Origin: Paenibacillus sp. sptzw28
GTDB taxonomy: Bacteria > Bacillota > Bacilli > Paenibacillales > Paenibacillaceae
Length of the DNA: 64,000 nt
Assembly: GCF_019550795.1 (NCBI RefSeq)
Contig: NZ_CP080545.1
Coordinates: 2,251,501 to 2,315,500 of the forward strand
Direction: 5' to 3'
Position numbers and translations under genes: made by a program. The notes under the pieces are model-generated. The model was given only the letters and a program-made list of their open reading frames with translations, did no database searches and was not told the origin of the DNA. Shown here piece after piece: positions 1 to 64,000 of this stretch (positions are counted from its first letter, which is position 1; the number at the start of each line of letters is the position of its first letter).

Positions 1-1
1 T

Positions 2-946
2 ACATGTGAGAAAGAGGGCACCGATGCAAAAATACTTAGAATCGCCTTCTTAAATGACAGAAGCCGGGAAGATTTTCTAGGTGAACTTGAGTATGTCAGG
101 TATTTATTCAATCATGGCGGAAGTGTTTCGGATGTAGTCAACTCCCTGAAGGGGAATTTGCTAGAAGAAATAACTCATAATAATCATACCTTTTTTATCT
201 GCCTGTTTAAAAAGGCCAAGGGAAAAATGCTTGTGGAAAATAATTTTCGGTACCGGGAAGGAGCTCCAATTACCGAATATTATTATAACTGCGGTAAAGT
301 CCTGGGGAAGCTACACCAAATATCGAAAGGATATACTCCTGTCCATCGCCGGTATAGTTTTTTTGACAAATACAATGCTGAATATATCGACAAACTCATT
401 CCCGGTTCGTTACCTCTGCTGATGGAGAAGCTGTTAGATCTCCTTAAAACCTTAGAGGAATTGGACAGGAACCGTGAGTCTTTCGGTATGATCCATTTTG
501 ATTACAATGATGGGAATTATTCGATAGATTTTGATAACGGGCAAATAACCGTTTATGATTTCGATAATTCTTGTTACTGTTGGTATATGTTTGACTTGGC
601 CAGTCTCTGGACAAACGGAGTGGGCTGGATACAATTTGAACCAGATGCCGGCAAACGGAAAAAGTTTATGGATGATTATTTTAAAACAGCCCTCGAGGGA
701 TACAAATCTGAGACCAGGATCGAAGATTCAATGCTAGAAAAATTGCCCTTATTTATCCAAGTAAACCTCATGGAAGGTATTGTAGATGCATTCGAGGTAA
801 TGCGGAACAACGGCGAAGAGCCGGAGTGTGATGAGGAGTTGTCGTATCGCATAAAATGCCTGGAAGACGATATCCCGTATATGGGATTTTTCCATGAAAT
901 TTACTCGTGTGAAGAACCCTTTGAGTATGAGGAACGAAATATTTAG
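2..946 (+). CDS. Phosphotransferase (APH/choline kinase-like), 5' end cut by window
   Basis: The reading frame is open from base 2, so the gene begins outside the window; an internal TTG at 158 is not needed as start. The protein has the kinase-like fold signature of the aminoglycoside/choline phosphotransferase family: a catalytic loop HFDYNDGN (H-x-D-x4-N) at bases 493-516 and a metal-binding DFDN after VY at about 555-570. The family moves phosphate from ATP to a small hydroxylated substrate in the cytoplasm; the real substrate cannot be read from the sequence and drug resistance should not be assumed. It is a single-gene unit, followed by a hairpin repeat element. Family call is firm, substrate unknown. 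Confidence 0.75.
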   Translation, partial: TCEKEGTDAKILRIAFLNDRSREDFLGELEYVRYLFNHGGSVSDVVNSLKGNLLEEITHNNHTFFICLFKKAKGKMLVENNFRYREGAPITEYYYNCGKVLGKLHQISKGYTPVHRRYSFFDKYNAEYIDKLIPGSLPLLMEKLLDLLKTLEELDRNRESFGMIHFDYNDGNYSIDFDNGQITVYDFDNSCYCWYMFDLASLWTNGVGWIQFEPDAGKRKKFMDDYFKTALEGYKSETRIEDSMLEKLPLFIQVNLMEGIVDAFEVMRNNGEEPECDEELSYRIKCLEDDIPYMGFFHEIYSCEEPFEYEERNI

Positions 947-969
947 TCTTTTTGCAGCATCTTTTGACT

Positions 970-1052
970 GAGCTAAACCGAGGGACGGATACGATAGTGA
1001 ATGCGAAAGGGGCTGCCGCACGGCAGCTCAACGGGCAGTATAATATAGTTTA
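970..1052 (+). repeat. Intergenic hairpin element, copy 1
   Basis: A perfect GCTGCCG/CGGCAGC hairpin (1012-1027) lies between two related flanks: left GACGGATACGATAGTG (984-999) and right CAACGGGCAGTATAATATAG (1029-1048). The same layout recurs after other genes up to about 9 kb. It may also end transcription of the phosphotransferase. The following bases 1057-1085 nearly match those at 6058-6087. Confidence 0.6.
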
Positions 1053-1205
1053 TAAACGTACTTTCCAAAAAGTGTGTGGTAAACTATTCATATATAATTG
1101 ATGGACTTAAACAAACATTTGCCAATAAGAGTTTTGAAAACACGTGATTACAGAACAGTGACAATTCAAAAAATGGATTAGAACGATCGTTAATTGGGGT
1201 GATGG

Positions 1206-2036
1206 ATGTTCATGTCAGTTTCAAAAAGTGATATTGGAAAAGTCCTAATAGACTTAGGAATAAATAAAAAACCAGTTTGTGTTCATTCTTCACTCTCTTC
1301 ATTTGGATGGATTGATGGAGGAGCAGAAACAATTGTTCAAGGTTTCTTAAATGAAGAATGTACTTTACTTGTACCTACATTTTCAGATGCCTTTAGTGTA
1401 TTCCCACCAGAACATCTAAGACCATCCCAAAATGGTTGCGGTGACTATAGTTGGTTAACTAACGACAATTCCAAAGAAATGAATTATATTTATTCTCCAA
1501 CGAGCAATGAAGTAGATATAGAGATGGGTGCTATTCCCAAAACAATACTAAGGTTGAAAAATCGACTACGAGGTAATCACCCATTAAATTCATTTACTGC
1601 AATTGGGTCATATGCAGAAGAATTGATATCGAAACAAGCTCCGTTAAATGTATATGCACCATTAAAAGCCATTGCTGAACTTGGTGGATATGTTGTTCTT
1701 ATGGGTGTTAATTTTAACCGTTTGACATTAATTCACTTAGCGGAGCAAATGGCAGGAAGAAATTTGTTTAGACGATGGGCTAAAGATTCTAAAGGTTTAA
1801 CAATTGAGGTTGAGGTTGGCGGATGCTCCGAGGGTTTTATTAAATTACAGGATGTTCTTATGCCAGTTACTAAAAAAGTTAAAGTTGGCCAAAGTGAATG
1901 GAATGTACTTGATGTAAATTCAATGCTAAAGATTTCAGAAAATGCCATAAGGAATAATCCTATGATAACACATTGTGGTGATTATAGATGTGATCGCTGT
2001 AATGATGCTGTTAAGGGCGGACCCATATTAGCATGA
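1206..2036 (+). CDS. AAC(3)-family aminoglycoside N-acetyltransferase-like protein
   Basis: The 276-residue protein fits the antibiotic NAT (AAC(3)) family in length and sequence: VHSSLSSFGWIDGGA near residue 27, LLVPTFSDAF near 54, GNHPLNSFTAIG near 128, and LMGVNFNRLTLIHLAEQ near 171 with the conserved histidine. Members transfer acetyl from acetyl-CoA to the 3-amino group of aminoglycosides, but many chromosomal homologues have unknown substrates. ATG 1206 and in-frame ATG 1212 are both possible; GGGGTG at 1197-1202 lies just upstream. The gene is visibly richer in A+T than the core genes downstream and sits between two hairpin elements, so it looks acquired. Confidence 0.8.
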   Translation: MFMSVSKSDIGKVLIDLGINKKPVCVHSSLSSFGWIDGGAETIVQGFLNEECTLLVPTFSDAFSVFPPEHLRPSQNGCGDYSWLTNDNSKEMNYIYSPTSNEVDIEMGAIPKTILRLKNRLRGNHPLNSFTAIGSYAEELISKQAPLNVYAPLKAIAELGGYVVLMGVNFNRLTLIHLAEQMAGRNLFRRWAKDSKGLTIEVEVGGCSEGFIKLQDVLMPVTKKVKVGQSEWNVLDVNSMLKISENAIRNNPMITHCGDYRCDRCNDAVKGGPILA

Positions 2037-2060
2037 TAAATGTTAGATAGCACGAATGTT

Positions 2061-2138
2061 GTTAAACTAAACCGAGGGACGGGTACGATATTTCAACTCC
2101 AAAGGGGCTGCCACGTGGTAGCCCCTTCGCTCAGCTAA
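2061..2138 (+). repeat. Intergenic hairpin element, copy 2
   Basis: Left flank CTAAACCGAGGGACGGGTAC is nearly identical to copy 1. The hairpin has 13-base arms, AAGGGGCTGCCAC and GTGGTAGCCCCTT (2102-2127), with one G-U type mismatch. The right flank CAGCTAAAGG is short or decayed. It probably also terminates the acetyltransferase transcript. Confidence 0.6.
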
Positions 2139-2190
2139 AGGATTTGTTTGCACTTTCGCGAATAAATATGTTTAAACGGTCAGAGGGGTA

Positions 2191-2489
2191 ATGACGATGG
2201 CAATAGAAGACATATTTATCGGAGCCGAGATGCACTCAGTGACATTTGTTCGGGATTATGTTCAGTTTGGTTTTCACTGTGATAAAAATGATGCGTGTTT
2301 AACGGCTTATGCTTTAGCATCGGTAACATTGAACGGCGTGGAATATAGTAAAGAGAATGTTGACTACCGAGACGCCCTGTGCGGCTAATCAACCAAATAG
2401 TTAAAGATGTTGACATCATAAAAGATGATTTAATAAAGGTAATATTTGAAGGAAACGATGTAATATCAATTAGTCCTACACAGGCTTAA
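2191..2489 (+). pseudogene. Small hypothetical protein broken by a frameshift
   Basis: ATG 2191 follows AGAGGGG at a normal distance and encodes 65 residues ending YRDALCG and stop. A one-base shift near 2383 restores a continuous frame reading RLINQIVKDVDIIKDDLIK and ending at TAA 2487-2489, so the intact protein would be about 100 residues. The YRDALC motif followed by a basic/acidic strand region is typical of small uncharacterised proteins of Bacillota; no function is known to me. The stretch 2490-2656 is open in the same frame (KCVTCERFF at about 2511) and may be another coding remnant. Confidence 0.5.
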
Positions 2490-2656
2490 TCATTTCACGA
2501 AGATCATTTGAAGTGTGTCACCTGTGAAAGGTTCTTCATAAATGACGCAGTATTAATCACAACTGATGTTCCGAGACGGCGTGTAGAATATTTCAAACAA
2601 CAGAGGTTCGATGATGAAGGTTATCAAGGTGTTCCGACAACGAGGAGGAATGAACC

Positions 2657-3217
2657 ATGCGTTTAAAAATAATATTCTTGATTTCCGTTGTTGTACTGTT
2701 GCTTTCTGCTTGCGGAGTGAAACAAGATAATAGTACAAAAAGCACTGTTGAAGGTACCTCGACAACTGCTTCTACAACGCAGGATAAAGGATTCATAGGG
2801 TATGTCGTTAAAATCGACGGAGACCGTATCCTTGTGGTTTCCCCCGATGTTAAAGATTACAGCTCCACAGGAGGTCCAAAAAATTATTATCCCGCGATTT
2901 GGTTTGATGAGTCGCCATCCAATATTAATGTCGGAATGAAAGTAGAAGTGTGGGCAGAGGGAGGAAAGCTAGAGGAGTCGTACCCTGCCCAAGGTAAGGC
3001 AGAGCGTGTTTCCGTTATTTCTGATTCCCAATCAGAAGGAACCAAGTTGTTTGAAGCGGAGGCCGTTAATCAGGCGATTTCCTCGCTTGAGATTAAGAAA
3101 TCTCATTTTAATGTGGTCAAAGAAGTTAAGTACGACCCGACTGCTTCAGTATGGACAGTTTATGTGCTAAACGATAATCATGATGGTGTCATACCAATTC
3201 AGGTGTCCGATAAGTGA
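2657..3217 (+). CDS. DUF3221-type lipoprotein
   Basis: The 186-residue protein starts at ATG 2657 behind GAGGAGG. A hydrophobic signal peptide ends in the lipobox LLSAC at residues 15-19, so the mature protein should be lipid-anchored on the outer face of the membrane. A Ser/Thr-rich linker follows, then GFIGYVVKIDGDRILVVSPD (residues 46-65) and a small beta-barrel-like region typical of DUF3221 (YobA-like) proteins. The C-terminal 60 residues (from about 130) look like a second small domain. Function is unknown. It is a single-gene unit closed by a hairpin. Confidence 0.7.
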   Translation: MRLKIIFLISVVVLLLSACGVKQDNSTKSTVEGTSTTASTTQDKGFIGYVVKIDGDRILVVSPDVKDYSSTGGPKNYYPAIWFDESPSNINVGMKVEVWAEGGKLEESYPAQGKAERVSVISDSQSEGTKLFEAEAVNQAISSLEIKKSHFNVVKEVKYDPTASVWTVYVLNDNHDGVIPIQVSDK

Positions 3218-3228
3218 TTGAGCTAACG

Positions 3229-3290
3229 GACACAAGAGCGCAGCGGTGGATATCCATCGCTTTTTCTTCGTTTAACAAACGGAGATTACG
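3229..3290 (+). repeat. Intergenic hairpin element, copy 3 (divergent), with terminator
   Basis: The block starts GAGCTAACGGACAC, like other copies, and contains the hairpin AGCGGTGGATATCCATCGCT (3242-3261) followed by TTTTTCTTC, a good rho-independent terminator for the lipoprotein gene. Its stem differs from the usual GGCTGCC type, so membership of the repeat family is weaker than for the other copies. Confidence 0.5.
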
Positions 3291-3339
3291 TTAACGAAAA
3301 AATCTGCACAATTATGTCCCGATTAACCAATTGCCAATA

Positions 3340-3752
3340 TGTCAAAAAGGATACCCCTAAAAAAGCCATGGATACATGATAGTATATTCGTGCTATGTCC
3401 TTGCAACCAATGGGGGACATCCATTTCCGTTAGCCATTTACTTGGATGGCAGCCGGTCGGTTTTGTTATGCTTACTTATGGAATCACCGGATACGACCTC
3501 CCGTCAATCGCCACGACAGCTATTGCATCGTGCGACTGATGATCGACAAGCACCACCAGAACCGGGGCTACGGTCGGGAAGCCATGAAAAAAACCTTGGA
3601 ATTTACACGACCTTTCCGGCCGGGCTTGCACATTACTGCTGGATTTCTTATAAGGCAGATAACTTGCCCGACAAAAAGCTTTATGAAAGCCCGGATTCCG
3701 TGACAACGGCGAAATCTTTGGAGACGAGCTAATCACCGTATTGCCAGTCTGA
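3340..3752 (+). pseudogene. Decayed GNAT N-acetyltransferase (BltD/PaiA-like)
   Basis: Fragments of one GNAT protein lie in three frames: QPVGFVMLTYGIT (about 3450-3490), YCIVRLMIDKHHQNRGYGRE (about 3523-3582, the acetyl-CoA binding Q/RxxGxG/A motif), and HYCWISYKADNLPDKKLYES (about 3630-3690) followed by FGDELIT. The order matches spermidine/spermine-type GNATs. At least two frameshifts and the missing N-terminus make it non-functional. It is followed directly by a hairpin element. Confidence 0.6.
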
Positions 3753-3780
3753 TTTGCACTGGAAACTCAACTATCAGGAC

Positions 3781-3852
3781 GCGCTAGCGAAACGACGAAC
3801 GGACTGCCGGCATACCGGCAGCCTGTTTAACTATAGGGCAGTAGGACGTAAT
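3781..3852 (+). repeat. Intergenic hairpin element, copy 4
   Basis: Perfect hairpin CTGCCGG-CATA-CCGGCAG (3804-3821). The right flank TTTAACTATAGGGCAGTAGG shares GGGCAGTAGRACGTAA with copy 5 (GGGCAGTAGAACGTAA). The left flank is weakly preserved. Confidence 0.55.
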
Positions 3853-3928
3853 TGTGCTGAATTGAATGGCTTGGGTAGTGATAGGGTAACATAATTGCTG
3901 GAAATAAGATAACGGAGGAAATGTAAGC

Positions 3929-4630
3929 GTGGATTTTTTTAAAAGCCAAGAGTCATTGACGACAATGGGATGGATTTTACGGGGGATTGTCGGATTTGTA
4001 TTTCTAATAATTGCGGCCAAAATGATGGGCCAGCGTTCAATATCACAGCTTAGGTTTCTTGATTTCATTATCGCGTTAACGCTGGGAAATATTATTGCGC
4101 ATCCACTGTCGGACGAGCAACTTGGGCTAAAGGGCTCCATGATTACGACCGTTTCGCTCGTGATCCTATACATAGTCGCGATATGGCTCAGTCTAAAAAT
4201 CCCACTGTTTAAACAATTTTTCGATCCGCCAGCGATCACCCTTATTCAGGAGGGGAAGCTTGATTACCGGAACCTATCTAAAGCGAAGTTAACTATTGAT
4301 TTCTTGTATGCGGAGCTGAGAAAATCGAGCGTAGAGGATATCTCGAAGGTTGCTTTTGCTGCATGGGAGCCAGGCGGTACACTATCCGTCTTCGTAAATA
4401 CGGCTTATCAGCCTGTAACTCCGGCTGATCTGAAACTACCCATGCAACCATTCAATCTGACCAAACCGATTATTGCGGATGGCCACATTGAACATACGCT
4501 GTTAAGCGAGATCGGTAAAGACCGCGAATGGCTGGAAACGGAAATACTGCCCCACTCATTGAACAACGTTATCTTGGCAACAGTAGATAGTATACTTAAA
4601 GTGAAGGTACACGTGGTTAGGAGACCATAA
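3929..4630 (+). CDS. DUF421/YetF-family membrane protein
   Basis: The 233-residue protein starts at GTG 3929 behind GGAGG. Three hydrophobic segments occupy about residues 14-35, 40-60 and 70-92, followed by a soluble domain with the family motif IDFLYAELRKSSVEDISKV (about 123-141) and AAWEPGGTLSVF. This is the YetF/YrbG arrangement (DUF421), seen in spore formers and proposed to act in membrane or spore germination functions, without a proven reaction. There are no obvious operon partners. It is one of the better preserved units of the region. Confidence 0.8.
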   Translation: MDFFKSQESLTTMGWILRGIVGFVFLIIAAKMMGQRSISQLRFLDFIIALTLGNIIAHPLSDEQLGLKGSMITTVSLVILYIVAIWLSLKIPLFKQFFDPPAITLIQEGKLDYRNLSKAKLTIDFLYAELRKSSVEDISKVAFAAWEPGGTLSVFVNTAYQPVTPADLKLPMQPFNLTKPIIADGHIEHTLLSEIGKDREWLETEILPHSLNNVILATVDSILKVKVHVVRRP

Positions 4631-4843
4631 ACGAGTGATTCCTCCGGTCGGACGACAAGAACGTTAGCCTTTTTACCGCGCTGTGAAGTGTGGCCGTTAA
4701 GCTACCCCGAAAATTACTCTTAGCACAGGTCCAAAAATGGCAATACGAAACTAAGCCCAGTTTTAATGGTTTTAAAAAAAGGACCTGTACGGGAATGTGA
4801 TCGTTCCCGAACAAACCGCAGTCCAGCCGGCAATCAATCCTGA

Positions 4844-5113
4844 ATGGGACCCGACACGCGAGTACATCCTGAAAGTGCGGAATTTGTCACTTATCTGAAT
4901 ACCTTCTTGTCATCCGAAACCAACTTCATGATAAGCAGCATTATTTTTGTTGAAGCTAAAGAAAATCCTGGACGAAGACCATTTCCGAGGAAGACGCGTT
5001 ATTTCGAAATTGTGTCTATGGGAAAATCAATTGTAGTGTCGGCTACACCAGAACGGTTGTCAATTGCTAAAAACACAACAACGATCATCGTATTCACCCG
5101 CATGGATGTCTGA
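4844..5113 (+). pseudogene. Probable degraded ORF, possibly N-terminal part of a GNAT-like protein
   Basis: An 89-codon frame contains protein-like text (FVTYLNTFLSSETNFMISS, RYFEIVSMGKSIVVSATPER), which I associate loosely with GNAT-type proteins of Bacillota. It has no convincing ribosome binding site, ends soon after IFTRMDV-like text, and coding-like text precedes ATG 4844 in another frame. I regard it as a fragment. Bases 4631-4843 contain no further gene that I can support. Confidence 0.3.
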
Positions 5114-5162
5114 TTGGCGATGCAATTTTGAAGGGTTTGAACCGTAATTTCTTAAAAAGTTT

Positions 5163-5246
5163 CAACTAACGGGTAACGATAGTGAAGGAGCAGCTTCGGG
5201 CAGCTCCCTTTTTGGTTTATTGAAGTAACGGGCAGTAGAACGTAAG
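5163..5246 (+). repeat. Intergenic hairpin element, copy 5
   Basis: Left flank ACTAACGGGTAACGATAGTG (5165-5184) and right flank AGTAACGGGCAGTAGAACG (5224-5242) are clear direct repeats of each other. Between them is the hairpin GGAGCAGC-TTCGG-GCAGCTCC followed by CTTTTT, which is also terminator-like. This is one of the two best preserved copies. Confidence 0.65.
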
Positions 5247-5348
5247 TAAATTCATATATATACGTTAAAGTAAGTATGTGGTTATCGTAACGCCAGGATT
5301 ATGAAATTTCATTATTGCGACAGATTCTCAAGGAGGGAGGTTTAACTA

Positions 5349-5948
5349 ATGAAAGTAAAAAAAGTATTATTTATTATGGCACCAGTTGTTGCCGTAATTT
5401 TTCTTTGGTTATCAGGTTTGGTTGGTTTATGGACTGAAGGGATGGCTTATGTTGCGAATAACACCAAAGAATTTACTGATAGAAACGGTCATGTTGTACA
5501 AGGGGAATATACCATTGCAATTGACCTGTCAAATTTAGAAAGTAATATCGGAAAAGAGCTATACAATGATGGTACCCATAGGATATATGTATCTTGGATT
5601 GATAATTCAGGAAATATAAATTCTGGAGGATATAGCATCGGTTTTCGGTCCAGTGGACATTATTCTCTAACAGGTGCTTCATTAATTTCAGGGGGTCATC
5701 ATGCTACCGTAAACGGAAATTCATTTACAACAAATATGACCGCTAAAATGACAGCACAATATAATAGCAAAAACTACACCAGCTCAGTATCTGGTGTGAG
5801 TGGGTTAAACTATAAAGACGGAGATGATTTCTCTTTTTATATTTTCCCGACTGAGTCTTACGAAATACAAGAAATCTCATTAAACGAAACCGGAATAGTA
5901 CATTTAACCGTTACAGAACTTTTTAAAAATATCTGGAGCAAAAAATAA
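5349..5948 (+). CDS. Hypothetical secreted or membrane-anchored protein
   Basis: ATG 5349 follows AAGGAGGGAGG. The 199-residue protein has a strong hydrophobic segment at residues 6-30 with no lipobox, so it is a signal peptide or single anchor. The rest is rich in Ser, Gly, Asn and Tyr with alternating patterns typical of a secreted beta-sheet protein (for example GGYSIGFRSSGHYSLTGASL near 98). I do not recognise a family. It is a single-gene unit flanked by hairpin elements 5 and 6, and its base composition is AT-rich. Confidence 0.55.
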   Translation: MKVKKVLFIMAPVVAVIFLWLSGLVGLWTEGMAYVANNTKEFTDRNGHVVQGEYTIAIDLSNLESNIGKELYNDGTHRIYVSWIDNSGNINSGGYSIGFRSSGHYSLTGASLISGGHHATVNGNSFTTNMTAKMTAQYNSKNYTSSVSGVSGLNYKDGDDFSFYIFPTESYEIQEISLNETGIVHLTVTELFKNIWSKK

Positions 5949-5956
5949 GGAATTTA

Positions 5957-6050
5957 TTGCGTTAACGGTCACGATAGTTCAACGATCACCGGAACGAGAC
6001 TGCCGGTATAAATCGGCAGCCTCGTTGCGCTAACTGGTGGTATAGTTTAG
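5957..6050 (+). repeat. Intergenic hairpin element, copy 6
   Basis: Best copy. Left flank GCGTTAACGGTCACGATAGT (5959-5978) and right flank GCGCTAACTGGTGGTATAGT (6027-6046) are direct repeats. The hairpin arms AACGAGACTGCCG (5993-6005) and CGGCAGCCTCGTT (6014-6026) pair with one mismatch. Confidence 0.65.
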
Positions 6051-6057
6051 TTATAAG

Positions 6058-6087
6058 AGTATTTTTCAAAAAAGTGTGTGCTATACT
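6058..6087 (+). promoter_or_regulatory. Possible extended -10 promoter, shared with 1057-1085
   Basis: The block CAAAAAAGTGTGTGCTATACT ends in TGCTATACT, an extended -10 type signal (TATACT 6082-6087), without a clear -35. A near copy follows hairpin element 1 (GTGTGTGGTAAACT ending at 1085). It would drive the phosphotransferase at 6124 and places translation after 6094. Confidence 0.4.
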
Positions 6088-6123
6088 GATCGAAGCACGA
6101 ACTTGAGGGGGATGAAAGAAACT

Positions 6124-7062
6124 ATGGAGGATGCTGTAGTTATACAAGCAGAACGAATTGCAGGCGATTTTCTGCGAGAACAAACAAAAACATCTTACCA
6201 AATCATAGGTAAAGGTATCACAAATCAGGTTTGCGTAGTCGAAACTAAGAGCCATAAAGTCGTTGTCCGCATGAACGATAAAGATACATTTCCAAGCTTT
6301 ATCAAAGAAAAATGGTGTATCGAGCAAGCAGCCGCAGTTGGCATTCCTGGACCTGAGGTGTTGTCCATTGGCATTGTTGATGAAACAGCCTATATGATTC
6401 AAGCTTTTATAGATGGCAACAACGGGTTAGACAGTACGGTTCCCAGGTCCGATATTTGGAGGCAGCTTGGCGAATATGCCAGGCATATTCATTCGATTCA
6501 AGTGAAAGGATACGGAGACAATCTGATTGATCCAGTCCATGGTGAGTTTCAGTCACCTTCTCATGCAGGATCGGACGGCAGTTGGCAAGGGTATGTGCAG
6601 TATAATATCAATAGTTTGACGGAGTCTGATCGGTTGATTGAGCTTGGAGTAATTACTCAGATGGAATCGCAGAGAGTAAGAAAACTGTTCGAGAATCTGA
6701 AGAAGGAAACGTTCCGGTTCGGTTTAAACCATGGAGATCTCTCTATAAAGAATACGATTGTCAACCAGGCAAACCAAGTTATATTGCTGGATTGGAATGC
6801 AGAAGTAAACGTGGTACCACATGTAACTGTTATTCAATTGATGCATTACCAAATACTAGGACTAGAAGAAGGCCCAAATATTGAGGAATTCAAAGCGTTT
6901 TTAGACGGGTACGGGATAAGTGTAGAAGACCTAGCTGACATGAGGCATTTGCTGCTATTAAGGGCTTTCGATAATCTCAGGTGGGCTATTGATCGAAGTC
7001 CTGATTTGATCGAACCCTATACTGCATTTGCGAAACAAGTCGTTGACATGATTATGGATTAG
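6124..7062 (+). CDS. Phosphotransferase (APH family) with fused kinase fold, complete
   Basis: A protein of about 312 residues with ATP-binding lobe (VVRMNDKDTFPSFIKEKW), the catalytic loop NHGDLSIKNTIV (H-x-D-x4-N, bases about 6727-6762) and metal-binding LLDWNAE. This is the aminoglycoside phosphotransferase superfamily; substrates range from drugs to sugars and choline, and this one is not identifiable. I chose ATG 6124 over ATG 6112 because GAGGGG ends one base before 6112; the longer frame from 6076 overlaps the putative promoter. It is not closely similar to the other phosphotransferase at the window start. It is a single-gene unit downstream of hairpin element 6. Confidence 0.75.
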   Translation: MEDAVVIQAERIAGDFLREQTKTSYQIIGKGITNQVCVVETKSHKVVVRMNDKDTFPSFIKEKWCIEQAAAVGIPGPEVLSIGIVDETAYMIQAFIDGNNGLDSTVPRSDIWRQLGEYARHIHSIQVKGYGDNLIDPVHGEFQSPSHAGSDGSWQGYVQYNINSLTESDRLIELGVITQMESQRVRKLFENLKKETFRFGLNHGDLSIKNTIVNQANQVILLDWNAEVNVVPHVTVIQLMHYQILGLEEGPNIEEFKAFLDGYGISVEDLADMRHLLLLRAFDNLRWAIDRSPDLIEPYTAFAKQVVDMIMD

Positions 7063-7161
7063 CTCCTCGAGAATGGTGTAATTCGCCCAAGCGCCCGCCT
7101 CCGCTCCAATCCCCGGCACCATCTGCTGCATTTTCCGAAAGTCGATTGCGTCGGGGTATTC
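7063..7161 (-). pseudogene. EcsC-family C-terminal remnant
   Basis: On the minus strand the sequence reads DAIDFRKMQQMVPGIGAEAG followed by AWANYTILEEL, which closely matches DTIDFRKMLQLVPGIGAVVG and AWANYGLLEEL in the intact EcsC gene at 15515-16261. Only about 33 codons remain and they abut the stop of the phosphotransferase. This is a paralogue fragment left after replacement or deletion. Confidence 0.7.
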
Positions 7162-7261
7162 CTCTGGAACGTCTGGTATCCGTAAAGAAATTAGTTTGTT
7201 TTTTGTTGACCGGATTGATAACCTGTAAAATTTTGTTAGGTGTATACTTTAAGGTAATGAA

Positions 7262-7277
7262 CTTACTTAAAGGTAAG
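7262..7277. promoter_or_regulatory. Putative HxlR-type operator 1
   Basis: CTTACTTAAAGGTAAG is a near-perfect palindrome (one mismatch) immediately upstream of the broken HxlR gene. Its perfect version, CTTACTTTTAAGTAAG, occurs at 7638-7653 before the NmrA-like gene, suggesting one regulator for both. Confidence 0.5.
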
Positions 7278-7291
7278 GGGATGATTTATCA

Positions 7292-7491
7292 ATGATTCAT
7301 CAGCTTGAATGTCCAGTGGAGACAATCATTCATGTTTTAGGCGGCAAATGGAAACCAATGATTTTATCGTCCCTCCAAAAGTAGAATATTCCCTTAGTGA
7401 ATATGGCAAAACATTGATTCCTGTAGCCGAAGTCATGTGTGCTTGGGGAGAAAACCATAATAAGCGGAAATATGAAGAATCTGCTTCTTAA
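7292..7491 (+). pseudogene. HxlR-family transcriptional regulator with internal deletion
   Basis: The N-terminus MIHQLECPVETIIHVLGGKW is a canonical HxlR start (Cys followed by the winged-helix entry GGKWK). After KPMIL the frame breaks, and text resumes in another frame as PPKVEYSLSEYGKTLIPVAE with MCAWGENH, the family C-terminus. The recognition helix region (about 40 codons) is missing, so it cannot bind DNA normally. HxlR proteins are small autoregulated repressors or activators. The likely former target is the operon at 7757-8965. Confidence 0.75.
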
Positions 7492-7532
7492 AGCTGGTTC
7501 AATTCATTGCACACTAATTCAAGGACTCATAA

Positions 7533-7568
7533 CAAAAGCTGCCACGGGATTTTCCCTGGCAGCTTTTG
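7533..7568. terminator. Bidirectional hairpin terminator
   Basis: Perfect 12-base arms CAAAAGCTGCCA and TGGCAGCTTTTG flank a short loop, with A- and T-runs giving a terminator on either strand. The stem core resembles the GCTGCC/GGCAGC hairpins of the repeat elements, but the direct-repeat flanks are not evident. Confidence 0.6.
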
Positions 7569-7637
7569 CTATTTACAGTCAATCTTCTTTTACGATTTTC
7601 GCCGTGGACCAACATGGATACCCCTTTCTGCTTAATG

Positions 7638-7653
7638 CTTACTTTTAAGTAAG
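7638..7653. promoter_or_regulatory. Putative HxlR-type operator 2
   Basis: CTTACTTTTAAGTAAG is a perfect palindrome with 7-base arms, 104 bases before the NmrA-like gene and matching the site before the broken HxlR regulator. With the regulator inactivated, this site would be orphaned unless a paralogue binds it. Confidence 0.5.
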
Positions 7654-7756
7654 GACCCTACATTAAAGTGGGTTCTTATCAAGATTTTTAAACGATGCTA
7701 AGCTTGAGTCAATCCAGAGATGAAATATCGGGAGTCATTTATAAAAGGAGGAAAAA

Positions 7757-8488
7757 ATGATGAAAATTATTGTTTTCGGAGCAACGGGAAATACGGGGAG
7801 AAGAGCGCTGGAGCAAGGGGGTAAAATGGGACATGAAATGACCGCATTCGTGCGAAACTCCGAGAAGTTTTATGGACAGCAAGGAGAGCGTTCCGCCAAA
7901 CATGTAAAGGTGATCGTGGACGATATCATAAACCCAGTAAGCGTCGGCGAGGCGCTGTCGCATCAAGACGCCGCTATTATTGCTGCCGGTCATGCAGGTC
8001 AAGGAGATGAGTTCGTTTGTCTCGTTGATAACATTATAAGCCAATGCGAAATCCACCCTAGTTTTTCCGTGAGGGTATGGATAATGGGAGGTGCCGGCCT
8101 GCTGGATATTCCATATACTGATCTCATTGGCAACAATCTGCCCGGATTTCCGCCCGCATATAAAAATCACAACCGGAATTTTGAACGTCTGCTGCAGTCT
8201 GAGCTCGATTGGTCAATTATGTGTCCGGGAACTATGATTGATTCGCTAGAGCCTCCGGCGTCGGTTCATCTGCATGTAACAACGGAAACCTTGCCCATAT
8301 CAATTCCGGAGACGATCAAGGAATTATCCGAGGCAGATATAGCCGGTTACTTGTTCAGTCGGCTACAAGAGCTGGATGTTGCTTATGATGATGTCGTGAA
8401 ATGCATGCTGGACCATATCGAGCTCGGAGGACCTTATAAGAGGAAAAGGGTCGGACTCGCCTATCAAAGCGAGATTTCGGTGCGCTAA
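7757..8488 (+). CDS. NAD(P)-binding oxidoreductase, NmrA/SDR-like
   Basis: The 243-residue protein begins MMKIIVFGATGNTGRRALEQ, whose GATGNTGR matches the GxxGxxG dinucleotide-binding motif of atypical SDR/NmrA-like proteins. Later text includes LDWSIMCPGTMID, in the position where these proteins carry their R(P)xG-type motif. They act as NADPH-dependent reductases or redox sensors in the cytoplasm. ATG 7757 or 7760 follows AAGGAGG. It is probably co-transcribed with the DUF2269 gene 15 bases downstream and preceded by a palindromic operator shared with the broken HxlR gene; NmrA-like genes are often HxlR targets. Confidence 0.8.
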   Translation: MMKIIVFGATGNTGRRALEQGGKMGHEMTAFVRNSEKFYGQQGERSAKHVKVIVDDIINPVSVGEALSHQDAAIIAAGHAGQGDEFVCLVDNIISQCEIHPSFSVRVWIMGGAGLLDIPYTDLIGNNLPGFPPAYKNHNRNFERLLQSELDWSIMCPGTMIDSLEPPASVHLHVTTETLPISIPETIKELSEADIAGYLFSRLQELDVAYDDVVKCMLDHIELGGPYKRKRVGLAYQSEISVR

Positions 8489-8503
8489 GGAGCAAGAAGG
8501 GAG

Positions 8504-8965
8504 ATGATCAGTTTGTTTGGATGGCTCCTCGTTTTGCATATATTGGCTTCTATCGCGGTAATCGGTCCCGCTTTCATAGTACCCTTCATTACAAGGTCCG
8601 CTAGAACCGCCGGCCAGTTGCGCTTTGCTTTTGATGTAACGAACAAGCTTGCCGTCCTGCCTAAAATTGGCGGAGCCGTACTTATTATTACCGGGGTTTG
8701 GCTTATGATCATTACCAAGATGGGGTTGTCCCAAATGTGGCTAAATATATCGATCCTATTATCGCTGCTCATGGTTGCCACGATGGAGGGATTGATCGGG
8801 CCGCGCATGAAAAGGATCATGGAAATTGTATCTATAATTCAAAGCAAAGGGGATGAAGTACCCGACGAGCTCGGTCGATTGATGAAAAAGATCGTACCAA
8901 TCGAGACGGCGTCACAGCTGCTTATGATTGCCATAACCATACTTATGGTCCTTAAACCATTCTAG
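8504..8965 (+). CDS. DUF2269-like integral membrane protein
   Basis: The 153-residue protein has four hydrophobic segments (about residues 5-28, 50-72, 78-95 and 132-152) and the family-like start LHILASIAVIGPAF with a conserved histidine. This fits the DUF2269 group of small membrane proteins of unknown function. It starts at ATG 8504 behind AAGGGAG, 15 bases after the oxidoreductase stop, so it is likely in the same operon. A GGCTGCC hairpin follows. Confidence 0.65.
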   Translation: MISLFGWLLVLHILASIAVIGPAFIVPFITRSARTAGQLRFAFDVTNKLAVLPKIGGAVLIITGVWLMIITKMGLSQMWLNISILLSLLMVATMEGLIGPRMKRIMEIVSIIQSKGDEVPDELGRLMKKIVPIETASQLLMIAITILMVLKPF

Positions 8966-9029
8966 AAGAAGCCGTGCCGTCAACCCTTTCAACAATCGGT
9001 CCCCGGGAAGCCCCAGGAGGGGAAGAATT

Positions 9030-9080
9030 AATAACGAAAGGGCTGCCGCGTGGCAGCCTTTTGTTCCGTATATAGGCAGA
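9030..9080 (+). repeat. Intergenic hairpin element, copy 7, terminator-like
   Basis: AAGGGCTGCC-GCG-TGGCAGCCTT (9038-9060) followed by TTTGTT. The right side carries TATAGGCAGAG, resembling the CTATAGGGCAG flank of copy 4. It closes the oxidoreductase/DUF2269 operon and is the last clear copy in the window. Confidence 0.55.
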
Positions 9081-9166
9081 GTTCTGTGCATAAAGGACTC
9101 CCGTGGACCATTGAATACTTTAATTGCTTAGGAATCCTTAGGATAGCTAGATGAAAGTGAAGTATT

Positions 9167-9490
9167 ATGAAAGCATTAATTGTAACAGGTACGACACGTG
9201 GATTAGACTTCGAGATCGGTAAATAACTTATTAAACGTAATCATCTATCAATTCTTTAGCCAGGAATAATAATGATACTATATTAGAACTAGCCATCCAA
9301 AACGAATTGAAAATAGCTCCAATCTCACTATTCCAGCAAGCAGTAGCTGGAATGAGCGTATATTGCGCCTCGAAAGCGGCATTAATGCCAATATCACCTT
9401 TCCTTAGGGAAGTTAATATAGAAGAAAAAATTGTCAAAAGAGTATGGAAAATAATACTGCTACTAACAACGTCTACTAAAAGATATATTT
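9167..9490 (+). pseudogene. Short-chain dehydrogenase remnant
   Basis: ATG 9167 starts MKALIVTGTTRGLDFEIGK, the SDR cofactor-binding TGxxxG(I/L)G entry with substitutions, and stops at once. About 100 bases later another frame reads GMSVYCASKAAL (about 9350-9385), the catalytic YxxxK motif of SDRs. More than half the enzyme is missing, so it is a deletion derivative. Confidence 0.6.
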
Positions 9491-9521
9491 GATTTATAAC
9501 AATCAGAAAAGGAAGACACAA

Positions 9522-10019
9522 ATGCTCACAAAAAGAAACGGGATAATTATTATTTTAATAACGATTGTGCTGCTGCTGGCTTTGTACATCGTGCAGCTTG
9601 TCCACAATCATACGCAGATGAAAAGTCAGGAGACCAAAATATACGGAACTGTAATAAGCTACGTGGTAGGCGCGCATGATGCGCTTCTAAATTCTCCTAG
9701 AGAGCCTCTCGTCCCGACGTATGGTCTCTTAAGAGATGGATCCGGCATGATCAGCGGATTTAATATGGTTCATTACTCAGCCACGCTAAACGAAGTAGTA
9801 AGGCTGAACCGCGAAATCGAATATGAATTTTTTACGCTAATGCTGCAAAACAAATTCAATGAAGACCGAGCGTTTTTCATAAACCAGCTCGCGGAGGCTC
9901 TAAAGATGTTACCGGAAAAACCGTCGCAAATCGATTCAGCTGTTTTTCAAGAGCAGTTGAATCAGCTAAAAATGACATTTGTCAAATATATGAGCAAAAA
10001 ATACAATTACTTCAAGTGA
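9522..10019 (+). CDS. Hypothetical single-pass membrane protein
   Basis: 165 residues from ATG 9522 behind AAAGGAAG. A strong transmembrane segment at residues 7-26 is followed by an extracytoplasmic domain rich in predicted helix (LNEVVRLNREIEYEFFTLML; FINQLAEALKMLPEKPS). I do not recognise a family. Frame and codon use look genuine. A longer frame from TTG 9489 is possible but lacks a ribosome site. Confidence 0.55.
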   Translation: MLTKRNGIIIILITIVLLLALYIVQLVHNHTQMKSQETKIYGTVISYVVGAHDALLNSPREPLVPTYGLLRDGSGMISGFNMVHYSATLNEVVRLNREIEYEFFTLMLQNKFNEDRAFFINQLAEALKMLPEKPSQIDSAVFQEQLNQLKMTFVKYMSKKYNYFK

Positions 10020-10302
10020 TCGAAAATGGTACAGCTTGTGCCCTTTGTCCGGACTTTCTTTAAGTCTTATGCATAAGAATCCAACACTGTACTCACATAG
10101 TTCTTTACCAAGTTTAAACCTCTATAAGGGTGGGCACTCAAAAGTTCTATTTTAGTTTGTAGGTACTAGCAGAATCAGTAAAAGAATTAGGAGGAGATCT
10201 TCTTCCCCCCCCATTTATGCGTGGTCTTATTGGGATCCTTTCAGTAGAGTTCGTGTGTCAATCTAAGGATAATAAATATAAAAGGAAGCGGACTGAATAA
10301 CC
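10020..10302. other. Intergenic stretch without supported gene
   Basis: I see no convincing gene, hairpin element or RNA. A run of eight C at 10205-10212 follows AGGAGGAG, and many stops occur in all frames. Confidence 0.4.
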
Positions 10303-10460
10303 ATGAATAAACATAAGGGAGCATTCATTACGGTCTTTATATCCACCATAATAGCAACATTTCTTGTTTTTACTATTGAAGATGGATGGTTGTAGACATA
10401 CTACTTGTAATTGATGTTGCAGTCGTTCTTTTTGTAATGACAAAACTTTTAAAAAGATAA
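10303..10460 (+). pseudogene. Small two-helix membrane protein with frameshift
   Basis: ATG 10303 encodes MNKHKGAFITVFISTIIATF then LVFTIEDGWL and a stop. Shifting frame at the GGATGG near 10384 continues as VVDILLVIDVAVVLFVMTKL ending at TAA 10458. Together they give about 52 residues with two hydrophobic helices. Either one base was lost or the C-terminal peptide is expressed separately; I favour a frameshift. Function unknown. Confidence 0.4.
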
Positions 10461-10666
10461 ATAAAAAGCTTTTGATTGAAGTTAATTGAAGGTCGTGGAT
10501 ATAGCGGCCTTGTTTGTTAAGGTGAATTAGTCCACAGAATGTACGCCGGCACCTTAAGAGTGGGTTATATGGTGGGACTCCGGCGGCCGTCCTGATCTCA
10601 GGTTCACTTAAGTCCTTTAGTGCTCGCGAAAATCGTACAAGCCATTAAGAAGAACCTTAGCCTCTG

Positions 10667-10713
10667 AGAGGGCTATCCCAACAGCCGGAAAAGTGGCTAA
10701 GGGATAGTCCTCT
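10667..10713. terminator. Long hairpin downstream of dedA-like gene
   Basis: Arms AGAGGGCTATCCC (10667-10679) and GGGATAGTCCTCT (10701-10713) pair with one mismatch, with an inner AGCC/GGCT stem. It lies just past the stop of the minus-strand DedA gene. It lacks a long T-run, so it may act as an mRNA 3' end stabiliser. Confidence 0.45.
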
Positions 10714-10734
10714 TGAATTCCAGAAGAAAGATTA

Positions 10735-11331
10735 TTATTGAGAGACGCTTCTTCTCCGACGTCTGGCAAGAACGGCGATGACTGATGCAAGTATGAAGAC
10801 GGCAGCTGCAGCAAGGGAGTAGTTGGCGATAGTATGAAGCAATCGTTCGATCTGCCAGCCGAAGAGCTTACCGACCATAACGTAAGTTAGTACCCACGCA
10901 AGTCCGCCGATGCAGTTATAGATGAAGAAGGTGCGTACCGAAACCTTGAGGATTCCCGATACATATCCGGTGAAGTGCCGCAGCCCAGGGACAAAGTAAC
11001 TGATTAGTATGATTTTATCCCCATACTTATCAAACCATTTCGTAATCTTGGAGATGCGGTCTTTGTTAAGGAAGAAGTACTTCCCGTTTCTTTCGAAGAA
11101 GGGTGTCCCCAGTTTATAACCGAGAAAGTACGAGAATGCAGTGCCGATTACAGCGCCAAAATAGGAGAAGCAAATAACGAGCGGGACCGTAAAGCTCCCA
11201 ATGGTCGACATATGGCCGGATACGGCCATCGCCAATTCACCGGGAAACGGAATCGCTACAGATTCGGCGAACAGTCCAAGAAATAGTACCAGATAACCGT
11301 ACTGCTCAAAGAGCTTGTTGATCCACTCCAT
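10735..11331 (-). CDS. DedA-family membrane protein
   Basis: 198 residues, the usual DedA length. The family signature is visible: FLGLFAESVAIPFPGELAMA (residues 17-36), with the acidic residue and the PxPGE re-entrant motif, and FVPGLRHFTGYVSGIL (about 112-127), with the conserved R and G residues. DedA proteins are polytopic membrane transporters or scramblases, implicated in undecaprenyl phosphate or phospholipid translocation. Start ATG at 11331 has AGGAGCAGCGATT upstream. The C-terminus is Arg-rich (RRRRRS). It stands as a single gene. Confidence 0.85.
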   Translation of the reverse strand: MEWINKLFEQYGYLVLFLGLFAESVAIPFPGELAMAVSGHMSTIGSFTVPLVICFSYFGAVIGTAFSYFLGYKLGTPFFERNGKYFFLNKDRISKITKWFDKYGDKIILISYFVPGLRHFTGYVSGILKVSVRTFFIYNCIGGLAWVLTYVMVGKLFGWQIERLLHTIANYSLAAAAVFILASVIAVLARRRRRSVSQ

Positions 11332-11470
11332 AATCGCTGCTCCTCGCTGGCAGACATAATTACTTTGCTGCTTAGCATAGTGTAACGCAGAACAAAACTT
11401 TCCATAATGGTCCGTGGGTTGGTTTTAGACTGGACTTTGGTCGGAAGGTACTGTGGAAGGCTGTACATCC

Positions 11471-11505
11471 GAAAAGAAAAGACGGTGGGTTTCTTACCCC
11501 ACCGC
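11471..11505 (-). terminator. Rho-independent terminator for the XRE operon
   Basis: On the minus strand, CGGTGGGG-TAAGAAA-CCCACCG is followed by TCTTTTCTTTTC. It lies 13 bases after the end of the small acidic protein gene. Confidence 0.7.
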
Positions 11506-11517
11506 CGGCCAAATTTG

Positions 11518-11835
11518 CTAATCATATTTGTCGTCCTCGACTCTGCTTTTATTCTCAAGGATGAGTTCAGCCTCAGTCTCAAAATTCAAATATAACGGAG
11601 CCGGAAGCCGTTCTAGAATAGTCTGAACCAGGGGTAACGCCGAAAATTCCTCCATTGTCACGGGCCGACTGTCAAGGCCGTAAACCCACTCGCGCAGGGC
11701 ATCGATAAAATTATAGAAGGAAGCTTCAAATTCATCAGCAGTCGATTCGGCTTCATCTGAATCCGACCCGGACATGGACTCCCAGTTTCGTAAAGCACCG
11801 TTTAAAGCCTGATTGAGTTTATCTTCCGCGTTCAC
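11518..11835 (-). CDS. Small acidic hypothetical protein, partner of the repeat XRE regulator
   Basis: I choose GTG 11835 because CGGGAGG lies 7 bases upstream; ATG 11859 has no ribosome site. This gives 105 residues beginning MNAEDKLNQALNGALRNWES. It is highly acidic (SGSDSDEAESTADEFEASFY near 18-37), with a helical core (NFIDALREWVYGLDSRPVTM). No known family is recognised. It lies 27 bases after the stop of the XRE gene and before a shared terminator, so it is an operon partner and could modulate that regulator; this is inference. Confidence 0.55.
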   Translation of the reverse strand: MNAEDKLNQALNGALRNWESMSGSDSDEAESTADEFEASFYNFIDALREWVYGLDSRPVTMEEFSALPLVQTILERLPAPLYLNFETEAELILENKSRVEDDKYD

Positions 11836-11861
11836 CCTGCAGCCTCCCGAGGCATTCATTG

Positions 11862-12794
11862 TTATGTTTGCTGCTTGAAGTTAATCATTATGTTTTTTAC
11901 CATTCTGCCGAGTGTTCCCGCATCGACGAAAGGAGCAATACCCGCCAGAATATCAGGGCTAAGATTTCCCGCTTCCACCTCGCCGACCAGTTTCTCAATA
12001 TTTGCAGCGCTTAGAAACGGAGCCAGGCTTAAGATTCGATTCGCATCTAGCTTCCCGTCAACTGCCTGATTCACCAGACGATTTAACGTTTCGCCGCTAA
12101 TAAAAGGCATCAGCCCTTGAATGGCATCCCAGCTCAAGCTGCCCTCCACGGCTTGCTGCACCAACCGGTCCACCTGGTCTCTGCCAAGAAACGGCGCTAT
12201 ACCGACAAGATCTTGAATGTCCAAAGAACCATCTATTGTTCTGTCTACCAAGCGGTATAAAGTTTCCTTGCCGATGAACGGGGCTAGACCGGTAATAACA
12301 TCCCATCGCACATCGCCTTCCTCTGCATGACGGACCATCTCATCCAGCGTTTCCGCGCCCAAAAACGGTGCCAGCCTCAAGATTATATCCAAACTGAAGA
12401 CACTTTTGTCTATATGTTCGGTGACTTTATGCAGAGAGCTGGTCTTGACCATAGGCGCTACTTCAATTAATTCGTCTATCTTCACTTGCCCGCTATTGAT
12501 GAGCTCCGCCGCTTGCTCCGGCCTGTTCTCCGCGATTTCTTCAGCGATTGTTCCTAAGATCCGGGATTCCCGGTTATCCGTATCTTCCGCCGCAGTCAGT
12601 ATGTCGTCAACCGTTTTACCGAATAGCTGAGCAAGCGGCAGCAGCGTCCCGATATCCGGCATCGATTCTCCGCGCTCCCATTTTGAAACCGCTTGATGGC
12701 TAATGTTCAGCTGGTCGGCAAGCTCTGCCTGAGTCATGTCCCGATCTTTGCGAAGCTTCGAAATATAAGCTCCAATCCTGCGTAAGTCTACCAT
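11862..12794 (-). CDS. XRE-type regulator with seven degenerate 30-residue repeats
   Basis: ATG 12794 is preceded by GTGGGAG. Residues about 3-60 form a classic helix-turn-helix (ISKLRKDRDMTQAELADQLN, ISHQAVSKWERGESMPD). From about residue 100 onward there are about seven repeats of 29-30 residues with the pattern (G/L)-(I/L)-APF-(L/I)-G-x-ETL-x-R-L-V-x-x-A-x-x-G-x-L, e.g. LAPFLGAETLDEMVRHAEEG, LAPFIGKETLYRLVDRTIDG, IAPFLGRDQVDRLVQQAVEG. Such helical-hairpin repeats suggest a protein or ligand binding solenoid. The target is unknown; neighbours suggest autoregulation. Confidence 0.75.
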   Translation of the reverse strand: MVDLRRIGAYISKLRKDRDMTQAELADQLNISHQAVSKWERGESMPDIGTLLPLAQLFGKTVDDILTAAEDTDNRESRILGTIAEEIAENRPEQAAELINSGQVKIDELIEVAPMVKTSSLHKVTEHIDKSVFSLDIILRLAPFLGAETLDEMVRHAEEGDVRWDVITGLAPFIGKETLYRLVDRTIDGSLDIQDLVGIAPFLGRDQVDRLVQQAVEGSLSWDAIQGLMPFISGETLNRLVNQAVDGKLDANRILSLAPFLSAANIEKLVGEVEAGNLSPDILAGIAPFVDAGTLGRMVKNIMINFKQQT

Positions 12795-12941
12795 TTTATA
12801 CACTCCCACCGGCTAAATGTACAGTGCGCACTGCCCAAAAACAGCATAGCATATCCGCATACGTTTTCTTATCTAGCGTTGGTTGCATTCACGGATTGGC
12901 GTTTTATTCAACTGTCGGTTGAAAAATCATCTCCGCATTCA

Positions 12942-14111
12942 TTATTGCACAAATCTGTCCCGGTAAGCGGAGTGGCTCAGGATCGGAGAAATCAAGTACA
13001 AAGCGGAAGTGTTATCGAAAGAAGTGACAGGGGTGATAACGATCGGTTTGTTGCCTCCGGCAAATCCAACCTTGACTTGCCCGCTGTCGATGCAGCGTAA
13101 TATGTCCTGCATGTATTTGCCGTTGAAAGAAATACCGACTCCTTGACCGGACATGTCCGCCAAGCCCACCTCGTCATGGACATCCCCAATTTCCGGGGTG
13201 TTTGAGGCTAATTCCAACTTATTGTTCATGGAGGTGTACAACCGGATAACATTCTCCCCGGCCAGCAGGGTGACGCGTTCCACTGCATGCAGAAAGCCGG
13301 CTGTATCAACCGTTATTTCGGTTGTAAAAGATTGCGGAACCTTGTTCTCTAGGGCAGGGAATGTACCGTCAATAACTGCCGAATGTACCGCGAGATTCCT
13401 GGATTTGAAACTAATCCGTTTTTCGCCAAGGCAAATTTCGGTGCTGTCCGGAACATCCTTAAGTATTCGCGATATATAAGATAAATTCTTACCCGGAATT
13501 ACAATATTTGCACCAATTCCGGCGCGATTCTCAACCTTGGTTTCTCTCGAGGCAAAGCGGACCCCGTCAGTAGCTGTCAATCTAAGGGTATTACCGTCAA
13601 CACGGAAGCAAACACCGGTTAGAATCGGTCTGGTCTCCGATGTAGATACGGCAAATGCGACTTGACGAACGATCGTTTTCAGAGCTTCGTTCGGGATAAG
13701 AATGCTGCGGTTCGCTTTTGGTCCGGGTGCAGACGGTGGGAGCAGCTCAGCGGGATTCGTACCGCATAGGCGGTATACCGACTGACCAGCCTTTATCGAT
13801 AGAATCAAGTTTTCTTCTTCAGCAAGAGTTACGAGAGTACCTGCCGGTAATTTCCGAATTATATCGTTAAAATAACGTGACGGCACGGCAATGGTTCCAG
13901 TTTGTTGTACCGTAACTGATGTGCCCACTGGGATGTCATACCGAATGGACATGCTCATATTACTTGAATCAAGAGTCAGTCCATTGACATGAGCTAGTAA
14001 AATAACAGAGTTATTCATCGCAACAGCTTTCATTGTATGCTGAAGTCCGGTTATTAATAGCTCCTGAGGTACATCGGTCAACAAGGTATTCACCTCACGC
14101 ACTGACTTCAT
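12942..14111 (-). CDS. dnaN: Second DNA polymerase III beta subunit (sliding clamp paralogue)
   Basis: 389 residues, near the normal clamp length. Recognisable DnaN features include ALKTIVRQVAFAVSTSETRP and ILTGVCFRV (about residues 145-173), LRLTATDGVRFASRE, IVIPGKNLSYISRIL and FNGKYMQDILRCIDSGQVKV. Beta clamps are ring dimers tethering polymerase and repair factors to DNA. No dnaA, recF or gyrase genes are nearby, so this is not the oriC copy. The C-terminus, normally ending in a short P-x-R type tail, is extended here (ISPILSHSAYRDRFVQ). It starts one base after the stop of the ribbon-helix-helix gene, so they are an operon. Confidence 0.8.
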   Translation of the reverse strand: MKSVREVNTLLTDVPQELLITGLQHTMKAVAMNNSVILLAHVNGLTLDSSNMSMSIRYDIPVGTSVTVQQTGTIAVPSRYFNDIIRKLPAGTLVTLAEEENLILSIKAGQSVYRLCGTNPAELLPPSAPGPKANRSILIPNEALKTIVRQVAFAVSTSETRPILTGVCFRVDGNTLRLTATDGVRFASRETKVENRAGIGANIVIPGKNLSYISRILKDVPDSTEICLGEKRISFKSRNLAVHSAVIDGTFPALENKVPQSFTTEITVDTAGFLHAVERVTLLAGENVIRLYTSMNNKLELASNTPEIGDVHDEVGLADMSGQGVGISFNGKYMQDILRCIDSGQVKVGFAGGNKPIVITPVTSFDNTSALYLISPILSHSAYRDRFVQ

Positions 14112-14112
14112 T

Positions 14113-14361
14113 TCACTTCGAGAAGTAAGATTCGATTATTTCACGGATGATTTCCGACCGGGACCCGCCTTTGGAGCTGAGGCGTTCTTCGAGCTTCTCC
14201 CAGGTTTCGTGAGGTAAAGTTAAAGAGATCTTTCTCGTTTCACCGACGCTTTTCCTGCCTGCTCCTTCACGAGGCCCGCCTCTTGCAAACATAATACTTA
14301 GCTGTCCTTCGCTGCTTGGAACTCCAAGCTTGATGCTGTTCTTATTTTTCAGTTTGCTCAC
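14113..14361 (-). CDS. Ribbon-helix-helix DNA-binding protein
   Basis: 82 residues. The C-terminal half has the RHH/CopG pattern: ETRKISLTLPHETWEKLEER (about residues 40-59) with the beta strand, followed by a helix and RSEIIREIIESYF. The N-terminal part is basic (ARGGPREGAGRKS). Such proteins are small DNA-binding repressors or plasmid/phage-type regulators. It is tightly coupled to the clamp paralogue (stop 14113, start 14111) and probably controls the pair from the promoter upstream of 14361. Confidence 0.7.
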   Translation of the reverse strand: MSKLKNKNSIKLGVPSSEGQLSIMFARGGPREGAGRKSVGETRKISLTLPHETWEKLEERLSSKGGSRSEIIREIIESYFSK

Positions 14362-14487
14362 CTCGATTAAATTTGAATTAAGTAACCTTATTCAATTGTG
14401 CCTATTTTTACACTAACACAATACGCATCGTGATTACAAGCTATCATTTACTTGGAAACCAGGGTCACGACGTTCCGTATACAATAT

Positions 14488-14625
14488 ATGACCCATGCTG
14501 CGGCGTACGCCTCCGATATCTGTAACGAGGTTGTCGGCATAGTGGAGAATGATCTGTCACTGGATTTCAATGGCCGGTATCAGACAACGCCAAGCCAATT
14601 AGATGAGAGGTTAGAACTGAAATGA
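14488..14625 (+). CDS. Possible 45-residue ORF overlapping the next start
   Basis: A frame open from 14434 contains ATG 14488 and reads MTHAAAYASDICNEVVGIVE and onward to TGA 14623-14625, overlapping ATG 14622 as ATGA. The amino acid text looks protein-like, but there is no ribosome site before 14488. It could be a translationally coupled leader or the tail of a lost gene. Confidence 0.25.
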   Translation: MTHAAAYASDICNEVVGIVENDLSLDFNGRYQTTPSQLDERLELK

Positions 14626-15494
14626 ATAATCGTAATAGGGAAGCACCGGAAGTCGAGACCCCGGAGGAAAAAACCAGCTCGGCTGCACAAACGCGATCGC
14701 CCAAGCAGCGTGCATGGATATTAGCAATGATTATTGTCCTGATCATCGTCTTGTTTGGAGCGATCTTTGTCATAATGATCAATACGTTACGTTCCGACGG
14801 CGTGCGGACGGGAATTATTCACGCAGCCAAGCAGTATGAATATAAGACAAAGACAGCCTCTAACGGCTTCGAGCTGCACGTACTGAAGAGCAAGCCCTCC
14901 AATATAACATTGGAGCTCGTCAGGCGGAATGTAACTCAGACCGGATATTACGGGATAAACGGCGGATTCTTCTCCGGGGAAAGCCTGCTCAGCATAGCAA
15001 CGGTGAACGGGTTTCCGGTCGCGGGCCCCAAGGGCCAGTACGGAGTGGGCGATGAGAATGTGAAATATCCGCGCGGGACGCTTCTCTGGGACGGCGCATT
15101 AGATAAGTTAAGTGTGCAGATTGTCTCGCGTTCAGCCGAACTGAAGGTTAAGGACCCGAACCGCTTCTGGGCACAAGGGGGTATCAGTATGAGTATTGGC
15201 CGCGATGACGCTTGGGAGCTTCAGGCGAAGCTTGAGAACGCGCCCTTCAGTGACGATAAGCGGCTGCGCTCCGCCTTGGTGTACGACAACAAGGGTATGC
15301 TGTACCTCGTTGTGAGCGCCACGAAGGGAACGCTGGCGGAATTCCGCGCCGCTCTTCTCGAAACGGTCGGTGACGGTCAGCTTGCGGACGGAATTTTCGT
15401 TGACGGAGACGGGTCGTCGCAGCTTCAAGCTGCGGAAGCATCGCTTCCCGGTGACAACCGGCCTGTTGTTCAGATGATACGTATTGTTAAATAA
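14622..15494 (+). CDS. Membrane-anchored phosphodiester glycosidase (NAGPA family)
   Basis: 290 residues. A charged, cytoplasmic N-terminus is followed by a transmembrane segment (about residues 31-55), then an exported domain. Family hallmarks are YYGINGGFFSGESLLSIA (about 108-125) and FVDGDGSSQLQAAE near 265, equivalent to the active-site GINGGFF and D(G)GGSS motifs of the phosphodiester alpha-GlcNAcase-like fold (DUF2233). Bacterial members are exopolysaccharide or wall related. It lies 20 bases before the EcsC gene and is probably in one operon with it. The ribosome site GAGAGG lies about 11 bases before ATG 14622. Confidence 0.8.
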   Translation: MNNRNREAPEVETPEEKTSSAAQTRSPKQRAWILAMIIVLIIVLFGAIFVIMINTLRSDGVRTGIIHAAKQYEYKTKTASNGFELHVLKSKPSNITLELVRRNVTQTGYYGINGGFFSGESLLSIATVNGFPVAGPKGQYGVGDENVKYPRGTLLWDGALDKLSVQIVSRSAELKVKDPNRFWAQGGISMSIGRDDAWELQAKLENAPFSDDKRLRSALVYDNKGMLYLVVSATKGTLAEFRAALLETVGDGQLADGIFVDGDGSSQLQAAEASLPGDNRPVVQMIRIVK

Positions 15495-15514
15495 CATTTA
15501 GGGTGATATGTCTG

Positions 15515-16261
15515 ATGGCTGAACATTATTCGTTATACGAAGAGCAAATTATGAAGCAGCTGGAGCAGTGGGAGATCGCATTGCTCAGGCCCTCCGGCCG
15601 GCTGGAGGGCTTGTCCAGGTCCGTTCAGTCACGGATAAACAAAGTCCTCCCGGTGAGAGTGCACAATGCGATTACCGCTGCCGTCAGAGGAATAATTCAG
15701 ACAACCTTATTCAGTATGGATTATATTCCTGCGAACAACCCGCTTACCGGCGCATCCCTGGCAGAAAGTGACATCAAATCCGAACAACTGCTTGTGTTCT
15801 ATAAAAGACTCGCAGCCGCTGAAGGAGCAGGTACGGGAGCGGGAGGGATTCTACTCGGATTAGCCGATTTTCCGATCCTGATTGGTATCAAGCTGAAATT
15901 CCTTTTTGAATTGGCACACGCCTACGGTTATTCCACAAGAGATATGCGTGAGCGTCTGTTCATTCTGCATGTGTTTCAGCTCGCTTTCTCCAGTCGGACG
16001 AAAAAGCCGGCGCTTCTCGATACGATTAAACATTGGAAGCAGAATACCCCTCAGGCTGCCTTAGCAGAGCCTTATGCCGACCAGGTGGATTGGCTGCAGC
16101 TGCAGCAGGAATACCGCGATACGATAGATTTTCGGAAAATGCTGCAGCTAGTGCCCGGGATAGGCGCGGTAGTAGGTGCATGGGCGAACTATGGGCTTCT
16201 GGAGGAATTGGGGCAAGTCGGTATGAACTGTTACAGGTTGAGAAGGCTGACGGACAAGTAA
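15515..16261 (+). CDS. EcsC-family protein
   Basis: About 248 residues from ATG 15515 (AGGGTGAT upstream; GTG 15503 is an alternative). It contains the glycine-rich stretch EGAGTGAGGILLGLADFPIL (about residues 106-125) and the C-terminal VPGIGAVVGAWANYGLLEEL, both typical of EcsC-domain proteins. EcsC is named after the Bacillus ecs operon, but the biochemical role of the family is unknown; members are membrane-associated and amphipathic. A decayed second copy of the C-terminus lies at 7063-7161. Confidence 0.8.
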   Translation: MAEHYSLYEEQIMKQLEQWEIALLRPSGRLEGLSRSVQSRINKVLPVRVHNAITAAVRGIIQTTLFSMDYIPANNPLTGASLAESDIKSEQLLVFYKRLAAAEGAGTGAGGILLGLADFPILIGIKLKFLFELAHAYGYSTRDMRERLFILHVFQLAFSSRTKKPALLDTIKHWKQNTPQAALAEPYADQVDWLQLQQEYRDTIDFRKMLQLVPGIGAVVGAWANYGLLEELGQVGMNCYRLRRLTDK

Positions 16262-16331
16262 TGGGGCAAAATACAAGTCCGATATGAAAACCGGCCTGCA
16301 GCTCAAATTTTTTCTAAGTTTTTGTTACGCC

Positions 16332-16360
16332 TTGACAATATTACTAATTCGAGGAATAAT
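16332..16360 (+). promoter_or_regulatory. SigA-type promoter of the TetR gene
   Basis: TTGACA (16332-16337), 17-base spacer, AATAAT (16355-16360). The downstream edge touches the operator palindrome, so a bound repressor would block it. Confidence 0.65.
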
Positions 16361-16383
16361 TTATTTATTGATCAATAAATAAA
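16360..16383. promoter_or_regulatory. TetR operator 1
   Basis: Perfect 24-base palindrome with 12-base half site TTTATTTATTGA and its complement, placed between the -10 and the TetR ribosome site. It has the size expected for a TetR dimer or dimer pair and recurs in shortened form at 16992. Confidence 0.65.
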
Positions 16384-16395
16384 TTAAGGGATAGG

Positions 16396-16911
16396 ATGGT
16401 GACTATGGTCGTCCGCGAAGACCGGAAAGAGCAGATCATCGATAAAGCCGTAGGGGTGTTCGCGGAGCGGGGATATTACAAAGCGACAACGGCTCTGGTA
16501 GCGAAGGCGGCAGGAGTCACGCAGCCGTATGTATTTCACTTCTTCGCAAACAAGGAAGAGTTGTTCAAGGCGGTCGTAGACCGGGCAGTGAACCGTATAT
16601 ATGAGACATTCTCAGCGGTAGAGGCACCTGCCGACCGTCTCGAAGAAACGATGGGTAAGGCGTTCATTGCCATTATGAATGTACATCGGGATGAGATTCT
16701 CCTCGTCATGCAGTCCCACGCGATCGCAGAGCCCGTTATACGGGAGCACGTCAGGGACAAATTCCGTCTTATTCATGAAGCGATAACCGCCAAGTTTAGG
16801 CAAGCTGGTATTTCTGATGCTGAGGCGGCGGCAAGCCAGTTTATTGGGACCGGCTTTCTAATAACGGTGTCGGAAGTATTGGGATTACCACAGATGTTGT
16901 GTTTTAAGTAA
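16396..16911 (+). CDS. TetR-family transcriptional regulator
   Basis: 171 residues. The N-terminal helix-turn-helix is canonical: IIDKAVGVFAERGYYKATTA then LVAKAAGVTQPYVFHFFANK, followed by EELFKAVVDRAV. The C-terminal ligand domain is shorter than usual and ends abruptly at LPQMLCFK, right where a 22-base tandem duplication begins, so the end may be altered. The repressor probably binds its own promoter and that of the membrane protein operon at 17044, since both carry ATTTATTTAT palindromes. Confidence 0.85.
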   Translation: MVTMVVREDRKEQIIDKAVGVFAERGYYKATTALVAKAAGVTQPYVFHFFANKEELFKAVVDRAVNRIYETFSAVEAPADRLEETMGKAFIAIMNVHRDEILLVMQSHAIAEPVIREHVRDKFRLIHEAITAKFRQAGISDAEAAASQFIGTGFLITVSEVLGLPQMLCFK

Positions 16912-16946
16912 TAGAAGGAGTCCATTTAAGTAATAGAAGGAGTCCA
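16903..16946 (+). repeat. 22-base perfect tandem duplication at the TetR stop
   Basis: Two exact copies of a 22-base unit (TTTAAGTAATAGAAGGAGTC plus CA) lie at 16903-16924 and 16925-16946. The unit contains the TAA stop and a GAAGGAG ribosome-site-like motif. It looks like slippage, and a second start-like signal follows no ORF. Confidence 0.8.
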
Positions 16947-16991
16947 GGTCATAGGCGGCGTGAATAATGCTGCCTCTTTATTTAAATTTAT

Positions 16992-17013
16992 ATTTATTTA
17001 TCAATAAATAAAT
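16992..17013. promoter_or_regulatory. TetR operator 2
   Basis: ATTTATTTAT-CA-ATAAATAAAT, perfect 10-base arms, 30 bases before ATG 17044. The half site is the same as in operator 1, indicating control of the downstream pair by the adjacent TetR protein. Confidence 0.6.
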
Positions 17014-17043
17014 GTAAATACTGATGAGAAAGGAATGGTCCAA

Positions 17044-17955
17044 ATGAAACAAACGAACCGTTACTCATCCAGAGGTACAAACAGGAGGTTATTTGAAGGA
17101 GAACGCCTGCTTGTCTTTACCGGTCTGCTCGGATTAACGCTTGCCGCATTCGTAGCCATTTATATTGGGTTTAATGGGGCGGTAGTTTTGCCTGAAGGAA
17201 ATCTCGTTAGCGCATTCTCCTTTAATGCGGCTATTGGTGTGTTCATTCTGTCAATTGCCGCATTCATGCCATTATCCGGACTTAACCCGCGCAGGCGGAC
17301 AATTCTCAGGTGGTCCTTTATTCAGGCCACCCTTTATGCCTACGCAGTAGAGACCATTCAGCATTTCCGCGGTATTAATCCGCGGTTCACACGCACGGGC
17401 TCTCTTATGGACAATATATCCGGCGCTTTGTTCGGACTGGAATCACTCCTGATCATCGTGTTCACCGTGCTCCTGGCGATTCCTTTTTTCCGCCGGCGTC
17501 CATCTGACGGTGAGCGTACACTGACAGTGCTTGGCATCCGCTATGCGTTTATTTCAACGATGATCGCCTTTGCCGCAGGGCTATGGATGATTGTGCTGCA
17601 GGGCCGGTTTATGGGGGGAGCCGGCAATGTGATTGTTCTGCACGGGATTGGCTTCCACGCGCTTCAGGCTCTACCACTGCTCGGTTGGCTGCTTGAACGG
17701 GCCGATGCCGATAACAAGCGTGCCCCTTTATTGATTCATTTGGGCAGCAGGGCTTGGATGTTATCGATCGTTCTCATTACTATCCAAACCATACTCGGCC
17801 GCAGCGTATTTGAGCTGTCGCTGCTTCCGCTTTTGGCTGGAGGTTCGCTTCTCGTATGGTTTCTTACCGCTCTCATGGCTGTGCGGAAAGTGAGAAATGC
17901 GGCGGCTGGAGGATCACTGTTCAAGCTTTTCAAAGTGAGGAGGCTGCAGCGTTGA
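17044..17955 (+). CDS. Polytopic membrane protein of unknown function
   Basis: I prefer ATG 17044 (AAAGGA 9 bases upstream) over ATG 17035. About 303 residues with about eight hydrophobic segments. A histidine-bearing segment reads GNVIVLHGIGFHALQALPLL (about 199-218), and another basic loop reads LNPRRRTILRWSFIQATL. Not assigned to a family. The TTG start of the ABA4-like gene overlaps its stop (TTGA), so the two are translationally coupled; both are probably repressed by the TetR protein via operator 2. Confidence 0.6.
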   Translation: MKQTNRYSSRGTNRRLFEGERLLVFTGLLGLTLAAFVAIYIGFNGAVVLPEGNLVSAFSFNAAIGVFILSIAAFMPLSGLNPRRRTILRWSFIQATLYAYAVETIQHFRGINPRFTRTGSLMDNISGALFGLESLLIIVFTVLLAIPFFRRRPSDGERTLTVLGIRYAFISTMIAFAAGLWMIVLQGRFMGGAGNVIVLHGIGFHALQALPLLGWLLERADADNKRAPLLIHLGSRAWMLSIVLITIQTILGRSVFELSLLPLLAGGSLLVWFLTALMAVRKVRNAAAGGSLFKLFKVRRLQR

Positions 17956-18389
17956 TCGAAACATTATTCTCTTTTAATGGTATTGCGATGCTTGGCTGGG
18001 CTCTTCTGATTCTGCTGCCTTCATGGAGGTTCACCCGGTTTCTGGCTGGTACTGCTATTTTCCCGATATTCCTTGCGCTGCTGTATGTTATTGGCATATC
18101 CGTCGTTATCGCAGACATGGGGCTAGGATTCGTGCGCGATTTCGGCTCGGCCGAAGGAGTGGTTCGGTTGTTGGCCAACCGGGATTTTATCCTCCTGGTG
18201 TGGCTGCATATACTCTGCTTCGATCAGGCAGTCGGCCACTATGTGTACCGGGATAATATGACACACCGCTATGTGCCGCTGCCGGTGCAATCGGTTCTCT
18301 TGTTTCTGATCCTCATGTTCGGTCCTCTGGGATTCTTGTGCTATCTGGCTCTACGGGAGTTCCGTCAGAGAACGAAAGCAGCGGCCTAA
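17952..18389 (+). CDS. ABA4-like (DUF4281) membrane protein
   Basis: TTG 17952 overlaps the previous stop and has AGGAGG 8 bases upstream. 145 residues with four hydrophobic segments. The family-like elements are FNGIAMLGWALLILLPSWRF (residues 9-28), FILLVWLHILCFDQAVGHYV near 87 with the conserved W-H and D, and LMFGPLGFLCYLALR near 121. Plant ABA4 acts in neoxanthin formation; bacterial relatives are uncharacterised, some next to carotenoid genes, which are not seen here. A terminator follows. Confidence 0.7.
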   Translation: MIETLFSFNGIAMLGWALLILLPSWRFTRFLAGTAIFPIFLALLYVIGISVVIADMGLGFVRDFGSAEGVVRLLANRDFILLVWLHILCFDQAVGHYVYRDNMTHRYVPLPVQSVLLFLILMFGPLGFLCYLALREFRQRTKAAA

Positions 18390-18405
18390 TTTAATCCGGA
18401 TAAGG

Positions 18406-18442
18406 CAACTGGTGCGACATTTTATGTCGTACCAGTTGTTTT
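18406..18442 (+). terminator. Terminator of the TetR-linked operon
   Basis: CAACTGGTGCGACAT-TT-ATGTCGTACCAGTTG, a near-perfect 15-base stem (18406-18438), followed by TTTTAT. Confidence 0.8.
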
Positions 18443-18530
18443 ATAATGGGTGCAAATGGAGGCAGACCCCCAGCCAACTTATTGTGGGCTGCCGTCATTA
18501 CGCATAACAGTTGAAATGGGGTTAAAAACC

Positions 18531-18719
18531 GTGGCAAAAACAAAAAGAGGACGGGTGCTTTGGAGTCTTCCTTCGCGCGGCAGGGGTACATGTCCTGTTT
18601 GCAGCAGTACGAGAATAAAATTGTTGTACCCCCGGGCGAAGTCCGACGGAACAGCAGTCAAAGTATGTAAGAGATGCTGCAATGCACCGCAAAACAAGGT
18701 TGACGCAATAACCGGTTAG
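18531..18719 (+). CDS. Small zinc-ribbon protein
   Basis: About 62 residues starting at GTG 18531 (MAKTKRGRVLWSLPSRGRG); ATG 18516 is an alternative, and neither has a strong ribosome site. Two Cys pairs, CPVC and CKRC separated by about 24 residues, would bind one zinc ion. The protein is very basic, suggesting nucleic acid or ribosome binding. No specific function is known. A strong terminator follows 18 bases downstream, which supports a real transcription unit. Confidence 0.6.
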   Translation: MAKTKRGRVLWSLPSRGRGTCPVCSSTRIKLLYPRAKSDGTAVKVCKRCCNAPQNKVDAITG

Positions 18720-18736
18720 ATTATCGCCTCGAAGGT

Positions 18737-18772
18737 CCCCGTCCCCTGGCATTAAAGGGACGGGGATTTTTT
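18737..18772 (+). terminator. Rho-independent terminator
   Basis: CCCCGTCCC and GGGACGGGG arms with ATTTTTT following; downstream of the zinc-ribbon gene. Confidence 0.8.
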
Positions 18773-18858
18773 CGGAATGCGGCTTGCCAGAGGTGTAGTT
18801 CCAATGATCTAATAGGGAAAACAAGCATTATTTTCCGATTGAAGGAGCTGATTCAGCT

Positions 18859-19761
18859 TTGAGTAATATGCATCGCATCCAATGGTTTGATCAGCAAATC
18901 AGAGCGGGAAACTACCCGAACAGCAGCCGCCTTGCGCGGCAATTCGAAATATCGAAGCGGCAAGCGCAGCGTGATATTGAGTATCTGGAAATTTCATTGC
19001 GCGCTCCATTGATTTATGTAGCCCGAAACCGGGGTTATTGCTACGAGGACAAAACATATAGTTTACCCCTTCTGTATATGACGGAAGAAGAGAACAAGAT
19101 GCTCAAATACCTTGCCTATCGGTATCGTCAGTACAATTACGATAATGCGGCGGCCGTCAATCGCGTAGCTCATTTGCTGGACCGGTTTACGGAGGAGAAG
19201 GAAGCGGAATCGTTCGGCCGGCTTCCTGTTTTTGCAGCGGACCCGCGTATTATTCAGAGCATCGAGCTGCTCTCTTATGCCATACGGGAATGTCTGGCCG
19301 TCCATTTTACCTACCGGGATCAGAATAAAGAGGAGCAGTACACCGTCTGTCCTCTAAAGATTGTGTCGAACTATAATGCCGACTATGTGTTTGTATTAAC
19401 TGACCAAGGGAATCGGAAGAACAGCTTCCGCCTTGATGGCATTCAGCATATAACTGTCACCGCGGAGCGGTTTGATCTTCCGGCGAGCATCGGCACTCAT
19501 GAATGGGGCGCACCGCTTCCTGCACGCAAGCCGTTCACCGCCAAAGTACGCTTAATGAGTCCCCTTTACGGGGGGGCATGGAAAGGTTACCGGGTCGTAT
19601 CGAGTGAGGAGCTCGTTTATGAAATCGAGTTCTTCGACACGGATTCTTTCCTGCAGCATCTGCTTGTAACGGAATGGGAGCAGCTTCTGTCTCCTAAGTG
19701 GTTGAAGGAGAAGCTCAGCGGAAGATGCCGACAGATGCTTGACCGATTACAATACCGGTGA
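18859..19761 (+). CDS. WYL-domain transcriptional regulator (YafY-like)
   Basis: TTG 18859 follows GAAGGAG. 300 residues: an N-terminal winged helix (SSRLARQFEISKRQAQRDIE), then a WYL domain with ECLAVHFTYRDQNKEEQYTV (about residues 148-167) and CPLKIVSNYNADYVFVLTDQ, LDGIQHITVT, and a C-terminal WCX extension ending about 295. WYL regulators sense nucleic acid or nucleotide-type ligands and often control DNA damage or defence genes. It lies 31 bases before two paralogous genes on the same strand, which it probably controls. Confidence 0.8.
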   Translation: MSNMHRIQWFDQQIRAGNYPNSSRLARQFEISKRQAQRDIEYLEISLRAPLIYVARNRGYCYEDKTYSLPLLYMTEEENKMLKYLAYRYRQYNYDNAAAVNRVAHLLDRFTEEKEAESFGRLPVFAADPRIIQSIELLSYAIRECLAVHFTYRDQNKEEQYTVCPLKIVSNYNADYVFVLTDQGNRKNSFRLDGIQHITVTAERFDLPASIGTHEWGAPLPARKPFTAKVRLMSPLYGGAWKGYRVVSSEELVYEIEFFDTDSFLQHLLVTEWEQLLSPKWLKEKLSGRCRQMLDRLQYR

Positions 19762-19792
19762 ATAAGCTCTTGGATCATAGGAGGAAAAATAT

Positions 19793-20791
19793 TTGTCAGC
19801 CGTCTATTTGGATCATATCGTAATGAAGCGTGAATCGAAATCGTTCACCGACAGTCTTTATGCCGTATTAACGGCAGCCGGCCTCTTTGAAGGTTCCAAA
19901 TTCATGCTGTCGGGTCTTACAGGAATGGCTTTTAAATTTACCGTACATGAACGGCTGCTGCCGCTGTCGGTATCGGCATACGGCCAATGGGGCAGCGAGC
20001 ATCAGCCGGCCGTGAATAATTTGGGCATACTCACAACGATTGACGGGGGGCGAACCCGGCACCCTACCTTCGGCTATTACCAAAAAGAAGCGGTAGAGTG
20101 GGTAAAGGACAGCCTGAACCGCGGGATCGGCGCTGTATATTGGATCCCGGAATTTGGTGTCATTAACGGGTATGATGATGCGGATCGCGTATTTTTTGTT
20201 CAGGACGGCTTGTCTTCGGAAAGCAAAGTCGTGCTGTATGACAATTTCGGTTTGAATTTTACGCCATTCTGGTACTGCCAAATATTTGGAGATAAGGTAG
20301 AGGTCGCGCCAGCGGACAGGATACTCGAATCGCTCAGGCTTGCTCTCGTCGATTGGGAAACGCCGCACAAAACGCTACCCGCGATCGATATCGCTTCGGG
20401 AAGACTTGCTTATACCTATTTGATTCGAGGCTTGAGGAAGGGAGATTATGACGAGTGGGGCGCGGTATATATCTTGGAGTCATACTTGTATGCCCGAACC
20501 GAAATCATGCAATATCTGCAAGCTGTTCAGGGAATTTGGAGAGAGCTGGACGAGGCGTATACCCTTTATGACCAACTCGTTCGCACGGTCTCGGGAATCA
20601 AGAACTGTCTGATAGAGGTTGAAGGGGTGAAGCGGGTAGACCGGATGCGCATTGTTCCTTTGGTCGAAATGCTGACAGCGGCCGAATCGTTCGAAGAACA
20701 AGCAGTACGTCAATTCCGGATCCTCTCCGGGCGGTATCCCGATCTGAAGCGAACTACGGTACCCAGGTGGGGCTTACATCAACCGCGATGA
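19793..20791 (+). CDS. Unknown protein, BtrH N-terminal/C39-like fold candidate, paralogue A
   Basis: TTG 19793 is preceded by AGGAGG at 8 bases. 332 residues, paralogous to the next gene over the whole N-terminal two thirds: LSGLTGMAFKFTVHERLLPL, AVEWVKDSLNRGIGAVYWIP, VINGYDDADRVFFVQDGL, FGLNFTPFWYCQIFGDK. The pattern of a bound-peptide-like N-terminus, LxGLxGxxF and GIGAV-x-W resembles the BtrH N-terminal (C39-like acyl or peptide transfer) domain, but the Cys expected near KRESKSF is absent. The C-terminus is helical. I infer a non-catalytic or altered member; function unknown. Confidence 0.5.
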   Translation: MSAVYLDHIVMKRESKSFTDSLYAVLTAAGLFEGSKFMLSGLTGMAFKFTVHERLLPLSVSAYGQWGSEHQPAVNNLGILTTIDGGRTRHPTFGYYQKEAVEWVKDSLNRGIGAVYWIPEFGVINGYDDADRVFFVQDGLSSESKVVLYDNFGLNFTPFWYCQIFGDKVEVAPADRILESLRLALVDWETPHKTLPAIDIASGRLAYTYLIRGLRKGDYDEWGAVYILESYLYARTEIMQYLQAVQGIWRELDEAYTLYDQLVRTVSGIKNCLIEVEGVKRVDRMRIVPLVEMLTAAESFEEQAVRQFRILSGRYPDLKRTTVPRWGLHQPR

Positions 20792-20810
20792 AGAAAGGAA
20801 TGAATGAACG

Positions 20811-21752
20811 ATGCGGGCTGTGATTTTGAACGATTTACGAATGACAAATGAATCCGAATCGTATATTGACGCGATGCACGGGATTTTATCGCATAAAGGA
20901 TGGACCGACCGTTCCAAGCCGGTGCTCTCTGGAATGACTGTATCCGGCTTTCGATTCACCGTAAACCGCCGCTTAACAGCGGAATCGCCGACGGCTTACA
21001 ATTGGATAGCGGAAAATTTTCTGGCGGCGGATTTTCTGGGAATCACGTCATCGCAGCAAGCCGGTTATCAGTTTGATGCTACATTTCCGCTATACCGGAA
21101 ACAAGCTGTTTCCGACATTAAGAAATCGATTGACCGTGGTATTGGAGCTGTATTTTGGAAGGACAAATTTGTGATCGCGGCCGGGTATGACGATAATCTC
21201 GAGGTATTGTACTATACAGACGGATTGAGCGATGAGTATCTGAGGCTTTGCTACACCGATTTTGGCACTAATGTCTCACCCTATTGGTATTATCAGATCC
21301 TGGAAGACAAGATAGAATTGGACGAGCTGGAAATTTATAAGGAATCTCTCATACAAGCGGTCTATAAGTGGGAGCAGCATGACCTCATGCTGCCGGAAGC
21401 GGACTATGCTTGCGGGAGAGCTGCCTATGACGCAATCATACAAGCCCTTAAGACGGGCGACTATGACCCGGAAAATGCTGCGGGGGTCTTTCGATGCTAT
21501 GCGGCGGCGAAGCGTGATATCGCTTTGTATACCGCCTTTCTGCAGACATTCTGGCCGCAAATCAATATTGCAGCCGCGCACTATGGCAGACTCGCGCAGA
21601 TTTTCGGGCATCTGGTTGAAAGCAAGACACCCTCTGAGCAGATCGATTTATTCGTTGAAGCGCAGAGAACAGAGACGAATGCAGTTCAATCCATCAAAGC
21701 GCTGATGCGAGAAACTATTGAGAACCGGTTCAACGATATCTCGCTGCGATAA
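20811..21752 (+). CDS. Unknown protein, paralogue B of the preceding gene
   Basis: ATG 20811, AAAGGAATG upstream, 19 bases after the stop of paralogue A. 313 residues. Aligned blocks: LSGMTVSGFRFTVNRRLTAE, AVSDIKKSIDRGIGAVFWKD, IAAGYDDNLEVLYYTDGL, FGTNVSPYWYYQILEDKIEL. The equivalent of the catalytic Cys position reads TNESESY, again without Cys. The two proteins have diverged strongly, so the duplication is old and both copies are maintained. Probably an operon with the WYL regulator upstream. Confidence 0.5.
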   Translation: MRAVILNDLRMTNESESYIDAMHGILSHKGWTDRSKPVLSGMTVSGFRFTVNRRLTAESPTAYNWIAENFLAADFLGITSSQQAGYQFDATFPLYRKQAVSDIKKSIDRGIGAVFWKDKFVIAAGYDDNLEVLYYTDGLSDEYLRLCYTDFGTNVSPYWYYQILEDKIELDELEIYKESLIQAVYKWEQHDLMLPEADYACGRAAYDAIIQALKTGDYDPENAAGVFRCYAAAKRDIALYTAFLQTFWPQINIAAAHYGRLAQIFGHLVESKTPSEQIDLFVEAQRTETNAVQSIKALMRETIENRFNDISLR

Positions 21753-21827
21753 TAAAAGGTTTACAACCTGATCTCGGATGACGTATGGATGAAATTTATT
21801 TATTACAAGCATGTTTACGTTTTACCA

Positions 21828-21883
21828 TCTACGCTACGGGGTCAGTCCCGTAAGCCCCTTCTAGTAGATTAAGGCTCTTTTTA
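21828..21883 (+). terminator. Probable terminator of the WYL-linked operon
   Basis: Nested stems TCTAC/GTAGA (21828, 21864) and ACGGG/CCCGT (21836-21851), then GGCTCTTTTTATT. A moderately convincing structure. Confidence 0.4.
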
Positions 21884-21988
21884 TTATTGATTGGATTATC
21901 CGGGGGTCTGCGCTAAAAAGTTTCACAATTCTGACTTTGACCTTATTACCTAATCGGATTACCATATAATTGAAGGGAGTGAGTATTT

Positions 21989-23209
21989 ATGGGAAAAGTG
22001 TTATTCATCAGCTTTCCTGCGGAGGGACATGTGAATCCGACGGTAGGCTTGGTGAAGGAGCTGACGAAAAAAGGAGAACAGGTAACGTATTATTGTGTGG
22101 AAAATTTCAGGGAACGAATGGAAGGAGCGGGAGCTGAAGTAAGGACGTACGATAATTTTATTAGTCAGGATTTGATCAATAAAGTGGGCGGCAGGGGACC
22201 CGACTCGAATATGGACCCTTTGGCCTTTATGGAGTTCTTGCTGCGGAAATCGGATGAACTGGTTAAATCGATTCTACCTGCCGTTCAGAACGAGAAATAC
22301 GATTATGTTATCTATGACCATATGTGTATTGCAGGCTGGATGATAGCCGAAATTCTCAAGCTGCCGAAGATCTGCTCGTGCACCACTTTCGCTATTCACC
22401 CGGATGGGGATGATCCAATTAAAAAGATGTTTCAAACCGGGCCGCGCGAGGCGATAAACCTTAAAATTGAGGAATGGGTCCGGCTTATGAAATCCGAGTA
22501 TGAATTGGACTTAACCTTTCTACTTAAGCCGGCGGGGGTATTCATCCACCCTGTCGATATGACCCTTGTATATACTTCGTCGTCCTTTCAACCGAATGCG
22601 GAGAAGTTTGACGACTCGTATCATTTCGTTGGCCCTTCTATTACGGACCGCAAAGGTGTTCCCGAGTTCTCAGCGCTGGATATCAAAGGAAGTAAAATCA
22701 TTTATATCTCAATGGGTACGGTATTCAATCAGCTGAAGGAATACTATCAAATGTGTTTTGAAGCCTTTAAAGATTTCGACGCGGAAATTGTGATGTCCGT
22801 AGGAAAAAATACGGATTTGAGCGAGTTCTCAACCATCCCGGACAACTTTATTATTAAAAACTATGTGCCGCAACTGGAAGTACTCCAGATTGCCGACGTG
22901 TTTTTTACGCATGGAGGGATGAACAGCACGAGTGAAGGTCTTTATTTCGGTACGCCGCTGGCTGTCATTCCTGTCTCTGCCGATCAGCCCTTGATAGCCC
23001 GAAGGGTAGCCGAGCTGAAGGCCGGGATTGCTTTGAATCTCGATGAAGTTTCTCCGGCCCTTCTACGCGAAACGGCACAAAAGCTGTTAACAGATCCTTC
23101 GTATAAGGAACACGCCGAGGAGATAGGCGCATCCTTCCGCAAGGCAGGAGGAGCACCTAAAGCCGCGGACGTGATTTTGGAGTGGAGTCATGCTCTTTTT
23201 CAAGCCTAA
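21989..23209 (+). CDS. Macrolide-type UDP-glycosyltransferase (MGT family)
   Basis: 406 residues, the typical GT1 length. N-terminal acceptor domain begins MGKVLFISFPAEGHVNPTVG; the C-terminal nucleotide-sugar binding signature is FFTHGGMNSTSEGLYFGTPL (about residues 307-326), followed by PVSADQPLIARRVAEL. MGT/YjiC-type enzymes transfer glucose from UDP-glucose to macrolides, flavonoids or lipids. ATG 21989 follows GAAGGGAG. Upstream, AT-rich DNA with TTATTACC and TATAAT-like text may be the promoter. Stand-alone gene with its own terminator. Confidence 0.85.
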   Translation: MGKVLFISFPAEGHVNPTVGLVKELTKKGEQVTYYCVENFRERMEGAGAEVRTYDNFISQDLINKVGGRGPDSNMDPLAFMEFLLRKSDELVKSILPAVQNEKYDYVIYDHMCIAGWMIAEILKLPKICSCTTFAIHPDGDDPIKKMFQTGPREAINLKIEEWVRLMKSEYELDLTFLLKPAGVFIHPVDMTLVYTSSSFQPNAEKFDDSYHFVGPSITDRKGVPEFSALDIKGSKIIYISMGTVFNQLKEYYQMCFEAFKDFDAEIVMSVGKNTDLSEFSTIPDNFIIKNYVPQLEVLQIADVFFTHGGMNSTSEGLYFGTPLAVIPVSADQPLIARRVAELKAGIALNLDEVSPALLRETAQKLLTDPSYKEHAEEIGASFRKAGGAPKAADVILEWSHALFQA

Positions 23210-23225
23210 ACTAAATTCCTATAAA

Positions 23226-23280
23226 CCTACCGGTTACCTGCTAAAGCATGTCTTTAGCCTGTGGCCGGTAGTTTCATTTT
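23226..23280 (+). terminator. Terminator of the glycosyltransferase gene
   Basis: CTACCGG/CCGGTAG outer stem and GCTAAAG/CTTTAGC inner stem (23227-23271), followed by TTTCATTTT. Confidence 0.75.
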
Positions 23281-23448
23281 GAGGCCGGAAGTCAGCCCAT
23301 TTCAAATGACGTCCAGAAAGTTGTTGTAATACATAGCCCAAACATTCAGCAAACACTCAGCCGCCGCTTAGGTTCGTTTAAGGTCGCGATGCCATACTGA
23401 ATCTTGTAAGAAACGAAAACAAAAATGAGATTCAGGGAGGAAACTAAC

Positions 23449-24276
23449 ATGAACAAAACGGTAAAAACAATCGGCATAACGGCGGCTCTTGCGGTGATGA
23501 TCCCGCTTAGCGCTTATGCGGCGACAAACGCGGCCACGAGTACGACAACAAGTACGGCAGCAAGCACGACCCTGGCGGCCAACGCTGCAGTGAATCCCGT
23601 AGGCGAACGCGGTTTTGGACTCGGCGGCAGAGGCGGCTTCGTCAGTCAGGAAGTGCTCGATCTGCTCAAGCTTGATCAAGCGGCTCTGAAAGAGAAGCTG
23701 GCGGCCGGTAAGACACTTGCGGCAGTCGCTGATGAACAGGGTGTTACCCGTGACCAGTTGAAACAAGCGCTGACAAAGGCATTCGATGCAAAGCAGGCCG
23801 CTGAGAAGACGCAGTTCACGACTAACCTTGACAGCATGATCGATTCGAACAAACTGGATAAAGCGGGCTTCAAGGGCGGATTCGGCGCTGTTTCCAACCT
23901 TGCTGATGTGGCCAAACTGTTCAGCATGACCGAGACGGAGCTGAATAATTCGCTGGCCGGAGGCAAAACGCTCGCGGCGATCGCCACCGAGAAGGGCGTC
24001 GATACACAAAAGGTCATTGATTTGGTGAAAACTGGAATTGATGCGCAAATCAAACAGGCAGTGACGGACGGCAAGCTCACGCAGGCACAGGCAGACACCA
24101 AAATCGCAAATTCTGCAACAATGGCCCAGAATATCGTAAACGGTACCGGATTCGGCGGCGGTCATCGCGGCGGACACCGCGGCGGATTTGGCGGATGGGG
24201 ACCAGCACCTCAAGCCGACCAAGCGCCAGCCGCAACAGATTCTACCGGCAGCACGCAAAGCGGATCGCAAGCTTAA
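23449..24276 (+). CDS. Secreted protein with two helical repeats and Gly/His-rich tail
   Basis: I choose ATG 23449, which has GGGAGG upstream; 275 residues. A signal peptide (TVKTIGITAALAVMIPLSAYA) ends near residue 23, followed by an Ala/Thr/Ser-rich linker. Two repeat modules carry AAGKTLAAVADEQGV (about 90) and AGGKTLAAIATEKGV (about 175), each followed by a short helix and an Asp/Lys-rich spacer ending in LTQAQADTKI-type text. The tail GFGGGHRGGHRGGFGGWG could bind metal. Such modules are common in secreted Bacillota proteins of unknown function. A terminator follows. No operon partner. Confidence 0.6.
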   Translation: MNKTVKTIGITAALAVMIPLSAYAATNAATSTTTSTAASTTLAANAAVNPVGERGFGLGGRGGFVSQEVLDLLKLDQAALKEKLAAGKTLAAVADEQGVTRDQLKQALTKAFDAKQAAEKTQFTTNLDSMIDSNKLDKAGFKGGFGAVSNLADVAKLFSMTETELNNSLAGGKTLAAIATEKGVDTQKVIDLVKTGIDAQIKQAVTDGKLTQAQADTKIANSATMAQNIVNGTGFGGGHRGGHRGGFGGWGPAPQADQAPAATDSTGSTQSGSQA

Positions 24277-24337
24277 TGCTTCGAATCAATTCAGCAGCCA
24301 ATAACGATATGGAAGAGCCGGCTTACAGCCGGAATGG

Positions 24338-24372
24338 GGGCACCCAGCAATGGGTGCTCTTCTCCCGAACTT
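24338..24372 (+). terminator. Terminator after the repeat protein gene
   Basis: GCACCCAGCAATGGGTGC hairpin (24340-24357) in a GGGG/CTCTTC context, with a T-rich tract from 24372. Confidence 0.55.
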
Positions 24373-24469
24373 TATGTCACTTTTTTTTTGTTCATTATCA
24401 CTACACTTTGTAGTGTTCAAGTAATGTGAAATACGCTATTATATTTAAAAAACCATTAAGAGAGGATGA

Positions 24470-25168
24470 ATGTCTATGAAACGAAAGCTGGCGGCCTTAT
24501 CTGCGGGGGTATTGGTAATATTGGGAGGAGGAGCTTATCTGGCATACGACTATTATGCCGGCAATCATGTTGCGATTCAGGAGGTGATCCCGGCGGATGC
24601 GCCCGTGGAAGCAGCTGCAAGCCCGGTAGATGCGGAGCAGCTGAATGGTGATTGGAGCCTTGCCCCGGATTCCAAGGTTTACTTCTCGGTGACAACCTCC
24701 AAGGAAACCGTTAACTTTGAAGGAAGCTCCGTAAAGGGTAAATGGCAGCTGGATACATCCGATTCGGCAAAGATGAGCGCGGAAGCGGTACTGGATGTAA
24801 ATACGCTGCAATCGGGCAACTCGCAGAGGGATGGCCATGTTAAAGGAACCAGATTTCTGGATGCAGAGCAGTTTCCAGAAGCGAAATTCACAGTAAAAAC
24901 ATTCGAGAATTTGCCCGGTGAGTGGAAAGAGGGCGAGCAGGTTGCTTTTAAGATGACGGGTACGCTTACTGTAAAAGGTGTCTCGAAGGATGTGACCTTT
25001 GATAGCAAGGCAGTGTACAATCAAGGCGTTATCAGCATGGAGGGCAGCTCGGTCGTCACTTTCAATGATTTTGGCATGGAGAATCCCCACACCGTCCTGC
25101 TTGATACCCAAAATAATATTACGGTTGAGCTTAGGCTCATTCTGGAGAAGGCCTCTGATTCCGTCTAG
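24470..25168 (+). CDS. YceI-family exported lipid-binding protein
   Basis: ATG 24470 (or 24476) follows AGAGG. 232 residues with an N-terminal membrane anchor or signal (residues 5-28), then the YceI lipocalin-like barrel: LNGDWSLAPDSKVYFSVTTS, KGTRFLDAEQFPEAKFTVKT (the family FxFxAxxFPxxxF motif region), and MTGTLTVKGVSKDVTFDSKA. YceI proteins bind isoprenoid lipids such as octaprenyl chains, with stress-related roles. It is a single gene. The stretch 25169-25283 lacks further genes and contains a weak hairpin between convergent genes. Confidence 0.85.
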   Translation: MSMKRKLAALSAGVLVILGGGAYLAYDYYAGNHVAIQEVIPADAPVEAAASPVDAEQLNGDWSLAPDSKVYFSVTTSKETVNFEGSSVKGKWQLDTSDSAKMSAEAVLDVNTLQSGNSQRDGHVKGTRFLDAEQFPEAKFTVKTFENLPGEWKEGEQVAFKMTGTLTVKGVSKDVTFDSKAVYNQGVISMEGSSVVTFNDFGMENPHTVLLDTQNNITVELRLILEKASDSV

Positions 25169-25283
25169 AATTCTCGAATTCCGCCCGTATGCTCTGACTC
25201 ATAAAGAAGAGGAGCGTCTCCGCGGCTGCCGCAAAGCGCTTCCCCTTTATAACAAACGATCCAACGTGTCTACTCGTGATCTA

Positions 25284-26287
25284 TCATTTCGAAACGGTAA
25301 CAGGATATGATTTTACGCCGAACACGAACGGACTTTGAATCGGCTGAAGCGGTTCATAGCCGGTACGGGCTATATGTCCGAACCGTTCGAGAAGCAGGTT
25401 AAGCGCAATCTTTGCTTCCAAGCGTGCGAGCGGCGCACCGAGGCAGAAATGGATTCCGAAGCCGAAGCTCAGATGAGGATTCGGTTTCCGGTTTGGATTG
25501 AATGTATCGGGGTCCTCGAATTTCTTACCGTCGCGGTTAGCCGAAGCGAGCCAGTTCACGATCTGTGAACCGGATTTAATCAGTTGACCGCCTAGCTGAA
25601 CATCGTTGACGGCAACCCTGCCGATGGCCTGAATGGGCGGATAATAGCGCAATACTTCCTCGATAGCGGCAGGCATGAGTTCCGGCTGCTTGCGCAGTAG
25701 TTCCTGCATTTCCGGCTTCTCGGTCATATAACGAACGGCATTCGTTATCAGATTGGTTGTAGTTTCATTACCGGCCACAAGCAGCAGGACGCAAAAGCTG
25801 AGAAGATCCTCTTCAGTCAGCTTCTGGCCTTCGATTTCCGCACCCAGCAGCAGGGAGATCAGGTCTTCTTCCGGCTTCCTCCGGCGTTCCTCAAGAATAC
25901 CAGTGAAATAGCCGCGAAGCTTGTGCGCCGCTTCTTGGCGCTCGGCTATTGAGGTCTGAATTGCAGCAGGCGAGTTTCTATCGCTTTCGGTGTAAAGGCT
26001 TCGTTTATCAGATTGCGCATCTGGGTATGTTTAGGCGGATCCATGATCAGCAGGTTCTCCTTGTCGGAGATCGATCTCTTCGATGAGAAGATTGCGGGAT
26101 TTTTGAGAATGTAATGGACGTCCTCATAGCTGAAAATGTCCCAGCAGTCCCTGTCTTCATCGTAGCGGATCGGCGTGCTTTCCCGGAGCCTGCTGAAAAC
26201 CTCAAACGGATTGACGGCAGTTTCGGGCGAATCGATTTCTGTCATTGGGATAATTGTATAATTTCGCTTGTTCTCCCGCTGTTCCAT
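25284..26287 (-). pseudogene. Cytochrome P450 with internal deletion (pseudogene 1)
   Basis: The N-terminal 113 codons (from 26287; TPIRYDEDRDCWDIFSYEDV, FTPKAIETRLL) end in a stop after QFRPQ. In another frame ERQEAAHKLRGYFTGILEER continues into LLVAGNETTTNLI (I-helix), EEVLRYYPPIQAIGR (K-helix ExxR-like region) and FGFGIHFCLGAPLARLE (heme-thiolate loop with the Cys). About 80 residues between these are missing, so the gene is a deletion pseudogene. The catalytic half from 25778 could in principle be read alone, but no start signal supports it. The family is CYP107-like by eye. Confidence 0.8.
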
Positions 26288-26463
26288 GCTATCTCTCCTC
26301 TACTCAGCAATTATGACCGTTAGTACAAAATCGTACTATACCCATCATAAATAGCTGAATTGGAAGTGCAAATCTCATACATAAAATGAATCCAGGGTCC
26401 TAGACTGGGCATTATGCATCATGGAATACCCATACACATATAAGCAGCAATACGGGACCCCGT

Positions 26464-26682
26464 TCACCTTTTGCTAAAGGGGACGGGGCGGTTTCGTTTT
26501 AATGACCGGCGGATCAATAAGGGACCGACCATGCTCCCGGCAGTGGCAGCGATAACTGAATGGAAGGGCAGCTTCAAAGCGTAATAAAGAACCGTTCCGC
26601 CTATAATATCGATGACTACGAACTTTTTGATCTCGGATAAAGGAATTACCACAAAAACAAATGCACACTGCCTATTTTCCAT
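26464..26682 (-). CDS. Small membrane protein
   Basis: 72 residues with two hydrophobic helices (about residues 6-14 with a break, 20-38 and 43-58) and a basic tail. AGGGGG lies 8 bases upstream of ATG 26682, which is a strong argument for translation. Its C-terminal codons overlap a hairpin that may serve as a terminator. No family recognised. Moderate support. Confidence 0.4.
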   Translation of the reverse strand: MENRQCAFVFVVIPLSEIKKFVVIDIIGGTVLYYALKLPFHSVIAATAGSMVGPLLIRRSLKRNRPVPFSKR

Positions 26683-26833
26683 TAAAATGGCCCCCTGTCT
26701 GCAAATACACTCTTCATTCTATTTACAAGCTTAGTTGTCCAATTCACAAAATTGGGATTATATAAAAGGGGATATGGTAAAATGTCCAAAGGGTTTATTG
26801 ATTAACAGATTTCGTACAGAAGAGGAGAAAAAC

Positions 26834-27286
26834 ATGGAAGTACGGAGGCTACAATCAAATGAAATACCGCCGATGAATTTGCTTTTATTAGCTGATCCAT
26901 CCGAGGCGCTTATTGCTGAATATTTACAAAGAGGACAATGCTTTGTTGCCCAAATGAACGATCAGTTGATTGGTGTTTATGTGCTGCTCCCGACTAGACC
27001 CGGGACCATCGAATTAGTAAACGTTGCAGTTGATGAGAACCATCAGGGGCAAGGGGTTGGCAAAAAGCTGGTTAAACATGCGATTGAACAGGCAAAAGCA
27101 TTTGGTTATTTAACGATTGAAATCGGGACTGGAAACTCGGGTGTTGGACAGCTCGCTTTGTATCAAAAATGCGGATTTCGAATTACCGGAGTTGACAGGG
27201 ACTTCTTCATCAGGCACTATACAGAGGAAATTTACGAGAACGGGATTCAAGTCAGGGATATGGTCCGCCTGTCACAAGATTTATAA
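26834..27286 (+). CDS. GNAT family N-acetyltransferase
   Basis: I choose ATG 26834 (AGGAG 7 bases upstream); the frame is open from 26735. 150 residues, complete GNAT core: CFVAQMNDQLIGVYVLLPTR, LVNVAVDENHQGQGVGKKLV (acetyl-CoA pyrophosphate-binding QGxGxG/A), LALYQKCGFRITG. Substrate unknown. Single gene. Confidence 0.85.
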   Translation: MEVRRLQSNEIPPMNLLLLADPSEALIAEYLQRGQCFVAQMNDQLIGVYVLLPTRPGTIELVNVAVDENHQGQGVGKKLVKHAIEQAKAFGYLTIEIGTGNSGVGQLALYQKCGFRITGVDRDFFIRHYTEEIYENGIQVRDMVRLSQDL

Positions 27287-27372
27287 GTTTATCCAATATG
27301 TGAAACGAGCTCTGCCCCAACTTGTCGAATCAGTGATGCGGAGGAGCATGACAGCTCCCCCGCAACTCAAAT

Positions 27373-28065
27373 CTAGCCGAGCTCTATACTTTCCCCAGGC
27401 GCAATTACCCGGCCATTTATTCCGCGTTCTTCCAGTTTCTGTACAAAGGCTTCGGCATCCTGCCGAATCACAGGGAAGCTGTTGTAATGAATCGGAATTA
27501 CCAATTTGGCATTATACCATTCCGCTGCCTGGACCGCGTCCTCGGGTCCCATTGTATAGTTATCTCCGATCGGTATAAAAGCAACGTCGAATTTATACCG
27601 GTCACCTATCATTTTCATATCCCCGAATAGGCCGGTATCACCTGGGTGTAGGATCGTTAGACCCTCTGATTGGATGATATAACCAGCAGGCATTCCCCCA
27701 TAGAGGATTCGTTGTTCTTCTGCGAGCACGATTCCCGAGCTGTGAAAGGCTTGGACCATTTTTGCCTTCGCGAATCCCAGATCTACCGTGCCGCCAATGT
27801 TCATTTCAATTGTTTTGACGCCTTTCCATGACATGTACGCTGCGAGCTCGGGGTTCGCAACGACGGGAGCATCATTAGCTTTGGCAATCGGCTCCGCATC
27901 CAGAATATGATCCATATGGGCATGAGTTAAAAGGACATAGTCTGTCTTAATATCCTCCGGCTTTGTGACAGCCAATTGGTTGCCCCGCAAGAACGGGTCG
28001 ATCACGAGAGACTTGTTCCGGGCGATGATTTGCAAACAAGAGTGTCCGTGGTAAATGATCTCCAT
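27373..28065 (-). CDS. Metallo-beta-lactamase fold hydrolase, YtkL/UPF0173-like
   Basis: 230 residues. The metal-binding motif THAHMDH (residues about 47-53), HSCLQI (8-13), HPGDTGLFGDM (about 140-150) and PIHYNSFPVI (about 196) match UPF0173 metal-dependent hydrolases, such as YtkL of Bacillus. They carry two metal ions; the physiological substrate is unknown. ATG at 28065 has AGGAGGAA upstream. It forms a minus-strand singleton next to the VOC gene. Confidence 0.85.
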   Translation of the reverse strand: MEIIYHGHSCLQIIARNKSLVIDPFLRGNQLAVTKPEDIKTDYVLLTHAHMDHILDAEPIAKANDAPVVANPELAAYMSWKGVKTIEMNIGGTVDLGFAKAKMVQAFHSSGIVLAEEQRILYGGMPAGYIIQSEGLTILHPGDTGLFGDMKMIGDRYKFDVAFIPIGDNYTMGPEDAVQAAEWYNAKLVIPIHYNSFPVIRQDAEAFVQKLEERGINGRVIAPGESIELG

Positions 28066-28171
28066 TAATGTTCCTCCTGGTCGTCATTTGGTTTGAGGTA
28101 CTGTCTTTATAATCTAACATTTTAACAATACGGTCAAACTGCCTTACCGTGCATTGAAAGAAGACGTCATT

Positions 28172-28555
28172 CTAGCCTCCAAAGGCAATGCGGTATCCGT
28201 TGATATCGCGAATGGTAAATTCACTCCACGAATCTCCCCAATTAGGCCCGTTTACGATTTCAACGCCTGCGGCCTGAAATTCCTCATACAGCGTTCTTAT
28301 TCCTTCAGCATAACAGAAAACATCGAAATACAAACCGCCTTCAACCGATGAAGAAGGTTTGACGTCGTCTGCGTTCTTCGCGGGATGGGGGATAAAGGTG
28401 ACTTGTCCCCTCTGCATGTGCGTATGCCCGCCGATTACCTCCTTTGTAAATCCCAGCGCCTCGTAATAGTCTATCGATTGCTGTAAATCTGGAACGAGTA
28501 GAACCGTTGATGATCCTTTAAGGTCTTTTTGCATGTCCGTTGATTGTTCGTTCAT
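28172..28555 (-). CDS. VOC (glyoxalase/dioxygenase) superfamily protein
   Basis: 127 residues. LLVPDLQQSIDYYEALGFTK near residue 19 and FTIRDINGYRIAFGG at the end are typical of the paired beta-alpha-beta-beta-beta VOC module; there is one compact domain pair. Family roles include glyoxalase, fosfomycin resistance and aromatic ring cleavage; this one is not assigned. ATG 28555 has GGAGG about 10 bases upstream; a shorter start at the internal Met is possible. Confidence 0.8.
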   Translation of the reverse strand: MNEQSTDMQKDLKGSSTVLLVPDLQQSIDYYEALGFTKEVIGGHTHMQRGQVTFIPHPAKNADDVKPSSSVEGGLYFDVFCYAEGIRTLYEEFQAAGVEIVNGPNWGDSWSEFTIRDINGYRIAFGG

Positions 28556-28784
28556 TTCAATTTGCCTCCATAGATTGGTTTCACCAGATTATGACGGATT
28601 TAAGCAGAATCTGATAAAATGACAATCCAGATGTATTCGGTAAGCCATTTGAATAATCCTGCATCGTAAGAATACGAAACCTGCTTCATTGAAAATATGG
28701 GGGTGCTGTGTGAAACTTGAAGATTATAAGGGACACGTATATAAATTGAAGTGAACATAACCCAATAACTGGAGGTACCAATTT

Positions 28785-29079
28785 ATGCAAAATAGATCGC
28801 GAGCTTGTGCTGCAATAATTAGAGGAAATCAAATCCTTATGGTATTCCATGAAGATGGGAATGCCGGCTTTTGGACACTTCCCGGGGGAGGAGTGGCAAT
28901 TACAGTCACGGGTCGGAGTACTGTTTCTTAGTGCATGTTGATTTTATGCAAAAACCCCTTTTAGGTGAAGATCCTGAACTTGTGCCGGGCAGGCAAATAT
29001 TAAAAGGATCGGATGGTTCCCTCTTGAACAAATGGTAGATGATATACAGGTATCTCTAGTGATGAAGAACTTACAGTGA
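28785..29079 (+). pseudogene. NUDIX hydrolase with internal deletion
   Basis: ATG 28785 follows ACTGGAGG. MQNRSRACAAIIRGNQILMV and WTLPGGGV give the NUDIX strand up to the box entry. The E-x-x-R-E-x-x-E-E-x catalytic part is missing, then later text YCFLVHVDFMQKPLLGEDPE and, after another frameshift, WFPLEQMVDD matches the C-terminal NUDIX fold. It cannot be active. Confidence 0.65.
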
Positions 29080-29176
29080 TGAACAGTCTCGATCAATTTT
29101 TTAGTTGAATAAAAATGCAATATAACGCATAATTATAACTAACGGAGATTCAAGGAGTAAGAAAAGGAGCACAAAG

Positions 29177-29788
29177 ATGAACTTTATATGCGAATCTAAT
29201 ACATTAGATGATTATCTTGCAGAAACCGAAGAAATCGATTACAGTGACCCGTCCATTCAAGAGAAAGCAGTCGAACTTTACAGCATATCATTAACCGAAA
29301 TGGACTTTATAAGAAATACCTTTGAATTCGTCCGTGACCGCATCTCTCATTCCTGGGATATCCAAAGCTCCCGGGTTACTTGCAAAGCCTCGGAAGTGAT
29401 TTTTTTCCAAGAAGGCATATGCTATGCAAAGTCGAACCTGCTCGCTGCATTGCTTAGAAGTAAAGGGATTCCAGCAGGTTTCTGCTATCAGCGGCTGACA
29501 CTCGGGGATACGCCGGAAACCGGATATTGTATTCATGCATTAAATGCGCTGTACATAAAATCAATCGATAGATGGGTTCGGTTGGATGCGCGGGGAAACA
29601 AGAATGGGGTCGATGCACAATTTTCAGTGGACCGTGAGAAACTGGCCTTCCCTGTAAGGGACTACTATGGCGAAATTGATTACCCCGTTATATACGCGAA
29701 GCCGAATGCCGAGACAATTGCAGTATTGAAAGGCAGCGATGATTGTAAACAGATGTATCTTCACGGATTGCCTGCGGATTTGATCTGA
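29177..29788 (+). CDS. Transglutaminase-like domain protein
   Basis: 203 residues from ATG 29177 behind AAAGGAG. The triad is visible: GICYAKSNLLAALLRSKGIP (catalytic Cys, about residues 79-98), CIHALNALYI (His) and WVRLDARGNK (Asp). This is the standard order of the transglutaminase core fold, which acts as protease, amidase or cross-linking enzyme in different members; cytosolic here, since no signal peptide is seen. Neighbouring esterase is 49 bases downstream, perhaps one operon. Confidence 0.85.
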   Translation: MNFICESNTLDDYLAETEEIDYSDPSIQEKAVELYSISLTEMDFIRNTFEFVRDRISHSWDIQSSRVTCKASEVIFFQEGICYAKSNLLAALLRSKGIPAGFCYQRLTLGDTPETGYCIHALNALYIKSIDRWVRLDARGNKNGVDAQFSVDREKLAFPVRDYYGEIDYPVIYAKPNAETIAVLKGSDDCKQMYLHGLPADLI

Positions 29789-29837
29789 CGAGCCCGTTAT
29801 TCGTACTTAAAAAATGTTATACATTGAGGTGAACCCA

Positions 29838-30686
29838 ATGAATAATCTGTTAAAAACCGCATTGAAGGATATTCAATACGGCCCGCATCACCTTAATTTT
29901 CTCGATCTATGGCTCACCTCAACAGAGGAGCCATCGCCTCTTGTCGTATGGTTTCACGGCGGTGGTTTTTGGTACGGCGACAAAGCGGAAGAGATGCCCG
30001 ATCCGCAGCTTTTCTTGGACGCAGGCATTTCGCTTGCATCAGTCAATTACCGATTATGCCCGGAAGCGGCATTTCCCGAACCGATGCTTGACGGTGCCAG
30101 AGCGATACAGTTTTTAAAACATCATGCGCAAGGTTGGAATATCAATCCCGGGAAGATTGCTGCGGCGGGTAATTCGGCAGGAGGTCATATAGCACTCTGG
30201 CTTGCTTTCCATAATGACTTGGCCGATCCGGCAAGCCTGGATCCCATTTCGTGGCAATCGACCCGCATAGCTGCGGTTGGCGGCGAAGATGCACAAACAA
30301 TACTCGATCCCAGAGCGCTTAGAAAAATGTTCGGACGGGTCCGCGAAAATTTCGCGATTGATTTTTTCGGTTTTACTTCCGGGGAGATCGATTCGCCCAG
30401 AGCCTACGGCATCTACGAGGAAGCTTCGCCAATTAATCACGCGAGTGACAATGCGCCTCCCGCATTCCTCATTTATAATGGAGATATGGCCCAGATCACG
30501 CAGGATATGGATTGGTCGCTCGTCATCCACCACCCTCTCTTCGGCGAATGCTTGAGACAAAAGCTTGATTCGCTTGGAATTGAATGCAAGACCCGTTATA
30601 AGGGGGACTCGAAGGGGCTGACCGCCGCTGAATACCGGGATGAAATGATACAATTTTTTGCGCGGCATTTTGGGATGCAGGATTGA
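29838..30686 (+). CDS. Alpha/beta hydrolase esterase (acetyl esterase/lipase-like)
   Basis: I choose ATG 29838 (GAGGTGA 7 bases upstream). 282 residues. HGGGFWYGDK near residue 42 gives the oxyanion hole and GNSAGGHIAL near 105 the nucleophile elbow (G-x-S-x-G, Asn instead of the usual Asp). The C-terminal His lies in the RYKGDSKGLTAAEYRDEMIQ region only if the exact position fits, so the third residue of the triad is uncertain. Related proteins deacetylate sugars or act on esters; carbohydrate genes begin 0.6 kb downstream. Confidence 0.75.
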   Translation: MNNLLKTALKDIQYGPHHLNFLDLWLTSTEEPSPLVVWFHGGGFWYGDKAEEMPDPQLFLDAGISLASVNYRLCPEAAFPEPMLDGARAIQFLKHHAQGWNINPGKIAAAGNSAGGHIALWLAFHNDLADPASLDPISWQSTRIAAVGGEDAQTILDPRALRKMFGRVRENFAIDFFGFTSGEIDSPRAYGIYEEASPINHASDNAPPAFLIYNGDMAQITQDMDWSLVIHHPLFGECLRQKLDSLGIECKTRYKGDSKGLTAAEYRDEMIQFFARHFGMQD

Positions 30687-30706
30687 GCTTGTGATTAAAC
30701 TCCAGC

Positions 30707-31174
30707 TTATTTCGACATTAACTTAAATTCCGTTCCATTGTTCTCGAATGATGTTATCAGTTTAAAGCCGATATTCGTGTAAAGAGTGATCGCCCTTTGG
30801 TTAAAGGCGGCGACGCTCAAACGAAAAATGTCCGGCTTGTATTTTACTGCAGCGAATTCGAGCCCTGTTTTCAATAACAACATCCCCATACCTTGGCCGG
30901 TAAGATCCGGTCTCATACCAAGACCAATATCCAGAATGCCATCCCCGCCATATAGTCCCGCTTCTCGAGCAGCAGGTACCTGAGCGCTCTGACCAAAGCA
31001 AAAGAATCCGATCAGATCATTGCTGATTCCATTTTTCACCGAAAAATAAGATCCGCCCATCAACTCATTGACGGCATCCGGGCTCTCTTCCAAATCGTAA
31101 AACGAATATTCACCCTCGTATTTCCATTTGCAGATTTCCAACGCTTCGTTTAACCTCAGTGGATTTAAATGCAT
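30707..31174 (-). CDS. GNAT family N-acetyltransferase
   Basis: 155 residues from ATG 31174 behind GGGAGG. The core LDIGLGMRPDLTGQGMGMLL (Q/R-x-x-G-x-G/A motif) and FNQRAITLYTNIGFKLIT is a clear GNAT. It begins MHLNPLRLNEALEICKWKYE, resembling ribosomal or small-molecule acetyltransferases. It shows no sign of decay. Confidence 0.85.
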   Translation of the reverse strand: MHLNPLRLNEALEICKWKYEGEYSFYDLEESPDAVNELMGGSYFSVKNGISNDLIGFFCFGQSAQVPAAREAGLYGGDGILDIGLGMRPDLTGQGMGMLLLKTGLEFAAVKYKPDIFRLSVAAFNQRAITLYTNIGFKLITSFENNGTEFKLMSK

Positions 31175-31208
31175 TGTCTGCAGCCTCCCTTGCGGAGCGT
31201 AAATAAAC

Positions 31209-31246
31209 AGCAGTCCGAAGCTTGTGATTTCAAGCTCTGGACTGCT
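31209..31246 (-). terminator. Terminator of the GH28-like gene
   Basis: Read on the minus strand: AGCAGTCCAGAGCTTG-AAATCA-CAAGCTTCGGACTGCT, a 16-base stem with one mismatch, then GTTTATTT. Confidence 0.75.
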
Positions 31247-31270
31247 CTTATCCCTTCAATCCGAGCCTGG

Positions 31271-32707
31271 TTATTCCAGCCGGAAAGAAATGTCCTCTGT
31301 AAACGAATTAATATCAAGATTCCCTGATTCTGCGTCCAAAATCTGTTGACCGTTAATCCGAAGATTGACAAACGTCACGCCGTCAACGATATGGTCGGCA
31401 TCGTAGCCGTGAATGCGGGAAGGATTGGTATTGGCGCCGTTATAATCAATGTTATGAAACCGGACATTTTCCACCCGTTTGCCTGGCGCCGGATTGTAAT
31501 CCTTGTTCCAAACGACGCGGACATCAAGCAGCTGACCCAGCTCGAACGCTTCAACCCTGATGTTGTCGTAGGTGACATTCCTAACGATGTTCTTGTCGCC
31601 GGCATTAATGGCCATAGCGCCCCAATAATTGGGCTGTGGTTCATGATGTTCGAGAATATCGATGTTTTCGAACCGTATATTCTCTATAACATCGCCATCC
31701 TTGTGATAGTCGCCGTGTGTTCCGATCATAAGGGCGTGAGCGACGTCCGCCCAGAACACCGAGTTCTTCACTGTGATATTGCGGGCATCGCCGACAAAGT
31801 CCCAGCGCGTCCCATATATGGCGATGCTGTCGTCGGAGGTCCGCAGGAAAACATCATCGATTTCGATATCCGAGCACGCCATCATGTCGATACCATCCGA
31901 CCAGCCGCGGGTGCTGAACGACTTGAAGTTGCGGATTCGGACATTTTGCGATTTCCCGAGATAGATGCTGTAGTGGGGAGGATCGATCGTCGTGATGCCT
32001 TCAACGCTGATGCCCGTGGAGAATACGATCCTCACCCCGCGAAAGGCGGAGAAACGGTGGAAATCGGACAGATATAATATCCCTCTGCCGCGGATGTTCA
32101 CGTCGTGTACGTTCTCACAGACGAGCGATCCGACAACTACAGCGCCTCCGGCTATATAGACGGTCTTTCCGGATGGAATACGCAGTACAGTCTCCTCCAG
32201 ATAATGCATTCCCGGAGCAAAATAAAGGACATCCGGGATGCCGCCGCCAGGTGTGAGAGGTGAGGCGGCAAGCCTCAATATGTCCTCGGTCCGGTGAATC
32301 GCCGGCTTTAGGACAAGCACATTCGGATCCTCCGGCGTCGGAGGGCTTTCCTCAATCGGATTAGCGAACAGGTGCAAATTATGAAACCGTTCGCCGTTTA
32401 TTTCAATTGCCAGCTTACGGGGACGATCGAGTGTGAACGAGACTGTTGTTCCTTTGACAACCGGCATAATTTCGAATGACAAGGGCCGGATAACTGCGTT
32501 TTCCACATTCAAGCCGCACATAATTTCAACTTCGACATTCTCATCCATATCGAATGCCGCCATCGACGCCTCGCGGACATTATGCATGTCAACCTTTACC
32601 TTGTAGATGAATAAATCTTTCCACTGACCTCCAACGGGACGGACCCGAACGGAAAAGTCGCCGCTTCCGACCGCTCCGGACGGGGCATCGTATATCTTGA
32701 CTGTCAT
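31271..32707 (-). CDS. GH28-like parallel beta-helix glycosidase (polygalacturonase-like)
   Basis: 478 residues. An N-terminal beta-sandwich region (1-130) precedes the right-handed beta-helix with LRIPSGKTVYIAGGAVVVGS and repeated coils. The active-site-like text is SDGIDMMACSDIEIDDVFLR (about residues 270-289), then TSDDSIAIYG and GTHGDYHKDGDV, the GH28 positions of the catalytic Asp residues. No signal peptide is seen, so it probably acts inside the cell on imported oligosaccharides. It sits in a galacturonate-type locus (AraC, GH88, KDPG aldolase). Confidence 0.8.
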   Translation of the reverse strand: MTVKIYDAPSGAVGSGDFSVRVRPVGGQWKDLFIYKVKVDMHNVREASMAAFDMDENVEVEIMCGLNVENAVIRPLSFEIMPVVKGTTVSFTLDRPRKLAIEINGERFHNLHLFANPIEESPPTPEDPNVLVLKPAIHRTEDILRLAASPLTPGGGIPDVLYFAPGMHYLEETVLRIPSGKTVYIAGGAVVVGSLVCENVHDVNIRGRGILYLSDFHRFSAFRGVRIVFSTGISVEGITTIDPPHYSIYLGKSQNVRIRNFKSFSTRGWSDGIDMMACSDIEIDDVFLRTSDDSIAIYGTRWDFVGDARNITVKNSVFWADVAHALMIGTHGDYHKDGDVIENIRFENIDILEHHEPQPNYWGAMAINAGDKNIVRNVTYDNIRVEAFELGQLLDVRVVWNKDYNPAPGKRVENVRFHNIDYNGANTNPSRIHGYDADHIVDGVTFVNLRINGQQILDAESGNLDINSFTEDISFRLE

Positions 32708-32871
32708 TTCTGAACCTCCCGGTAATTATGAACCTTGTCTTCACCTAACTAGATTAGCCTAAATAATGGTTACGGTCGATATGAAATAATGTTTTCTTCA
32801 TTGAATAATAATGCTGTCCGACTTTAAAAATTAACGATCGCATTAATATTTGCTTCTTGCATCATAAACGA

Positions 32872-33738
32872 TTAACTGTTGTTCCTGTATTTGAGCGGTG
32901 TGGCTCCGACCACTTTCTTGAACAGCTGGATGAAATAAGACACGTTCGGCAAGCCGACCTCAAAGCCGACCCGCTCAACCGGCATATCGGTCGTTTGCAG
33001 AAGCCGGCAAGCCTGCTTGATTCTTCTGGCCTGCAGATACTCCGTGATGCTGCTTCCGGTTTCCTGACGGAAAACGCGCGAGACGTAAAATTTCGATAAA
33101 TGCAGCTCGTCGGCCAGCTGGTCCAAATCGAACGCTTCGGCATAATGCGCTTCGAGCCACTTCATAATCGTTTCCGAATACTTGAACGGTCTGTGTTCGT
33201 TACCCGGCATATCCGGACCTTGTCCCTCGGGACAAGCGGCCTGTATATAGGTTAACAGCTGCAAGATAAGAAGCGAGATCTCTTCCTGGGAATCGCCCCT
33301 CCCGCGCGTTCTGGCTTTCTCGTACATGTCGCAGACGTTAGCCGCAAACTTCAAGTTTTCGGCTAAATCATATGCCCGTTCGTGAGTTCGTCCCTGCCAC
33401 AATAGGTTGAAAAAGCTGTGGCGGTTCGGGTATGCCCGAAGATTGTACTCCATGAGGACAGGATCAAAATGCATAAGAGTCCGCTCATAAGGCGTATCCG
33501 GACTTACATTCGCATAAATTTTGTGCAGCTCGAAGGGCTGGAAGAAGAACAGCATACCGTCCTTAAGCTCGTAGGTGTTCTGATTCACTATGACGGTTCC
33601 CTGTCCTTCATGAATAAGCAATATTTCGCAGCATTGATGCCAGTGGTAAAATCCTTCGAAATTACCGGTTGACCTGGTTCTGTTTCCCCACAGCAAAGGC
33701 TTTCCATCGAAATATACAGGTTCGAAAAGCAGGTCCAT
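32872..33738 (-). CDS. AraC-family transcriptional activator with cupin domain
   Basis: I choose ATG 33738 (GGAGG 5 bases upstream); 288 residues. An N-terminal cupin sensor (YHWHQCCEILLIHEGQGTVI, MLFFFQPFELHKIYANV) precedes a double HTH: FDLDQLADELHLSKFYVSRV, FRQETGSSITEYLQARRIKQ and the second helix pair ERVGFEVGLPNVSYFIQLFK. It lies divergently from the GH88 gene and next to the GH28-like gene, so it likely activates both in response to a sugar ligand. The 164-base gap 32708-32871 and 33739-33850 would hold operators, none of which I can define. Confidence 0.85.
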   Translation of the reverse strand: MDLLFEPVYFDGKPLLWGNRTRSTGNFEGFYHWHQCCEILLIHEGQGTVIVNQNTYELKDGMLFFFQPFELHKIYANVSPDTPYERTLMHFDPVLMEYNLRAYPNRHSFFNLLWQGRTHERAYDLAENLKFAANVCDMYEKARTRGRGDSQEEISLLILQLLTYIQAACPEGQGPDMPGNEHRPFKYSETIMKWLEAHYAEAFDLDQLADELHLSKFYVSRVFRQETGSSITEYLQARRIKQACRLLQTTDMPVERVGFEVGLPNVSYFIQLFKKVVGATPLKYRNNS

Positions 33739-33850
33739 GTTTCCTCCATTAAAGACAATGTAACAACATTTTAACATATTCGGGCGCAACTTTTTCGACG
33801 AATATGCATGTATAATCGAATCAAAAATAAGGAAACATGGAGGACTAACC

Positions 33851-34963
33851 GTGGATACTGCTTATAAAACCGAACTGATGAAACGCCTGGAATCGAAAGT
33901 CGATCGAATGATCGGCCAAATTGGGGATAAATGCCCTCATTTTGCAGGTAAGGACGGCGTTTACGATAATATCGGCACGGATTGGTGGACGACCGGTTTT
34001 TTGCCGGGTATTCTTTGGGTGATGTACGACATGACGGGCAAAGAGCATTACAAAGAGGCTGCCTGGCATTGGGATGAAGTGCTTGAGGAATGGTTCGTGA
34101 AACCGACCGTCGAGCTGCATCATGATGTCGGCTTCCAGTTTCTTTCCACTGCCGTAATTAAACATATGGTAACCGGAGATGAGGACGGGCTGCGCAGAGG
34201 TCTCGAAGCGGCTAATTTTCTGGCTGCGCGTTTCAATCCGGTCGGCAGCTTTATCCGTGCATGGAACGAAGATAAACACGGTTGGGCGATTATCGACTGC
34301 ATGCTGAACATTTCGCTGCTGTTCTGGGCAAGCCGGGTAACCGGGGATCCAAGGTACAAACATATTGCGGTCCGCCATGCGGATACCACATTGAAATATG
34401 CAATCCGTGAAGACGGGTCCGTCAATCATATTATCTCGTTCGATCCGGAAACCGGCGAATTTATTGAAGCGTTCGGCGGTCAGGGCTACTCTGCCACCTC
34501 TGCTTGGAGCCGGGGAACCGCATGGGCGCTCCACGGATTTGCCAATGCTTATCGAAACACGGGCGACATCCGGTACTTGAGTGTTTCCAAGCGCATCGCC
34601 CATTTCTTCCTCGCATCTCTTCCGGAGGACAGTGTGCCTTATTGGGATTTCCGTGTCGAGTCATTGGACGGGGAACCAAGAGACAGCTCGGCTGCAGCCA
34701 TCGCCGCTTCCGGCTTGATCGAGATCGCCGCCGCTGTGCCGTCAGGTGAAGCCCGCTTATATGCCGGAGCCGCAGAACGCATCCTTCTGTCGCTTACAGA
34801 GAACTATGGTACATGGGATAAGCCTGAGCACGAGGCGATTCTAGTCGGAGGAACCGGTAATAAGCCTGCGAACAGTTTTATCGACGGCTCCCTCATCTAC
34901 GGCGATTATTATTACGTTGAAGCCATTGCAAAGCTGAATGGTTGGAAGAACCGCATATATTAG
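33851..34963 (+). CDS. Unsaturated glucuronyl hydrolase-like glycosidase (GH88/GH105)
   Basis: GTG 33851 is preceded by GGAGGACT. 370 residues of an alpha/alpha-barrel type with conserved DWWTTGFLPGILWVMYDMTG, LHHDVGFQFLSTAVI (aspartate of the active site) and AIIDCMLNISLLFWASRVTG. These enzymes hydrolyse 4,5-unsaturated uronic acids at the non-reducing end of oligosaccharides from pectin or glycosaminoglycans, releasing keto sugars that end up as KDG. The neighbour with KDPG aldolase fits the pathway. No signal peptide, so cytoplasmic. Confidence 0.85.
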   Translation: MDTAYKTELMKRLESKVDRMIGQIGDKCPHFAGKDGVYDNIGTDWWTTGFLPGILWVMYDMTGKEHYKEAAWHWDEVLEEWFVKPTVELHHDVGFQFLSTAVIKHMVTGDEDGLRRGLEAANFLAARFNPVGSFIRAWNEDKHGWAIIDCMLNISLLFWASRVTGDPRYKHIAVRHADTTLKYAIREDGSVNHIISFDPETGEFIEAFGGQGYSATSAWSRGTAWALHGFANAYRNTGDIRYLSVSKRIAHFFLASLPEDSVPYWDFRVESLDGEPRDSSAAAIAASGLIEIAAAVPSGEARLYAGAAERILLSLTENYGTWDKPEHEAILVGGTGNKPANSFIDGSLIYGDYYYVEAIAKLNGWKNRIY

Positions 34964-34974
34964 AAGCAGGCCAA

Positions 34975-35006
34975 TGCCCTTGCCGACTGAAGGCAGGGGT
35001 TTTTTG
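34975..35006 (+). terminator. Terminator after the GH88-like gene
   Basis: CCCTTGCC-GACTGAA-GGCAGGGG with TTTTTT immediately after. Confidence 0.8.
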
Positions 35007-35099
35007 TTTGCGGATTGCCCGGTACTCGCTCATCGGCTATGATATAGAACAGAGATTCATTCATCATTAATAGAGTTGAAAGAAAAAGGAGCGGGAAAT

Positions 35100-35765
35100 A
35101 TGAAGAAGATAAAACTGCTGCAGCGCATTTCTACGGAAGGTGTGGTTGCCGTGCTTAGAGGCGAATCACCTGAAGAAGTAGTTGAGATGGCCAAGCAGTG
35201 TATCGAGGGCGGAATCAAGGTTATCGAAGTGACGATGACAGTCCCTTTTGCACTACGGGCGATCGAGAGGCTGGCCGCTTCGTATTCCAGCGATACGGAG
35301 GACCCTTCGAAATTTGCGATCATCGGCGTTGGCACGGCGCTCGATCCGGAGACGGCCCGGGCCGCGATACTTAGCGGAGCAGAATTTGTCGTCGGACCGT
35401 CGCTTAATCCGGCAACCGTTACATTGTGCAACAGGTACAGCATTCCTGTTATGCCGGGCGTAATGACGGTTAAAGAAATCCAGGAGGCGCTGGAGCTTGG
35501 TGTCGACATCGTCAAGCTGTTCCCTGGCAACCTGTATTCCCCATCCATGATCAAGGCGATTAAAGGACCCGTTCCGCAGGCAAATATCATGCCTACCGGC
35601 GGCGTCACGCTGGAAAACCTCGGTGAATGGATTAAGGCGGGTGCGGTTGCAGTAGGCATCGGCTCGGACCTTACAACTGAAGCCGTGAAGACGGGTAATT
35701 TCGACCTGATCGCGGCACGCTCGGCCAAATACGTCGAGGCATACAAAGCTGCCAGGCTCAAATAG
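35100..35765 (+). CDS. eda: KDPG/KHG aldolase
   Basis: ATG 35100 has AAAGGAGCGG upstream; 221 residues, the usual length for this aldolase. VIEVTMTVPFALRAIERLA near 40 carries the catalytic Glu, FVVGPSLNPATVTLCNRYSI and MPGVMTVKEIQEALELGV the substrate pocket, and VKLFPG near 140 the Schiff-base Lys, ending MPTGGVTLENLGEWIKAGAV. It cleaves 2-keto-3-deoxy-6-phosphogluconate to pyruvate and glyceraldehyde 3-phosphate in the galacturonate or Entner-Doudoroff route. KDG kinase and the isomerases are not in this window. Confidence 0.9.
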   Translation: MKKIKLLQRISTEGVVAVLRGESPEEVVEMAKQCIEGGIKVIEVTMTVPFALRAIERLAASYSSDTEDPSKFAIIGVGTALDPETARAAILSGAEFVVGPSLNPATVTLCNRYSIPVMPGVMTVKEIQEALELGVDIVKLFPGNLYSPSMIKAIKGPVPQANIMPTGGVTLENLGEWIKAGAVAVGIGSDLTTEAVKTGNFDLIAARSAKYVEAYKAARLK

Positions 35766-35818
35766 GCTGAGAAGAATTCTTGGATTTAGAAATGAACACT
35801 CGGCTCGGGGTTAATAAC

Positions 35819-35860
35819 GATAAAGGGCAGGCGCACAGAAGGCTTGCCTTTTGTCGTTTT
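35819..35860 (+). terminator. Probable terminator after eda
   Basis: CGATAAAGG ... CCTTTTGTCG with an inner GGCAGGC/GGCTTGCC pairing and TTTTT downstream. The stem contains bulges. Confidence 0.4.
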
Positions 35861-35955
35861 TGCGGCAGAAACATTGTTGACTGGAGTGGAATTCGGTATT
35901 TTGGTAAATAATACATCTTTATGTACCGATGAAGACCTGAGGTGAACATAGGCAT

Positions 35956-37407
35956 ATGACCATACTTCTCCATTTGAATACAACGGTAACTATTCTAAAC
36001 ATCGTACTGGCCATCACGGTCATATTTCTCGAGAGACGCAACGTCGGCGTAACTTGGGCATGGCTTATGGTGCTGCTGTTTCTGCCGGTGGTCGGTTTTG
36101 TGCTTTATCTGATATTCGGGCAAAATTTAAGCAAACAAAAATTGTATAAGATAAAAAGACGCAACAGGGAAATGATAGCGGCTCTTATTGAAAACCAGCG
36201 CAGGGATTTCCGGCAAAATCATATATCGTTCAACGATGCGGCGATTGCGGATTACCGGGATATGATTTATATGAACTTAACGAGCGGCTTTGCGCTTTAT
36301 TCTCAGGATAATACCGTCGATATCTTTACGAATGGAAACGACAAATTCGATTCTCTGTTTAAAGACATCGAACAGGCGACGGATTCGATTCATCTGATGT
36401 ATTATATCGTGGAAAACGACAATCTGGGGAAAAAACTGGTCGAGACGCTCGCCCGGAAAGCCGGGGAGGGGGTCCAGGTCCGGTTCCTGTATGACGATAT
36501 TGGAAGTCACAAGCTGCCGAAGCGTTTTTGTGATTCCATTAAGGAAGCGGGCGGCTATGTCGCAGCTTTCTTCCCATCGAGAATTCCTTATCTGAACTAT
36601 CGGGTCAATTACCGCAACCACCGGAAGCTGGCCATTATAGACGGGAAAATCGGGTATATAGGCGGCTTCAACGTAGGGGACGAATATTTGGGGCTGAACC
36701 GGCGTTTCGGGTACTGGCGTGATTCTCATTTGCGAATAACCGGAAGCGCCGTTCAGCAAATGCAGGCACAGTTTTTACTGGACTGGAATTTGGCATCATC
36801 GAATCAGATTGACGGGGCAAACGAACGGAGCTTTTTTCCGACTATCGAGGGCACCGGCAATGTCGGTATCCAGATCGTATCCAGCGGTCCTAATCACGAG
36901 CTGGAGCAAATCAAGAACGCCTTTATAAAGATGGTGAACTCGGCTAAAGAATCGATCTGCATCCAGACCCCCTATTTCATCCCGGACGAAAGTTTGTTGG
37001 GTGCTTTGAAGATGGCGGTGCTGTCCGGCGTCGAGGTGCGAATGATGATCCCGAGCAAGCCGGATCACAAAATGGTGTACTTGGCTTCCTTTTCCTACTT
37101 GGGCGATTTAATGGAAGAGGGAATGAAATGCTACCTTTATGAAAAGGGCTTTCTGCATGCGAAGACCATCGTCGTAGATGGTAAGGTCGCTTCGGTAGGG
37201 ACGGCAAATGTGGACATAAGGAGCTTCAAGCTCAATTTTGAGGTAAATGCGGTGCTTTATGATACGGCCACGGCAGCTCGGCTTAAACGTATTTTCGAAG
37301 AAGATATGCAGCACTGCACCGAGTTGACATATGAGGCCTATAAGGCGAGATCCATGCTGCAGCGTTTCAAAGAATCGTGCACCAGACTACTTTCTCCGAT
37401 ATTATAG
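35956..37407 (+). CDS. cls: Cardiolipin synthase
   Basis: 483 residues. Two N-terminal membrane helices (about residues 8-27 and 34-56) precede the phospholipase D-type core. The first HKD motif is NHRKLAIIDGKIGYIGGFNV (bases about 36616-36675), the second HAKTIVVDGKVASVGTANVD (about 37156-37215). Cls condenses two phosphatidylglycerols into cardiolipin at the membrane. It is flanked by terminators on both sides and is unrelated to the sugar loci around it. Confidence 0.9.
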   Translation: MTILLHLNTTVTILNIVLAITVIFLERRNVGVTWAWLMVLLFLPVVGFVLYLIFGQNLSKQKLYKIKRRNREMIAALIENQRRDFRQNHISFNDAAIADYRDMIYMNLTSGFALYSQDNTVDIFTNGNDKFDSLFKDIEQATDSIHLMYYIVENDNLGKKLVETLARKAGEGVQVRFLYDDIGSHKLPKRFCDSIKEAGGYVAAFFPSRIPYLNYRVNYRNHRKLAIIDGKIGYIGGFNVGDEYLGLNRRFGYWRDSHLRITGSAVQQMQAQFLLDWNLASSNQIDGANERSFFPTIEGTGNVGIQIVSSGPNHELEQIKNAFIKMVNSAKESICIQTPYFIPDESLLGALKMAVLSGVEVRMMIPSKPDHKMVYLASFSYLGDLMEEGMKCYLYEKGFLHAKTIVVDGKVASVGTANVDIRSFKLNFEVNAVLYDTATAARLKRIFEEDMQHCTELTYEAYKARSMLQRFKESCTRLLSPIL

Positions 37408-37426
37408 ACCGTTACATATTATGAGG

Positions 37427-37460
37427 GCGCGGACCCTTTGAGGTGGTCAGCGCTTTTTTT
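37427..37460 (+). terminator. Terminator of cls
   Basis: GCGCGGACC (37427-37435) and GGTCAGCGC (37445-37453) arms, then seven T. Confidence 0.8.
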
Positions 37461-37608
37461 ACTATGAAATCTTTCAAGACTTTGACAGAGATATTTTAAA
37501 GATTTTATAAAATTCAGATAATTATATTTTTTTAATCCGGCAAAAAGTGGTACAATTGGGTTTGATCTTATTTACATATTCATTACATATAAAGAGGAGG
37601 AGTGCAAA

Positions 37609-39336
37609 ATGGGAAATACTAAAAAATGGATATCACCAATGCTCATCGTGCTGCTTATCGGGGTCTTACTGGTTGGGTGTACGAATTCCGGTAAAACGAC
37701 CGAAACCACAGAGCCGGGAACTACAACGACCAAGCCTGAAACAGGCACGACGCCAACCGAGACAGCATCGGATCAACCGAAGGACGGTGGAACTCTTACA
37801 TTTAGCAGCTTCTCCGATATCGTAACGGTAAATCCGCTGTTTCTCCAGGATACCGCTTCAGGCGACGCTGCGAATTTCCTGTTTGCAAACCTGTATGACC
37901 TTGACCGGCAAGGCAATGTAACTGTCGAGCCTTGGTCGCTAGCGGCCGAGATGCCGCAAATTTCCGAGGACAGCAAAACGTATACCGTTAAATTGAAAAC
38001 AACGCCAAAATGGAGTGACGGGCAGCCCGTTACGGCCGACGACGTGGTCTTTACGTATGATTCGATACGCAATAAGGATGTCGGTTCCCCTGGAATCAGC
38101 TCATTTGACAAGGTGGAAAAAATCGAGAAAATTGACGATCATACCGTTCAGTTCAAGCTGAAGCAGGTGTATGCGCCTTTTCAATATTCACTCTTCTCTC
38201 CGCTTGTCCCTTATCACATTCTTAAAGATGTCAAACCTAAAGACCTGCAAAACGATGCCTACGGCAAGGATCCTGCGAAAACCGTTACAAACGGCCCGTG
38301 GAAATGGACCGAGTGGAAGCAGAAGCAGTATCTGACCTTCGATGCGGATCCGAGTTATTGGGGACAAAAGCCGCATATTCAGAAAGTAGTTTATAAAATC
38401 TATGCCGACCAGAATACCGAGGTTCAGGCGCTTATGAAAGGAGACGTCGACCTCACGCAAGCGATTCCGGTCACCCAGGTGGACGCGGTGAAGAAGAAGG
38501 ACGGCTTAAACGTTATTTTGGAGCCGGGACCGCAGTACGAGTATATGGCCTTCAACTTCGATCCGAAGAACTTCAAGGATAAGGCAACCCCATTCACCGG
38601 GGAGAAGACGAGGCAAGCGATCGCATATGCGCTTAACCGCCAAGGCATGGTCGACAACATTCTTAAAGGAACCGGCAAGTTGATGAACGCGCCGTTCCTG
38701 CCTGGAAGCTGGGCGGACCCAGGAGATGCGGCGGTTAACTATAATTACGATGCGGAAAAAGCAAAGCAGCTTCTGGCGGAAGACGGATGGAAAGCCGGTT
38801 CCGACGGTATATTGGAGAAGGACGGACACCGCTTCTCCTTCGAGCTGCAGTATAATTCGGGCAACAGCCGCCGCGAACAGGTGGCTTCGGTCATTCAGTC
38901 CAACTTGAAGGATGTCGGAATCGAAGTGACGCCCAAAGGAATCGATTTCTCGTCTTGGGTCGACCAGAATCTGAATCCGGGTAAATTCCAGGCCATTCTA
39001 TTGTCTTGGTCGCTCTCTAACCCGGATCCCGATGCGGAGAGCATATTCTCCTCCAAATACTTCCCTCCTAACGGGCAGAACATGGGATGGTACAAGAACG
39101 AAACCTTGGATAAGTTGTGGGTGGAAGGATACTCGACCACAGATCAAACTAAACGGAAAGAAATTTACAAACAAATAGGCAAGGAAATTTCGACTAATCT
39201 GCCTTATGTTTTTTTATACCAATACGGACTTCCGGAAGGCATTAGCACTAAAATACATTATAAGGAAGATGACAGGCCCGAACCTTCACTGGCCTATGGA
39301 TACTTCTTCCATATTATTAACTGGTGGGTAGAGTAA
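37609..39336 (+). CDS. Family 5 extracellular solute-binding protein (peptide/oligosaccharide type)
   Basis: 575 residues. The signal peptide ends in the lipobox LLVGC at residues 20-24, then a Thr-rich linker to about residue 65. Binding-domain landmarks are VNPLFLQDTASGDAANFLFA near 78, PKWSDGQPVTADDVVFTYDS near 128, and YEYMAFNFDPKNF near 310, typical of SBP_bac_5 proteins. It starts the dppBCDF-like operon. In this neighbourhood a sugar oligomer is as likely a ligand as a peptide. ATG 37609 follows AGAGGAGGAG. Confidence 0.9.
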   Translation: MGNTKKWISPMLIVLLIGVLLVGCTNSGKTTETTEPGTTTTKPETGTTPTETASDQPKDGGTLTFSSFSDIVTVNPLFLQDTASGDAANFLFANLYDLDRQGNVTVEPWSLAAEMPQISEDSKTYTVKLKTTPKWSDGQPVTADDVVFTYDSIRNKDVGSPGISSFDKVEKIEKIDDHTVQFKLKQVYAPFQYSLFSPLVPYHILKDVKPKDLQNDAYGKDPAKTVTNGPWKWTEWKQKQYLTFDADPSYWGQKPHIQKVVYKIYADQNTEVQALMKGDVDLTQAIPVTQVDAVKKKDGLNVILEPGPQYEYMAFNFDPKNFKDKATPFTGEKTRQAIAYALNRQGMVDNILKGTGKLMNAPFLPGSWADPGDAAVNYNYDAEKAKQLLAEDGWKAGSDGILEKDGHRFSFELQYNSGNSRREQVASVIQSNLKDVGIEVTPKGIDFSSWVDQNLNPGKFQAILLSWSLSNPDPDAESIFSSKYFPPNGQNMGWYKNETLDKLWVEGYSTTDQTKRKEIYKQIGKEISTNLPYVFLYQYGLPEGISTKIHYKEDDRPEPSLAYGYFFHIINWWVE

Positions 39337-39417
39337 TCGGATACTACTAGAAAAAAACCAATTTTAAGGGGAGGGATCTTCGGATCCTTTCCCTTAAATG
39401 GTTAGGGAGGACAAGCG

Positions 39418-40389
39418 ATGACCGAGTATCTTATCCGCCGTATTCTTCAATCCGTATTGGTGCTGTTCCTTATTACGCTCCTTACGTTTGCACTTATCCA
39501 TGCGGCGCCTGGCGGCCCTACGCAAATTTTTCTGTCTCCGGGTTTATCGCCGGAAGCGGCTAAGGTGCAGGCGCACAATCTTGGTCTTGACCGGCCGGTC
39601 CCGATTCAATATATCAACTGGCTTGGCGATCTATTGAGAGGAGATTTGGGCTACACGTTCAAGAACCATATTCCGGTAGGGGAAATCTTATGGCCTACGG
39701 TAGGCAATACGATTGTTCTCATGGGGGTATCCTGGTTCCTTTCCTTAATGATCGCCATACCTTGGGGAATCTACAACAGTACTAGAGAATACGGCTTATC
39801 CGACCAGACCGCATCTCTTATTTCATACATCGGGTTTGCTATGCCGGTCTTTTGGTTCGGCATTATTTTACAGGAGCTTTTCGCGTTGAAGCTGGACCTT
39901 CTGCCACTATCCGATATGTGGACAATGGGGAAAGAAGGGAATATCGGGGATCTGATTTATCATCTAATCCTTCCTGTTACCGTGCTTACGCTCGGATTTC
40001 TCGCCGCATATGTGAAATATTCGCGTTCAAGTATGCTTGAGGTGCTCGAACAGGATTATATCCGCACCGCCCGGGCCAAAGGGGTCCGCGAGAATAAGGT
40101 CATATTCCATCATGCTCTGCGGAATGCGCTTATTCCGATTATTACGATTCTCGGCTTGGATCTGCCGATCCTGGTAGCAGGAGCGGCGCTTACGGAAAAT
40201 GTCTTTAACTGGCCGGGAATGGGACGGCTATTTGTGGAAATGGCGGTGGCCCGTGAGTATTCGGTGCTTATGGCCATTACCATGATTACGGCGGTTATGG
40301 TCATCGTCGGGAATCTGTTAGCTGATATTCTTTATGCATTAGTCGATCCGCGCGTACAGCTGGGGCGAAAAGGAGGGGTATCGGCATGA
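39418..40389 (+). CDS. ABC transporter permease, DppB-like
   Basis: 323 residues, six predicted helices. N-terminal MTEYLIRRILQSVLVLFLIT; the EAA loop lies near TARAKGVRENKVIFHHALRN. ATG 39418 follows AGGGAGGACA. Its stop overlaps the ATG of the next gene (ATGA), showing translational coupling in the five-gene operon. Confidence 0.9.
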   Translation: MTEYLIRRILQSVLVLFLITLLTFALIHAAPGGPTQIFLSPGLSPEAAKVQAHNLGLDRPVPIQYINWLGDLLRGDLGYTFKNHIPVGEILWPTVGNTIVLMGVSWFLSLMIAIPWGIYNSTREYGLSDQTASLISYIGFAMPVFWFGIILQELFALKLDLLPLSDMWTMGKEGNIGDLIYHLILPVTVLTLGFLAAYVKYSRSSMLEVLEQDYIRTARAKGVRENKVIFHHALRNALIPIITILGLDLPILVAGAALTENVFNWPGMGRLFVEMAVAREYSVLMAITMITAVMVIVGNLLADILYALVDPRVQLGRKGGVSA

Positions 40390-41369
40390 GTGATTTAAAG
40401 CTGCAAGAATCCCGAATCGAAAGTCCTGCTGACATTCTTGCTATGAGTCCCGAAGGACCATGGAGAACGGTATGGAAGAAGTTCCGCCGTAATCCTTATG
40501 CCATGGGCGGGCTTATCGTCCTGCTTATATTTATAGTAGCGGCTGTATTTGCATGGTGCGCAACGGTATTTTCTTGGAAAGTTATGTACGACCCGACCAA
40601 GATTGATCTGATGAGCGCGAACCTGCCGGCTGGGACGGGAAATCATTTGCTGGGAACGGACGAGCTCGGAAGAGATATTTTCGCGCGGCTGTTATCGAGC
40701 AGTCAGGTATCGCTCCTGATCGGCTTCACTGTGGCGATCGTGGCGGTCGTGATCGGGACGTTGATCGGCGCGGTCTCGGGGTATTTTGGAGGCTGGGTCG
40801 ATACCATTCTCATGCGACTTGTCGATGTCATGAACTCGGTTCCGCTACTGTTTCTTAACATTCTGATCCTGGCGATTTTTGGCTCCAAGTTCAGCTATAT
40901 GATCTTGATTCTTGCCTTCACCGGCTGGATGAGCGTTGCCCGACTTGTGCGCGGAACTTTCCTGCAGCTTAGGGAAATGCAGTATGTGGAGGCCGCCAAA
41001 GCGATTGGGGTCTCAAGCTGGGGGATCATATTCAGGCATCTTCTGCGCAATGCAAGCTTTCCGATCATTGTTAACGCCACATTGATGGTAGGCGGCGCGA
41101 TCCTCAGCGAATCCGCGCTTTCTTATCTCGGATTAGGCATACAAGCACCGCAGACGAGCTGGGGCCTTATGCTCAGCAATGCGCAGGAATTTATGCTGAT
41201 CGATCCTCTCCAGGCGCTTTATCCCGGTTCATGCATACTGATTGTAGTTCTGGCCGTAAACTTTATAGGCGACGGCATTCGGGATGCTTTGGACCCGCGT
41301 AAGAAGATAACGATTTCCCGGAGGAGGCTGGACCAATGGCGGAAAGACTACTCGAAATCCGGAACTTAA
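40386..41369 (+). CDS. ABC transporter permease, DppC-like
   Basis: 327 residues with a cytoplasmic N-terminal extension and six helices. The EAA-like loop is QYVEAAKAIGVSSWGIIFRH, near residue 200. GTDELGRDIFARLLSS is the DppC hallmark. Overlaps the ATP-binding gene that starts at 41336 by 34 bases in another frame, a normal tight coupling. Confidence 0.9.
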   Translation: MSDLKLQESRIESPADILAMSPEGPWRTVWKKFRRNPYAMGGLIVLLIFIVAAVFAWCATVFSWKVMYDPTKIDLMSANLPAGTGNHLLGTDELGRDIFARLLSSSQVSLLIGFTVAIVAVVIGTLIGAVSGYFGGWVDTILMRLVDVMNSVPLLFLNILILAIFGSKFSYMILILAFTGWMSVARLVRGTFLQLREMQYVEAAKAIGVSSWGIIFRHLLRNASFPIIVNATLMVGGAILSESALSYLGLGIQAPQTSWGLMLSNAQEFMLIDPLQALYPGSCILIVVLAVNFIGDGIRDALDPRKKITISRRRLDQWRKDYSKSGT

Positions 41370-42379
41370 CAGCCGGCTTCGTCACGGAGGATGGGATCGT
41401 CAAAGCGACCGACCGGGTAACGGTCTCCCTGGAGAAAGGTCAGACTCTGTGCCTTGTCGGCGAATCCGGAAGCGGTAAGAGCGTAACGTCTCTTTCGGTT
41501 ATGCGGCTGATCGACTATGCCGGGGGAATGATTCTTGACGGCAGCATCGTGTTTCAAGGGGAAGATCTGGCCCTTAAGAACCAGGAAGAAATGAAACGCA
41601 TCCGCGGCAATAAAATAGCAATGATATTTCAAGATCCGATGTCCGCCCTGAACCCTGTGTTTACGGTTGGCGAGCAGATCGCGGAAAGCGTGAGGCTGCA
41701 TCAGAATGTGAACAACGAAGAAGCCTGGATGAAAGCGATTGAGATGCTGCACTTGGTCGGTATACCTGCCCCGGAAATACGTGCCAGGCAGTATCCCCAT
41801 GAGATGTCGGGGGGCATGTGTCAGCGCGTGGTCATCGCGATTGCGCTGGCATGCAGTCCGGAGCTTCTCATTGCCGACGAACCGACGACTGCGCTTGATG
41901 TTACCGTTCAGGCCCAAATATTGGACCTTCTGCAGCGTTTAAAGCGAGAGCTGGGCATGTCCATTCTGCTTATCACGCATGATATGGGGGTTGCCGCGGG
42001 GATGGCAGACCGAATTGCGATCATGTATGCAGGAACCATTGTCGAGGAGGGAACGGTCGAGGAGATATTTGATCAGCCGATGCACCCTTATACGAGGGGG
42101 CTTCTGCAGTCCATTCCCGGCTTGGAAGGGGAACGCGGGGGAGAATTGTACACGATTCAAGGAAATATTCCAAGCATCAAGCATTTGCCGTCGGGATGCA
42201 GATTCCATCCCCGATGTCCGAATGCCTTCGAGAGGTGCGTGCATGAGGAACCCGCCTTAGTCGAACTTAGACCTGATCATCAGGGAGCTTGCTGGCTGTA
42301 CGAGGAGGCCGCTCCGGTGGGTAAACGGGAAAGAGGAAGCATGGCATACGTTAGCGGAACAGGGGTGAAGCGTAAATGA
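41336..42379 (+). CDS. ABC transporter ATPase, DppD-like
   Basis: 347 residues. Walker [13 protein letters not shown]-loop NPVFTVGEQ region, signature [15 protein letters not shown], Walker [16 protein letters not shown]-loop [11 protein letters not shown]. The C-terminal oligopeptide-transport extension carries [13 protein letters not shown] with cysteine-rich text. ATP hydrolysis drives import. Stop overlaps the ATG of the next ATPase gene (ATGA). Confidence 0.92.
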
Positions 42380-43350
42380 CCGGAGAGCAGCTTGTCGAAA
42401 TTCATCATGTGAAGAAGTATTTTCCTATTAGAACAGGGCTGCTTAATCGCGTCGTAGGCCATGTGAAGGCGGTAGACGATGTTTCCTTCAGTATCACCAA
42501 AGGGGAAACGTTCGGCTTGGTCGGGGAATCCGGCTGCGGGAAGTCAACGCTTGGAAGAGTGATGCTCCGGCTGCATAATGCAACCGGAGGGAATATCTTT
42601 TTTGAGGGACGGAACATACAGGAGTTAAAGGCACAGGAGCTCCGCGGCTTGCGGCAGGAGATGCAGATTATCTTTCAGGATCCCTTCGGTTCCTTGAATC
42701 CGCGCTTTCTTGTTCGGGATATCATCGGGGAACCGCTTCGTATCCACCGGCACATATCTGCGAAGGAACTGGATAATCGGGTCGTTGAACTGATGGAGCT
42801 TGTAGGCTTGGACGCCACCAGGCGCAACCGTTACCCTCATGAGTTCTCCGGAGGGCAGCGTCAACGCATAGGCATCGCCCGTGCAATCGCATTGAACCCC
42901 AAGTTTATCGTGGCCGATGAGGCGGTATCGGCACTTGATGTATCCGTCCAATCGCAGGTTTTGAATCTTCTTGTGAAGCTGCAGAAGGAGCTCGGTTTAA
43001 CTTACCTCTTCATTGCACACGGCTTAAATGTGGTGCGGCATATTTCCGACCGCGTCGGCGTCATGTATCTGGGCAAGCTGGTGGAGGTCGCGCGCACCGA
43101 AGAATTGTTTGCCCGGCCCCTGCATCATTATACGGCAGCGCTGCTGTCGGCAATTCCCAGGCCGACGCCTCACCATAAACGGGAGAGGATCATCCTGCAG
43201 GGGGATGTTCCGTCCCCTGCCAACCCGCCTTCAGGCTGCCGTTTCCACCCCCGGTGTCCGGCCGCTCAAGAACGCTGCCGGCGGGAGGAACCCATTCTGC
43301 AGGAGGCGGGAGAGGACAGGCAGGTGGCCTGCCATTTTCCTATAGATTGA
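42376..43350 (+). CDS. ABC transporter ATPase, DppF-like
   Basis: 324 residues. Walker [13 protein letters not shown], signature [17 protein letters not shown], Walker [16 protein letters not shown]-loop [10 protein letters not shown]. The C-terminal motif [16 protein letters not shown] matches the partner ATPase. Together with DppD-like it forms the heterodimeric motor. The operon ends with the terminator at 43362. Confidence 0.92.
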
Positions 43351-43361
43351 GAATTACATAA

Positions 43362-43395
43362 GAAGCACCGGCCTTTAGAGTCGGTGCTTCTTTTA
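43362..43395 (+). terminator. Terminator of the family 5 ABC operon
   Basis: GAAGCACCG (43362-43370) and CGGTGCTTC (43382-43390), an exact 9-base stem, followed by TTTTAT. Confidence 0.8.
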
Positions 43396-43516
43396 TGTTG
43401 GATTCTATTTTCCATAAAGTATTGACGGGTTGAATTGGAGCGCCTATTATTTAATATTAGTATTATGTATTGAATGAATCTATTAATTTCTAATCAGGAG
43501 AGCGAGGGCTTTAAGA

Positions 43517-45007
43517 ATGGCAAATCGTGTTACGATTAATGCGGATATCGCAAAAGGGAAGATCAACCGCAACATTTACGGTCATTTCTCCGAACATTTG
43601 GGCCGCTGCATTTATGAAGGAATTTGGGTCGGAGAAGATTCACCTATCCCGAACACGAACGGCATCCGCAACGATGTGGTGGACGCGCTTAAAAAAATTA
43701 AAATTCCGGTTCTCAGATGGCCGGGCGGCTGCTTCGCCGATGAATATCATTGGAAGGACGGAGTCGGACCGAGGGAAGAACGAAAGCGGATGATCAACAC
43801 GCATTGGGGCGGCGTCGTTGAAAATAATCATTTCGGTACGCATGAGTTTCTGATGCTCTGCGAAATGCTTGAGTGTGAGCCTTACATTTCCGGTAATGTC
43901 GGCAGCGGTACTGTGCAGGAGATGTCGGAATGGGTCGAATATATGACATTTGACGGCGTTTCCCCAATGGCCGAATGGCGGCAAAAGAACGGTCGCGAAA
44001 AGCCGTGGAGCGTTAAATATTTTGGCGTCGGCAATGAAAACTGGGGCTGCGGAGGCAACATGCGTCCGGAGTATTATGCGGATCTGTACCGGCGCTTTCA
44101 GACTTACGTACGCAATTACGGTGATAACCGGATTCATAAGATCGCATGCGGACCGAACGTCGACGATTACGGGTGGATGGAAACGGTAATGCGTGAAGCG
44201 CACAGGTTTATGGATTCCATCAGCCTGCATTATTATACCATTCCCGGCGACTGGTCGAATAAAGGCTCTTCTACCGATTTTACCGACAACGAATGGTTTG
44301 GGACATTGAAGAAGGCTCTATGGATGGATGAACTGATTTCGAAGCATTCGACGATTATGGACAAGTACGATCCGAACAAAAGGGTTGGTCTTATCGTGGA
44401 TGAATGGGGAACGTGGTTCGATGCGGAGCCGGGCACCAATCCCGGGTTTTTGTATCAGCAGAACACGATCCGCGATGCTCTGGTAGCGGGAATTACGCTT
44501 AATATTTTCCATCAGCATTGCGACCGTGTTCAAATGGCGAACATTGCGCAAGTCATTAATGTGCTGCAGTCCGTCATCCTGACCGAAGGGGAGAAAATGA
44601 TTCTTACGCCAACTTATCATGTGTTCGACATGTATAAGGTGCATCAGGATGCTGAACTTCTCAGTACGGATTGGGTCGTCGCCGATTATGAGCACGACGG
44701 GAACCGGATTCCACAGGTTTCTGTGTCCGCATCCAAGGATAGCGAAGGCAGGATTCATATCAGCCTGTGTAATTTGAGCCATGAGTCCGGAGCGGACGTT
44801 CAAATCGATCTGCGCGGACTGGCCGGACAGAAAACGACAGTTACAGGGACGGAGCTGTCTTCTCAAGCGACGAATGCCCATAATACTTTTGAACGGCCTG
44901 ACGCCGTCAGCCCGTCTGAGTTCAAAGCGTTTTCACTAGAAGGCTCAAGCATCCGCGCGCAGCTTTCACCGATGTCCGTTACCGTGCTTGAGGTAATTGC
45001 GGGATAA
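43517..45007 (+). CDS. abfA: Alpha-L-arabinofuranosidase (GH51)
   Basis: 496 residues. [20 protein letters not shown] near residue 70 and the acid/base Glu174 in [10 protein letters not shown], with the nucleophile Glu in IVDEWGTWF near 294, are the GH51 signatures. It removes terminal arabinofuranosyl groups from arabinan or arabinoxylan oligomers and, lacking a signal peptide, acts inside the cell. It lies between the ABC operon and the ArsR-type regulator, separated by terminators. ATG 43517 follows CAGGAGAGCGAGG at about 9 bases. Confidence 0.92.
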
Positions 45008-45029
45008 TTGAATTAATATCGAACAAGAA

Positions 45030-45068
45030 GGGCGTTCCGCTTGCATATCGTCTGCATGCGGAACGCCC
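45030..45068. terminator. Bidirectional terminator
   Basis: Perfect 11-base stem GGGCGTTCCGC/GCGGAACGCCC between the convergent arabinofuranosidase and regulator genes; inner TGCAT repeats enlarge the loop. Confidence 0.8.
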
Positions 45069-45085
45069 TATTCAGTTAAGACGGC

Positions 45086-46000
45086 TTATTTTTCCGCCTT
45101 CGTGTAATACAGCTTGAATACGAGATCCTGATTGTAGTTGCCGAAGCCGGAGCCGAATAAGGTGACTCCGCCAACATGCTCGGCATCGTCAAGTACCGAG
45201 ATCCGGAAGGTCCACTGGCTGTTACGAATATCAATCTGATCGAGCGTTACCTCGGAGATTTTCAAACCATCCATAAACGTGCCGTCTTTTCTGATAATCA
45301 ACCGTTTCAATAGACCATACTGGTTCACGTCGTCCAGCCACCATGCAGGGTTCAGCCTGCCTTTCCCCCCGAAATCGCCTGGGCTTGTCCACATGCCGAT
45401 ATTGATGTCGTTAAAGAAGAAGGTTATGTCGGATGGCCAGTTGTTGTTCGTATTCGGGGCTTCCGATGAGATTTCCATTGAAATCTCGAGCTCTTCCGGT
45501 ATTTCGCTCGTCATTATAAAGTTGGGGAGTTTGTACTCGACAAAGCCTTCGCCGAACCAAAGGATTTTTGCATCCAGCCTCTCCGGAGAGAGAAAGTACC
45601 GGGGGTCGTCAAAAATGCCGATAATTTTCTCGCGGGTGCAAATTCCGCATGTTGGTTTGATGAGCAGATCCGTAAAGTGGCCGATCGATACATCGGTTCT
45701 CCTGAGCTCGCGTTGAACATGATCCTTTATCGGAAATGCGATCTCCAGATGATCGATATTAAGCGAGCACACCTTTTGCGCGGCCCCGCCTTTGCCCGGC
45801 GTCATCTCTGATCGGATAATGTCGGCCTTCTCAAGCTTCTTAACGTGCATGGTCATGATAGCGCTGCTTAGATTCAATGCTTCGGCCAGCTCCCGGATAT
45901 TCATGGATTTCTGTGAAAGCAGATGGATGATCTGTATTCGAACGTTGCTGGACAGCGCTTCGAATACGGCCAGGTTGTCTATGCTCAAATCGATTTTCAA
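45086..46000 (-). CDS. ArsR-type winged-helix regulator with large C-terminal domain
   Basis: I choose TTG 46000, preceded by GGAGG at 8 bases. 304 residues. The N-terminal 85 residues form a winged helix of ArsR type (EALSSNVRIQIIHLLSQKSM, NIRELAEALNLSSAIMTMHV, KKLEKADIIRSEM). The rest has PTCGICTREKIIGIFDDPRY and a beta-sandwich-like region (FFFNDINIGMWTSPGDFGGK, WWLDDVNQYGLL), reminiscent of sugar-sensing regulators near arabinofuranosidase genes in Paenibacillus. It likely responds to arabinose-type sugars and controls neighbours; inference. Confidence 0.75.
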   Translation of the reverse strand: MKIDLSIDNLAVFEALSSNVRIQIIHLLSQKSMNIRELAEALNLSSAIMTMHVKKLEKADIIRSEMTPGKGGAAQKVCSLNIDHLEIAFPIKDHVQRELRRTDVSIGHFTDLLIKPTCGICTREKIIGIFDDPRYFLSPERLDAKILWFGEGFVEYKLPNFIMTSEIPEELEISMEISSEAPNTNNNWPSDITFFFNDINIGMWTSPGDFGGKGRLNPAWWLDDVNQYGLLKRLIIRKDGTFMDGLKISEVTLDQIDIRNSQWTFRISVLDDAEHVGGVTLFGSGFGNYNQDLVFKLYYTKAEK

Positions 46001-46681
46001 ACAGATTCCTCCGTATAAATTTATTAACAATAATGTTATTAATAAAAACGTTTATAACAGTAATATACATGATTTAATAGAACACCACAAGAACCATAGT
46101 GTCAAGAAAGGAATAGTGATTCATGTTTTTATTGACAATTAGGCACTTAAAGGGTAGCGTAAGTGTTAATGATTCATATATAAGTTAAACTTTAACTATT
46201 ACCGTAACTAACAATTTGAAAGGGCTTACATGAAGGTGAGGATCACGGGATCCACGCGGCGGATTATCGGGGGCACCTTGTTAATGAAACCGATTTCAAG
46301 AAAGCGACATCAGTCGACAGCTATTTGAATATCCCTATAATTTGGGGCTTAGGAGCTATTTCTTCTTTACCAAAACAAGGAAAGAAGGAGAAGCAGTACG
46401 GATCGATATAAAAAAAATAGATTGAGTATAAAACTGGTTATTGACGAATTGAAGCGTTGTCATTATTATTAACACATAAATAAATTAATTAATATAAATG
46501 GTACTTACGTTTTATCTGTTGATCGCGCAGTGAATCGAGACAATTTTTAAATCGTTTGTGGAAGCGTATTCATTACATGATAACCCATGTAGTGAATGAG
46601 GTAAAGGAGGTGGGCTATGAAGATTTAATCAGCAGCATTCTCAAGACTTGCGAAATGAACAGACAATATAGGAGGGTTAAC
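46001..46681. other. Long intergenic region with a coding-like remnant (46220-46411)
   Basis: This 681-base gap separates the divergent regulator gene and the SBP operon. It is AT-rich with several partial palindromes. On the plus strand, frame 46220-46411 reads GLHEGEDHGIHAADYRGHLV then NETDFKKATSVDSYLNIPII and WGLGAISSLPK without a start codon or ribosome site, so it looks like a gene remnant; I do not recognise its family. Elsewhere I see no gene. Confidence 0.4.
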
Positions 46682-48091
46682 ATGAAAAAACCGTTAAGCA
46701 TTACAATTACGCTTCTTCTCGCATTAGTTTTGGTTATTTCCGGCTGTGCAAGCGGAAGCGGCAGCAAAACTGCGAATACGCCTGAGGCTGATAAACCGGC
46801 GAATGCGGCAGAAACGACCGAAAATAAAACCGAAGGAAATTCCCCGGCAAACGCTCCGGTTGAGGACGCAAAAGTTGAATTTGCAGCCAGCAATGCTACC
46901 GGTGAAGTTACCATATGGACGTTCGTATCGCAGCTTAAAGAAGTCGGCGATGAGTTCAATAAACAATTTCCAAATATTAAAGTAAAAGTGGTTGATATGG
47001 GCTGGGCGGTGCATGATAAGCTCGCAACGACACTGGCAGCCGGCACAGGCGCTCCGGATCTTGCCATCATCGAACAGGGTCAGTTCCCGAGATATGTAAC
47101 CGGCGGAGTCCTGGAGGATCTGCTTCAGCAGCCATACGATGCGGGAAGATTTCAAAATGATGTATCGGAATATAACTGGAACCGCTGGAAATCCGTTGAC
47201 GGAACCAAACTGCTCGGTATGCCGTGGGACGTAACGCCTGGTGTGCTTTACTACCGCGCCGATATTTATGAGCAGCTTGGACTTCCAAGCGATCCGGAAG
47301 AATTGGGCGAATATTTGCAAGACCCCGAGAACGTGCTGACCGTAGCTCAGACGCTAAAAGCGGACGGTAAATACTTCATGGAGTGGGGAGACGGACCTGT
47401 ACACTGGGGCGGCGACGCTATCGGCTATTTCGGCAATGATTTGAGCTGGCTACGCAATAATGAAAATCTTGCTCAGCTGCTCGATGTCACCAAACGCGGG
47501 GAGCAGCTCAAGTGGGCTCCTTATGAAGGCTGGGGCAGCGATAAAGGGAAACAAATGGTTAAGAAAGGCGAGCTGACAGGAACGGTCATCGGTTCGTGGG
47601 GAGCGCGCGAGCTCGAAAAAACGTTCCCTGACTTGAAAGGCAAATGGAGAGCGGCGAAAATGCCGTTCGGACTTGCAGTAGGTATGGGCGGATCCAGCTT
47701 CGTAATGCCGTCGCAAAGCAAAAACAAACAAGCAGCTTGGGCATTCATGGAATGGGCTACGAGATCGGAAGATGCCTGGAAAATTTGGACGAAATATTCG
47801 ATCCAGCCGGGTTGGAAGAATATCCAGAACCTCGATTGGTATATCGGCCACAAGAATGAATACCTTGGCGGGCAAGAAGACTACAAGCTGTATCAGGAAC
47901 TTGAAGCCAATATTCCGAGCAGAACATTGAATCCGCTTGACGGCAAAGCTTGGCCGATCTGGCTGGAAGGCGTGCAGAAAGCAATCAAGAAAAACCTTGA
48001 CTCCAAAGCAATCCTCCAGGAAATCCAGGAAAATATCGAGAACAAGCTGAAGCCTGATATCGAAAAATTGAGAAAAGAGATGGCTAAATAA
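46682..48091 (+). CDS. Family 1 extracellular solute-binding protein, first of a ten-gene operon
   Basis: ATG 46682 lies behind AGGAGGG; an earlier frame start at 46556 lacks a ribosome site. 469 residues. Lipobox VISGC at residues 18-22, then an Ala/Glu-rich linker, then the SBP_bac_1 core: VTIWTFVSQLKEVGDEFNKQ, AAGTGAPDLAIIEQGQFPRY, PGVLYYRADIYEQLGLPSDP and SSFVMPSQSKNKQAAWAFME. It delivers an oligosaccharide to the permeases downstream. An exact hairpin follows at 48107. Confidence 0.88.
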   Translation: MKKPLSITITLLLALVLVISGCASGSGSKTANTPEADKPANAAETTENKTEGNSPANAPVEDAKVEFAASNATGEVTIWTFVSQLKEVGDEFNKQFPNIKVKVVDMGWAVHDKLATTLAAGTGAPDLAIIEQGQFPRYVTGGVLEDLLQQPYDAGRFQNDVSEYNWNRWKSVDGTKLLGMPWDVTPGVLYYRADIYEQLGLPSDPEELGEYLQDPENVLTVAQTLKADGKYFMEWGDGPVHWGGDAIGYFGNDLSWLRNNENLAQLLDVTKRGEQLKWAPYEGWGSDKGKQMVKKGELTGTVIGSWGARELEKTFPDLKGKWRAAKMPFGLAVGMGGSSFVMPSQSKNKQAAWAFMEWATRSEDAWKIWTKYSIQPGWKNIQNLDWYIGHKNEYLGGQEDYKLYQELEANIPSRTLNPLDGKAWPIWLEGVQKAIKKNLDSKAILQEIQENIENKLKPDIEKLRKEMAK

Positions 48092-48106
48092 ATATCCGTC
48101 ATTTCA

Positions 48107-48132
48107 ATTCGCCCCCTTCCAAGGGGGCGAAT
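48107..48132 (+). promoter_or_regulatory. Intercistronic hairpin after the SBP gene
   Basis: ATTCGCCCCCTT and AAGGGGGCGAAT, perfect 12-base arms with a two-base loop and no long T-run after it. In ABC operons such hairpins stabilise the upstream SBP mRNA or attenuate readthrough into the permease genes. Confidence 0.7.
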
Positions 48133-48173
48133 GATTATTCAAAGCCGGTAATTAAGATAGGGGGTACTTCCTC

Positions 48174-51170
48174 GTGCTAAGATTCATGCGCAAGTACACG
48201 GTAAGCATCATCGTTGTACTTGTTTTAACGATATCGCTGACGTTGTGGAACCAATCCAGGGGCTTCGACGATACGGTTATGGCCAGTATTCCCAAGTACA
48301 AGGATGTAGACATGAAATCGATTCTGGCTGACGATGACATCCAAAGCAAGCTCGAGCCTTCTTACTTCGATTATTATAAAGCGCATAACGATGAGGGTGT
48401 CAAAGATACCGAGGGATTTAAGCTTTCGGTCCGCTCCACTGATTATTCCGCAGTCAGCAAGACGGGAACGCGCATCGAATCAGGTCTTGAAGGCCAAGCA
48501 GGTTCAACTTTGGCATTAATTGACGAAGACAGCTGGGCAGACTATACCATCGAAGTTCCGCAGGACGGATACTACCAGATGGGAATGAGCTATTATACGT
48601 TGCCGGGCAAAAGGTCTTCCATCGTGAGAAGTGTGCAAATTGACGGCGAATATCCATTCTTTCAGGCTAAAAAGATCGAATTCGGGCGGATGTGGCGCGA
48701 GTCCGGCAAAACCTGGTTTGACAACCAGGGTAACGAATTCAATCCGAGCAGGAAGGAAGTTAACGGATGGCAATATAGAGATTTTCGGGATTCGGAAGGA
48801 AAGGTCGGCGAACCGTTTCGTTTCTTCATGACGAAAGGGAAGCATACTGTGCGGATTAATGTGATTCGCGAACCGGCAGCTATAGGCGAGCTGTCCGTAT
48901 TTTCTCCAGTTCATCTGCCTTCCTATGCGGAAGTTGAAAAGGAGTACAAAGAGAAGGGCTACACGGAAGCCGCTGACAAAGTGATCAAAATTCAGGCGGA
49001 AACGGCGGCTCTGCGCTCGGACCCGACGCTTAAGCGGGTTGAAGACCGCGAGCCGATCACCGAGCCATTCAATAAAGACGCCTCGGCCCTTAACGCTTTC
49101 GGCGGTCCAGGCTGGCGCAACGGGGGTCAGTGGGCCCAGTGGGAGTTCGAGGTTCCGGAAAGCGGCCTATACCGGATCGGCATGCGTTTCGGACAGTGGT
49201 TCCTGAACGGCATTCCAGTTCAGCGGACGGTGATGATTGATGGAAAAATCCCGTTTAAAGAAATGAACGAAGTGCTGTTTCCTTACAAGCCGGAATGGCA
49301 AATTAAAAAACTGGGCGACGATAAGCCTTACTTATTTTATTTGGAAAAAGGCAAACATACCCTGCGCATGGAAGTACAGATCGGGTCGCTCGGACCGATT
49401 CTGGAATCGATAACGGATGCTGCGCATAAGATATCGCTGCTCAGCCGTGAAATTCTGCAAATTACCGGGACGAACCCGGATCCGAACGCGGATTGGAAGC
49501 TGGAGAAGAACATTACGAATCTGGTTCCGAGACTCCATGTTCTGGCGCAGGATTTGGACGGTGCGATCCATAAGCTGTATGACCTAGGAGTTCCCAAAGG
49601 CAGCTCCGAAGTGAGCTCGCTGTATGAAGGGCGCGACAAAATATTAAGCATGGCAGCGGACACGACGACTATTCCCGCCAGAATGACGTCGTTGACCGAT
49701 CTTCAATCGGCTCTAGGTATATGGGTCAACGGTTTAAGCAAGCAGAGTTTAGTGCTTGATTATTTGATCATCCAGTCCTCTGAGCAATCGTGGCCCCCTG
49801 CTCATGCGCCTTGGTATGTGAGGGCGGGGACAAGTCTCTATGATCTGGCGCATTCCTTCACGAAGAACTACAGCGGTGTCGGGAACGTCTATGCCGATGA
49901 AGAGGTTCTCGATGTTTGGGTTGCCCGTGGAAGAGACTGGGTTGACATCATCAAACAGATGATCGATGAAGATTTTACTCCTGAAACGGGAATTAAAGTT
50001 AATGTGAATGTCGTTCCTGCGGGACAAATGCAGACATTGCTGCTTGCCAATACGGCGGGACTGGCTCCGGATGCCGCACTTGGTGTGGAAGGCGAAGTGC
50101 CGATCGATTTCGCGGTACGGAACGCGCTTGTAAACTTGAAGAATTTCCCTGATTACCAAGAGGTTGCCGATCGGTTCAGGCCGGGAGCACTTATCCCGTA
50201 CAAGTATAACGGCGGCGATTATGCTCTGCCGGAGAATCAGAACTTCTACATGCTTTTCTACCGGAAAGATATTATGGAACAGCTTGGGATCACGGAGGAT
50301 AAAATTCCTCAGACGTGGCAGGATGTTATGGATTTGATTCCGCTGCTGCAGCAGAACGGAATGGATTTCTATTACCCGCACGCGCCCAATAATCCGAATA
50401 TGGCGATCAATGAATTCGCTCCCTTCCTGTTCCAGCAAGGCGGCAGCTTTTACAAGGGAAATGGGAAGCTGTCCGACCTGGATTCGCCTGAATCGATGGA
50501 AGCGATGAAAATGTGGACCGGATTATTTACAAACTATAAAATCCAGAAGCAAGCCGATTTCTACAACCGGTTCCGCTCGGGAGAGATGCCGATCGGCGTG
50601 GCGGATTATTCGACCTATATTTTGCTGTCAACCGCAGCTCCCGAATTAACCGGATGGTGGGGAATGCAGCCAATGCCGGGTATCAAGCAGTCCGACGGGC
50701 AAATCAACCGTTCCACAGGCGGGCTTGCTCAAACGGGGATTATTTTCAAGAGCTCCAAGAAGCAGGATCAAGCGTGGAAGTTTCTGAAATGGTGGACCAG
50801 CGCCGATTCTCAGGAAAGGTTCGGTTCCGAGCTGGAGTCGCTTCTGGGCGTGGAAGCGCGTTGGAACACCGCAAACATCGAAGCGCTCAAACGATTGCCT
50901 TGGAATAAATCCGATCTTGATGCGATTATGAAGCAATGGGAGTGGTTCCAAGAGCGTGAGGTCGTGCTCGGGGGCTATTATACGACGCGATATATCGCCA
51001 ATATGTGGAACGAAATCGTCCTGAACGGAAAAATTCCGCGTGAAGCTGTCGAGAGCGGTGTCAAGGAAATCGACAAGGAGCTTCGCAAGAAGCGGGAAGA
51101 ATTCGGATTGGATGAAAAAACGACGGCAAACAATCAAGAGGGTAAAAAGGAGGTGGCAAGCGATGAGTGA
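48174..51170 (+). CDS. Giant solute-binding fusion: membrane anchor, two beta-sandwich modules, family 1 SBP
   Basis: GTG 48174 follows AGGGGG. 998 residues. A hydrophobic anchor (about 8-27) is followed by two related beta-sandwich modules: the first about residues 115-245 (WADYTIEVPQDGYYQMGMSY, PFRFFMTKGKHTVRINV), the second about 325-415 (QWEFEVPESGLYRIGMRFGQ, PYLFYLEKGKHTLRMEVQIG). Then a helical linker (about 425-560), and from about 580 a full SBP domain (VLDVWVARGRDWVDIIKQMI, LPENQNFYMLFYRKDIMEQL). The modules look like carbohydrate-binding domains, so the protein may capture polysaccharide at the surface. Stop overlaps the next start. Confidence 0.8.
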   Translation: MLRFMRKYTVSIIVVLVLTISLTLWNQSRGFDDTVMASIPKYKDVDMKSILADDDIQSKLEPSYFDYYKAHNDEGVKDTEGFKLSVRSTDYSAVSKTGTRIESGLEGQAGSTLALIDEDSWADYTIEVPQDGYYQMGMSYYTLPGKRSSIVRSVQIDGEYPFFQAKKIEFGRMWRESGKTWFDNQGNEFNPSRKEVNGWQYRDFRDSEGKVGEPFRFFMTKGKHTVRINVIREPAAIGELSVFSPVHLPSYAEVEKEYKEKGYTEAADKVIKIQAETAALRSDPTLKRVEDREPITEPFNKDASALNAFGGPGWRNGGQWAQWEFEVPESGLYRIGMRFGQWFLNGIPVQRTVMIDGKIPFKEMNEVLFPYKPEWQIKKLGDDKPYLFYLEKGKHTLRMEVQIGSLGPILESITDAAHKISLLSREILQITGTNPDPNADWKLEKNITNLVPRLHVLAQDLDGAIHKLYDLGVPKGSSEVSSLYEGRDKILSMAADTTTIPARMTSLTDLQSALGIWVNGLSKQSLVLDYLIIQSSEQSWPPAHAPWYVRAGTSLYDLAHSFTKNYSGVGNVYADEEVLDVWVARGRDWVDIIKQMIDEDFTPETGIKVNVNVVPAGQMQTLLLANTAGLAPDAALGVEGEVPIDFAVRNALVNLKNFPDYQEVADRFRPGALIPYKYNGGDYALPENQNFYMLFYRKDIMEQLGITEDKIPQTWQDVMDLIPLLQQNGMDFYYPHAPNNPNMAINEFAPFLFQQGGSFYKGNGKLSDLDSPESMEAMKMWTGLFTNYKIQKQADFYNRFRSGEMPIGVADYSTYILLSTAAPELTGWWGMQPMPGIKQSDGQINRSTGGLAQTGIIFKSSKKQDQAWKFLKWWTSADSQERFGSELESLLGVEARWNTANIEALKRLPWNKSDLDAIMKQWEWFQEREVVLGGYYTTRYIANMWNEIVLNGKIPREAVESGVKEIDKELRKKREEFGLDEKTTANNQEGKKEVASDE

Positions 51171-52122
51171 CCATAGCAGCGCAGTTGTTGTGAAGCAGCA
51201 GCCGGCACGTGCTCTCGAAGTGGGGAAAATGGCCAAGCTGTGGATCGACATCAAACGGAACAGGGTTTCCTACTACTTCCTTGCCCCGTTCCTCATCTTG
51301 TTCACGTTGTTTACGATTATACCGATACTCACTTCGGTCGCGCTTAGCTTCACCTACTACAACATTCTTGAGGCGCCGCGGTTTATCGGTTTGTCGAACT
51401 ACAAATTATTGTTCGTCGACGACGACATCTTTCTTAAGGCGATCGGCATTACGCTGAAATTCGCGTTTATCACCGGTCCCCTCGGCTATGTGCTTGCTTT
51501 TCTGCTCGCATGGCTGATCAGCCAGATTCCGGTTAAATACCGGTTTTTCTATACGCTTTGCTTCTATACGCCTTCGATAACAAGTGCCGTAGCGATGTCA
51601 GTCGTGTGGTTGTATCTGTTCGCGGGGGACCGCAAAGGGCTGCTCAATCATTATTTGATGAAGCTCGGCATTCTGGATGAACCGTACTTGTTTTTGCAAA
51701 ACATTCATTCGATCGTGCCGGTCATCATTATTGTATCGCTCTGGATGAGCATGGGCGTCGGTTTTCTCGCCTTCCTTGCCGGACTGCAGAATGTGCCCAA
51801 AGACCTGTACGAAGCCGGTTCGATAGACGGGATCAAATACCGCTGGCAGCAGCTGATATTCATCACCATCCCTTCCGTAAAGCCGCAGCTGCTGTTCGGC
51901 GCGGTTATGCAGGTCGTCTTCTCGCTGCAGGTGTTTGACGTCAGCGTGCAGCTGGTCGGCTTGCCAAGTCCGCTGTACGCCGGTCATACGATTCTCGCCC
52001 ATCTTTTCGATTACGCCTTTATCCGGTTCGAAATGGGCTATGCTTCCGCGATCGCCGTCGTACTGTTTTGCCTTATGCTCGGATTGAACCGTCTTATTTT
52101 CAAATGGCTCGGGAGGGATTAA
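51163..52122 (+). CDS. Sugar ABC permease, MalF/UgpA type (pair 1)
   Basis: ATG 51163 overlaps the previous stop (ATGAGTGA), translationally coupled; GGAGGTGG is upstream. 319 residues with six helices after a cytoplasmic N-terminus; the EAA loop is DLYEAGSIDGIKYRWQQLIF near 226. Pairs with the next permease. Confidence 0.88.
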   Translation: MSDHSSAVVVKQQPARALEVGKMAKLWIDIKRNRVSYYFLAPFLILFTLFTIIPILTSVALSFTYYNILEAPRFIGLSNYKLLFVDDDIFLKAIGITLKFAFITGPLGYVLAFLLAWLISQIPVKYRFFYTLCFYTPSITSAVAMSVVWLYLFAGDRKGLLNHYLMKLGILDEPYLFLQNIHSIVPVIIIVSLWMSMGVGFLAFLAGLQNVPKDLYEAGSIDGIKYRWQQLIFITIPSVKPQLLFGAVMQVVFSLQVFDVSVQLVGLPSPLYAGHTILAHLFDYAFIRFEMGYASAIAVVLFCLMLGLNRLIFKWLGRD

Positions 52123-52125
52123 CGG

Positions 52126-52989
52126 ATGGCTGGCATGGTAAAAGGAAGAAGGGTAGATTGGGGAGACGTATCCCTGTACACGTTTTTGACGGTATTGGGA
52201 CTTGTCATGCTTGCTCCTTTGGTCTACATGGCTTCGACCGCAATAAAGCCGGTAAGCGAGCTGTTTCTATTCCCGCCCCGTTTTTTTGTGGTCAATCCGA
52301 CGCTCATTAACTTTCGCGATTTGCTGCTTATTACTGGAACGTCCTTTGTTCCGTTTTCGAGGTATATTTTCAACAGCGTCGTTGTAACACTCGGCATCGT
52401 GATCTTTGGGGTTCTGATTTCCGCGATGGCGGCTTATCCGCTTGCCAAGCACGAAATGCCCTTTAAGAAATGGATTTTCAGCATGGTGGTAACGGCTTTA
52501 ATGTTCTCGCCGATGGTTCTGCAAATTCCGCAGTATTTGATTATCAGCAAGATCGGACTCATGAACACCTATTTTGCAATGATCCTGCCTTATCTGGCCG
52601 CTCCGATCGGCATGTTTCTGATGACGCAGTTTCTGAGGCAAATTCCGGATGCCCTGCTCGAAGCCGCCCGTATGGACGGGGCTTCGGAATGGAAAGTTTT
52701 CTTCACGGTGATCATGCCCATGTTGAAGCCGGCAATCTCGACTTTCGCCTTGTTCAGCTTCATTCAGGCGTGGAACGATCCCTATCCCGCGATGGTGTAT
52801 ACCACGCACGAGGATATGAAATCACTGCCGCTTGCGATTCAGACAATCAGCGGCGGCGCAGGGGTCATTGCACGGGTTGGCACATTGGCGGCAGCGAGCT
52901 TCCTGATGATCATTCCGACCATTATCGTATTTGTCATTACACAGCGGATGGTGCTGCAGACGATGGCCCACTCGGGACTGAAAGAGTAG
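52126..52989 (+). CDS. Sugar ABC permease, MalG/UgpE type (pair 1)
   Basis: ATG 52126 lies 3 bases after the preceding stop, with GGGAGGGATT upstream. 287 residues, six helices, EAA loop LLEAARMDGASEWKVFFTVI near 177. Together with the previous gene, it forms the first channel; no ATPase gene is present in the operon, so a shared MsmX-type ATPase elsewhere must energise it. Confidence 0.88.
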   Translation: MAGMVKGRRVDWGDVSLYTFLTVLGLVMLAPLVYMASTAIKPVSELFLFPPRFFVVNPTLINFRDLLLITGTSFVPFSRYIFNSVVVTLGIVIFGVLISAMAAYPLAKHEMPFKKWIFSMVVTALMFSPMVLQIPQYLIISKIGLMNTYFAMILPYLAAPIGMFLMTQFLRQIPDALLEAARMDGASEWKVFFTVIMPMLKPAISTFALFSFIQAWNDPYPAMVYTTHEDMKSLPLAIQTISGGAGVIARVGTLAAASFLMIIPTIIVFVITQRMVLQTMAHSGLKE

Positions 52990-53002
52990 GGGGTGAACCA
53001 TT

Positions 53003-54484
53003 TTGAAGCGTTTTCTTATAAAGGCTAATGCCTCCGTATGCATGCTCGCTCTGCTCATGCTTCTTCTGCCGGCGCATACACGGGCCGAGATTCCTTATGA
53101 AGGGTATACCTGGAACAAACTTGGCCAGGACGTACGCTCCATTAACGGATACGTTTATGTCGATTCGATTGACGGTACGGATATGCCGACCGGGACGTTC
53201 AACACGCCCGAAGATATATTCATCGCGGATGACGATACCCTATACCTTGTGGATACCGGGAACAGCCGTGTCATTCATATGGACAGCAGGACGCATAAAG
53301 TGATCGATGTCATCGGCGCAGACGAGGGCCCGGGCATGCTCTCGGAGCCGAAAGGCGTATACGTCAAGAAAGACGGCACCGTCTACGTTGCGGACACAAA
53401 GAATCAACGCATCGCCATATTCGATAAGACCGGAAAATTTGTAAGGGAATTGAAGGCGCCAAGCAGCCCGCTTCTCGGCAAGGACTTTCAATACTCCCCG
53501 TCCAAAGTAATACTGGACAAGCGTGATTATATGTTTGTCGTGAGCGACGGGAACACGCAGGGGCTTATGCAAATCAACCAGAAGGGCGAGTTTAAAGGCT
53601 TTTACGGAGCCAACCATGTCGAATTCAGCTGGAATCGGTTATTTGTGAAGCTCGTCGCCACTGATGAGCAGAAGCAGCAGTTATCCGCCGTCAAAGCTCT
53701 GGCTTTCTCGAATATGGACCAGGATCAGGACGGCTTTGTTTATACGACGACGCTCGGAGTGAACGACAATCAGATTAAACGATTGTCGCCCGTAGGCGTG
53801 GATACACTTCCCGGAAGCAAAAATTACGGCGACAGGTTTGATATCGGACCTTTTGAAACAACCCAATTTGTCGATGTTACCGTCAACAAAGACGGTCTGA
53901 TCAGCGCGCTCGATTTGCAGACAAGCAAAGTGTTCCAATACGATAAGCTGGGCAATTTGCTGTTCGCTTTCGGCGGCAACGGAGATCAGGACGGTTTGTT
54001 CACAACGCCTGCCAGTATCGATCAAACCTCAGACGGCATGTTGTATGTCGTGGATAAAGGGCGCAACCGGATCGACCGCTTTCGTACGACGCCTTTTGCC
54101 GATCTGGTTCACCAAGCTTCCAACCTGTACGTCGACGGAAGGTACGCGGAGGCGGAATCGCTGTGGAAGGAAGTCCTTGATATGAATGCCAATTTCGATA
54201 TGGCCTATCTTGCAATCGGCAAATCGTTATATAAGTCGGACCGTTATCAAGAGGCAATGGAGTACTTCAGTCTGGCCCGTTCCAAAAACGATTATTCGGA
54301 CGCGTTCCGCGAATACCGGAAGCAGTACGCAAGGGATCACTTCGCCCAAATCTTGGGCGGCATTATTCTTCTGATACTGATCTTCAGATTCTTGCTTCCA
54401 TGGAGTATCCGGCTGGCCAAGCGAAAGCTATGGGAACCGAGATTCGGTAAACCGCCCGTTGTAAGGGGAGGGGAGCTAAAATGA
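53003..54484 (+). CDS. Exported NHL-repeat/TPR membrane protein
   Basis: TTG 53003 follows GGGGGTGA. 493 residues. Signal peptide (about 8-28), then repeated six-bladed propeller-type blades such as FNTPEDIFIADDDTLYLVDT, GVYVKKDGTVYVADTKNQRI and VDVTVNKDGLISALDLQTSK up to about residue 375. Then two or more TPR-like helices (ASNLYVDGRYAEAESLWKEV, GKSLYKSDRYQEAMEYFSLA) and a C-terminal membrane helix (about 451-470) with a basic cytoplasmic tail. Possibly a surface scaffold for the importers. Its stop overlaps the ATG of the YIP1 gene (ATGA). Confidence 0.8.
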   Translation: MKRFLIKANASVCMLALLMLLLPAHTRAEIPYEGYTWNKLGQDVRSINGYVYVDSIDGTDMPTGTFNTPEDIFIADDDTLYLVDTGNSRVIHMDSRTHKVIDVIGADEGPGMLSEPKGVYVKKDGTVYVADTKNQRIAIFDKTGKFVRELKAPSSPLLGKDFQYSPSKVILDKRDYMFVVSDGNTQGLMQINQKGEFKGFYGANHVEFSWNRLFVKLVATDEQKQQLSAVKALAFSNMDQDQDGFVYTTTLGVNDNQIKRLSPVGVDTLPGSKNYGDRFDIGPFETTQFVDVTVNKDGLISALDLQTSKVFQYDKLGNLLFAFGGNGDQDGLFTTPASIDQTSDGMLYVVDKGRNRIDRFRTTPFADLVHQASNLYVDGRYAEAESLWKEVLDMNANFDMAYLAIGKSLYKSDRYQEAMEYFSLARSKNDYSDAFREYRKQYARDHFAQILGGIILLILIFRFLLPWSIRLAKRKLWEPRFGKPPVVRGGELK

Positions 54485-55095
54485 ATACGATTCGCATGAT
54501 GAAGCAGGTTCTCGCCCATCCCTATGATTTTTACCACGACATTCAAGAGCCGGGACGGCTCAAGTGGTCTCAGGGAATTGTTCTGATCCTTCTCGTCTAT
54601 GCCGCAAGAATGCTCTCCATACTTGCGACCAGCTATACGTTTCAGACGCGAGAGCCGTATGAAATTTCTTATATCCATGAGTTCATATGGATCGTCGTGC
54701 CGTGGCTGACCTGGTGCATCTCCAATTGGGGAGTCAGCGCGATCATGGACGGCGAAGGGAAATTTAAAGAGGTATTTATCGGCAGCGTATTCGCAATGGT
54801 ACCTTATATGCTGTTCATCGTTCCGATCGCACTGCTGACGAATCTTCTTTCGTTCAGCGAGCAATCCCTATACAGCTCCCTGACGATGTTAACCTTCTGC
54901 TGGATGGGATGGCTTCTGATCGTGAAGGTGAAAATCATTCATGACTTTGAACTCGGCAAGTTGATCTGGATAACGCTCATCAGCCTTCTCGGCATGGCGA
55001 TCATATGGTTTATCGGCATCCTCATGTACGGACTGATTAATCAGCTGATCAATTTTGTTGTTGACCTGATTAAAGAAATGAAATTCCGCATGTAG
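54481..55095 (+). CDS. YIP1-family membrane protein
   Basis: ATG 54481 overlaps the previous stop. 204 residues with about five hydrophobic segments: GIVLILLVYAARMLSILATS (about 33-52), FIWIVVPWLTWCISNWGVSA (about 73-92), then three more near 98-120, 130-148 and 160-185. The layout and length fit Yip1 domain proteins, mostly of unknown bacterial function. Its position between an exported NHL/TPR protein and the DUF5696 protein suggests a membrane partner of those proteins. Confidence 0.75.
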   Translation: MNTIRMMKQVLAHPYDFYHDIQEPGRLKWSQGIVLILLVYAARMLSILATSYTFQTREPYEISYIHEFIWIVVPWLTWCISNWGVSAIMDGEGKFKEVFIGSVFAMVPYMLFIVPIALLTNLLSFSEQSLYSSLTMLTFCWMGWLLIVKVKIIHDFELGKLIWITLISLLGMAIIWFIGILMYGLINQLINFVVDLIKEMKFRM

Positions 55096-55104
55096 GAGGT
55101 AAGC

Positions 55105-57489
55105 ATGAAAAAGAAGCACAAAGTAATCGGTACACTGAGCATTGTTATCATGCTGGCATTCAGTGTCGTCTACCCTTATATCGGACGTGCGGAGGAGAAG
55201 ACCGATCAGGCCGGACAGCAGCAGAATGACCAGAACAAAGACACGGACTCAGCGGCTGCCCAATCGGCGGAACCAGCCGGAACGAAGGATGCGGAACCGG
55301 CCGGAACGAAGGATGCGGAAGCGACGCAGAGCGGTAACGCTGCGGGCACGAGTCTGACTTTGCAGCCACGAAGCTCTCTATATCCGGTGACGGCGACGAC
55401 TAAGGTCGCCGAGAACAACCAATTTGTGTTGTACCTGGACCCTAAGACAGCCAATATCAGGGTGGTTAATAAGCAAACCCATAAAGAATGGCTCGGCGCG
55501 CCGCAAGTAGACCGGAAAACGCTGCCGAACAACAAAAAATTTCTCGACTCTCCGGTTCACATCAAATATACGGAAGGATCGGATATTACCCAGACGTACA
55601 CCTTGAAAAAAGAAGTCGGGACGAAATTGACTATCGAGAATATCGATCAAGGCGCACGGGTCCAGTTCGACCTGACCGGTCTGAAGATGTCCTTCGCGGT
55701 CGAGTATCGACTGACTGATGACGGAGTGGAAACAACGGTCCCTTACGATTCCATCAAAGAAACTGGAACGGCGAGACTGACCAGTCTTGAAGTGCTTCCT
55801 GCTTTCAACGCCGGAAAAGAGACCGATCAAGGGGCGCTCTTCGTCCCCGACGGGTCAGGCGCTCTGATGGTGTTTCGGAAGAACCACCCGAAATATTTCA
55901 GCGGTTATTCCGAACACGTATATGGTCCGGATCTGGCATTTAAAACCGAATCTTTCAATGATATCGACCCGTATTGGCGGCAGGAGAAGCCTCCGAAGGA
56001 ATCTATCGCGCTTCCCGTGTTCGGGAGTTACCGGAACGGAACAGGATTTCTGGGCATCATCACGAAAGGCGACAAGGATGCGATCATTAACGGCATTCCG
56101 GCCGGTATTCGCAATATTGCCCTGTACCGGGCGTCGGCTGAGCTGGTGTACCGGAAATCGGATGTAATCTTTATCGGTTCGTCGGGCCAGATTCCATTGT
56201 TTCAAGGCAAGAATATAGCGGGCGACCGACAGATCCGTTATGTGCTGCTTGAGGACAAAGAGGCCGATTATGTCGGAATGGCCAAAGCTTACCGCGAGTA
56301 TTTAATGAAGGAAAAGAACCTTAAACCGGTGAAGCAGGATGCGATGCCGCTGAATGTAAGGCTGCTTGGCGGACTTTTGCGGGATGAGATCATCGGAACG
56401 ACCTTTATCGAGATGACGACCTTTGAACAGGCTCGCTCAATCATCGATCAATATGCCGGCATGGGGGTCAAAAACCTTGAACTGACGTTCACCGGTTGGT
56501 CGAAGGACGGATTGTACGGCAACCAGCCTGATCATTTTCCCGTCGAAAGGCAGCTTGGCGGTGCGAAAGGGCTCAAGGAACTGGTCAGTTACGCGAAGGA
56601 AAAAGGAGTATCCGTCTATCTGCAGGCTAATTATGTCAGACCTTTTGAGACCAGCGACGGTTATTCCAAGAGAAATGACGCCATCCGCGGGATCGACCGT
56701 GAAGTGATGGAAAGCTTTAATTCCTTTATTGCCAGCCGCTACAACAATCATAACGAAGTGTTTTACTTCATGAAGCCTGAACGCATGCTTGACAAGCATA
56801 TCAAGAATGAGCTTGAAGACTTTGCGGATCTGGGGATTGCCGGCGTTTCATTGAAATATATGGGAGATACGGTTTATTCCGATCTGGATCCGGACAGTCC
56901 GGCGAGCCGGGAGCAAACCGCCGACACCTGGGTAAGCGCTCTTGATGCGTTTAAGGAAAAGGTGGGGAAAACGTCGGTTGATTACGGTTTTGCCTATACG
57001 CTTGGGCATGTTGACCGAATTGATAACGCCCCCATGGATTCGAGCCATTTTGTTTATACCGATCAGACGGTGCCATTCTACCAGCTTGTACTCCATGGGC
57101 TAGTCACTTACACTTCGAAGCCGACGAACTTGCGGGACGATTCGCGCAGAGAGTTTTTGCGGGCAGTCGAATATGGCGCCCTGCCGAGCTATGAATTGAC
57201 CTACGAGCCGCCGAGCAAGCTGCAGCGTACGATAGAGGACCGGCTGTACAGTTCAAGCTCCAGCTATTGGCTGAACCCGTCGACCGAGGAGTACAGTGAA
57301 TTTGCGAAGCTGTATGAACAGGTCGGCGATCAGCAAATTATCAACCATGAACGGATAAGTGCGCACGTATACCGCACCACTTACGCCAACGGAATTCAAA
57401 TCATCGTTAACTATGGGGATGCGGCCCAGTCGGTTGACGGTCAAACGGTCAAAGGTCTCGATTATACCGTATCAGGGGGAGGAAGCTAG
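55105..57489 (+). CDS. DUF5696 exported protein
   Basis: ATG 55105 has AGGAGG 5 bases upstream. 794 residues. A signal or anchor (about 8-26) is followed by an Ala/Glu/Thr linker with an exact-frame 24-base tandem duplication (two AEPAGTKD units, bases 55267-55314). The core has a beta region to about 300 and a TIM-barrel-like part (NVRLLGGLLRDEIIGTTFIE, KNLELTFTGWSKDGLYGNQP, VSVYLQANYVRPFETSDGYS). DUF5696 proteins sit next to carbohydrate ABC genes; no reaction is established, though a glycosidase-like fold is plausible. Confidence 0.75.
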   Translation: MKKKHKVIGTLSIVIMLAFSVVYPYIGRAEEKTDQAGQQQNDQNKDTDSAAAQSAEPAGTKDAEPAGTKDAEATQSGNAAGTSLTLQPRSSLYPVTATTKVAENNQFVLYLDPKTANIRVVNKQTHKEWLGAPQVDRKTLPNNKKFLDSPVHIKYTEGSDITQTYTLKKEVGTKLTIENIDQGARVQFDLTGLKMSFAVEYRLTDDGVETTVPYDSIKETGTARLTSLEVLPAFNAGKETDQGALFVPDGSGALMVFRKNHPKYFSGYSEHVYGPDLAFKTESFNDIDPYWRQEKPPKESIALPVFGSYRNGTGFLGIITKGDKDAIINGIPAGIRNIALYRASAELVYRKSDVIFIGSSGQIPLFQGKNIAGDRQIRYVLLEDKEADYVGMAKAYREYLMKEKNLKPVKQDAMPLNVRLLGGLLRDEIIGTTFIEMTTFEQARSIIDQYAGMGVKNLELTFTGWSKDGLYGNQPDHFPVERQLGGAKGLKELVSYAKEKGVSVYLQANYVRPFETSDGYSKRNDAIRGIDREVMESFNSFIASRYNNHNEVFYFMKPERMLDKHIKNELEDFADLGIAGVSLKYMGDTVYSDLDPDSPASREQTADTWVSALDAFKEKVGKTSVDYGFAYTLGHVDRIDNAPMDSSHFVYTDQTVPFYQLVLHGLVTYTSKPTNLRDDSRREFLRAVEYGALPSYELTYEPPSKLQRTIEDRLYSSSSSYWLNPSTEEYSEFAKLYEQVGDQQIINHERISAHVYRTTYANGIQIIVNYGDAAQSVDGQTVKGLDYTVSGGGS

Positions 57490-57491
57490 AG

Positions 57492-58370
57492 ATGAAGAAT
57501 CGGTTAAGAATGTCGATGAGAGCCAGGCACATCTTTGAGGGATACTCGTTTATCTCGATCTGGATTATCGGCTTCCTCCTGTTTATGGCAATCCCACTTG
57601 GGCGTTCGTTTTATTACTCGCTCCATGATTTGAAGCCTTCGAAAGACGGCATGATCTCGACCTATGTCGGGCTGACGCATTTTCGGGGCGCCTTTACAAC
57701 GGATGTCAATTTCCTGCCGCTTCTGCAAACGACGATCGGTAAGATGCTCTCGCAGGTGCCGCTGATTCTGATCTTCGCCATGTTCAGTGCACTTCTGCTC
57801 AACCGCAAATCGTTCGGAAGGATTTTCTTCAGAGGGGTATTCTTTCTGCCGGTTATTATCGCCTCCGGGGCGATTCTGCGTAAGCTGCTGGAGCAGGGTG
57901 CCGCGAAGCTTCCAATCTTCTACCAGTATGATTTGTTCGGGAAGCTGGTTGTATTCATTCCCGCACAGATTCTCGAACCTCTGCTGCAGTATGCCGACTC
58001 GTTAACGCTTGTCATGTGGGATTCGGGCGTGCAAATTCTCATCTTCCTGGCCGGCCTGCAGACAATATCCCCACAGCTATATGAAGCGGCAAAGTGCGAC
58101 GGAGCGACGAAATGGGAAAGCTTCTGGAAAATAACATTTCCGATGATCATGCCGATGATTTTCGTCAACACGCTTTACAGCATCGTCAACTCGTTCACCA
58201 AGGCAGACAACGATGTTATGAATCATATCTTGAACGTTGTGTTCCGCTCTAACGATTACGGTTATGGTTCGGCAATCGGGTGGGTATATTTCATCATTAT
58301 TTTCATCCTGCTCGGGTTCGTCTTTCTGGCTTTCCGGAAAGGCCTGGCCGCAACGGAAGGGAGGCTGTAA
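57492..58370 (+). CDS. Sugar ABC permease, MalF/UgpA type (pair 2)
   Basis: ATG 57492 lies 2 bases after the DUF5696 stop, with GGGGGAGG upstream. 292 residues, six helices (first about 18-38). EAA loop LYEAAKCDGATKWESFWKIT, near 197. It begins the second permease pair, different in sequence from pair 1, so the operon encodes two distinct import channels. Confidence 0.88.
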   Translation: MKNRLRMSMRARHIFEGYSFISIWIIGFLLFMAIPLGRSFYYSLHDLKPSKDGMISTYVGLTHFRGAFTTDVNFLPLLQTTIGKMLSQVPLILIFAMFSALLLNRKSFGRIFFRGVFFLPVIIASGAILRKLLEQGAAKLPIFYQYDLFGKLVVFIPAQILEPLLQYADSLTLVMWDSGVQILIFLAGLQTISPQLYEAAKCDGATKWESFWKITFPMIMPMIFVNTLYSIVNSFTKADNDVMNHILNVVFRSNDYGYGSAIGWVYFIIIFILLGFVFLAFRKGLAATEGRL

Positions 58371-58371
58371 C

Positions 58372-59358
58372 ATGAACTCGACTGGCGTTCAATCCTTACC
58401 CAAAGCGCAAACCGTAGATAAAGTAAAACAAGCTCATAAGTTCACCTATGTCAAACAGGGGAAGAATATTGCCGGGAACATTTTCTATTATCTGGTTTTA
58501 TTCAGTCTTTCCTTCGTATTTCTTTACCCGCTGCTGTACATGATCTCGCAGTCGCTTATGAGAGTTCAGGATGTTGCCGACGCCACAGTGCAGTGGATAC
58601 CGAAAACATTCAGCTTCAATAACTATGTCATTGCTTTCGGCGAGATTCATTATTGGCAGGGTTTCATTAACAGCGTTATCATTTCATTCGGAAGCGCTGT
58701 TCTGCAAATTCTAAGCTGCTCGCTCATCGGTTACGGGTTCGCCAGGTACCGGTTTCCCGGTCAAACGTTCTGGCTGGCTCTAGTCGTATTCACGTTTCTG
58801 GTGCCACCGCAGACGATCGTCGTGCCGCTTTATATCTTTTTCAGCGATTTAGGGTGGATCAATACGCATCTGCCGTTTGTTTTCCCGGCCCTCTTCGGCC
58901 ACGGACTGAAAGGCGCCTTGTTTGTCCTTATCTTTATTCAGTTTTACCGCAGGCTGCCGGCTGTGCTTGAAGAGGCCGCCAGGATTGACGGGGCCGGAGC
59001 GTTTCGAACATATTGGATGATCATGTTTCCGCTCGCGAAACCGGCCATGCTCGTCGTATTCCTGTTCTCTGTCGTTTGGCACTGGAATGACTTGTTCGAA
59101 CCGAATACCTATTTGATGGTGCCGGATTATTTTAACCTTGCTCAAAATATGTCCATCTTTAACGGTAATGCAAACGCGAATGTCAATCAAATGGCTCAAT
59201 CGGTATCCGCAAGCGATGCGCTGGGAATGGCGCCGACCTTGCAGAATCAGGTTATGGCTGCGGTCTTGATGACGATTGCCCCTATTTTGATTTTGTACTT
59301 ATTTATTCAGCGGCATTTTGTGGAGAGTGTTGAACGTGCAGGAATCGCGGGAGAATAA
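58372..59358 (+). CDS. Sugar ABC permease, MalG/UgpE type (pair 2)
   Basis: I choose ATG 58372 (GGGAGG upstream), one base after the previous stop. 328 residues, EAA loop LEEAARIDGAGAFRTYWMIM near 200, six helices from about residue 38. The N-terminal 30 residues are hydrophilic and cytoplasmic. Partner of the 57492 permease. Confidence 0.88.
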   Translation: MNSTGVQSLPKAQTVDKVKQAHKFTYVKQGKNIAGNIFYYLVLFSLSFVFLYPLLYMISQSLMRVQDVADATVQWIPKTFSFNNYVIAFGEIHYWQGFINSVIISFGSAVLQILSCSLIGYGFARYRFPGQTFWLALVVFTFLVPPQTIVVPLYIFFSDLGWINTHLPFVFPALFGHGLKGALFVLIFIQFYRRLPAVLEEAARIDGAGAFRTYWMIMFPLAKPAMLVVFLFSVVWHWNDLFEPNTYLMVPDYFNLAQNMSIFNGNANANVNQMAQSVSASDALGMAPTLQNQVMAAVLMTIAPILILYLFIQRHFVESVERAGIAGE

Positions 59359-59416
59359 CAAACGCGGGCGAATAACAGAAGTTAGTTTGAGTAAAGAATC
59401 ATAAGGGGTATTACGC

Positions 59417-60385
59417 ATGCAAACGAAAGAAGAGCAAATGAAGCAGCAATATATTAATCCGCTCATACCTCAGAGAGCGGACCCTTGGGTGTACAAGCAT
59501 ACGGACGGGTATTATTACTTCACCGCTTCGGTTCCAGAATATGACCTTATCGAGGTGAGAAGGTCCGCTACGATTCAGGGTCTGGGTACAGCGGAGACGG
59601 TTGTCGCCTGGAGAAAGCATGATGCAGGCCCGATGAGCGCGAATATTTGGGCGCCGGAGATCCATTATATCGATGACAAATGGTACATTTATTTCGCGGC
59701 TGCAAGATCCGATGAAGCGTTCAATCACCGGATGTATGTAATCGAGAATGAATCGGCAAATCCACTGGAAGGACAGTGGGTAGAGAAGGGCCAGATTGTA
59801 ACGGGGTGGGAATCGTTCTCGCTGGATTCAACGACCTTTGAACACGAGGGTACCCGTTTTCTGGTTTGGGCTCAGAAGGACCCGGAGATTCCCGGCAACA
59901 CCAACCTGTACATTGCTCCTATGAGCAATCCGTGGACGATACAAGGCCCGCAAAAGATGATCACAATGCCCGAGTACGAATGGGAAAAAATCGGCTACCT
60001 CGTTAATGAAGGTCCTGCGGTGGTCAAGCGTAATGGCCGAATATTCATCACCTACTCGGCAAGCGCTACCGATCATCATTACTGCATGGGGCTTCTTACG
60101 GCGTCCGACACGGACGACCTAATGGACCCATCTTCGTGGAGCAAATCGGCTGAGCCGGTTTTCGCTACTAGTGAGACGACTGGTCAATACGGCCCGGGGC
60201 ATAACAGCTTCACCATTGCCGAGGACGGCTTGACGGACATCCTAATTTATCATGCGCGCAACTATAAGGAAATAACCGGAGATCCGCTTAACGATCCCAA
60301 TCGTCATACCCGCGCCCAAAGCTTCGGGTGGAACAGCGACGGTACCCCAGATTTCGGCATCCCGGTTCCGGATGAGGAATCCTGA
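59417..60385 (+). CDS. GH43-family arabinan/xylan glycosidase
   Basis: ATG 59417, upstream AAGGGG at 59402-59407. 322 residues of the five-bladed beta-propeller type. Catalytic residues by position: the general base Asp in QRADPWVYKHTDGYYYFTAS, the pKa-modulating Asp in SLDSTTFEHEGT and the acid Glu in LVNEGPAVVKRNGRIFITYS. Such enzymes remove arabinofuranosyl or xylosyl groups. No signal peptide is seen, so it acts inside the cell on the sugars imported by the operon. A terminator follows. Confidence 0.88.
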   Translation: MQTKEEQMKQQYINPLIPQRADPWVYKHTDGYYYFTASVPEYDLIEVRRSATIQGLGTAETVVAWRKHDAGPMSANIWAPEIHYIDDKWYIYFAAARSDEAFNHRMYVIENESANPLEGQWVEKGQIVTGWESFSLDSTTFEHEGTRFLVWAQKDPEIPGNTNLYIAPMSNPWTIQGPQKMITMPEYEWEKIGYLVNEGPAVVKRNGRIFITYSASATDHHYCMGLLTASDTDDLMDPSSWSKSAEPVFATSETTGQYGPGHNSFTIAEDGLTDILIYHARNYKEITGDPLNDPNRHTRAQSFGWNSDGTPDFGIPVPDEES

Positions 60386-60417
60386 TTACCTTTCCATGGA
60401 ATACGAATGATACAAGT

Positions 60418-60459
60418 AAAAGCCTCCAGCTTCACTTTGACAGTGATTCTGGAGGCTTT
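60418..60459 (+). terminator. Terminator of the long carbohydrate operon
   Basis: AAAGCCTCCAG (60418-60428...) and CTGGAGGCTTT (60449-60459), an 11-base stem with inner CACT/AGTG pairing, followed by CTGT with weak T-run. Confidence 0.7.
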
Positions 60460-60601
60460 CTGTATTGACAGGACCCCGTGGCACTGTTCACGCTCAGCAT
60501 GGCGAGCTCGGGTGAATAGTGGCACCTGTGACACTATTTCGTGTCCAGCGCACGAACTTGAGTGAGTTAGTATCGCCCGTCACAAGCATATGCTCACCAT
60601 C

Positions 60602-61320
60602 TCAGGCCGGCGGAGCCTGCTGTTATCGACCAAAGAAGCGGCGATAATCATGATCATGGCTATTTATTATCAATGCTTCTGCTGGCAAGAGATGACGATG
60701 GGACGGGGATGTCCAGAGAACAACTAAGAGATGAAGTGATGACTTTATTTCTCGCAGGTCATGAAACAACGGCCAATCTATTGTCCTGGACTTTATATGC
60801 TCTTGCCAGGAAACCGGAAGCAGAAGGCAAGCTGTTGCAGGAGTTGGAGTCGGAATTAAAGGGGCGCACGCCTGTATTCTCAGACATTCCCCGCCTCCTT
60901 TATACTGAAGCGATTATTAAAGAGTCCACCGGTTATATCCCCCTGTTTGGTTCATTTCCCGTGAACCTGCGGAAGATGTATGGATTGATGATTATTGTTT
61001 GCCGGCAGGCTGCGAGATCGGTTTAAGCCAGTGGGTGATGCACAGGCACCCGGAATACTTTTCATCTCCTGCATCCTTTGTGCCAGACCGCTGGAGTCCG
61101 GATTTTGAAAAAAGCCTTCCCCCTTATGTTTATTTCCCCTTTGGACCGGGCCTCGGGTAGCATCGGGAATAATTTTGCCATGATGGAAGCGGTGCAGCTG
61201 CTTGCAGGTATTATGCAAAAGTTTCATTTTGAATTGGACGAACGACATGCGGTCATTCTTGAACCTTCGATTACGCTCAGGCCGAAAAAAGGAATTCACA
61301 TGCGTTTGGTAAAGAGATAA
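60602..61320 (+). pseudogene. Cytochrome P450 fragment (pseudogene 2)
   Basis: The frame near 60640 reads MLLLARDDDGTGMSREQLRD and TLFLAGHETTANLLSWTLYA (oxygen-binding I-helix AGHETT) with EAIIKEST (K-helix). After a shift it continues as the heme region YVYFPFGPGLG, then a stop, and then the final IGNNFAMMEAVQLLAGI with another frame change. The N-terminal half is missing. Unlike pseudogene 1 it is of the AGHETT class, so it is a separate P450. Confidence 0.75.
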
Positions 61321-61380
61321 TTCCGCCATATTTTCAGCTCATTAACGTTTGTTTCACCAGGCTGTAACAAGTTTTTGTTA

Positions 61381-61409
61381 TACCCGCACAAATTGCGGGT
61401 ATTTTTTTT
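61381..61409 (+). terminator. Terminator after P450 pseudogene 2
   Basis: TACCCGCA (61381-61388) and TGCGGGTA (61394-61401), then eight T. An intact terminator after a broken gene suggests recent decay. Confidence 0.75.
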
Positions 61410-61478
61410 ATGCAACTAATCCGTTCATTGAGAAGTAATATTTAGAGTAGAATGGCTGTACAACAAGGAGTGATGACA

Positions 61479-62117
61479 ATGATGGAGAAACAGATGGTTA
61501 TGGAATGGGCCAGAATGCTCATGACCTACAAATTCGCTTTGGATGAAGTGGAAACGAAGCTCACGATTTTAAACGAGGAGCTCCAATTTGTTCAGCATTA
61601 TAATCCTATCGAGCATATAAAAACCCGCATCAAAACACCTGAAAGCATCTCGGAAAAATTGCTGCGCAAAGGTCTTGAAGTGACGAAGGAGAATGCCGTG
61701 GCTTATATCCGCGACATTGCAGGCGTCAGAGTGACCTGCTCATTCTCGACGGACGTGTACCGCGTCTATGAGATGGTAAGCAGGCAAAGCGATGTTAAAG
61801 TGCTTGAACTGAAGGATTATATCAAGAATCCGAAGCCGAACGGTTACCAAAGCTTGCATTTGATCGTTGAAATTCCTGTATTTCTGTCCGATCGGATCGA
61901 GCATGTCAATGTAGAGATCCAGATCAGGACGATCGCTATGGATTTCTGGGCAAGCCTGGAGCACAAGATTTATTACCATTTTCATGAGGACATGCCGGCG
62001 TACCTTAAAGAGCAGTTGAAGGAAACAGCCGACATGATTGCAGTGCTCGATCAAAGAATGCTCGGTCTTAACGAGCAGGTGAAGCGGCTTGGCAGCCCGT
62101 TACCTAGCACGCATTAG
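61479..62117 (+). CDS. Small alarmone synthetase (RelA/SpoT synthetase domain)
   Basis: I choose ATG 61479 (AAGGAG 8 bases upstream); 212 residues. The synthetase landmarks are YIRDIAGVRVTCSFSTDVYR, KDYIKNPKPNGYQSLHLIVE, and EIQIRTIAMDFWASLEHKIY. It transfers pyrophosphate from ATP to GDP/GTP; no hydrolase or regulatory domain, like YjbM/YwaC-type enzymes. Its 3' end overlaps the AraC gene tail to tail by 18 bases. Confidence 0.88.
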   Translation: MMEKQMVMEWARMLMTYKFALDEVETKLTILNEELQFVQHYNPIEHIKTRIKTPESISEKLLRKGLEVTKENAVAYIRDIAGVRVTCSFSTDVYRVYEMVSRQSDVKVLELKDYIKNPKPNGYQSLHLIVEIPVFLSDRIEHVNVEIQIRTIAMDFWASLEHKIYYHFHEDMPAYLKEQLKETADMIAVLDQRMLGLNEQVKRLGSPLPSTH

Positions 62118-63014
62118 CCGGGATCCATATTCCTTGCGGTATTCCGATGGCGTACATTTCATCGTTTGGCGGAACACTTTAATAAAGTAACTCAAATTAT
62201 CAAACCCGACATCCATCGCGATCGCGGAGATCTTCTTATCGGACATCATGAGATATTCGCCGGCCCTCTTAATGCGGTATGCGTTCAAGTATTCAATCGG
62301 GGTCGTTCGTGTCATCGCTTTGAAAAATCGGTTGAATTGTCCTTCGCTCATCGGAATAAGGCTTGACAGCTCATGCAGCCGGATCGGGCGTTGAAAATGC
62401 TTTTGCATATAAACGATAACGGTTTTTAGCCGTTCGATTTTGGCATTGTCCGCGGCGCCTGTCTCGCTGCGGTCGCATGCGGCTCCGTCTTCCGCACTCA
62501 GGTCGCTGAGCATGAGATATAGCAGGCCCTTAGTCAGAATTTCGAAGCCCGGCTGCCGCGACTCGTATGCGGCGACTATTTTGGCCAGATTGGCGAGCAG
62601 ACCTTTCTCCATCTCGGTTACGGGAAATATCCGGCGGGGGAATGTTTTCTTTCGTTCTATGAGCGGAGTAATATAATGCATCTGTACCGAATCATAGCTG
62701 CCGCTTGCCAGCCAACTCGCATCGAATACGACTGCGCACAGAATAGTCGGGGTTCCTCCGCCTGCTTCGAGCGCGGCGTGAATATCGCCTCCGTCTATGA
62801 AGACGGCTTCTCCCGCCCTGACTGTAAAATACTCGGTATCGACCTGGATCAGCGCCTCGCCTTGCAGTACCACAAGAAATTCAGCCTCATCGTGCCAATG
62901 GCATTCGAAGCCCTTTTCTCCCGGCTCGCATTTCACCTCATATACGGCAAGAGGCAGCATCGTATCCCCGTGCAGCCGGTCCTCCTTCAGCAGCAGCTTT
63001 GTCGTGCGGTCCAT
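62100..63014 (-). CDS. AraC-family regulator with N-terminal cupin
   Basis: 304 residues from ATG 63014 (GAGGAGG upstream). Cupin: HWHDEAEFLVVLQGEALIQV and EAVFIDGGDIHAAL. C-terminal HTH pair: RLHELSSLIPMSEGQFNRFF and SAIAMDVGFDNLSYFIKVFR. It faces the alpha-xylosidase gene and is probably its activator; tandem hairpin repeats lie between them. Confidence 0.85.
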   Translation of the reverse strand: MDRTTKLLLKEDRLHGDTMLPLAVYEVKCEPGEKGFECHWHDEAEFLVVLQGEALIQVDTEYFTVRAGEAVFIDGGDIHAALEAGGGTPTILCAVVFDASWLASGSYDSVQMHYITPLIERKKTFPRRIFPVTEMEKGLLANLAKIVAAYESRQPGFEILTKGLLYLMLSDLSAEDGAACDRSETGAADNAKIERLKTVIVYMQKHFQRPIRLHELSSLIPMSEGQFNRFFKAMTRTTPIEYLNAYRIKRAGEYLMMSDKKISAIAMDVGFDNLSYFIKVFRQTMKCTPSEYRKEYGSRLMRAR

Positions 63015-63027
63015 ATTTACCTCCTCA

Positions 63028-63154
63028 GAGTTTTCAGTGCTGCTCCCAGAATAACCAGCTTTGCAGCTGAAAACTCACATCGGAAGCATAAGCTTAAGTT
63101 TTCAGTGCTACTTCCCGAATAATCAGCTTGGCAAGCTCAAAACTCACATTGGAA
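63028..63154. repeat. Two tandem hairpin units upstream of the AraC and xylosidase genes
   Basis: Unit 1 (63028-63096) has perfect ends GAGTTTTCAG ... CTGAAAACTC; unit 2 (63097-63154) repeats AGTTTTCAGTGCT ... TCAAAACTC with changes. The middle parts (GCTGCTCCCAGAATAACCAG versus GCTACTTCCCGAATAATCAG) also align, so the unit was duplicated as a whole. Confidence 0.65.
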
Positions 63155-63301
63155 TAATAGCAGCGTGAAAGCGTTTTTTCATCATAATTGTGTTACAAAT
63201 AGTCGGAATTTTAATAGTTTTGTCTATTTAATATCAGTATAATGTCACTATAAACGAATCAATATTAAAAGTCTATCTGATGAAAGGCAGGACTGCTATA
63301 C

Positions 63302-64000
63302 ATGAAATTTACTGACGGCAATTGGCTTATCCGTGACGGTTATAATGTACTTGGCGCTGTGCAGGCGCATGACTTCGATCAGCAGGACGGCAAGCTGACG
63401 GCTTACGTATCGCCGCGACCGATTGTGACCCGTTCGAATATGCTTGATACGATGCTGCTTACGGTCAAGTTTCACTCGCCGCTCCCCGGCGTGGTCGGCG
63501 TGAAGCTGATCCATCATGCAGGCGTAATGGAGCGCGGCCCGGTTTTTGAGCTGACGGAGCAAACCGGCGATCATGTAGCGATTGAAGAGCATGAGGAAGC
63601 GGTTATTCTGACGAGCGGCGAGTTGACGGTCCGGATCCGCAAAGGTCCGGATTGGGGAGTCGATTTCTACAGGGGTTCAGAGAGGATTACCGGCAGCGCC
63701 CAGAAATCGATGGCCTATATTACCGGCCCGGACAAGCAGGCTTATATGCGTGAAGAGCTTGATCTCGGCGTAGGCGAATATGTGTATGGGCTTGGAGAGC
63801 GCTTCACGCCATTCGTTAAAAACGGTCAGATTGTTGATATCTGGAATAAAGACGGCGGGACAAGCTCGGAGCAATCGTACAAGAACATTCCGTTCTATGT
63901 ATCCAATAAAGGTTATGGCGTGTTCGTCAACCATCCGGAGCTCGTATCGTTCGAGGTTGCTTCGGAGAAAGTTAAGAAGGTGCAGTTCAGCGTTCCAGGA
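63302..64000 (+). CDS. GH31 alpha-xylosidase, 3' end cut by window
   Basis: Open frame from ATG 63302 to the window edge: 233 codons. The N-terminus MKFTDGNWLIRDGYNVLGAV and the text FYRGSERITGSAQKSMAY, YVYGLGERFTPFVKNGQIVD, IWNKDGGTSSEQSYKNIPFY match the N-terminal beta-sandwich and barrel entry of YicI-type alpha-xylosidases. The catalytic Asp lies beyond the window. It would release xylose from xyloglucan or isoprimeverose oligomers; the divergent AraC gene is the likely activator. Confidence 0.85.
   Translation, partial: MKFTDGNWLIRDGYNVLGAVQAHDFDQQDGKLTAYVSPRPIVTRSNMLDTMLLTVKFHSPLPGVVGVKLIHHAGVMERGPVFELTEQTGDHVAIEEHEEAVILTSGELTVRIRKGPDWGVDFYRGSERITGSAQKSMAYITGPDKQAYMREELDLGVGEYVYGLGERFTPFVKNGQIVDIWNKDGGTSSEQSYKNIPFYVSNKGYGVFVNHPELVSFEVASEKVKKVQFSVPG

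Follow-up and report, generated by a model that had tools for sequence, protein, structure and literature searches.

A probable ten-gene glycan-uptake block in Paenibacillus sp. sptzw28 built around a double-importer cassette that recurs across Bacillota

Within the window, a 64,000-nucleotide stretch of the Paenibacillus sp. sptzw28 genome, the plus strand of block 46682–60385 carries ten genes that encode two solute-binding proteins (SBPs), two permease pairs (51163/52126 and 57492/58372), an NHL/TPR protein, a YIP1-domain protein, a DUF5696 protein, and a GH43 enzyme (Table 1). An earlier note on this DNA had described this gene content and the lack of an ATPase gene within the block, and our check of open reading frames, coordinates, and Pfam domains bore out both, with all ten genes in place and on that strand, SBP_bac_1 in the product of gene 46682 and in the C-terminal part of the 48174 product, and BPD_transp_1 in all four permeases. 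The intergenic spacings, in gene order, are 82, −8, 3, 13, −4, 9, 2, 1, and 58 bases; the claim that most genes overlap or lie less than 20 bases apart thus holds for seven spacings, but not for the 82-base gap after SBP1 or the 58-base gap before GH43. SBP2 consists of an N-terminal membrane helix, two beta-sandwich domains, a helical domain, and a C-terminal SBP, and the Pfam matches to its N-terminal domains are weak (E 0.1), namely Golvesin_C (30 of 31 sequences), CBM35 (12/31), GH115_C (8/31), and CBM6 (6/31). Structure searches with SBP2 were dominated by matches to its SBP part.

Table 1. Features of the block and its surroundings (positions in the window)
Feature	Position	Strand	Evidence
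Alpha-L-arabinofuranosidase-type gene, neighbour	43517..45007	+	Alpha-L-AF_C E 4.3e-53
ArsR-family regulator, candidate local regulator	45086..46030	-	HTH_5 E 5.5e-08
Two candidate promoter-like sites, TCGACA-16-TATAAT and TTGACG-17-TATTAT	46314..46469	+	consensus scan
SBP1, lipoprotein solute-binding protein	46682..48091	+	SBP_bac_1 E 1.3e-27; lipobox in sequence
GC-rich hairpin (11 bp) in the SBP1–SBP2 gap	48107..48132	+	fold of 82-base gap
SBP2, 998 aa, putative importer A	48174..51170	+	
PermA1, CUT1-type permease, putative importer A	51163..52122	+	BPD_transp_1; EAA loop
PermB1, CUT1-type permease, putative importer A, C-terminal tail SGLKE	52126..52989	+	
NHL propeller + TPR protein, N-terminal signal/anchor, C-terminal membrane helix	53003..54484	+	
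YIP1-domain membrane protein	54481..55095	+	Yip1 E 3.3e-13
DUF5696 protein	55105..57489	+	DUF5696 E 3.5e-193
PermA2, CUT1-type permease, putative importer B	57492..58370	+	
PermB2, CUT1-type permease, putative importer B	58372..59358	+	
GH43 enzyme, accessory gene	59417..60385	+	GH43 E 8.7e-75
Strong hairpin 3' of GH43	60419..60459	+	z -5.7

Upstream of the first gene lie the best promoter-like site of a consensus scan (11/12) and one of its four 10/12 sites; an AT-rich repeat that also occurs 5' of the ArsR gene overlaps the second of these or lies next to it. Between positions 45000 and 60700, neither promoter-like sites (14 versus 18.7 in shuffles) nor terminator-like sites (12 versus 17.9) were in excess. 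Internal promoters splitting the block into unrelated units, which the earlier note had named as counter-evidence, were therefore set aside, although the answer is weak in that the consensus scan itself is weak and one 10/12 plus-strand site falls inside the block (58653). A strong hairpin after GH43 could be the terminator proposed there, although it has a weak T tail and went unlisted in the terminator scan. The strong hairpin in the SBP1–SBP2 gap (z −2.3; 4 of 200 shuffles equally stable) is a possible stabiliser or attenuator, and no RNA family reached Rfam gathering scores between 43000 and 62000.

The neighbourhood comparison suggested in the earlier note was made with 81 DUF5696 loci from 55 Bacillota genomes; because the loci were chosen by DUF5696, its presence in 81/81 is by construction, and the counts do not give the frequency of the second permease pair without it. 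In the window, the cassette runs SBP2–PermA1–PermB1–NHL/YIP1–DUF5696–PermA2–PermB2. All eight core genes, and hence both permease pairs, occur together in 75 of the 81 loci, which speaks against the note's refuting case that the second pair never accompanies the first. The window's gene order is kept in 71 loci, module B comes first in 4, and in the other 6 the stretch contains module B but no module A (three of them run into a contig end), so that linkage of the modules is not obligatory. NHL and YIP1 accompany DUF5696 and the second pair at 81/81 loci, whatever enzymes lie nearby. A first protein scan of genome contigs returned no relatives; five further loci in named records came from a protein scan with the DUF5696 of locus L114, and four of them have all eight genes, while the fifth stops after PermA2.

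The core genes also diverge together. Pairwise distances of seven core proteins over the 75 loci correlate at 0.65–0.85, whereas 200 label shuffles gave at most 0.12. PermA1 and PermA2 distances among 16 copies in one genome correlate at 0.875, a value reached in 0 of 2000 shuffles. This correlated divergence is co-inheritance of the core genes, not contact. When 398 Bacillota genomes were scanned at E < 1e-100, DUF5696 matched in 37 and the SBP2 N-domain in 38, with both in 36; in the 37th genome with DUF5696 the SBP2 gene is cut by a contig end, and two genomes (G160 and G209) have the SBP2 N-domain and no DUF5696 match. One genome carries 17 DUF5696 genes, and the cassette recurs at least 16 times in one genome, beside different glycosidases. 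A chance neighbourhood of permease pairs and DUF5696 is ruled out by the co-occurrence, the correlated divergence, and the 36-genome overlap; the two pairs belong with the NHL/YIP1/DUF5696 core, as had been proposed, and the block, not a one-off, represents a Gram-positive cassette that is widespread.

As to which SBP serves which pair, we read importer A as SBP2 with permeases 51163/52126, and importer B as the SBP1 lipoprotein with permeases 57492/58372, together with NHL, YIP1, and DUF5696. The second pairing is suggested by loci with changed order, in which a further SBP adjoins module B (L102, L104, L105, L113, L117, and L140). Besides SBP2, a further SBP is present in 71 of 80 loci and absent in 9, and its commonest position (37/80) is upstream of SBP2, beside module A, so that assigning SBP1 to importer B depends on few loci. 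An SBP and a permease pair can be assigned to either module separately, which also fits a reading in which two ordinary, functionally separate CUT1 importers share an operon for fragments of one polysaccharide, with NHL, YIP1, and DUF5696 as accessories and no joint machine. We put this at slightly under even odds. Three genomes (G119, G190, and G220) have their DUF5696 and SBP2 genes on different contigs, and in the available portion of PMC8579813 a comparable locus of Caldicellulosiruptor bescii is treated as a pair of transporters (AxoFGE and XloEFG) rather than a recurring unit. The conserved order, the correlated divergence of the modules even among paralogues of one genome, and the constancy of NHL and YIP1 beside DUF5696 and the second pair argue for closer association.

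Both importers appear equipped to use an ATPase encoded elsewhere. The EAA loop is kept in all four window permeases, and its glutamate is found in 75/75 PermA1, 75/75 PermB1, and 81/81 PermA2 proteins, while PermB2 has E in 71 and D in 9 of 80, so that the ATPase-contact position is acidic in all of them. The genome holds one OB_MalK match, unlinked to cassettes and assigned to the UgpC subfamily (471 bits versus a cut-off of 432). The features expected of MsmX-dependent CUT1 importers are thus present: two sets of SBP and permease pair, EAA loops, and an ATPase gene elsewhere. In other organisms, according to the available portions of PMC5730181 and PMC8579813, uptake by such importers depends on a shared MsmX/MsmK-type ATPase, which makes the absent ATPase ordinary; it does not mark the block as unusual, contrary to the emphasis first placed on it. 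An unlinked MsmX/UgpC-type ATPase would likely power both importers. The retained coupling loops also speak against the cassette being mainly a sensor, in which the anchored SBP2 and NHL/YIP1/DUF5696 report surface glycan and import is secondary. Although two-component, AraC, or LacI regulators adjoin several cassettes, regulators are not constant among them and the candidate here is ArsR-type, and we regard a sensor as very improbable.

The DUF5696 protein is predicted to have an N-terminal hydrophobic segment, a low-confidence linker, and an overall fold that is GH129-like, as in the GH129 glycosidases NagBb (5wzn/5wzq) and ZgGH129 (5opq/8rzk). Sequence similarity to these enzymes, and the significant GH129 match, extend to about barrel strand 3; the catalytic half is not alignable by sequence, and we recognised no family-wide catalytic pair. 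This fold raises the possibility that DUF5696 is an active, GH129-related surface glycosidase that makes cargo for both importers, its sequence rather than the SBPs setting the substrate. We lean against this, while taking it seriously: the catalytic half has no acidic residue invariant over the 81 loci (E689 in 77, D593 in 72, and D653 in 65), and position 585, placed by eye at the aspartate of strand 4, carries D in roughly one locus out of three. Three acids are invariant within the window's own DUF5696 subfamily. A search with a catalytic-half profile retrieved no GH129 chain on which catalytic residues could be placed, and the Pfam GH129 model PF11308 had no match in 299 genomes, this one included, with controls equally silent. 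The GH101 model matched in 2 of 101 genomes, once above the cut-off.

Neighbouring enzymes suggest arabinofuranosides as substrate here and other glycans elsewhere. The GH43 protein has no signal peptide in its sequence and is by inference cytoplasmic; its closest solved relatives are 9nxj and 9nxg (best, named 'GH43'), then 3k1u and 3akf, and relatives' names are mixed (3k1u and 5m8b beta-xylosidase; 3akf and 5m8e arabinofuranosidase). The arabinofuranosidase-type neighbour scores below the cut-off of ArfA model NF051901 (263.7 versus 625) and probably belongs to the same pathway. Eight loci share the window's SBP1 type, and an arabinofuranosidase-type or GH43 gene adjoins the cassette in five; L034, L047, and L052 have no arabinose enzyme among identified flanking genes. 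The cargo here is most likely an arabinofuranosyl oligosaccharide, i.e., arabinan or arabinoxylan fragments, and the arabinan-type substrate proposed earlier is plausible given GH43 in the block and the GH51-type gene next door. Many cassette neighbours are glycosidases, consistent with the carbohydrate system that the note had envisaged, but its further claim of a complex polysaccharide rather than a simple sugar importer is not demonstrated, as the parts are oligosaccharide-type importers and a GH43 without signal peptide, and unless DUF5696 is such an enzyme the operon shows none that would be secreted to cut polymers.

Overall, we hypothesize, with a probability of roughly 0.75, that the block is a glycan-uptake operon around a conserved double-importer cassette acting jointly on one glycan. 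Importer A (the membrane-anchored SBP2 with its beta-sandwich domains, and PermA1/PermB1) and importer B (lipoprotein SBP1 and PermA2/PermB2) would take up products of the same glycan, energised by the unlinked MsmX-type ATPase. The NHL/TPR–YIP1 membrane protein and surface DUF5696 would act for both importers, or for importer B at a minimum, and their likeliest task would be to present, trim, or select glycan at the membrane. The cytoplasmic GH43 and neighbouring GH51-type enzyme would cut the imported Araf oligosaccharide to arabinose. Of this picture, the gene content, its conservation and co-inheritance, the coupling loops, and the predicted DUF5696 fold come from computation, whereas the SBP–permease pairings, joint action, use of the ATPase, substrate, and roles of DUF5696, NHL, and YIP1 are inferred.

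Glycan uptake in Bacteroidota is understood through the recurring SusCD core, a constant uptake core multiplied in the genome, with copies beside different glycosidases. The cassette is likewise a multicopy core whose copies have different glycosidases, but there is no outer membrane here and ABC importers stand in place of TonB-dependent transport; we know of no homologous parts. A counterpart in working principle, which we consider a rather unlikely idea, would be a single complex at the membrane: two ABC importers with one ATPase between them, NHL/TPR–YIP1 as a scaffold, and a fast-evolving GH129-like protein, in many copies no longer enzymatic, that picks out or displays the glycan and thereby determines the substrate, with copies covering plant and animal-type glycans. 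The cassette may be the means by which these bacteria deal with a wide range of polysaccharides. Descriptions of Gram-positive uptake usually take one importer at a time, and the cassette would offer a recurring eight-gene core. With its order largely conserved among Bacillota families and its divergence as a unit, this core would make DUF5696 a single marker by which glycan loci could be found and predicted, and would give a testable role to DUF5696, NHL/TPR, and YIP1, all of them poorly understood.

Bacillus subtilis AraNPQ, which takes up alpha-1,5-arabinooligosaccharides in an MsmX-dependent manner (PMC5730181), and other MsmX-dependent CUT1 importers resemble the window, as far as the available text describes them, in having an SBP, two permeases with the EAA loop, and no ATPase of their own. 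AraNPQ differs in its one permease pair. To our knowledge, no NHL, YIP1, or DUF5696 accompanies it. A limited literature search found no papers on DUF5696 or on YIP1 with SBP and permease in Paenibacillus, and no account that treats the recurring double importer as a system came to light; the parts, and one instance in C. bescii, are already known. That instance is the xylan degradation locus Athe_0174-0185 (xloEFG-X-GH129-axoFGE-xynF-...), whose proximal xlo/axo operon genes are induced about 10–100-fold on xylan, and growth on xylan, cellulose, pectin, and cellobiose suffers when msmK is deleted (PMC8579813, available portion). By layout only, it resembles the window in its two CUT1 importers around gene X and 'GH129', followed by an SBP and glycosidases, and in its shared MsmK; it differs in having xylan enzymes in place of the Araf enzyme, and one further SBP named downstream instead of upstream. 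Loci L114 and L152, from a Bacillota genome in our sample, have the C. bescii layout with DUF5696 in the place of GH129. Unlike the window, L114 has two further SBPs downstream rather than upstream, and NHL and YIP1 in one ORF; the best NHL and YIP1 matches form a single ORF in 42 of the 81 loci.

The earlier note had described ten closely spaced plus-strand genes at 46682-60385, and this arrangement was borne out (table), with intergenic spacings of, in order, 82, -8, 3, 13, -4, 9, 2, 1, and 58 bases. A consensus scan placed its best promoter-like site (11/12) and another with 10/12 upstream of the gene for SBP1, the first solute-binding protein (SBP), and an internal 10/12 site on the plus strand at 58653; a GC-rich hairpin lies between the SBP1 and SBP2 genes. 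As for the terminator claimed after the GH43 gene, a strong hairpin was found (z -5.7), but its T tail is weak and the site is absent from the terminator-scan output. A 24-base AT-rich repeat (window 46015-46503) has two copies upstream of an ArsR-type gene and one immediately beyond the operon's second promoter-like site, and is a possible candidate operator common to both. Directly after the operon lies a broken cytochrome P450 gene (60604-61320), in which p450 matches an open segment of 139 residues (E 9e-22), the remainder being out of frame by reading.

Genes of the block, in order along the plus strand
Gene	Place in block	Strand	Remark
SBP1	first	+	lipobox in sequence
SBP2	second	+	998 aa
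PermA1, PermB1	third and fourth	+	permeases
NHL/TPR protein	after PermB1	+	hydrophobic segment at each end
YIP1 protein	after NHL/TPR gene	+	
DUF5696 protein	after YIP1 gene	+	
PermA2, PermB2	after DUF5696 gene	+	permeases
GH43 enzyme	last	+	without signal peptide

DUF5696 searches found matches in 40 of 59 relatives at E 0.001 (38 above the family cut-off; 17 genes in one genome) and in 46 of 398 Bacillota genomes (39 above cut-off). Stretches no longer than 20 kb were taken around 80 DUF5696 genes of 55 genomes, among them the genome of the window, and the window itself brings the total to 81 loci; the 80 were hand-picked from the listed matches with neighbours not known at picking, the second 40 were chosen after the first 40 had been seen, and 16 of the 80 came from one genome. 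With DUF5696 at 81/81 loci by construction, NHL, YIP1, PermA2, and PermB2 adjoin it in all 81 (the best NHL and YIP1 matches share one ORF at 42 loci and occupy two at the other 39), and SBP2, PermA1, and PermB1, the first half of the cassette, also lie within the stretch in 75. Both permease pairs thus occur in 75/81 of the DUF5696 neighbourhoods whose comparison the earlier note had proposed, and 71 of these 75 complete loci follow the window's gene order; the second half comes first in L113, L117, L119, and L127. The first half is missing from six stretches (L102, L104, L105, L109, L110, and L112, of which L104, L109, and L112 stop at a contig end), whose genomes each carry an SBP2-type N-terminal domain elsewhere. 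In the same 398 Bacillota genomes, this domain matched in 59 at E 0.001 and in 38 at E <1e-100, and the latter include 36 of the 37 genomes with DUF5696 at <1e-100 (hypergeometric 1e-47); in the 37th, G159, the SBP2 gene is interrupted by a contig end, while G160 and G209 have the domain and no DUF5696 match. Among five extra loci from Ruminococcus and Clostridia assemblies, L147-L150 hold all eight core genes (SBP2 incomplete in L150), and L151 holds SBP2, PermA1, PermB1, a 708-aa NHL ORF, DUF5696, and PermA2, with neither PermB2 nor a separate YIP1 found in that stretch. The two importers together make up a conserved cassette, so that the original observation holds more strongly than sequence alone could show; its parts are of known kinds, and one instance is already published.

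The cassette also evolves as a unit. Pairwise distances for seven core proteins across the 75 loci correlate at 0.65-0.85 (label-shuffle maximum 0.12, 200 shuffles per pair), DUF5696 being the least conserved (median identity 28%); among 16 copies in one genome, PermA1 versus PermA2 reached 0.875 and SBP2 versus DUF5696 0.763, neither attained in any of 2000 shuffles.

Some variant loci were also seen. An IS110-family transposase gene on the opposite strand (L115:5062-7921) splits the PermB1 of one cassette. In G065, from a Bacillota family whose SBP2 N-domain matches are all weak, the SBP2 halves are apparently two proteins on different contigs, a 544-aa N-domain protein (L153:8178-9812) and a 432-aa SBP (L154:12435-13733; 272 bits to the SBP2 C-part), and no further core gene was matched beside either in these stretches. 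A 662-aa DUF6259 protein (L154:8802-10790) gave a weak DUF5696 match under the cut-off (E 2.5e-5), hinting that the two families may be related.

A genome-wide search with the MalK-type OB domain picked out a single gene, outside the cassettes and above the UgpC-subfamily cut-off; the adjoining frame is, by reading, presumably HPr kinase. The EAA loop is retained in all four permeases, with D or E in PermA2 where the others mostly have D. PermB1 C-terminal tails are of G-hydrophobic-K form in 75/75, like the MsmX-linked tails in PMC5730181. The lack of an ATPase gene, which the earlier note had pointed out, is ordinary, because the loops are kept, an unlinked UgpC-type gene is present, and in Caldicellulosiruptor bescii msmK deletion severely impaired growth on cellobiose, cellulose, xylan, and pectin (PMC8579813).

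The structures closest to the GH43 enzyme (9nxj, 9nxg, 3k1u, 3akf, and 5m8b; E 6e-151 to 7e-129) form a group in which some members bear the name arabinofuranosidase and others beta-xylosidase. Directly upstream of the operon are a GH51-type arabinofuranosidase gene and the ArsR-type regulator gene, and Caldicellulosiruptor abfA is paired with the ArsR-family regulator ArbA (PMC8579813). In five of the eight loci with the window's SBP1 type (profile score >600), the cassette adjoins a gene of arabinofuranosidase type or GH43 (the window; L035, L037, and L071 with arabinofuranosidase; L135 with GH43); none was identified in L034, L047, and L052, where some flanking genes were scanned singly. 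Elsewhere in the window, the GH51-type gene is immediately preceded by an oligopeptide-type ABC operon (37609-43350) for SBP_bac_5, two permeases, and two ATPases, and a GH28 gene lies on the minus strand at 31271-32707.

Neighbour enzymes vary between loci, and the cassette is therefore not tied to one glycan. A survey covered 100 of the 187 downstream genes picked, every one of them from the first 40 loci; the families listed (25 of 97 matched) included GH26 (8), GH32, GH35, and GH42 (4 each), and GH113, GH10, GH123, and Alpha-L-AF_C (3 each); for 35 downstream genes of one genome, the families listed (25 of 49) included GH5, GH26, GH85, GH43, GH2, GH4, GH35, fucosidase, and GH109. In the genome with 17 DUF5696 matches, each of 16 fetched stretches (L050, L055, L064, and L128-L140) holds the eight core genes, and neighbours of the GH85, GH109, fucosidase, and NanE families suggest that animal-type glycans are also targeted.

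The published C. bescii operon reads xloEFG-X-GH129-axoFGE-xynF-xynE-xynD-xyn10A-xynX-xynB (PMC8579813 Table 3). A Bacillota locus (L114+L152, 2.4 Mb genome) is alike in layout, SBP2-PermA1-PermB1-NHL/YIP1-DUF5696-PermA2-PermB2 followed by SBP-SBP-GH43-GH10-GH39-GH10-esterase-GH39-GH10, but has a second SBP and one more GH10. By layout only, we equate the C. bescii "GH129" with DUF5696, and X with NHL/YIP1. Since proximal genes of the C. bescii locus were ~10- to 100-fold and distal genes 4- to 9-fold higher on xylan than on cellobiose (PMC8579813), this analogy supports the idea that one glycan may induce both importers together.

A further SBP was found in 71/80 loci (37 directly upstream of SBP2, 27 downstream of DUF5696) and not in 9/80. 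Where the layout differs, it adjoins the second half, before NHL in the altered L113, L117, L104, and L105, between PermB1 and NHL in L140, and after PermB2 in L102, L104, and L105; from these few loci we infer that SBP1 serves PermA2/PermB2, together importer B, and SBP2 serves PermA1/PermB1, together importer A. The C. bescii authors likewise name two transporters, XloEFG and AxoFGE (PMC8579813).
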